DNA of 23,283 bases from a virus: IMG/VR virus record IMGVR_UViG_3300017709_000036, positions 1-23,283 of that record. The stretch is one strand, 5' to 3'. Positions 1-23,283 of the stretch are shown here, piece by piece. The notes below the pieces were generated by a model. The model was not told the DNA's origin. It made no database searches and saw nothing but the letters and a program-made list of their open reading frames with translations. Position numbers and translations under genes: made by a program. Numbering within the stretch: the stretch's first letter is position 1; each line of letters starts with the position of its first letter.

Positions 1-768
1 ATCAATCTCGCTACGGGTAAAGCCGGACTTGTCGGTTTTAGCGAGTGCAGTCTGTATGAGCTCATCCGCGGTACTAATAATGCGGACATCGACAGACTGG
101 CGGCGCAAAGCCTCATCCTCAGCCGCATAAGCATCTGCCGCTAATTTGAACAGGTTGTCATTGCGGCCACCCTCACCACCACAACCGCCATCTACAAGCT
201 TGCTGTGCTCACGCGTCAGCAACGACTGCAGATCGATCTCACGGACGACTTGAGTTACAGCAGCTAAATCACGGCGTCTGGGCAGGAACTCAATCCAGGC
301 CTCCGGCAGCTGAGCCACAGACTTGGGGGTGCCATCCCAGGTGTAGTAAGCGCCGCTGGGATGCTCACCAGCTGCAATAAACTGCTGTGATCGCCAAAAG
401 ACTTCTAGGTTACCTTTTTTCCATTTACCAGCATCTATGGGTAAGCGGGCAGACTGCTCGTCGCTCACACAATAGATATGTTTTTGCCTAGTGCTGTCAT
501 TGCTACGTCCAATAACCCAGGTGGGCAATAGCGGTAGTCCATGCGCCTGGCAGAAATCAAACGCATCAGTTCCGTCCAAATCGATGCAGACATACTTGGC
601 CTTAGCCGTATTGATGCCAACAGACCTGACCTTATCGCCCATCTTGGCAATTTGTTGCGCTGTGTAGCCTTTCTGCTGCCAGGCTTTTTCGAGTGGAGCT
701 TTATCTGGGCCACAAGGCACCAGGCATTCGCCTGGCATCTGCAGCAGCATCTCGGTTTTCCAGTTCAT
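1..768 (-). CDS. PrimPol-type primase-polymerase, N-terminal part (runs off left edge)
   Basis: An open frame of 256 codons runs leftward from ATG at 768 and is still open at base 1, so the C-terminal part is missing. The protein matches the bifunctional primase-polymerase (archaeo-eukaryotic primase, AEP) fold. The catalytic DxD sits in CIDLDG (D63, D65). A GRSN segment leads to H97 in KHIYC, the nucleotide-binding histidine motif. A third motif follows in FIAAGEHPSG and YTWDG. Such proteins prime and extend DNA. In cyanophage S-2L a PrimPol is the replicative enzyme and does not discriminate A from Z. It lies last in a minus-strand unit with a VRR-NUC nuclease and a helicase, so a replication role is likely. 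The helicase-like C-terminal region seen in many PrimPols cannot be checked here. Confidence 0.85.
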   Translation of the reverse strand, partial: MNWKTEMLLQMPGECLVPCGPDKAPLEKAWQQKGYTAQQIAKMGDKVRSVGINTAKAKYVCIDLDGTDAFDFCQAHGLPLLPTWVIGRSNDSTRQKHIYCVSDEQSARLPIDAGKWKKGNLEVFWRSQQFIAAGEHPSGAYYTWDGTPKSVAQLPEAWIEFLPRRRDLAAVTQVVREIDLQSLLTREHSKLVDGGCGGEGGRNDNLFKLAADAYAAEDEALRRQSVDVRIISTADELIQTALAKTDKSGFTRSEID

Positions 769-833
769 GTTAAACTTGATTTAGAAGCGACGATGTCGAG
801 GTCGTCGTGGACAAAGAGAGTAGGGGATCTTGA

Positions 834-858
834 GGCCTGGATAGAACCAGGCCTTTTT
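834..858 (+). terminator. Intrinsic terminator reading on the plus strand, in the PrimPol leader
   Basis: A perfect 7-bp stem (ggcctgg at 834-840 pairing with ccaggcc at 847-853, 6-nt loop) is followed directly by five T on the plus strand (854-858). This is a textbook rho-independent terminator, but no plus-strand gene lies upstream of it. In the minus orientation there is no T tract, so it would act only as a hairpin in the PrimPol mRNA leader. Confidence 0.6.
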
Positions 859-860
859 CA

Positions 861-886
861 TGTCCATGTCGAGTGTAGCATGGACA
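861..886. repeat. 8-bp inverted repeat next to the terminator hairpin
   Basis: The arms tgtccatg (861-868) and catggaca (879-886) are perfect inverted repeats with a 10-nt loop. With the adjacent hairpin at 834-853 and a short GC stem aggcg/cgcct near 897-909, this makes three stem-loops in the 149-nt gap between the PrimPol start and the VRR-NUC stop. The gap contains no gene. The stems could be a leader structure, an operator or part of an origin; nothing in the sequence decides between them. Confidence 0.5.
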
Positions 887-917
887 GGCGGTTCCGATGT
901 TGTACCAGGCGGAACGC

Positions 918-1250
918 CTAGGTACGCAGAATGTCAAGCGCTTCATCAACCGAAGTCACGACGCCAGAAATACCGCCCAAATCACGAATGCGATTGAGAA
1001 AGGCAAGCTGATCTGGTCGTGGTTTTTCACCAGCTAGCTTTACTTCAAGCGCCACAAAAATGCCTTTGCCAGCGCGGCATTGAATGCCAATTAAGTCTGC
1101 AGACCCAGGTGGTAAGCCTGCAGTTACGAAAGCTCCATCCGCTGTCTTGAACGTGCCCACACTGTTCCTAAAAATCACGCAGTTTGGCACATTCTCCGAG
1201 ATCGCAAGTCGGATCTCGTTCTGTAGCCTGGTCTCCTTTTGTACGGCCAA
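918..1250 (-). CDS. VRR-NUC domain nuclease
   Basis: This 110-residue protein is a stand-alone VRR-NUC (PD-(D/E)XK superfamily) nuclease, a size typical of phage members. The fold signature is clear: E12 in LQNEIR, FRNSVG around 27-32, GLPPGSADLIGI with D52, then LEVK with E69 and K71, and a Q81 helix. These are the metal-binding and catalytic positions of the family. Phage VRR-NUC proteins often sit beside SF2 helicases, as here, and are thought to act on branched DNA such as Holliday junctions. The start is TTG at 1250, because a stop codon lies immediately upstream in frame and no ATG precedes the first conserved glutamate. It is transcribed leftward ahead of PrimPol. Confidence 0.88.
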   Translation of the reverse strand: MAVQKETRLQNEIRLAISENVPNCVIFRNSVGTFKTADGAFVTAGLPPGSADLIGIQCRAGKGIFVALEVKLAGEKPRPDQLAFLNRIRDLGGISGVVTSVDEALDILRT

Positions 1251-1276
1251 TCATGGAAGGTTGATCAAATTGCATC

Positions 1277-1498
1277 TTAGCCCGTCCTGATGCTTCTGGC
1301 ATCCCAAACGGCAATAGCACGCTTGCCCAAGCTCACAGTGATGTGATCTGATCGGCGTGAAATGACCTTGCCTCTCTCCATGCCGCCGCCCATTTGGATC
1401 CTGACGGCATCTCCATTTCGGATGCCGTCAAAATTACCAGGATCTTTTAGCCAACGATCTATGCTTGGCATGCCAACATCCATTGTTCCGTCATGCAC
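1277..1498 (-). CDS. Small protein of unknown function
   Basis: This 73-residue frame overlaps the 3' end of the preceding minus-strand gene by 40 nt. A shorter start (ATG at 1483) would reduce the overlap to 25 nt. The central part (GDAVRIQMGGG, then MERGKVISRRSDHITVSL) has the alternating hydrophobic pattern of a small beta-barrel and ends in AVWDARSIRTG. No family is recognised. Its place between a helicase and a nuclease gene in a tightly packed unit supports it being real. Confidence 0.55.
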   Translation of the reverse strand: MHDGTMDVGMPSIDRWLKDPGNFDGIRNGDAVRIQMGGGMERGKVISRRSDHITVSLGKRAIAVWDARSIRTG

Positions 1499-1713
1499 TC
1501 CATCGTGGAAGCGTGGCGTTCAGCTATCTTCCAACTACGCATTTTGGCAAATTCCCTCCATGCCACGATCTGCCGATGATAGATTCGGGCTTTTTCGAGG
1601 CATTCACTGGCATCAGGCTCAAGAAGAATCATTGCGTTCTCAAGCTCTATCTCACAAAGTTTGGCACTAAGGGTGGTCTGGCGTGCGAGACCTAGGGGAG
1701 TGATACTTGGCAT
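1459..1713 (-). CDS. Small helical protein of unknown function
   Basis: This 84-residue frame starts at an ATG that overlaps the stop of the upstream 40-codon gene (TGATG), which suggests translational coupling. The protein is predicted mostly helical (KLCEIELENAMILLEPD, then ECLEKARIYHRQIVAW). It has no motif I can name. The last 40 nt overlap the next gene in another frame. Since both neighbours are coupled to it, it is more likely coding than a shadow. Confidence 0.55.
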   Translation of the reverse strand: MPSITPLGLARQTTLSAKLCEIELENAMILLEPDASECLEKARIYHRQIVAWREFAKMRSWKIAERHASTMECMTEQWMLACQA

Positions 1714-1835
1714 CAGTTAGAGAAGGAAGTAGAAACCTGCTGGGAGCGTAAGCCCGACTTTGCTGCGGGCATCTCATTGCCCATGCAGCAGATCAGGACT
1801 AGTGCAGCAATTGTGAACGATTTGAGGTAAATCAT
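1713..1835 (-). CDS. 40-residue secreted or membrane peptide
   Basis: A frame starting with ATG at 1835 encodes a 40-residue peptide whose N-terminus (MIYLKSFTIAALVLICC) has a lysine followed by a hydrophobic stretch, like a signal sequence or a single membrane helix. Cys16 and Cys17 follow directly, but the residues before them do not make a good lipobox. It ends with TGA overlapping the ATG of the next gene. It is the first gene downstream of a strong minus-strand promoter (about 30 nt from the -10). No good Shine-Dalgarno is seen. No function is recognised. Confidence 0.42.
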   Translation of the reverse strand: MIYLKSFTIAALVLICCMGNEMPAAKSGLRSQQVSTSFSN

Positions 1836-1870
1836 GAGATTAAAAGTACGGGTCGTTCCCGCTTGATCCC

Positions 1871-1900
1871 ATTATAACATTTCATATCGCAAGATGTCAA
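1871..1900 (-). promoter_or_regulatory. Consensus sigma70 promoter with extended -10
   Basis: On the minus strand TTGACA (1900-1895) is followed after 18 nt by TATAAT (1876-1871), and the -10 is preceded by TGT, giving an extended -10 (TGnTATAAT). Both hexamers match consensus exactly. The -35 overlaps the stop codon of the helicase gene. It should drive the small genes, VRR-NUC and PrimPol independently of the helicase. Confidence 0.75.
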
Positions 1901-3162
1901 TGCCTATGGATGCCACGGGATGCAAGGACCCTATCCGCCCATCCGCGGGCATATCCCCTTTCTTTTGCGATCAGCTCTAATTCTTCCAGATTGCGTGCAC
2001 GGCCAACCAGACGCCGTTTTTCCTTTGATATGCGCCTTTTTTCCTCTAGTAAGATGTCGGCCTCCTCGGGGATCCGACTGTCTAGCGGATGATGAAACCC
2101 GCAGTATGGACACACCCGCAGCGTTGGTCTATGAACACCAAAACAAGTCGGGCACACCCGGACTGCTACATTGGCCACTAGTCCGGCCCGCTCTTTCTTC
2201 TTCCCGCTCAAGCTCCATTCGCGCACGTCGTCGGGCATGCCATGCCGCTCGCTATTGCCAGCCGCATCCAGGATGACAGCGACATCAGCTGACGGGCGCA
2301 AGGCCCGACCAATCTGCTGTAGATGGAGGCCCAGAGATTGCGTCGGTCGGAGCAGTAACACGCAGTCACAATTTGGGACATCAAAACCTTCGGAGATTAA
2401 ATCAACGCTGAGCAGGATCTTGATACGACCGGTGCGGAAATCTTCTACTACATCTTTTCTGCTCTGCTTAGCCATCTTGCCCTCGATGCAGCCAACTGCA
2501 ACTCCAGCCTTTTTGAATGAATACTCGACTTCTTCCATGTGTGCCACTGACACGCAGAATCCAATCGTTTGTCGTCCGCCCGCTAGCAACTTCCAATTCT
2601 TGACAGCCGCGGCCACGACCTTGATCTCGCTCGTCCTCTCAGACAATGCTGCACGAGAAAAATCACCACCTTTACGGGTGAGGCCTTTAACGTCTGGTTG
2701 ACCAGGCGGACAGAACAGCTTGTATCTAGACAAAAACCCGTCTCCGATCAAGCTGGCACTGTTAGGTCCTTCCACCATCTGCTGATATACGACGTCTAAG
2801 CCTCCACCATCCAATCGCTGCGGTGTAGCTGTGAAACCAAGCACCTTTGTGCTCTTTAAGATCTTTTCTTTCCAGGTACGGGCGCAAGAATGATGGGCTT
2901 CGTCCACGATGACTAGATCTTCACCATCCGGCACCCAGCTCTGGATAGTCTGCACGTATTTGTCTGGCACCTGATCCAGCAACTCACGTCTGTGAACCAA
3001 AATCTTGACTGTGGCTCCACTAGCCCTAGCCATTGCAGCAATCTCGCAAAAAATACGTGTCTTGCCGCCACCGGTAGGCAGAACGCAGAGCACCCGGTCA
3101 TGCTCTCGGAGCCCAGCTCGTAACCGGTATAAGAGGTCCGTCTGGTAGGTTCGAAGTGGCAT
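1897..3162 (-). CDS. SF2 DEAH-box helicase with C-terminal zinc finger
   Basis: This 421-residue protein has all the core motifs of a superfamily 2 helicase: Walker A PTGGGKT (29-35), motif Ia LVHRREL, DEAH (87-90), motif III FTATPQR (110-116), a domain 2 motif around SEGFDVPNCD (257-266) and motif VI QQIGRALRP (282-290). It is a compact phage relative of the RadD/UvrB-like ResIII group. A four-cysteine finger (C337, C340, C351, C354) and a charged C-terminal helix follow. Such proteins unwind or remodel replication and recombination intermediates. The start at 3162 puts Walker A close to the N-terminus, as usual in these phage helicases. It is divergent from the recombination genes on the plus strand, across a 55-nt promoter region. 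Confidence 0.92.
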   Translation of the reverse strand: MPLRTYQTDLLYRLRAGLREHDRVLCVLPTGGGKTRIFCEIAAMARASGATVKILVHRRELLDQVPDKYVQTIQSWVPDGEDLVIVDEAHHSCARTWKEKILKSTKVLGFTATPQRLDGGGLDVVYQQMVEGPNSASLIGDGFLSRYKLFCPPGQPDVKGLTRKGGDFSRAALSERTSEIKVVAAAVKNWKLLAGGRQTIGFCVSVAHMEEVEYSFKKAGVAVGCIEGKMAKQSRKDVVEDFRTGRIKILLSVDLISEGFDVPNCDCVLLLRPTQSLGLHLQQIGRALRPSADVAVILDAAGNSERHGMPDDVREWSLSGKKKERAGLVANVAVRVCPTCFGVHRPTLRVCPYCGFHHPLDSRIPEEADILLEEKRRISKEKRRLVGRARNLEELELIAKERGYARGWADRVLASRGIHRH

Positions 3163-3165
3163 GCA

Positions 3166-3195
3166 TTGACGTCTGTCGTTATCCTATGTTATCAT
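3166..3195 (+). promoter_or_regulatory. Probable sigma70 promoter for the plus-strand early operon
   Basis: TTGACG (3166-3171), an 18-nt spacer and TATCAT (3190-3195) match the -35 and -10 consensus at five of six positions each. It lies in the short divergent region between helicase and nuclease genes and would start transcription near 3202, about 16 nt before the TTG start of the first plus-strand gene. The same region on the minus strand has only weak hexamers for the helicase. Confidence 0.55.
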
Positions 3196-3217
3196 AAGGG
3201 GGCCACGGCATCAAGCC

Positions 3218-4009
3218 TTGAAACCAACTCACCATCTAACCGACATTGAGTACCGGGCTCATCCGGCAGTCTCAAGATCAGCACTTACCGATTTGATGCG
3301 CAGCCCGCTGCATTACTGGGCCAAGCATGTGGATCCCAACCGCATTGAAGCTTCTATAGATAGCCCTGCCCTTAGGTTCGGCACAGCGGCGCACATGGCC
3401 GTTCTTGAAGAGCAGCGTTTCCGTGAAACCTACCATCTAGGCCCACAAGTCAGCCGCGCCACTAAAGCTTGGAAAGATGCAGCTAAAGCTTGTACCGGTA
3501 CTCTTCTCCCACCGGATGAATATCAAGCTCTGATCGGAATCCAAACATCCTTGCGCAACCACCCTTCTGCGTCTAAAGCTTTATTTGCCGACGATGGCAT
3601 CAACGAGGCTACATTTATCGCGAATGGCCTCAAATGTCGGGCTGATCGGGTTACCGAAAAAGGCATGCTGATCGACCTGAAGACCACTCAGGACGCAAGT
3701 GCTACAGCATTTTCTAAATCTGTCGCTAATTTCAACTATCACATTCAGGCGGCGTTTTACCTGCATGTTGTAGAGATGGCCACGGGTGAGCGCCCCAAAG
3801 GCTTTGCATTTATAGCCGTTGAGAAAGCGCCTCCTTACGCTTGCCAGGTGTTCATAGCATCAGATTCCATGCTCGCTGAAGGCCTTACGCAGGTTTACCG
3901 CATGCTGGAGATGAAAGACACACTGGAGGCAGATTACGGCACAGATCCTTGGCCGTCCTACTCGGACTCACCGGTCACACTTGACCTACCACGCTGGGCA
4001 ATCAAATGA
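3218..4009 (+). CDS. RecE/exodeoxyribonuclease VIII-like PD-(D/E)XK nuclease
   Basis: This 263-residue protein matches the RecE C-terminal / DUF3799 nuclease family. The N-terminus has the typical SRSALTDLMRSPLHYW segment (19-34). GTAAH (H59) follows, then CRADRV (D143), IDLKTT (D153, K155) and HIQAAFY (Q177, Y181). These are the RecB-type catalytic motifs I-III and the QxxxY motif. It probably degrades the 5' strand of double-stranded ends to expose ssDNA for the annealing protein encoded next. The start is TTG at 3218, needed to include the conserved N-terminal segment; the next in-frame ATG (about 3296) lies inside it. It overlaps the next gene by 4 nt (ATGA). Confidence 0.88.
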   Translation: MKPTHHLTDIEYRAHPAVSRSALTDLMRSPLHYWAKHVDPNRIEASIDSPALRFGTAAHMAVLEEQRFRETYHLGPQVSRATKAWKDAAKACTGTLLPPDEYQALIGIQTSLRNHPSASKALFADDGINEATFIANGLKCRADRVTEKGMLIDLKTTQDASATAFSKSVANFNYHIQAAFYLHVVEMATGERPKGFAFIAVEKAPPYACQVFIASDSMLAEGLTQVYRMLEMKDTLEADYGTDPWPSYSDSPVTLDLPRWAIK

Positions 4010-4410
4010 AGCAAATCATCGCAGCCCTAATCAAATTTCAACGAGAGGTCGGACCGATCCACAAAGAGTCGTCTGCGCAGTACGGCAAATATGCCGATCT
4101 GCAGACAGTCCTGACTAAAGTCAATCCCGTCCTCAATGAGAATGGTTTGTTTATCACCCAGCTTCTTGCTGGCAAAAACCTGATCACCGAAGTCCATCAC
4201 ACCAGTGGTGAAGCGTTGGTATCTGACTGTGAGTTGGTTCTCACAGAAGGACGCAATGCACTACACACTTGGGGTGGTGCCGTTACTTATCAACGAAGGT
4301 ACGCCATCTTGTCGATTTTAGGACTGGCCACTGAGGATGATGACGGTGACAGTGCAGGGCATAAAATGGTAAAAACCAATTCCCTAAGTAATGTCGACGA
4401 TTTCTTCTGA
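4006..4410 (+). CDS. ERF-family single-strand annealing protein
   Basis: This 134-residue protein matches the ERF superfamily of phage recombinases. The signatures are KYADLQTVL (28-36), NPVLNENGLFITQ (40-52) and GAVTYQRRYAILSILGLATEDDDGD (91-115, the conserved C-terminal motif). It should coat ssDNA made by the RecE-like nuclease and anneal it to complementary strands. It is shorter than P22 Erf (about 200 residues) and seems to consist of the core domain only. The last residues, VDDFF, are acidic-aromatic and recall the tip of SSB proteins; a shared partner is only a guess. Start ATG overlaps the nuclease stop. Confidence 0.9.
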   Translation: MKQIIAALIKFQREVGPIHKESSAQYGKYADLQTVLTKVNPVLNENGLFITQLLAGKNLITEVHHTSGEALVSDCELVLTEGRNALHTWGGAVTYQRRYAILSILGLATEDDDGDSAGHKMVKTNSLSNVDDFF

Positions 4411-4669
4411 GTTTAATTCTGCCGAATACCTTACACCGGCTCAGCTGGTGGATAGGTGGGCAGATACACCCCTTGCTATTTCGTATGTCACGCTGGCGCG
4501 GCGGCGTGCTGCGGGCAAGGGGCCTCAGGCCTGCTATGCGGGCCACAACGACCGCGTCTACTACCACCTCGATGCCATCGTGGCATACGAATCTGCAACC
4601 AAACCACATGCCAAGCCTCAACGCATCACTGTTCAAGAACGATCGGAAGGAAAAGGAGCAACAGCCTGA
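4391..4669 (+). CDS. MerR/excisionase-like winged-helix DNA-binding protein
   Basis: This 92-residue protein has the layout of small phage helix-turn-helix proteins of the AlpA/Xis/HTH_17 type: YLTPAQLVDRW (helix 1), SYVTLARRRAAGKGP (recognition helix), then the wing DRVYYHLDAIVAYES. The C-terminal 25 residues are basic and probably flexible. It may regulate the early operon or assist recombination. The ATG at 4391 overlaps the erf-like gene by 20 nt in another frame. I infer DNA binding from the pattern only. Confidence 0.6.
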   Translation: MSTISSEFNSAEYLTPAQLVDRWADTPLAISYVTLARRRAAGKGPQACYAGHNDRVYYHLDAIVAYESATKPHAKPQRITVQERSEGKGATA

Positions 4670-4904
4670 CTTTACAGGCCCAGGCAGTGTCTCCAAGGAG
4701 GATTTTATGTCTATCGCTGATGCAATTACAGCTGGCAGATTCAACTCTGACGACAACGGCAACATAAAGATCCGTGTCGCAGGCTGGAAAAAAGCCGCAA
4801 TGTCTGGCGTCAGCTATATCAGCCTGGCTATCAGCGTAGACGACTACAATCTGCAGTCAGCGCCTGCTCCTTTTGCGATCAAGGAAGCTGAGGATCTGTT
4901 CTAA
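4608..4904 (+). CDS. Small conserved phage protein (SLFKND / PDFTG family)
   Basis: This 98-residue protein belongs to a small phage family often found near recombination genes. The recognisable parts are NASLFKNDRKEKEQQPDFTG near the N-terminus and AGWKKAAMSGVSYISL in the middle, which should form beta strands. The function is unknown; I suspect ssDNA or nucleoprotein binding because of the location, but this is inference. The ATG at 4608 is chosen because the conserved segment starts there. A strong internal Shine-Dalgarno (aaggagg at 4695-4701) lies 5 nt before an in-frame ATG at 4707, so a second, 65-residue product is possible. It ends in TAATG overlapping the next gene. Confidence 0.65.
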   Translation: MPSLNASLFKNDRKEKEQQPDFTGPGSVSKEDFMSIADAITAGRFNSDDNGNIKIRVAGWKKAAMSGVSYISLAISVDDYNLQSAPAPFAIKEAEDLF

Positions 4905-5107
4905 TGACAGCTGCCGTCAAAGGCGACAGAGGCTGGGACAAGCAATTCCAGGCCAAAATCTCGGACCTGCACAAGGACTTTTGGGATCACTGGAAAGAAG
5001 TCGATTACGACACCGTGCTGCACACTACCGCAACGATAGTCGACATGTTGCCTAAACTTATCGAACTCTCGCATACGCGAGGTAAGCAGGGGTACAAGAA
5101 AAGATGA
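4904..5107 (+). CDS. Small protein of unknown function upstream of purZ
   Basis: This 67-residue, mostly helical and charged protein (DKQFQAKISDLHKDFWDHWK near the start, GKQGYKKR at the end) is coupled on both sides: its ATG overlaps the previous stop (TAATG) and its TGA overlaps the purZ start (ATGA). No family is recognised. Since it is translationally linked to purZ, it may serve replication or the Z pathway, but nothing in the sequence shows this directly. Confidence 0.6.
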   Translation: MTAAVKGDRGWDKQFQAKISDLHKDFWDHWKEVDYDTVLHTTATIVDMLPKLIELSHTRGKQGYKKR

Positions 5108-6165
5108 ATCGTGATCTGATTCTGGACTGCCAATTCGGTAGCACAGGCAAGGGGCTATTTGCTAGTCACTTGGCCGCGAGGAAAAGCCCAGACACTATTG
5201 CGTATGCGCCGTCACCCAACGCCGGTCACACGTTCTACTACTCTGGCAAAAAGTACATCCACAAGATGTTGCCCAGCGGGATCAGCAGTTCCGGACTCAA
5301 GACAATCGTCTTGGGACCCGGTTCCCTGCTGGACCTAGACAGGCTCTACGACGAGATCAACAATCTGCCATTCAAAGTGGCCGTTCTCGTCCACAGGAAT
5401 GCGGCTTGCGTGCTTGACCGCCACAGAGCAGCTGAGGCGAAAGGAGGCACCGCTCCTGGCTCTACGAGACAGGGCGTCGGGGCTGCCCAGGCCGAGCGTA
5501 TCCTGCGCCAGCCCATGCACAACAATCTTGCGGGTGAGAATCAAGACCACAGAGTCTTTGACCATGTCAGCATCATTGACACGCCCACTATGCAGCGGGT
5601 CTACTTTGACTCCCATCAGCTGCTGATCGAGAGCTGCCAGGGCTACAGCTTGTCTGTCCTGCACGGCTTCTATCCGCACGTCACATCACGAGACGTGACA
5701 ACGGCTTCGATTCTCGCCGATACCGGCGTGCCCTATAGCCATCAGATGGTAGTGTATGGCACGTTTAGGACTTACCCGATCCGCGTAGCCAACCGCCCAG
5801 AATCTGGAGAATACAGCGGGCCTGGTTTTATCGATTCGCAGGAAACCTCTTTTGAAGCTATTGGTCAACCAACCGAGTTGACTACAGTCACTAAGCTTCC
5901 GAGGCGCATCTTTACCTGGAGTCAGCAGCAGGCTATAGAAGCTTGCAACCAGAACCGTGTAGATGTCGCCTTTCTCAATTTCGCTCAGTACCCCCCTTCC
6001 TTCGATGAATTGGTCCATATTTGGGAATCTCTCGGCGAAAGCACTCAAGTGGGCTTTTTGGGATTCGGACCCAAGAGTGAAGATGTCCTCCGCGTCGGAG
6101 CCCCTTCCATTAGTCGTGACCAAGCATACGCTGCCTGGAAGCGATATCGCACAGCTGCAAGATGA
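5104..6165 (+). CDS. purZ: PurZ: N6-succino-2-amino-deoxyadenylate synthase
   Basis: This 353-residue protein is an adenylosuccinate synthetase homologue with PurZ features. PurZ condenses dGMP with aspartate, using ATP (or dATP in S-2L), to give the succino precursor that host PurB cleaves to dZMP. Visible motifs are QFGSTGKG (10-17), where cellular PurA has QWGDEGKG, NAGHT (39-43, with H42), HKMLPSGI (53-60), GSTRQGVG (119-126), CQG (178-180) and HGFYPHVTS (187-195). The catalytic Asp13 of PurA is Ser13 here, the hallmark substitution of PurZ. At 353 residues it is much shorter than bacterial PurA (about 430). It sits directly before mazZ and datZ. Start ATG is coupled to the gene upstream. 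An ordinary PurA or an archaeal-like PurA is less likely because of Ser13 and the neighbours. Confidence 0.93.
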   Translation: MNRDLILDCQFGSTGKGLFASHLAARKSPDTIAYAPSPNAGHTFYYSGKKYIHKMLPSGISSSGLKTIVLGPGSLLDLDRLYDEINNLPFKVAVLVHRNAACVLDRHRAAEAKGGTAPGSTRQGVGAAQAERILRQPMHNNLAGENQDHRVFDHVSIIDTPTMQRVYFDSHQLLIESCQGYSLSVLHGFYPHVTSRDVTTASILADTGVPYSHQMVVYGTFRTYPIRVANRPESGEYSGPGFIDSQETSFEAIGQPTELTTVTKLPRRIFTWSQQQAIEACNQNRVDVAFLNFAQYPPSFDELVHIWESLGESTQVGFLGFGPKSEDVLRVGAPSISRDQAYAAWKRYRTAAR

Positions 6166-6424
6166 AATCGCCGAGTGGGCTAACTTCACAATTCCCGACC
6201 GCACGGCCTACTCGACTGTTGCCAAGCTACTAGAAGAAATTGGAGAGCTTATCGCGTCTGAACGCATGAGTGATCCTCAAGAACTGGCCGATGTCGCCAT
6301 ATTGGTGCTCGATCTGTTCTACCTTCAAGAGGTAGACATGGTAGATGCAGTGCGTTCCAAAATGATGGTGAACGTACGGAGGAATTGGAGAATCGCTGAC
6401 AACGGGAGCGCCAAACATGTCTGA
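6083..6424 (+). CDS. mazZ: MazZ: MazG-like (d)GTP pyrophosphohydrolase
   Basis: The protein (113 residues from ATG 6083, or 102 from GTG 6116) has the all-alpha NTP pyrophosphohydrolase motifs: LLEEIGE, giving EExxE, and ELAD, giving ExxD, 12 residues later, which bind the metal ions. LDLFYLQEVDMVDAVRSKM and NVRRNW make the last helices, typical of single-domain MazG proteins. In S-2L the equivalent gene between purZ and datZ converts dGTP to dGMP, the PurZ substrate. The start is uncertain: ATG 6083 means an 83-nt overlap with purZ, GTG 6116 a 50-nt overlap, and neither has a strong Shine-Dalgarno. The stop overlaps the datZ start by 8 nt. Confidence 0.85.
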   Translation: MSSASEPLPLVVTKHTLPGSDIAQLQDEIAEWANFTIPDRTAYSTVAKLLEEIGELIASERMSDPQELADVAILVLDLFYLQEVDMVDAVRSKMMVNVRRNWRIADNGSAKHV

Positions 6425-6968
6425 ACCAATGGATTTTGCACCACCTGCCACCAAGAAACACACCGGCCCACTGAATGGAGCTGCAGACTACCTCAAGGCT
6501 CAGTACATCAACCGTTGGGGTATCGTGTGCACCGCCAAACAGCAATCAATTGCAGAACATTCCTACAACGTCTGGGTACTTGTATCCCATTGGGGGCCGG
6601 AAGTGCTCAATCTGCACGAGTTGCAATGTGCCCAGGAGTATGCCCTAACGCATGATCTGGCAGAGATCCGCACAGGCGACTGCCCAACACCATTCAAAGA
6701 CCCAATGGTCAAACAGGCCTTAGGCGAGCTGGAGATGGAAATCTGCCCGCAGATCCCTGTGACTCCTAAGATCAAACAGTTGGTGAAGTACTGTGACACT
6801 GCGGAATCAGTGCTGTTCCTTAAACTGTACGGGTTGGGCAAACATGCTGACGACGTCCGCGAGTTGCTTGCCGTGCAGATGTGGGCTCGGCTAAAAGACA
6901 GCCTGTTTTCCACAAACCAACGTCAGAAGCTACATGACCTTTTTAATGAGACCTTCCATGACATTTGA
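6417..6968 (+). CDS. datZ: DatZ: HD-domain dATP triphosphohydrolase
   Basis: This 183-residue HD phosphohydrolase (YfbR-like fold) has the metal ligands H48 (IAEHSYN), H79-D80 (THDLAE), with E83, and D127 (YCDTAES). In S-2L, DatZ removes the triphosphate from dATP and so keeps adenine out of the genome. W34, I36 and P92 are spaced from the HD motif as I recall for the S-2L adenine-pocket residues (from memory). Spacing between H48 and H79 and between D80 and D127 appears slightly different from S-2L, which would argue for a relative rather than the same protein. ATG 6417 overlaps mazZ; ATG 6429 is a possible shorter start. A general 5'-nucleotidase such as YfbR is the alternative, made unlikely by the neighbours. 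Confidence 0.87.
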   Translation: MSEPMDFAPPATKKHTGPLNGAADYLKAQYINRWGIVCTAKQQSIAEHSYNVWVLVSHWGPEVLNLHELQCAQEYALTHDLAEIRTGDCPTPFKDPMVKQALGELEMEICPQIPVTPKIKQLVKYCDTAESVLFLKLYGLGKHADDVRELLAVQMWARLKDSLFSTNQRQKLHDLFNETFHDI

Positions 6969-7227
6969 CCAGATGCAGCAGGCAACAGCGATGCATTCTA
7001 GGGGACATAGTGCGCTGTCAATCGCCAGATGCTTAACCGGTGTCAGCTACCGCGAAATTGAGCAGCATTTTGACTTTCCAAAGCATCCTGAGCATTTTGG
7101 ATTCACCCAAGGTTTTGCCAAATGGTTGATGGAAGACTGCAAGTACACTTGGCGCCCTAACAATCAGAACGCTCCAGACGCTCCATGGTCACGCGTACCC
7201 GGACTGGCTGAATATGAACAAGGCTGA
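6958..7227 (+). CDS. Small possible helix-turn-helix protein downstream of datZ
   Basis: This 89-residue protein has an N-terminal part that reads like a helix-turn-helix (TFDQMQQATAMHSRGHSALS, then IARCLTGVSYREIEQHF). An aromatic, proline-rich tail follows (YTWRPNNQNAPDAPWSRVPG). The ATG at 6958 is preferred over an upstream ATG at 6934, because it overlaps the datZ stop by only 11 nt. Its stop is coupled to the next gene (14-nt overlap). It could be a regulator or a DNA-binding accessory of the Z cassette. No family is recognised with certainty. Confidence 0.58.
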   Translation: MTFDQMQQATAMHSRGHSALSIARCLTGVSYREIEQHFDFPKHPEHFGFTQGFAKWLMEDCKYTWRPNNQNAPDAPWSRVPGLAEYEQG

Positions 7228-7516
7228 TTTTCAGAGAGTGTTGCACGAGACCAGCGACACCCTCCAAGTGCTGACAGATTCCAAAGGTCGGGAATACGCC
7301 AACAGCTGTGACCAGCTAGCCAACTTTAAACGGTTGTCGGCCCAGCTGGGGCTCACTAAAGAGCAGGTAGTCATGGTCTATCTCTCCAAGCACTTGGATT
7401 CAATCCATAGCTACGTGCGGAATCCAGATCAGGATCTGTCGGAGCCGATTCAAGGGCGCATCCATGACGCCATCCTCTATCTCGTTCTCCTCAAAGCCTG
7501 CATCGATGAAGACTAA
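7214..7516 (+). CDS. Probable nucleotide-modification-associated / MazG-like helical protein
   Basis: This 100-residue, all-helical protein has GREYANSCDQLANFKR in the middle (residues 25-40), then LSKHLDSIHSYV and SEPIQGRIHDAILYLVLLKAC. This pattern resembles small phage proteins of the DUF1599 / Nmad1 type, related to all-alpha NTP pyrophosphohydrolases. The candidate acidic or metal-binding side chains are in KHLDS and RIHDA. In phages with modified bases such genes sit in the modification cassette. Here it lies two genes after datZ in the same coupled operon, so a nucleotide-pool role is plausible but not shown. Confidence 0.6.
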   Translation: MNKADFQRVLHETSDTLQVLTDSKGREYANSCDQLANFKRLSAQLGLTKEQVVMVYLSKHLDSIHSYVRNPDQDLSEPIQGRIHDAILYLVLLKACIDED

Positions 7517-8387
7517 GAGCTACAACGTTTGCGACAGATTCCCACCTCTGCTAACCGCGGCAGAGGAGATTGAAATGGGGCGCCGCATTCAAACGATGCA
7601 GAAGCTTAAGCAAAAGCCCAAGCAAGAATTAACAAAATCGGAGCTCATCCAGATTAAGCGGGGACAACGGGCGTTGAACCGTATGATTTCGGGCAATCTT
7701 CGGATGGTCGCTGGGATCGCCCGTAAGTATACCGGCATCGTCAATCATCTGTCATTTGACGACATCATCCAGGAGGGAAATGTCGGGCTCTGCCGTGCTG
7801 CGGAGAAGTATGATCCCACTCGTGGCTACAAATTCAGCACTTATGCATACTGGTGGATACGGCAGTCAATCAATCGAGCCATCAGTGACAAAGAGCGCGT
7901 AGTGCGCATTCCGTGCAACGCTTTTGAATCGATTGGCAGAGCTTTATCTTGGCAGCAAGAATTTGAGCAAAAACACGGGCATCAGCCAACAATCAATCAA
8001 GTAGCGGCTCACATCCGGATCTCACCAGAAGTTTTAGTGTCAGCACTACGTGCCTACTGGCGAGGCCCAAGCCTTGATGCTTCAGCAAAAGACAAAAACG
8101 GTCAGACAGGCGGGGCTGCACTAGTAGATCTTTTTTCTAATCCATCAGACGCGGATCCATTAGACGAAATCGAGCATGGTATGCAGCGAGAGAAGCTGTA
8201 TAGCATAGTCGGCACTCTGCCTGACGTACAAAAAGAGCTGTTGGGAGAGTATTACGGACTGTTCGGGCAAGACCCTGTCAGTTTTACCGTCATGGGAAAA
8301 AAGCGCGGCGTTTCGCGTGAAGCGATCAGCCAGAAATGCCACCGTGCTATCAATGCACTGTCCATGAAAGCTCGCATGCTGCAGTAG
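7506..8387 (+). CDS. Phage-encoded sigma70-family (group 2-like) sigma factor
   Basis: This 293-residue protein has the full primary-sigma layout without region 1.1. Region 1.2 is PLLTAAEEIEMGRR (14-27). Region 2 has SGNLRMVAGIARKY (62-75), LSFDDIIQEGNVGL (82-95) and GYKFSTYAYWWIRQSINRAI (107-126), the core-binding and -10-melting segment. Region 3 has QPTINQVAAHI. Region 4.2 is KKRGVSREAISQKCHRAINAL, a divergent -35-binding helix-turn-helix. YAYWW is what cyanobacterial group-2 sigma factors carry in place of YATWW. It should redirect host RNA polymerase to phage promoters. The start at ATG 7506 overlaps the upstream stop by 11 nt. It is the last gene of the operon, and no terminator is visible after it. 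Confidence 0.9.
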   Translation: MKTKSYNVCDRFPPLLTAAEEIEMGRRIQTMQKLKQKPKQELTKSELIQIKRGQRALNRMISGNLRMVAGIARKYTGIVNHLSFDDIIQEGNVGLCRAAEKYDPTRGYKFSTYAYWWIRQSINRAISDKERVVRIPCNAFESIGRALSWQQEFEQKHGHQPTINQVAAHIRISPEVLVSALRAYWRGPSLDASAKDKNGQTGGAALVDLFSNPSDADPLDEIEHGMQREKLYSIVGTLPDVQKELLGEYYGLFGQDPVSFTVMGKKRGVSREAISQKCHRAINALSMKARMLQ

Positions 8388-8412
8388 TCAGAATGGTGCA
8401 GGTGATGCGCTT

Positions 8413-8628
8413 CTATTCAAGACAAACAAGTTGAGCATCCATTTCGGAAATCCGGCTAATCGCCTGGCACAGCAATCTGCGCTGGTGCCAATTTTGGCGT
8501 ACCAATGCAACACATAACCCTTGGACTTCTTCGATGTCTTCGGTGTTATAAATGGAGCGTACCGACCGCTCCATTGCGAGCTCGTCATGGAGGGTTTGTT
8601 CTGCGACCATCCACTTCATGTCGTCCAT
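8413..8628 (-). CDS. Small conserved cyanophage-type protein
   Basis: This 71-residue helical protein has the core LVRQNWHQRRLLCQAISRISEMDAQ near its C-terminus. I recognise the pattern from small proteins of marine cyanophages, but they have no known function. ATG 8628 is preferred over the TTG directly upstream, since ggag lies 7 nt before it. It overlaps the previous minus-strand gene by 44 nt and ends 25 nt from the convergent sigma-factor stop. Confidence 0.6.
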   Translation of the reverse strand: MDDMKWMVAEQTLHDELAMERSVRSIYNTEDIEEVQGLCVALVRQNWHQRRLLCQAISRISEMDAQLVCLE

Positions 8629-8812
8629 CAATCATCTCCAAGATTTTGCGTTCCTCAGAATAGGGACGCCTAGCCCGAATATAGTCATGGACTGCAGGGG
8701 CTAACCACTCATGCGGCGGCCAACAGTTATTCCAATTCACAGGCTGCACACAGCCGACCACCACGGTGCTCCAGAAGGCAATTGTATAGCTCCATAGCCA
8801 GTATAGGCCCAT
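8585..8812 (-). CDS. Small putative lipoprotein or membrane protein
   Basis: This 75-residue protein starts with a hydrophobic segment (MGLYWLWSYTIAFWSTVVVGC) that ends in VVGC, a loose lipobox with Cys21 as possible lipidation site. The rest is polar (DYIRARRPYSEERKILEMID). It starts 6 nt after the stop of the C39-like peptidase gene, so it is probably co-expressed. A spanin-like role in lysis is possible from context, but the sequence alone does not show it. It overlaps the next gene by 44 nt. Confidence 0.5.
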   Translation of the reverse strand: MGLYWLWSYTIAFWSTVVVGCVQPVNWNNCWPPHEWLAPAVHDYIRARRPYSEERKILEMIDGRHEVDGRRTNPP

Positions 8813-8818
8813 TACAGC

Positions 8819-9529
8819 CTACTCATCATCGATCAGGATTACCCAGCCCGTTCCAGCACCCTCAACTTCCCAACGCTGCTTAAACGCTTGACGTGATACT
8901 TTGGCGTTTTTTCCGCCATATCGACCTACATGATTTCCACGTTCGATATCTGGCAAACCTCTTGGATCGTGCATGACCCAATCATCCTTGTCAAAACCAA
9001 CGATAAGGCTCCAATGACCGCAGCCGTAACTGTCACACATTGGCGGTTCACCTCTACTCATGTCACCATGATGGAGCCATCCAACCATGACTGGACGGCC
9101 AGCTGCTAGTTCAGCTTCAATCAAGCTCCCATCGCCGTCCTGCCTAAATTCTGCATATAAGCCCAAACTTCTCAGCGCATGAATCTGAGCATCAATACTT
9201 GTTGTATCGCCAAACCGTTCTCTGATCTTGTTGTATCCATCGTCAGTTTTCACTTTTCCATAGAAGGCTGCGGCCATCGCGGCGGAAGAGCTGAAACATT
9301 CTCTGTAACCCCTGCCGCTTTTATTGTCCAGCTGATGGAAATAGGGCACCAGAATCTGCTGTGCTATTCCGCTGGCCTTCCAAGCTTCAAACCAAGCAGC
9401 ATCTTCTCTCAGCAGTTCTTCAGGCAAAGCATCTTCTAGCTCTGAGATTGCTGCTAGCTGGTGTGGAGTTCCGCGAAAGTGACTGAAAAAAGGGAGAAGA
9501 CTAATCACCAAAAAAGAGAAACGGTTCAT
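8819..9529 (-). CDS. C39-like papain-fold cysteine peptidase (possible endolysin)
   Basis: This 236-residue protein matches the peptidase C39-like family 2 fold. Gln66 (HQLDNK) is the likely oxyanion residue, Cys78 in RECFSSSAAM the nucleophile, His172 in GHWSLIVGF the general base and Asp188 in MHDPRG the third member. The N-terminus (MNRFSFLVISLLPFF) is a hydrophobic segment that may act as a signal sequence, followed by a Glu-rich linker. Two tiny membrane proteins precede it and a possible lipoprotein follows, so it may be the phage's wall-degrading enzyme or an exported peptidase. No canonical endolysin was found elsewhere in the window. The start overlaps the upstream stop (ATGA). Substrate, peptide or peptidoglycan cross-bridge, is not known. 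Confidence 0.75.
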   Translation of the reverse strand: MNRFSFLVISLLPFFSHFRGTPHQLAAISELEDALPEELLREDAAWFEAWKASGIAQQILVPYFHQLDNKSGRGYRECFSSSAAMAAAFYGKVKTDDGYNKIRERFGDTTSIDAQIHALRSLGLYAEFRQDGDGSLIEAELAAGRPVMVGWLHHGDMSRGEPPMCDSYGCGHWSLIVGFDKDDWVMHDPRGLPDIERGNHVGRYGGKNAKVSRQAFKQRWEVEGAGTGWVILIDDE

Positions 9530-9684
9530 TTGCTCAACGCTGGTCTAGGGCATTCCGGGCGCTGAGACAAGCCTGCATGGTAACCACTTAGAAAGAAAAA
9601 TCCAGCTGCACCAATGATCGCAGTGGCTAGCGTTCCCAAGACAAAAAACCCGCCAACTAAGACCCAAGTTGGGTCAGCCTTCAT
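9526..9684 (-). CDS. 52-residue single-pass membrane protein
   Basis: An ATG at 9684 opens a 52-residue frame with one long hydrophobic helix (WVLVGGFFVLGTLATAIIGA, then AGFFFLSGYHAG) and a polar, cysteine-containing tail ending in RPALSK. Both ends use the ATGA overlap, with the gene before and with the peptidase gene after. The size, single helix and position directly before a peptidase gene suggest a holin-like or pinholin-like role; this is inference. Confidence 0.62.
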   Translation of the reverse strand: MKADPTWVLVGGFFVLGTLATAIIGAAGFFFLSGYHAGLSQRPECPRPALSK

Positions 9685-9854
9685 TTCTCGACTCTTGCTT
9701 CAGGGAACAGGTTCTTGCTCACATACTCACAGACTTGGTCGTCGATAGTATTGTCTGTGGTCTTGACGTAAGCCTGAAGCAAATCAAGGACCAGAACTTT
9801 GACCGCTTTGCTCTTAAGGAATGAGAACAGAATCGGACGGATTAAGAACAGCAT
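9681..9854 (-). CDS. 57-residue small phage protein
   Basis: An ATG at 9854 opens a 57-residue frame. It has a short hydrophobic N-terminus (MLFLIRPILFSFLKS), a helix KVLVLDLLQAYVKTT, then DNTIDDQVCEYVSKNLFP. The last part is a pattern I know from small proteins near phage lysis genes. It is coupled to the next membrane-protein gene by ATGA. No biochemical role is known. Confidence 0.6.
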   Translation of the reverse strand: MLFLIRPILFSFLKSKAVKVLVLDLLQAYVKTTDNTIDDQVCEYVSKNLFPEARVEK

Positions 9855-9878
9855 AAGAGTTTGATCATTGATAAGAGT

Positions 9879-10130
9879 CTAATTCCGATCACTGTGACCC
9901 TCCAGTCTTGCAAGTGATCGTTCCAGCTCACCGATTCTGGCGAAAATCTCTCTGTCCCTAGCCATCAAGTCGTTATGAAGCACATTCATACGGGTAGCTA
10001 GATTATCGACAGCTGAAGTTAACCTTACGAGTGAATCACGCCCAGCCTGACTCTGGCTATTAGCGCGGGCAATCCCAAGACCAGCCACCCCAACGGATGC
10101 TCCTGCTATGGCCGCTAAGATTTCGATCAC
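9879..10130 (-). CDS. Membrane-anchored coiled-coil protein
   Basis: This 83-residue protein has one N-terminal membrane helix rich in Ala and Gly (ILAAIAGASVGVAGLGIA). It is followed by a heptad-like coiled coil (DSLVRLTSAVDNLATRM, then RIGELERSLARLEG). The layout is like that of small phage anchors found in lysis regions. The start is GTG at 10130. It is divergent from the plus-strand holin-like gene, with only 26 nt between them, so their promoters must overlap genes or be shared. Confidence 0.62.
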   Translation of the reverse strand: MIEILAAIAGASVGVAGLGIARANSQSQAGRDSLVRLTSAVDNLATRMNVLHNDLMARDREIFARIGELERSLARLEGHSDRN

Positions 10131-10156
10131 CGCTTAGCTCAACTCTTCTATTGACA

Positions 10157-10423
10157 ATGGTAGACCCACAAGAGAATCAAGACCATAAAGAAGGAGTCCC
10201 AATCGCAGATCTTGTCAAATGTGCTGTTTTGATTTGGAGCGCAACACTGTTGACTGTTTCTTATCTGGGTTTCTTTCCACAGATGAAGATGGACAATACC
10301 TTCGTAGCCAGTCTGCTCACCGGGGCGATGGCCTCTTTTGGTATTGAGCGTAAATCCGCCAATCAGCAAAAAAAAGTGCCACCTAAAGTTGAAACACCTA
10401 CTAACACGCCTACTCCGCAATGA
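10157..10423 (+). CDS. Holin-like small membrane protein
   Basis: This 88-residue protein has two hydrophobic segments: LVKCAVLIWSATLLTVSYLG (about 18-37) and TFVASLLTGAMASFGI (about 48-63). They are followed by a charged, proline-rich tail (KKVPPKVETPTNTPTPQ). Size, topology and tail fit phage holins of the cyanophage type. The start is ATG 10157; TTGACA directly upstream (10151-10156) looks like a -35, but I see no matching -10. It overlaps the next gene by ATGA and heads a plus-strand group of secreted proteins. Confidence 0.6.
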   Translation: MVDPQENQDHKEGVPIADLVKCAVLIWSATLLTVSYLGFFPQMKMDNTFVASLLTGAMASFGIERKSANQQKKVPPKVETPTNTPTPQ

Positions 10424-10908
10424 AACGGTTTGCTCTCTTAGCGATTGCGCTGTTCCTAGCCCCAGCAGCTCAAGCAGATCTGACACACAAAATCCAATCA
10501 AGTATTCAATTGCAGGTGGGAGGCGCGATGACCACTGCAAATCGCATTGGGTCAACTTTTTCGGTCAGCGGTTCAGGCGTTGATACGACAGACGGCACCA
10601 CGGCCAATACTATCAGCACAGGTGCTATTACATCAGGTGTCTATGCCCCAGGAACCATTGCTGCAACTCAAGACAACCCTGGTTCGGCCTTCAGCTTTAG
10701 TCAGTCCTACACCCAGGCCGATGCCGTCCCAACATCGGCAGCCGCAACCGGAGCAGTCCAAAACTTTGGCAGCTTGCAATCTACGGCTTCAGGCACTGCT
10801 TCCACACTGGCAGGCACAATCTCAAGTGCGGGAGCCATGACTGTGACAGCTGGTGGAGCGAACACTCTTGGTATTGGACAATTTGTTACTGAGTTGAGCA
10901 TCGATTGA
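10420..10908 (+). CDS. Secreted Ser/Thr/Ala-rich protein
   Basis: This 162-residue protein has a clean Sec signal peptide (MKRFALLAIALFLAPAAQA, cleavage after AQA about residue 19). The mature part is low in charge and rich in Ser, Thr, Ala and Gly, with many short repeats such as SQSYTQADAVPTSAA and TASGTASTLAG, and is predicted to form beta strands. I do not recognise a named domain. Two further signal-peptide proteins follow, each overlapping the previous gene, so the three probably act together at the cell envelope or on the virion. Confidence 0.7.
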   Translation: MKRFALLAIALFLAPAAQADLTHKIQSSIQLQVGGAMTTANRIGSTFSVSGSGVDTTDGTTANTISTGAITSGVYAPGTIAATQDNPGSAFSFSQSYTQADAVPTSAAATGAVQNFGSLQSTASGTASTLAGTISSAGAMTVTAGGANTLGIGQFVTELSID

Positions 10909-11309
10909 TGCGGTTTCTGTTGCTGCTCCTGTTGTTTGCTCCAGCTGCAAACGCTGTGCCAGTTGTGCCCAATTTTTCAACTGGCTCAATGACGACACAT
11001 TCAGAAACAACCAGTAACGTCACAGAAACAATTGTGAGCGAGTCCTACGAAACTGGCTGGCAATATTCTGTTAGTGGCACCAACATAAGTCCAGTAAACG
11101 GAGCCAGCCTCACACCAGGCACAACAACGGTTAACGGATGGTCAGCTCTCGACGTAAACAACAAGCCAAGTTGGAACATTGTCAACCCTGGTGGAGCGTT
11201 TCAGTTCGTAGAAACTTACTCCGGTCCAGGTCTGTCAAACGTGACAACAATCCAGCGCGTCACCGAAATCAATCAAATCACCGACACTATCTCTACCTTC
11301 TCGCAATAG
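10908..11309 (+). CDS. Secreted cyanophage-type protein (VTETIVSE family)
   Basis: This 133-residue protein has a signal peptide (MRFLLLLLLFAPAANA, cleavage after ANA). The mature part contains SNVTETIVSESYETGWQYS, NPGGAFQFVETYSGPGLSN and TTIQRVTEINQIT. These are segments I associate with an uncharacterised protein of marine T4-like cyanophages and the cyanobacteria they infect. It is predicted to be all beta. ATG 10908 overlaps the previous stop as TGATG; a TTG directly before it is in frame but unnecessary. Function unknown. Confidence 0.72.
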   Translation: MRFLLLLLLFAPAANAVPVVPNFSTGSMTTHSETTSNVTETIVSESYETGWQYSVSGTNISPVNGASLTPGTTTVNGWSALDVNNKPSWNIVNPGGAFQFVETYSGPGLSNVTTIQRVTEINQITDTISTFSQ

Positions 11310-11992
11310 TCCTAGCTGCTCCAGCCAACGCAGAAACGATTGGTGGTGTCTCCGCCACTGCCGCGCCAACTGCTACGAGTTCGGGAAGCGTAACCAACCA
11401 AGCGGTAATGATTGCGCCATCTCAGCATCTGACGAATTCGTATGGTAATGGCATTCAATGTCAAGGCCCAATTCTTACGGTCACTCCCTATGTCAATCGA
11501 TCCAAATCTTGGCAGCTTCCGTTTGAGAGTTATTATGACGACCCTGTATATGATCTCAGTGATCGGGATGATAACGGGATACTCGATAATCCTGGATCCG
11601 TCCTATATGAGATGCCAACGAGAACGGGCCAACGCGATTCGCACAACTGGAGTGGCGGACTTTCGATGCAAGTAACCATCCCCTTAGATGGTGGCCTACA
11701 AGCACGATGCAAAGCGATGGCTGATGCCAACATCAGACTGCATGAACAGCTTCTGGCTACAAAACGTTTAGAGTTTGAGCTCGCGCGACTTCGCGCCTGC
11801 GCCGATCAAAAATTACGTGGCGTTGAATTTCATCCCAAAAGCCCCATATTTAGAATTTGCGCTGACATAGTCATCAAGCCCAAGCCCGGACAGGTATTGC
11901 AGCACAAACATGCTATCCCTTCTGCTTTGCCCGTTGAGTTTTCCGGCGCTCAAACACCGATACAGGTGGTGCCTTTTTCCCAAAAGCCTTAG
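11138..11992 (+). CDS. Secreted cyanophage-type protein (ETIGGVSATA family), start unresolved
   Basis: The reliable part begins around 11280 with a signal-like segment YLYLLAIVLAAPANAETIGG. It continues with NSYGNGIQCQGPILTVTPYV, PFESYYDDPVYD, YEMPTRTGQRDSHNW, a helix RLHEQLLATKRLEFELARL and FHPKSPIFRICADIV. This matches an uncharacterised family of marine cyanophages that follows the preceding gene type. No ATG, GTG or TTG lies at the expected start. The nearest in-frame candidates are TTG 11171 and ATG 11138, which give an Arg-rich leader that is only the shadow of the upstream gene. ATA at 11306 overlaps the upstream stop but leaves too short a signal. The 3' end overlaps the convergent gene by 80 nt. 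Confidence 0.68.
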   Translation: MVSSRRKQQAKLEHCQPWWSVSVRRNLLRSRSVKRDNNPARHRNQSNHRHYLYLLAIVLAAPANAETIGGVSATAAPTATSSGSVTNQAVMIAPSQHLTNSYGNGIQCQGPILTVTPYVNRSKSWQLPFESYYDDPVYDLSDRDDNGILDNPGSVLYEMPTRTGQRDSHNWSGGLSMQVTIPLDGGLQARCKAMADANIRLHEQLLATKRLEFELARLRACADQKLRGVEFHPKSPIFRICADIVIKPKPGQVLQHKHAIPSALPVEFSGAQTPIQVVPFSQKP

Positions 11993-12533
11993 AGATTTTG
12001 GTCAGCGCCTTTTTGACTGCAGGCTTGATCAGTTTCAACAAAAACGGAGTGGCAAGACCTGCCGCAACACCCACTGAGGCCGTAAGAGCAACAGTCGTTG
12101 CTGCCGGCAAAGACGGGACAGCATTTAGCATCTGTTCAGGCAGCTTGATCTCTTCGTACAAGACGACACATTTGCCGTCCTGTAACTCGTAGCCTGAAAT
12201 TCTTTTGTTACCACCTTGAATAACCGTACCAATCCCCTTGGCCCTCAAGGGAGGGCACCTAGGATCCTCATCAATCTTCGCTTTCGGCTTGGGAAGATTC
12301 GGCGTAGCTGGCGCTGGCGCTTGTGGTGTCTCAGGCGTCGAAGTTTTTGGCAACGGAGCAACTGGGTCAAAAACTAGCTTCGTTGGCCTGTAGTCCATTG
12401 GGTTGAACTCAGGCAAATCAATGATTGGAGTACCAATGTTGACCGTAACCGGTGGTGCAGTTGGAATCGATAACGGCGCTAAGCCATTCCAGCTCCGAAT
12501 CTCGCTGATCCCAATCGTGCGAATCTCGGGCAT
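11913..12533 (-). CDS. Cyanophage-type proline-rich protein with C-terminal membrane helix
   Basis: This 206-residue protein starts with IRTIGISEIRSWNGLAPLS and PTAPPVTVNIGTPIIDLP, segments I know from uncharacterised proteins of marine cyanophages. A Pro/Ala-rich linker follows (TPETPQAPAPATPNLPKPK, about 66-84), then a compact domain RISGYELQDGKCVVLYEEIK. A hydrophobic helix (TTVALTASVGVAAGLATPF) and a Lys-rich tail end the protein. It may be a virion or envelope protein. Start ATG overlaps the upstream stop (TAATG). The last 80 nt are antisense to the end of the convergent plus-strand gene. Confidence 0.7.
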   Translation of the reverse strand: MPEIRTIGISEIRSWNGLAPLSIPTAPPVTVNIGTPIIDLPEFNPMDYRPTKLVFDPVAPLPKTSTPETPQAPAPATPNLPKPKAKIDEDPRCPPLRAKGIGTVIQGGNKRISGYELQDGKCVVLYEEIKLPEQMLNAVPSLPAATTVALTASVGVAAGLATPFLLKLIKPAVKKALTKISKAFGKKAPPVSVFERRKTQRAKQKG

Positions 12534-12769
12534 TAAAACGGCAACGCCGGACCAGTCTGAGTTGGCAATGCAGGCATCATTTCCTTGACCTGGCTTGGCA
12601 TCGCATCTGTCACCGCTCCAGAGACTAGCTCACCGACAAGAGCTTTAGCCTCATCGATTGCTTTTTCCTTTATTTCTGGCAGTTTGCTGAAAGCATAGAA
12701 GCTTGTGCCGACCAACGCTCCAGACATCGCGAACGATAAGACAGCAAGCGTGTTAATGATCTTTTGCAT
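12533..12769 (-). CDS. Small membrane-anchored protein, cyanophage type
   Basis: This 78-residue protein has an N-terminal membrane helix (MQKIINTLAVLSFAMSGALV), an amphipathic helix (PEIKEKAIDEAKALVGEL) and an acidic/Pro-rich end (MMPALPTQTGPALPF). The ending and the MQKIIN start are typical of a small marine cyanophage family paired with the gene downstream, to which it is coupled by TAATG. Its ATG lies only 6 nt from the T tract of the terminator before it, so it needs either readthrough or a promoter I cannot see. Confidence 0.68.
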   Translation of the reverse strand: MQKIINTLAVLSFAMSGALVGTSFYAFSKLPEIKEKAIDEAKALVGELVSGAVTDAMPSQVKEMMPALPTQTGPALPF

Positions 12770-12775
12770 GTGTAT

Positions 12776-12809
12776 AAAAAAACCCCTAGCAGTGTGAGGC
12801 TACTAGGGG
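12776..12809 (-). terminator. Intrinsic terminator after the barrel-protein gene
   Basis: On the minus strand CCCCTAG (12809-12803) pairs with CTAGGGG (12789-12783) across a 13-nt loop, followed by seven T (12782-12776). It should end the transcript of the small outer-membrane-like gene, and possibly the long tail operon. Confidence 0.8.
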
Positions 12810-12810
12810 C

Positions 12811-12831
12811 AATCCTGAGTTTAACAGGATT
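12811..12831. repeat. 7-bp inverted repeat beside the terminator
   Basis: AATCCTG (12811-12817) and CAGGATT (12825-12831) form a perfect stem with a 7-nt loop, 5 nt after the stop codon of the barrel gene. It has no T tract and probably protects the 3' end or assists the terminator next to it. Confidence 0.5.
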
Positions 12832-12836
12832 CTAGC

Positions 12837-13196
12837 TTAGAAATTGTACTTAGCACCAAGCTTGCCGCCGTAGCTGTTGTTCAAGTCGCCAGTGATTCCA
12901 GCAAGCTCTGCATAGACAGAAACCTTGTCAGAAGCAGCAACTGAACCGCCGATTTTACCGGAGAATTCCATCTCCGAATCCATGCCGTCAACGGATACGA
13001 GGGCAGGCCCTCCCTGCGCGTAGATACTATAGGGACCTTCACTATGCTCAAAGCCCATATGCAGGTCAGTGACGTTGCCTGAATAGTCAGAACCGACCCA
13101 ACCCGCATTAGCCTCTATGTTGACATAGGGGCCTGCAACAGCAGCAGACGCTCCAAATGCAAGAGCACCCGCAGCGCAAGAAAAAGATTTGATCAT
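12837..13196 (-). CDS. Small secreted beta-barrel (porin-like) protein
   Basis: This 119-residue protein has a signal peptide (MIKSFSCAAGALAFGASAAVAG, cleavage near VAG). The mature part shows alternating beta strands: PYVNIEANAGWVGSDYSGNV, YSIYAQGGPALVSVDG, EMEFSGKIGGSVA, VSVYAELAGITG and a final KLGAKYNF. A terminal Phe is the usual assembly signal of outer-membrane beta-barrels. The length allows only a small barrel. Similar proteins occur in marine cyanophages; whether they insert in the host outer membrane or sit on the virion is unknown. ATG 13196 is chosen because it begins the signal peptide; longer in-frame starts would give an unlikely N-terminus. Confidence 0.72.
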   Translation of the reverse strand: MIKSFSCAAGALAFGASAAVAGPYVNIEANAGWVGSDYSGNVTDLHMGFEHSEGPYSIYAQGGPALVSVDGMDSEMEFSGKIGGSVAASDKVSVYAELAGITGDLNNSYGGKLGAKYNF

Positions 13197-13254
13197 GAAA
13201 CTAAGCAAAACCAACCTGAGTCTACTTGCCCTGACCCCTAGGCAGCTTCCTTCT

Positions 13255-13300
13255 ATGGGACGGTTTAGAATGCGTCCCATTGCCCTGGCGGGTTTTTTTT
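13255..13300 (+). terminator. Terminator-like hairpin and T tract on the plus strand
   Basis: A perfect 8-bp stem (13255-13262 with 13273-13280, 10-nt loop) is followed after 12 nt by eight T (13293-13300); a small CCC/GGG stem sits just before the T tract. It could stop plus-strand readthrough from the 10157-11992 operon before it runs antisense into the tail genes. The rest of the 13197-13343 gap holds no gene that I can see. Confidence 0.5.
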
Positions 13301-13343
13301 GGCTGGCTCTTAACGAATTCAGTTTCAGACGATGAGTTTTTCA

Positions 13344-13652
13344 CTATACGATTGTCCAAGTGCTTGTAGCACCAACCGTGACTGTAACGCCAGAATTGAC
13401 TGTAATGGGGCCTGCACTCATGGCGTTTTTATTGGACGTCACTGTGTAATTGTTTGAAATTGTCTGCGAGTTTTCGTAGATGCAATCGTCAGCAACAGTA
13501 CCCCCGCCGCCTGCAATTTCAGCTACAGAATTGTCGTCTTTTTTAGTAAAAACAACGCCTGTGTCTGTTCTGATGGCAAGTTCGCCAACAACTAAATCTG
13601 AGGCGCTTGGGTCTGAACCGCTTGCGCGTTTGTGCTTAATTGTGTTTGCCAT
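13344..13652 (-). CDS. Tail-fibre-type protein with short C-terminal beta module
   Basis: This 102-residue protein starts with a motif common at the N-terminus of phage fibre proteins (IKHKRASGSDPSASDLVVGE, then LAIRTDTGVVFTKKDDNSV). It then has a Gly-rich hinge. The C-terminal module has IYENSQTISNNYTVTSN, GPITVNSGVTVTV and a closing TWTIV. The same module ends the 189-residue fibre protein at 18439-19008. It is the last gene of the tail operon. It probably attaches to the tail tip; its target is unknown. Confidence 0.7.
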   Translation of the reverse strand: MANTIKHKRASGSDPSASDLVVGELAIRTDTGVVFTKKDDNSVAEIAGGGGTVADDCIYENSQTISNNYTVTSNKNAMSAGPITVNSGVTVTVGATSTWTIV

Positions 13653-13664
13653 CAGTCGCTCCGA

Positions 13665-15173
13665 TCAATACGTTCCGCCATCGACAACGTAAGAACTAGC
13701 GGTCCCGTTGGCGATGAACGTGATCAGATCAGATAACGCAACCTGTTTCATAGTGCCTGCATCGTTCATCACCATGCGATCAGCAGTTGCAAGCGTCGTT
13801 GAAGTCGCAGCCGTTCCACCGTCAATAATGTTTAGCTCGGTGGTGGTAACTGTTGCTCCATCAAGAATGTTCAGCTCAGCAGCGGTAGATGTAACCCCGT
13901 CAAGGATATTTAGCTCAGCGGTTGTAACCGTTGCGCCATCAAGGATTGCAACCTCTGTGGAAGCAAGCGCGGCAAGAGCGGCTGACGCTCCAGATTGGCA
14001 ACTTGAGAGGTTTGTTAGATCAGCTGCAAGCGTTTGAGCCCCGATACTGGTCCGAGCAGTTGCACCAGTCTCAAGAACGAAGTTGCTGCCATCGCCAACA
14101 ATAAAACCGCCATTTGTTACGGCAAGGCCGGCAACATCAGCGAGCTGTTGGTCGTAAGCCTGAACATTTGTACCGATGGCCAACCCGAGAGCAGTTCGAG
14201 CGGCGGATGCAGAAGTTGCACCCGTACCACCATCACCAACCGCAAGCGTTCCTGTAATGCTTGAAGCATCCAGCTTTAGCGCAAGCTCGGCTGACTCAAT
14301 AACGAGGCCGCCGTTTGATTTCAGGTCAGCAGATATTGTGCTTCCAGATTTCTGTAGGCCATCGCCTGTTGTGATTGCACCTGCGCCAGAGAATTGAGTG
14401 AAACTCAGAGCGGTTGTACCAACCGTGATTGTTCCGTCAGTGGTCAGGACAAAGCCCTGATCCGCTCCAACAGTGCCCTGTTCAACAAAGACAAACGCAC
14501 CAGAAGTTACTTCGCTATCGGCGTCAAAATCACTGGAGCGTGCCCAAGTGCCGGACTTGCAGTCGTAAATGCCGTTTTGTGATCCAGTGGACTGGTTTTT
14601 AACCAGAACACGCTCATCAGCAGAAACAGCAATGCCGTCAATGGTTTGCGTACCAGACAGCGTAATGTTTGCCGTGGTGGCAACTTTGACCGAGTCTTTA
14701 ACGTCGAGTCCCGTCTTGAGCGCATCCGTATATGCTTTGGTCGCTACATCCTGCGCGGAAACCGGGTCGGCAACATTGGTAAGCCTGTTCGAGTTAATGT
14801 CGATGTTGGCCGTTGGGGCCGCCATCTGATCCAGACGGTTAACCCGAACACCAGTGTCGAAATCACTGATTTTTGTATGGGCAATGCTTGGTATATCAGC
14901 AGCAACTAACGACCTAAATGTTGGGTTTGCATCAGACCCTGTTGTTGGCCCAGCCAAAACAAGGTTTGCACCTTTGGCGTCGGTCTTGGAGATGAACGCA
15001 CCACTTCCGCCCAAAGTGATGATACTGGTGCTGACCCCCGAGCCATTGTCACCGAAGCCGTAATAGAGTTTTAGGTCTGACTCATTAAAAGCTAGTTCCG
15101 AACTAGCGAGCGAAGAAGGAGCCCCATCTGCGCCCGAGGCGGCCCTTTTCTTGATGCGTAGGGTGTTTGCCAT
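13665..15173 (-). CDS. Large repeat-bearing tail fibre protein
   Basis: This 502-residue protein has the fibre N-terminal pattern (RIKKRAASGADGAPSSLASS, then ELAFNESDLKLYYGFGD). Next come FRSLVAADIPSIAHTKISDF, a conserved RLDQMAAPTANIDINSNRLT-type segment and VATKAYTDAL. Later come GTGATSASAARTALGLAIG and three tandem 13-residue repeats (ILDGATVTTAELN type, residues 410-448). Such proteins form trimeric beta-helical fibres that touch the host surface. It is low in Cys and rich in Thr, Ala, Ser and Gly. The C-terminus (SSYVVDGGTY) carries no chaperone or lectin domain that I recognise. Confidence 0.85.
   Translation of the reverse strand: MANTLRIKKRAASGADGAPSSLASSELAFNESDLKLYYGFGDNGSGVSTSIITLGGSGAFISKTDAKGANLVLAGPTTGSDANPTFRSLVAADIPSIAHTKISDFDTGVRVNRLDQMAAPTANIDINSNRLTNVADPVSAQDVATKAYTDALKTGLDVKDSVKVATTANITLSGTQTIDGIAVSADERVLVKNQSTGSQNGIYDCKSGTWARSSDFDADSEVTSGAFVFVEQGTVGADQGFVLTTDGTITVGTTALSFTQFSGAGAITTGDGLQKSGSTISADLKSNGGLVIESAELALKLDASSITGTLAVGDGGTGATSASAARTALGLAIGTNVQAYDQQLADVAGLAVTNGGFIVGDGSNFVLETGATARTSIGAQTLAADLTNLSSCQSGASAALAALASTEVAILDGATVTTAELNILDGVTSTAAELNILDGATVTTTELNIIDGGTAATSTTLATADRMVMNDAGTMKQVALSDLITFIANGTASSYVVDGGTY
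13830..13946. repeat. Three 39-bp tandem repeats in the tail fibre gene
   Basis: Three consecutive 13-codon units encode ILDGATVTTAELN, ILDGVTSTAAELN and ILDGATVTTTELN, followed by a partial fourth (IIDGG). They are degenerate at DNA level. The motif is frequent in long fibres of marine phages and is a natural site for length variation by recombination. Confidence 0.8.
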
Positions 15174-15176
15174 GGC

Positions 15177-15410
15177 TTAGAAGTTTCCGCCCTCTACTAG
15201 GGACAGTTTAGTGGTGGTCGTGTCCGCCTTAAACTCCCCAGCTGATGAGTCGTAATAGACGATACTACTCTCTACCTTAGCGTCCCCATTGAAAACAAAA
15301 CCAGCTGAAGCTGGGCCTTGCGGACCTGTGGTTGTGATCGAAACGGTGTTTGTCGTCGTGTCTTCGACAACTGTGGTCTTACCGTCTGTAGTGACGTTGA
15401 CTGCTGTCAT
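15177..15410 (-). CDS. Small tail-associated protein with collagen-like segment
   Basis: This 77-residue protein is Thr-rich and begins with a beta-strand region (MTAVNVTTDGKTTVVEDTT). It contains a short collagen-like GPQGPA at about residues 29-34 and ends with a strand pair (SSIVYYDSSAGEFKADTTTT, then KLSLVEGG). It overlaps the upstream gene by 4 nt and starts the fibre-gene pair downstream. I take it as a tail-fibre adaptor or fragment; no precise role can be given. Confidence 0.65.
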   Translation of the reverse strand: MTAVNVTTDGKTTVVEDTTTNTVSITTTGPQGPASAGFVFNGDAKVESSIVYYDSSAGEFKADTTTTKLSLVEGGNF

Positions 15411-15748
15411 GGTTCCGTATAGCCCTCAGACACAAAAATAATACCCTCTAGGTAATACTCGCGCAATTCGCTTCCGTTTTCGAGGAGCACGTCGTAATAC
15501 AGCTCATCTATGAACGTTGCCGTCTGAGCGTCCGTCAGGCTGATTGTGATCTTGCCGTTGGCTCGGTCTGTGTAAGCGACTGTGAAATCCGCGTATTTAG
15601 TAGCTCGCGCCTTGTCCCATGCTTGCGCGTAGGCCGTAAAGCCGGTGAGGTTTATAGCTGCGTCGCTGCTGTCCTTAAATTGCAGGATCACGCTCCAGTC
15701 AGCTCGCCGCTGAAGCACAAAATTATACGTCCCAGGGTTGACAGCCAT
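15407..15748 (-). CDS. BppU-like tail or baseplate adaptor protein
   Basis: This 113-residue all-beta protein resembles the BppU N-terminal-type domain of phage baseplates. The pattern is YNFVLQRRADWSVILQFKDS (8-27), NLTGFTAYAQAWDK, GKITISLTDAQTATF, YYDVLLENG and YLEGIIFVSEGYT. This domain usually carries receptor-binding parts on the tail tip. A good Shine-Dalgarno (aggag) lies before ATG 15748. The 55-nt gap upstream holds no gene or terminator that I can see. Confidence 0.65.
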   Translation of the reverse strand: MAVNPGTYNFVLQRRADWSVILQFKDSSDAAINLTGFTAYAQAWDKARATKYADFTVAYTDRANGKITISLTDAQTATFIDELYYDVLLENGSELREYYLEGIIFVSEGYTEP

Positions 15749-15803
15749 AAAACATCTCCTGAGCCCAAACTACTTAAAAACAGTCTAGCTGGAACAGATC
15801 GCT

Positions 15804-16211
15804 CTAGCCCAATGCAGTTTTGATCTCAGCCGTTGTTGTTGCGGCATCAATGCTCGTCTGCATCGTGGCGTATTTGGTGCGGATGGTTGCTCTGGCCGCT
15901 TCAGCAGCGTCAGTATCCGAACCAGGGATCTGTTTGGAAATCAGCTCATCATGCGGAGCAAATTCAGCTGTCCGCTTGGTGCGACGTAAATCGTGGCCAA
16001 CAGCTTTTGATTTGGTGAGATCTTCGACCACTGTTGCCCCGGTTTTTACCCAAGCATTGCGGAATGTGCGATCTGTTGGGATCACCTCATCTTCGACAAT
16101 CTCGTAATCAGTGAGACCAAGCTGTGCAGGAAGGTCTTCAACAGGAACCTCGCCTGTGGGGATGACGACTGAAACAATGCCGTCGGAATTGGTGTAGATA
16201 ATTTTGCTCAT
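15804..16211 (-). CDS. Fibre-assembly / chaperone-like protein
   Basis: This 135-residue protein has a beta N-terminal part (MSKIIYTNSDGIVSVVIPTG) and the segment IPTDRTFRNAWVKTGATVVE (44-63), which I know from small phage proteins next to fibre genes. The C-terminal helical half is DLRRTKRTAEFAPHDELI, then AEAARATIRTKYATMQTSI. It directly follows a fibre-like gene (3 nt), and resembles the other fibre-chaperone pairs in the operon in layout. A chaperone or structural role is inferred. Confidence 0.6.
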   Translation of the reverse strand: MSKIIYTNSDGIVSVVIPTGEVPVEDLPAQLGLTDYEIVEDEVIPTDRTFRNAWVKTGATVVEDLTKSKAVGHDLRRTKRTAEFAPHDELISKQIPGSDTDAAEAARATIRTKYATMQTSIDAATTTAEIKTALG

Positions 16212-16214
16212 GGA

Positions 16215-16661
16215 TCAATCTCCGAAAACAGCAACATGATTATATGGTCGGTCTTGGACATTTGCCGAATTTGTTGTTTGGATTCTCATAGCAGAAGTTG
16301 TTGGTGCAGCTACGTCAAAATTTGGGCAAATTGATTGATTTGCCGTATTGCTTAAACCGCTTGTTCCAGTGCAAATATAGTTTGCATCACTCATTGCCGC
16401 AGTAAAGGTAATTGTGTAGTCGCCCGTTCCGTTGTCAGTAAGTGAAGCAACGTTATAGCTGGCCCTAATCGCAACCGTTCCAGTGCCGTTGAAGTTGATC
16501 CAAGCCTTAGCGCGACCTGAAGCAATCTCTGCTGGGGTGCTGTTGCTATTGCCTGAGCTATCTGCCAGCGTGGTGATTCTTACTTTGCCGGAAGTGTCAA
16601 CATCAAGGCCGCCAGATGCGGTGCTTGTGTTCTCAATGCGATTGCATTTCAGCGTACTCAT
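16215..16661 (-). CDS. Small tail fibre / receptor-binding-type protein
   Basis: This 148-residue protein begins with MSTLKCNRIENTSTASGGLD, a motif typical of small phage fibre proteins. A beta-sandwich-like domain follows: RAKAWINFNGTGTVAIRASY (50-69), NGTGDYTITFTAAMSDANYI (77-96) and a last strand YNHVAVFGD. Such a domain is found at the C-terminus of many environmental phage fibres. The gene overlaps the upstream chaperone-like gene by 4 nt. Confidence 0.75.
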   Translation of the reverse strand: MSTLKCNRIENTSTASGGLDVDTSGKVRITTLADSSGNSNSTPAEIASGRAKAWINFNGTGTVAIRASYNVASLTDNGTGDYTITFTAAMSDANYICTGTSGLSNTANQSICPNFDVAAPTTSAMRIQTTNSANVQDRPYNHVAVFGD

Positions 16662-16984
16662 GATGCACCTCCGGGCTTAGTAGGCCAGACAGGATTGGCT
16701 GGGTCAGATGTGTTCGCAGGTAGATCCCGCAAGGCTTGACGCCATAATTTCATGTCGTCAGTAAGTGTTGCGTCAGACAACGCTAGATAGTCAGTCTCGG
16801 CAAGTAACTGATTCCGTTTGGTGCGTAGGTTCGCCAGTGCTTGTTCAGCTGCAACCTCAACAGCGGCAACCTCAACAGCCGACTGATCAAGAGTTACCTG
16901 ATTGCCGTCAGCATCAAACGCTCCAGTGCCATCATCGATAGTGACAACGTTTGAATAAGCCCGATAAATAGCAGAATGGTTCAT
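16658..16984 (-). CDS. Phage tail assembly chaperone-like protein
   Basis: This 108-residue protein has the C-terminal signature of the phage tail assembly chaperone family (Phage_tail_APC type): RNQLLAETDYLALSDATL (58-75), then MKLWRQALRDLP and NPVWPTKPGG. The N-terminal part is a short strand region (SNVVTIDDGTGAFDADGNQ) followed by a coiled helix rich in Ala and Glu. It lies between two fibre genes, and its end and the next gene's start form a repeated junction (see findings). It probably helps fibre assembly. Confidence 0.75.
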   Translation of the reverse strand: MNHSAIYRAYSNVVTIDDGTGAFDADGNQVTLDQSAVEVAAVEVAAEQALANLRTKRNQLLAETDYLALSDATLTDDMKLWRQALRDLPANTSDPANPVWPTKPGGAS

Positions 16985-17565
16985 GCCGCCACCTCCATCA
17001 CAGTAATAGACGATAAAGCTCTAGAGTAAAGATCGTTATCTGTGTCCGTACCGGATCGATTAATGTAGGAAGTAAAACTGCTTTGAGCTTTAAGTTGCAA
17101 CTTATAAGTGACTTGAGACGTAGTAGCGGGTGAATCTAAAAACTCAAATCCAAAAGAGTGTAATTGGATTGTTGGCACTGAGTAATTAGAAACAGTTGAC
17201 CTAACCCTGCTTCCAGCAGTATCGCCAATTGCCACATTGGTGCTGTCTCTGACCAAATTGACATACCAACCGCTACCAGCACTTGTTCCTCCTATGACGG
17301 AAAACAAAGCCAAAACTTTGCTTGATGCACTGCTCGGCGTAATGTTTACGCTAAGACCTGTTATGTCTACAAAACTTGCTGACGACGACGTGCTGAACGC
17401 ATCGGTCTTAACTGCCTGAAGAACCTGTAAAATGTTGCCAGCACGCTCCAACCGATCAACCGTGCCAGCACCCGGCAAACTTAGGTTTACGTCACCGCCT
17501 GTAACGGCTGCTGGAACATCCAGTTCAACCGATCCAGATGTGGCCCCGTTCAGCTTAATACTCAT
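16981..17565 (-). CDS. Small tail fibre-type protein
   Basis: This 194-residue protein begins with MSIKLNGATSGSVELDVPAA, a leader common in environmental phage fibres. GDVNLSLPGAG follows, then a beta-rich C-terminal domain (FVDITGLSVNITPSSASSKV, VLALFSVIGGTSAG, YVNLVRDSTNVAIGD, TYKLQLKAQSSF and SSITVMEV). The C-terminal domain resembles the small beta-sandwich heads of other fibre proteins of this operon in general design but not in clear sequence identity. Overlaps of 4 nt on both sides make it part of the coupled operon. Confidence 0.75.
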   Translation of the reverse strand: MSIKLNGATSGSVELDVPAAVTGGDVNLSLPGAGTVDRLERAGNILQVLQAVKTDAFSTSSSASFVDITGLSVNITPSSASSKVLALFSVIGGTSAGSGWYVNLVRDSTNVAIGDTAGSRVRSTVSNYSVPTIQLHSFGFEFLDSPATTSQVTYKLQLKAQSSFTSYINRSGTDTDNDLYSRALSSITVMEVAA

Positions 17566-17879
17566 GCTGCACCTCCGGTTTTAGGATATTTAGCCTTCAC
17601 GGCGTCACAAGCTGCGTAATACTCATCAAGTTTAGCTGAATCACCTTTGCTGGCCCAATAGAGGCCATCGGCAAGATCAGCGACTGATGGATACTCAGGT
17701 GCGCGTTTAGCCTTGTATTTCTGTTCCTGGCATAAAACCCAAGCAGCTTCAAGCTCTGCATCTGTTGGCTGGGCATCAGGCCCGCTCCACTCAGTGATGG
17801 TATGTGGTGGTACGGACTGGGTGAGCTTGTAGGCATTGGCATTTAAGCCAAGTTGATTGATAGCAGCGTTAATGTCCAT
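17562..17879 (-). CDS. Fibre-assembly / chaperone-like protein
   Basis: This 105-residue protein has AQPTDAELEAAWVLCQEQK (38-56) and PEYPSVADLADGLYWASKGD, then AACDAVKAKYPKTGGAA. This pattern is known from small phage proteins that accompany fibres. ATG 17879 is chosen, although TTG 17885 is also in frame, because a perfect Shine-Dalgarno (AAGGAGG, minus strand 17893-17887) lies 7 nt before it. It follows a fibre gene (the stop at 17882 lies 2 nt before) and precedes another. Confidence 0.68.
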   Translation of the reverse strand: MDINAAINQLGLNANAYKLTQSVPPHTITEWSGPDAQPTDAELEAAWVLCQEQKYKAKRAPEYPSVADLADGLYWASKGDSAKLDEYYAACDAVKAKYPKTGGAA

Positions 17880-17881
17880 GA

Positions 17882-18436
17882 TCAAGCCTCCTTGTAGATT
17901 TCAACGGTGGTGTAAATAGAGTTATACCCAGAGACGCCAGCAGAATTTCCAAAGCTTTCGCTACCGCCACTATTGGTACATTGATGCTGTATTTCAAACG
18001 CTTTGGTTCCTGTAATAGAAATCCGTACTGATCCGAATGATTTGGTTGACCCTTGGTAAGAAACAGCTGAGAATTGAGAAGAACCTGTCCCAACTGTTGT
18101 GCCATCAGTAGCGTTTTGCAAAACCGAAATATGGCCGCCACAATTGTAAGCAGGAGCAAACCACCTAATTAGATAATTACCCGCGCCTAAAGTGAATTGA
18201 TTGGAACTAATTGAGACAATACCGTCAGCATCAGTAATTTCAGTGTTTAGATCTCGTATCCGCCAAGCTCCACTACTAAACGTTCCTCCAGCCGCATTGT
18301 ATGCCTTTTGATCGCAAATCACTGCATAGCTGACAAATGTTTTGGTGCCCAGCTCTGCTGCAGTAATGCTGTCATCGGGTAAGCCACCAGCCGAGACGCC
18401 AGTAATTGTTCCTGAACCGTTGATCGTGATTGCCAT
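17882..18436 (-). CDS. Small tail fibre-type protein
   Basis: This 184-residue protein begins with ITINGSGTITGVSAGGLPDD, a very common fibre leader, and continues with SITAAELG. The C-terminal domain has a C1q/TNF-like jelly-roll pattern (WRIRDLNTEITDADGIVSIS, QFTLGAGNYLIRWFAPAYN, GHISVLQNATDG, SVRISITGTKAFEIQHQ and YNSIYTTVEIYKEA). Such domains bind receptors as trimers. It lies directly after the 189-residue fibre gene in the operon and is a candidate host-recognition protein. Confidence 0.78.
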   Translation of the reverse strand: MAITINGSGTITGVSAGGLPDDSITAAELGTKTFVSYAVICDQKAYNAAGGTFSSGAWRIRDLNTEITDADGIVSISSNQFTLGAGNYLIRWFAPAYNCGGHISVLQNATDGTTVGTGSSQFSAVSYQGSTKSFGSVRISITGTKAFEIQHQCTNSGGSESFGNSAGVSGYNSIYTTVEIYKEA

Positions 18437-18438
18437 AA

Positions 18439-19008
18439 CTAGGAGATGACGAGGCGTGTATTAGCGGGAATCGTCAACGACACCCCTGTGTTCACTGTAA
18501 TTGGCCCCACAGCATGGAAGCCACGGCTTGCAGTCAGTGTAGTGTTGCTTGAAACGATGAGCTTGTTTTCATAAAATACCTCATCAAAAGACGCACCACC
18601 AAGGCTGCCCCAAGCGCCACCGGCATATCCTTCAAATCCTGCGGCGTCGCTGTTATACCGGATGTCTCCATTGGTAGGCGACCCAGGCCGCTGGGCTACC
18701 GTTCCAACCGGCAGCTGTAATGCCGTTGTGGTATTCAGAACCACGTCACCCGTAAAGGTCGCCCCAGCCAGCAGAGCTGAACCGAAATTTGTCAGGCTGT
18801 AATCACCAACCGTGATCCAAGCGTTATTGGCTGCATTCCGAATCTTGAGCAGCGTTGCATTCGTGTCAGCCCACCACTGGTACGCATAAGTCGTACTGGG
18901 TTCAGAAGCTGAGCTGTTGTTGCTGACAATTGCTGCCAGCGCATTATTCAAATCACTACGAACCGCACTGCCCGTGGCATTTGCAATTACATAGTCGTGC
19001 GTTGCCAC
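18439..19008 (-). CDS. Tail fibre-type protein with shared C-terminal module
   Basis: This 189-residue protein starts with HDYVIANATGSAVRSDLNNA (4-23), followed by LAAIVSNNSSASEPSTTYAY and QWWADTNATLLKIRNAANN. This N-terminal domain is widespread in phage tail proteins. The middle has LPVGTVAQRPGSPTNGDIRY, a fibre shaft-like part. The C-terminal 45 residues (FYENKLIVSSNTTLTASRG, then GPITVNTGVSLTIPAN and RLVIS) match the end of the 102-residue protein at 13344-13652. It is the first gene after the tip protein. Confidence 0.78.
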   Translation of the reverse strand: MATHDYVIANATGSAVRSDLNNALAAIVSNNSSASEPSTTYAYQWWADTNATLLKIRNAANNAWITVGDYSLTNFGSALLAGATFTGDVVLNTTTALQLPVGTVAQRPGSPTNGDIRYNSDAAGFEGYAGGAWGSLGGASFDEVFYENKLIVSSNTTLTASRGFHAVGPITVNTGVSLTIPANTRLVIS

Positions 19009-19032
19009 AAACTCAGGTCAACTGTTTCGATT

Positions 19033-22000
19033 TTAGCCTAACTTGCCGAACCCCACCGCGCTGTAGTTGAAGTTTCGGTCAACACCACTATTGGACGAAT
19101 TGAAAAACGCCACGCTGAACCCAGTTGCAGAAACACTCGACAGCGTGAAATAATCACCGCTTTGCATGTTTTGGGCCGTAATTCCTACCGCTGGCAGCTT
19201 GGTGTTGCTGCCCAGGATGCTTGACGTTCCAACAAAAAACGGGTTGGTAAACGTCACTGCCTTGGTTCCTGTTCCGCTAGCGATGACAGCCTCGCTTTGC
19301 TCAGTGCGTCGATCAAGTTGAGCGACATACCCAAGCTCATCAACCAAGATGTTTTGAGACGTGTTGCTTGACTCAAGCTCGGCCTTGAATTGAAAACCAC
19401 GGCCTTTAAAACTACCGTTAGCAAACTCGTTCCAGATCCCATAAGTTGGGGAACTTGACGGGTTGTCGTTGGTCTTTCGCACGTAAAGCTTGGCGTTAAC
19501 TTGATCAACCTCGCTCCCGTCAAACTCATCCCATGAATCGATGTTTGCTGTTCGAGAATCGATCAGATCGGTGGGGTAAATGCCACGAGTGATGAAACGC
19601 CTAGTCAGCTCAAGAGCAAACACACCTCCTAGATCAAGCGTGTTTGCAAATTGATATTCAGCACTGGTCAACACGTTCCCGCTGCCGTCCGAATTAATAA
19701 TCAGTGCGTCATAGGTTGCGTCATAAGCGCAATCAGTCTTGGTTCCTCCAAACGGTGGTGAATCCTGATCTTCTCTCCGCGCCTCTAGTACCAGTTTTCC
19801 TTGTGGGTCAGGCAGATCAATGATGACGCTTGTTGCTGCTGAACTTTGACGCCCGCCGTCATCCGCAAACTTAACCAGAACCTCGCCTTCAACCAGTGGG
19901 ATCTTTGCGCTAGTCGAACTGCCAGCTACGGCCTTGATCAGATCGACAGAATTTGACCACGTTCCAGAGCCATCAGTCTTGCTCGAATGCTTGATATGAA
20001 CGGTGCCGCCGTGTCTCACGTCAACATCAACAGTTTCAGTCCAACGCAACGTGCCTTCTTTGTCGCTGGTGGCCTCAAACGTTAGCTCTTGCACATTGGC
20101 TGGAACAGCAGTCTTTCCGACAGCCGTGAAGCTCAATGAGGCGAAATCGTTTGATTGCCGTCCCAATGAGCCAATAGCAAAAATCTGAATTGCATAAGTT
20201 GCGGCTCTTGCATCCAAGATCTCGTAATCAGTTGAAGTGACGACAGTGTCAACAAAGTTGTCGCTATCCGCTCGATAACGAACTTTGTATTGGGGCGCTC
20301 CCTTAACAGCTGACCAAGAAACAATAATCTTGACTTTTGCTTGGTCGTTGTTGACATAAAACTTTTCAACTGCTTGTAGGTTAAGCGGTGGCTCAGGGAT
20401 TGGACTAAGCGTTGTAATTGATCGATCTGAAAGCGTTTCCCCGCGCTCAATATGTGCGTACTTGCTTGCGTTGTACTTCAGACCCGTAATTGCATATACG
20501 TTGCCTTCGCTTTCAGCAACTGACAACACCCGGTATTGCTGCGTTTCGACCGCATCGGTTTGAATAATCCAAACACTGTTGACGTTTGGTGTTGTCGTCC
20601 AATCGCCATTGACAGTAATCACAGCACCATCGCGTGAACTTATTGTCTTGGCCTCTAACGTTCCATCCGGCAGCATCACGCTCAACGTTGCATCACTGCT
20701 AGGTAAGTCTGTTTCATCATCAACCGTGACTGTATTGGTCCCAGATGCAGCAATCCTTCCGCCGTAGCGAACACCAGCTCTAACAGGATCTTGAACATCA
20801 ATCACCGCCCCAGGGCGCACCAGAACGCCTGCATCAATAGACGCAGCAAAGCTGATCACCTCAGTTTCGTTTTGCTCAGAAAACAAGATCCACGAACCAA
20901 GCCGGTGAGCCTGGCCGCGTGACGTACAAGCAAACGCCTTTACCTGCGTTGCCACCCAGCCATATTTAGCAATGGCATCACGGTCTTCAACTAGCTCGTA
21001 ATTCTGCTCTCTTGTCTCAAGATCTAAATAGCTAACGATTGCAACCGTGTGGCGTGTCTTTATGTCAGACCCTGCGTAGCTAAAGCCATCTTCTGTTACG
21101 TTGGCGCGGTTAAATAGATACGTTGAATCAGTTGGTCGATCCTGCGAAATCGTTAACGATCCAACTGACCAGAACGGCTGCGAGCGCATAACGCTGCATA
21201 GATCGTTCACTAATTTATAGGCTTCATATTGATTTTGGATCAGGACGTTACAAGAGAAACGCGCTTCCTGTCCGCCTTCTCCATCATCAACTAGCTCATT
21301 TGCGTGCGTACTAGCGGCAAGAAACGCAAACTTATCTAGCTGTGCTTCCGCAACGTGATCACCAAATCCATACCGCTTGTTGATCAAGAGGTCATACAAA
21401 ATCCAAGCAGGGCAGGTTGTCCATTGCGCCGCTCCAAATGTCCCGGTCCAAACCCCGCTATAGGTCAGCCTGCCTGTTTCACCGTCAACAGTTGCATTAT
21501 TTGGGATCTTGATTTTAATTCCACGGATTCGATAGGACCGAGGAGGAATGCTGGAAAACTGTTCAGCAGAAAAACGGACAGCAGATAACGCGCTGTTTGG
21601 ATAGCGTAGTTTTTTGCGAATAATTTCTGAATACGAGGACCAGAAAGAAGAGCGCACGTTTTGGTCTGTGCTGTCTGCGGTTGTTCTGACAACGCGAATA
21701 TCAACAGGAAAATCTCCAACTAAATCAATTAAATAATCACGTTCGTATTTATCTGCTGTTCGTCCAGAAATGGTGCGGTCTCCGCCAATCGTTGTAAAGC
21801 CACCACCGTTGTATTGAACTTGAAGTTGATGGTTTACGCTGCTGCCAAGAATATCGCCTTGATCATTACTGCTTTCAAGTCGTGGAACTGAGATCGTAAA
21901 GCGTACAGAATCAACGTTTGTATTAGTAATTTGCCGAGTTACTGTATTTGTGTCTTCAAGGTCAACATTAACGCTAACAATGTTTTCCGCATCGCCAAAC

Positions 22001-22401
22001 CCTTTGGAGCTGATATGCGTCTGGGCATTGGTTCCATATCGATTAGTAACATCAACAGCTTCAAAATTGTAATCAGAACTTTGCAGATCAGTAACGTCTG
22101 CTTCGGACCGCAAGATTGGGGTGTTGCTTAAGAAAATGTCTTTAAGTTTGGCCAGGTTGTAATTTGTTGTATCGCGAGTATATGCACGAGCAGACGGGAA
22201 CCCTTCGATTTCGCCTTCTGAAATTAAATCTAATAACGTTGCAAACTGACTAGAAGCTAAATTGTCTGGCGTTCGTGTTGGCCGCCTAGCTGGTGGCGCA
22301 ACAACTTGCCGAGTGACATAGGTGTTGTTAACTGTTTGTCTACTACCGCCGCCGCCGCCGCCGCCAGCACCAATGATCTGCTTGGATTGCTTGTCAGTCA
22401 T
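19033..22401 (-). CDS. Lambda J-like tail tip / host-specificity protein
   Basis: This 1122-residue protein is a central tail tip protein of the lambda gpJ type. It shows the Gly-rich N-terminus, SSQFATLLDLISEGEIEGFP (50-69), FLSNTPIL, and the phage-tail hub region around CPAWILYDLLINKRYGFGDH. EQNETEVISFAAS and PGAVIDVQDPVRAGVRYGGR follow. Fibronectin type III-like domains come next (PPLNLQAVEKFY, VKIIVSWSAVKGAPQYKVRY, then VPANVQELTFEA). The C-terminal part (AEYQFANTLDLGGVFALELT, then LYVRKTN) is specific to this group. It closes the tail tube and contacts the receptor. It follows I by 2 nt. Confidence 0.93.
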   Translation of the reverse strand: MTDKQSKQIIGAGGGGGGGSRQTVNNTYVTRQVVAPPARRPTRTPDNLASSQFATLLDLISEGEIEGFPSARAYTRDTTNYNLAKLKDIFLSNTPILRSEADVTDLQSSDYNFEAVDVTNRYGTNAQTHISSKGFGDAENIVSVNVDLEDTNTVTRQITNTNVDSVRFTISVPRLESSNDQGDILGSSVNHQLQVQYNGGGFTTIGGDRTISGRTADKYERDYLIDLVGDFPVDIRVVRTTADSTDQNVRSSFWSSYSEIIRKKLRYPNSALSAVRFSAEQFSSIPPRSYRIRGIKIKIPNNATVDGETGRLTYSGVWTGTFGAAQWTTCPAWILYDLLINKRYGFGDHVAEAQLDKFAFLAASTHANELVDDGEGGQEARFSCNVLIQNQYEAYKLVNDLCSVMRSQPFWSVGSLTISQDRPTDSTYLFNRANVTEDGFSYAGSDIKTRHTVAIVSYLDLETREQNYELVEDRDAIAKYGWVATQVKAFACTSRGQAHRLGSWILFSEQNETEVISFAASIDAGVLVRPGAVIDVQDPVRAGVRYGGRIAASGTNTVTVDDETDLPSSDATLSVMLPDGTLEAKTISSRDGAVITVNGDWTTTPNVNSVWIIQTDAVETQQYRVLSVAESEGNVYAITGLKYNASKYAHIERGETLSDRSITTLSPIPEPPLNLQAVEKFYVNNDQAKVKIIVSWSAVKGAPQYKVRYRADSDNFVDTVVTSTDYEILDARAATYAIQIFAIGSLGRQSNDFASLSFTAVGKTAVPANVQELTFEATSDKEGTLRWTETVDVDVRHGGTVHIKHSSKTDGSGTWSNSVDLIKAVAGSSTSAKIPLVEGEVLVKFADDGGRQSSAATSVIIDLPDPQGKLVLEARREDQDSPPFGGTKTDCAYDATYDALIINSDGSGNVLTSAEYQFANTLDLGGVFALELTRRFITRGIYPTDLIDSRTANIDSWDEFDGSEVDQVNAKLYVRKTNDNPSSSPTYGIWNEFANGSFKGRGFQFKAELESSNTSQNILVDELGYVAQLDRRTEQSEAVIASGTGTKAVTFTNPFFVGTSSILGSNTKLPAVGITAQNMQSGDYFTLSSVSATGFSVAFFNSSNSGVDRNFNYSAVGFGKLG
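22346..22363. repeat. Six CCG triplets encoding the Gly run of the J-like protein
   Basis: Six consecutive CCG triplets encode most of the seven-glycine run near the N-terminus of the tip protein. It is a simple-sequence tract; in-frame changes would alter only the length of the flexible linker. Confidence 0.85.
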
Positions 22402-22403
22402 GA

Positions 22404-23039
22404 CTAAATAGTATCGGTGTCAAGGCCAGCGGAAAGGACAATAGAACCAACAACGGTTTCGCCATAAACAAGCGGGACTGGAGTTCCTACATTGCTGGTG
22501 TTTTGAATGCCACTAAAGCTGTAAGACTCTTGTGGGTCTAATTCTGATCTCTCTGTTGTGGTTTGACGCCTATTGCCGCCGCCCATTGAAACAGGGCCAA
22601 ATTCTCCAATCTGAGGCGTTGGCGATAAAAGCTGCGATACCCCGCCAAGTATTAGGCTTGCACCGACTGCGCCAATTGAAACAGCAGTACTTAGTCCAAA
22701 TCCCAGACCAACACCAGCAATCAGTCCTGCGCCAGCGGTTACAACTGCAAACGCAATTATCGCGACACCAGCAATAATTTTGCCAACAGGACCACCCGCG
22801 CCACCAATGACAGGCACAAACTTGATCGTTTGACTGGCTGGACTGTGCAGCTCTTCTAAATCTGATTCATAACCATCAACAATCACTTTGTAATGCTGAT
22901 CAGCCATATGCTGCTCAAGCCCTGGAAACTGATAAATCAACATCCTTAAAGCTTCGGCAGCATTGCTTACCTCAGCCATAAAGCTTCGCTGGCCAATAAA
23001 TTTGGCAAGTGAACCGTAGAGCCTAACTTCTCGTTCCAT
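22404..23039 (-). CDS. Lambda I-like tail assembly protein
   Basis: This 211-residue protein has the tail assembly protein I layout. The ubiquitin-like N-terminal part (VRLYGSLAKFIGQRSFMAEV, then ALRMLIYQFPGLEQHM and YKVIVDG) is followed by VPVIGGAGGPVGKIIAGVAI and a long Gly/Ala-rich hydrophobic stretch (about 85-140). The C-terminal end has NTSNVGTPVPLVYGETVVGS. In lambda, I works with K before J in tail tip assembly. It overlaps the K-like gene by 17 nt and is followed by J after 2 nt. Confidence 0.88.
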   Translation of the reverse strand: MEREVRLYGSLAKFIGQRSFMAEVSNAAEALRMLIYQFPGLEQHMADQHYKVIVDGYESDLEELHSPASQTIKFVPVIGGAGGPVGKIIAGVAIIAFAVVTAGAGLIAGVGLGFGLSTAVSIGAVGASLILGGVSQLLSPTPQIGEFGPVSMGGGNRRQTTTERSELDPQESYSFSGIQNTSNVGTPVPLVYGETVVGSIVLSAGLDTDTI

Positions 23040-23283
23040 GCCTTAACACCCGTCCTGTGCATTTTAGTAGCCATTCGCCCAATAAGTCACGGCTTGACAG
23101 GCGTCCCCTCAAGTGATGCAACACGGTTTGATCGCCAATGTAAACAGCAACATGATTGAGCTTGTTTGAATCAATAGCCATCAGCATTGAGTCACCAGCC
23201 TGCATCTCAGCAATGTCCACCTCGTAGAAGCCTGCATTCTTCCAGCAGTCATCAAACATTGGATTTTCGTTGAACTCGTCTGG
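23023..23283 (-). CDS. Lambda K-like NlpC/P60 tail protein, C-terminal part (runs off right edge)
   Basis: The frame is open from the right edge (23283) to the stop at 23023, so the N-terminal part, with the catalytic cysteine, lies outside the window. The visible 86 residues show the NlpC/P60 C-terminal half: MQAGDSMLMAI, NHVAVYIGD with the catalytic His, VLHHLRGRLSSRDLLGEWLL and RVLRHG. In lambda-like phages K is a tail tip peptidase of the NlpC/P60 type that helps DNA entry through the cell wall. An in-frame ATG at 23259 is internal to the gene and not its real start. Confidence 0.87.
   Translation of the reverse strand, partial: PDEFNENPMFDDCWKNAGFYEVDIAEMQAGDSMLMAIDSNKLNHVAVYIGDQTVLHHLRGRLSSRDLLGEWLLKCTGRVLRHGTRS

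Follow-up and report, generated by a model that had tools for sequence, protein, structure and literature searches.

Does a cyanophage that carries the S-2L set of Z enzymes build its genome with 2-aminoadenine (Z) in place of adenine and, if so, which polymerase copies that genome? The question is raised by a 23,283-base IMG/VR virus record, a fragment of an uncultured cyanobacterial virus, which we refer to in its whole length as the window. A first-pass annotation had described three overlapping plus-strand genes at 5104-6968, with no other gene between them, which resembled the S-2L enzymes and each carried a metal or catalytic motif. These points were borne out: purZ, mazZ and datZ form an overlapping plus-strand cluster at 5104-6968 with mazZ in the middle, their products match the solved S-2L proteins, and the alignments show almost all of the catalytic and specificity residues described in the literature to be conserved. 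The triad comprises:

purZ, 5104..6165, plus strand: 353 aa, predicted 2-amino-adenylosuccinate (dSMP) synthetase (E 2.5e-104 to 7odx; phrog_1211; residues).
mazZ (MazZ-1 type), about 6083..6424, plus strand: predicted (d)GTP pyrophosphohydrolase (E 7.6e-26 to 7ody; PF04447 dATP/dGTP pyrophosphohydrolase; residues).
datZ, 6417..6968, plus strand: 183 aa, predicted dATP triphosphohydrolase with an HD domain (E 3.2e-40 to 6zpa; phrog_7076; residues).

E values of this size rule out chance matches, and all three frames are intact. Residue roles were taken from PMC8342488 (PurZ, MazZ) and PMC8065100 (DatZ), with positions carried over by alignment. Among solved structures, S-2L PurZ (7odx) was the best match for the window PurZ, followed by phiVC8 PurZ (E about 5e-64) and ordinary PurA, and S-2L PurZ was also its closest relative in 50,697 phage records (50.7% identity). 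The serine swap proposed earlier for position 13 held up, as S13 aligns both with S23 of S-2L and with the aspartate that is catalytic in E. coli PurA. Likewise kept are V228 (S-2L V241), R231 (R244), T260 (T273) and Q295 (Q308); the dGMP and ATP pockets are preserved in the alignment, and only Y21F, Y203H, C204V and Y272L differ from S-2L among the listed positions. Membership in the PurA superfamily (PF00709) would suit an ordinary adenylosuccinate synthetase that converts IMP to AMP and aids the purine metabolism of the host, MazZ and DatZ being pool enzymes unrelated to it. We find this hardly credible, however, given that the S-2L PurZ match lies far above any PurA match, that Ser13 occupies the essential PurA aspartate site while the dGMP-pocket residues are kept, and that the specificity residues of DatZ and MazZ are kept as well. 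A 2026 survey points the same way, with serine at the PurA catalytic-aspartate site in 147 of 147 phage PurZ proteins and aspartate in 99% of the E. coli PurA group (PMC12884076). No PurZ relatives were confirmed in bacterial genome contigs.

The mazZ frame is open over 5963-6424, but homology begins only at about 6131. Since the alignment with S-2L MazZ (7ody) begins at residue 60 of the mechanical open reading frame, the gene should start downstream of 5963, and we rejected that mechanical start as too far upstream. Among the candidate starts, ATG 6083 is the likely one, with GTG 6116 and CTG 6131 as alternatives; the 5' part of the gene overlaps the 3' end of purZ. The metal ligands E92, E95, E107 and D110 (S-2L E35, E38, E50 and D53) are kept, as are the guanine-specificity pair I113 and D117 (I56 and D60) and R140 (R83). 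Differences were seen at S-2L positions I16, N20, A92, M93 and R94, the first three of which are unique to S-2L according to PMC8342488.

The third gene, datZ, overlaps mazZ by 8 bases. S-2L DatZ is the closest relative of its product in the 50,697 phage records (46% identity), and none of the 12 listed residues is altered; these include R33, K94, K124, the specificity residues W34 and I36 (S-2L W20 and I22) and the metal ligands H48, H79, D80, D127, E83 and D88, covering both the HD site and the second metal site (S-2L E70/D75). In S-2L, I22 keeps out the 2-amino group and W20 keeps out ribose (PMC8065100). Judged from sequence, the three functions are assigned with high confidence; the triad itself is an already known kind of system.

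We therefore turn to the route that these enzymes would form. MazZ would convert dGTP to dGMP. At the expense of ATP or dATP, PurZ would join this dGMP to aspartate to form dSMP, which host enzymes would carry on to dZMP and dZTP. DatZ would break down dATP, and a polymerase blind to the difference between A and Z, for which the PrimPol-VapE protein described below is the likeliest candidate, would put Z opposite T. The reactions are drawn from solved and assayed homologues; the genes, their order, the residues and the absence of PolA, PolB and PolC come directly from the sequence. All points that can be tested in this way (best matches, residues, gene order and cyanophage structural proteins) support a Z-genome cyanophage, and we consider it highly probable that this phage swaps adenine for Z through a nucleotide pool remade in the S-2L fashion, with PrimPol-VapE most likely doing the copying. 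A further point in favour is that the S-2L triad by itself introduced Z into E. coli DNA (PMC8342488). Adenine was replaced there only in part (about 12% in plasmids; PMC8342488), a figure that would fit a phage with partial replacement or, further, a decayed or inactive triad and a genome that is mainly ordinary A:T. This we regard as improbable, as no frame is broken and almost every catalytic residue is present, the triad is retained in relatives whose PurZ is 51-100% identical, and the same genes accompany complete adenine replacement in S-2L (PMC8065100).

The first-pass annotation had allowed that the DNA might be that of S-2L itself, a caveat now resolved: with a PurZ only 50.7% identical to that of S-2L and no close DNA match to the window among the 50,697 phage records, S-2L is ruled out and the phage lies outside that collection. 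A second contig, G009 (37,862 bases), is 99.7% identical to window positions 5994-23283 and overlaps window positions 1-1612 with its opposite end; by arithmetic on the overlaps, the two join into a circular map of roughly 42.2 kb. At the window edge lies the candidate replicase gene, which the first-pass annotation had passed over:

PrimPol, 1..768, minus strand: AEP primase-polymerase domain (PF09250, E 4.7e-11), N-terminal 256 codons, cut at the window edge.

The whole protein, present at full length in G009 and G001, is a 706-aa fusion of AEP and VapE helicase, and PF09250 matched in the window (G000), G001 and G009. It had been suggested that a DpoZ gene be sought in the rest of the genome. 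That search found none in the window or G009, leaving the situation of S-2L, PrimPol plus DatZ; with PF00476 (PolA) unmatched in the window, G001 and G009, a DpoZ elsewhere in the genome was rejected. Models for PolB (PF00136) and PolC (PF07733) found no match in the window or G009. The window genome thus has an AEP-VapE PrimPol and no PolA, as in S-2L-type (PrimPol) Z phages, and lacks the PolA-family DpoZ of the DpoZ type, making PrimPol-VapE the sole candidate polymerase on the combined map.

The S-2L replicase is an AEP-VapE fusion of the same architecture (PMC8065100). The N-terminal AEP part of the window protein could not be aligned with that of S-2L by BLAST, and PF09250 picks up the window domain and not the S-2L one, indicating that the two AEP domains belong to different families. 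No sequence link was found between the window AEP and any solved AEP, and an AlphaFold model from a three-sequence alignment reached a pLDDT of 37. By visual inspection, D63, D65 and E122 were taken to be the acidic catalytic triad, and all three are conserved between the window protein and its relatives; the putative motif-II histidine H98 is arginine in the relatives G018 and L075. Together, the failed alignment with the S-2L AEP, the pLDDT of 37 and the unconserved H98 leave the polymerase activity of PrimPol less than certain.

Two scans of IMG/VR recovered 25 further contigs, many of them short fragments, whose PurZ is 51-100% identical to that of the window; all 25 carry the triad or whatever part of it fits on the contig. 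The window PurZ falls inside the S-2L clade of the PurZ tree. With a support of 98/99, the members of the group included in the tree join S-2L in a single clade that excludes the PolA-bearing phages sampled. PolA was unmatched in all 23 relatives searched (the 25 minus L006 and L010). Where the replicase locus lies on the contig, it takes two forms besides that of S-2L: the window-type AEP-VapE (G001, G009 and G018) or a TOPRIM-VapE protein (12 contigs: G002, G004-G007, G011, G012, G016, G017 and G019-G021). The TOPRIM-form protein, of 638-652 aa, has a zinc ribbon and a TOPRIM primase domain fused to VapE, and neither AEP nor PolA was matched in the 12 contigs. This assignment is based on the motifs EGETCAEAL and PDRDRPG, PHROG primase/helicase matches and Foldseek; Pfam Toprim_2 gave a sub-threshold match only. 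The model of the N-terminus was poor overall (pLDDT 55.5), with a better C-terminal half, for which Foldseek gave matches (probability 0.99-1.0, E 0.002-0.02) to Twinkle, RNase M5 Toprim and DnaG.

Because its two 99-base ends are identical, G017 was treated as a closed circular genome (39,452 bases). The PolA, PolB and PolC models found no match in it, and its larger open reading frames have homologues in other genomes, except for a 798-aa frame in the tail-gene region. Complete or near-complete TOPRIM-VapE genomes of Z-cluster cyanophages with no DNA polymerase recognisable by the profile searches used are G017 (L079-L081), G004 (L020-L022), G006 (L023-L025) and G016 (L076-L078). TOPRIM-type relatives also carry a dCTP deaminase-like gene (PF22769; L020:9848-10366 in G004), which was not seen in the window. 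From their gene content, TOPRIM-type phages, if they make Z-DNA, must draw Z from an altered pool and have it copied by a host polymerase.

The same could apply to the window phage: PrimPol-VapE may only prime and unwind, with the cyanobacterial host polymerase making Z-DNA from the altered pool. We hold this to be less probable than not, yet a serious contender, as 12 triad-bearing sister contigs, all without PolA or AEP, encode a TOPRIM primase-VapE helicase at the corresponding locus, PolB and PolC are absent from those checked, the putative AEP motif-II histidine is unconserved, and Klenow polymerase does not tell A from Z (PMC8342488). Conversely, the PrimPol of S-2L has been shown to polymerise (PMC8065100), and the window protein and its relatives share D63, D65 and E122; copying by the phage PrimPol-VapE is the reading we prefer.

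Phages with the window-type AEP occupy two distinct branches of the PurZ tree, both adjoining TOPRIM-type phages; the fork of the window has a support of 94/92. Unlike the PurZ tree, the helicase domains cluster by primase type. The simplest reading of these sequences would be that the replicase was exchanged at least twice while the Z-cluster was retained. A broader proposal, which we consider evenly balanced, is that in the S-2L-type PurZ clade base identity is set wholly by the pool and the replicase is interchangeable (two AEP families or a TOPRIM primase-helicase), the TOPRIM branch of 12 contigs being fully Z through the host replicative polymerase. Two metagenomic fragments, L045 and L046, lie near S-2L (MazZ 83-87% and DatZ 81-86% identical), and more distant PurZ contigs (G027-G030; L049-L051, L053) have PolA and AEP primase genes side by side.

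In 2021, S-2L was described as the sole member of its PurZ clade and the one Z phage lacking a PolA-type polymerase (PMC8342488). The 2026 survey drew on an NCBI virus collection; PrimPol and metagenomes go unmentioned in its text (PMC12884076). We found no report in the open-access literature of Z-cluster phages without a polymerase or of replicase variation. The window phage is a second lineage beside S-2L with the three Z enzymes, and the pairing of the triad with another AEP family is new, as is the TOPRIM sister group. Together, these findings turn the S-2L exception into a group of cyanophages with differing replicases. They raise the question of whether an ordinary cellular DNA polymerase can build a fully Z-substituted genome once the pool is altered, which is also relevant to introducing Z-DNA into laboratory bacteria.

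Around the cluster, the following genes were assigned:

VRR-NUC nuclease, 918..1250, minus strand: 43% identity to S-2L S2L_31.
Superfamily II helicase, 1897..3162, minus strand: 45% identity to S-2L S2L_30.
PD-(D/E)XK exonuclease, 3218..4009, plus strand.
ERF single-strand annealing protein, 4006..4410, plus strand.
orf97, 6934..7227, plus strand: directly 3' of datZ, in 21 distinct contigs of the branch of the window.
orf100, 7214..7516, plus strand: phrog_6802, conserved behind the cluster.
Phage sigma-70 factor, 7464..8387, plus strand: PF04542 and PF04539, 40% to the KBS-S-2A RpoD-like protein.
C39-like peptidase domain protein, 8819-9529, minus strand: matches the PHROG endolysin family phrog_10051.

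Confined to the window's branch of the clade, orf97 is a possible fourth member of the cluster; neither S-2L nor the canonical cyanophages have it, and a search of named phages gave no match. We rejected orf100 as a Z-specific gene, relatives of it occurring in phages without an annotated Z-cluster near that gene; S2L_21 has no detectable homology to either frame. A second sigma-70-type gene lies at G009:32359-32928, giving two per genome in the group; perhaps, as a speculation, Z-containing promoters need a phage sigma factor.

Compared with known systems, the window phage shares with S-2L (MW334946.1) the purZ-mazZ-datZ order with overlaps, the MazZ-1 type, the PrimPol-VapE fusion, the lack of PolA and a helicase, VRR-NUC, ERF and exonuclease near the cluster. 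For the helicase and VRR-NUC, S-2L was the closest of four cyanophages compared. S-2L differs in that identities are 51% for PurZ, about 54% for MazZ and 46% for DatZ, its AEP domain belongs to a family other than the PF09250 type of the window, and the structural genes are distant (capsid 24% versus G009). The DpoZ-type phages phiVC8 and SH-Ab 15497 likewise carry purZ, a MazG-like gene and datZ consecutively, but PolA adjoins their cluster whereas the window and G009 have none, and their PurZ is only about 40% identical. The Synechococcus WH7803 phages KBS-S-2A and S-H1, in turn, resemble G009 in capsid (80% (80.5%) and 77%), portal (78% and 75%) and terminase (about 61%), but lack PurZ and the Z-cluster; PurZ is absent from MED4-184, too. 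S-H1 further differs in its annotated cytosine and adenine DNA methyltransferases (L084 8371-11506), a possible alternative to Z as protection against restriction. With structural genes like those of Synechococcus phages and replication genes like those of S-2L, the genome looks chimeric, resembling a marine Synechococcus siphophage structural backbone joined to an S-2L-like Z/replication module. Such chimerism suggests that the module passes from one cyanophage backbone to another, in this case to a marine Synechococcus type whose named members are without it.
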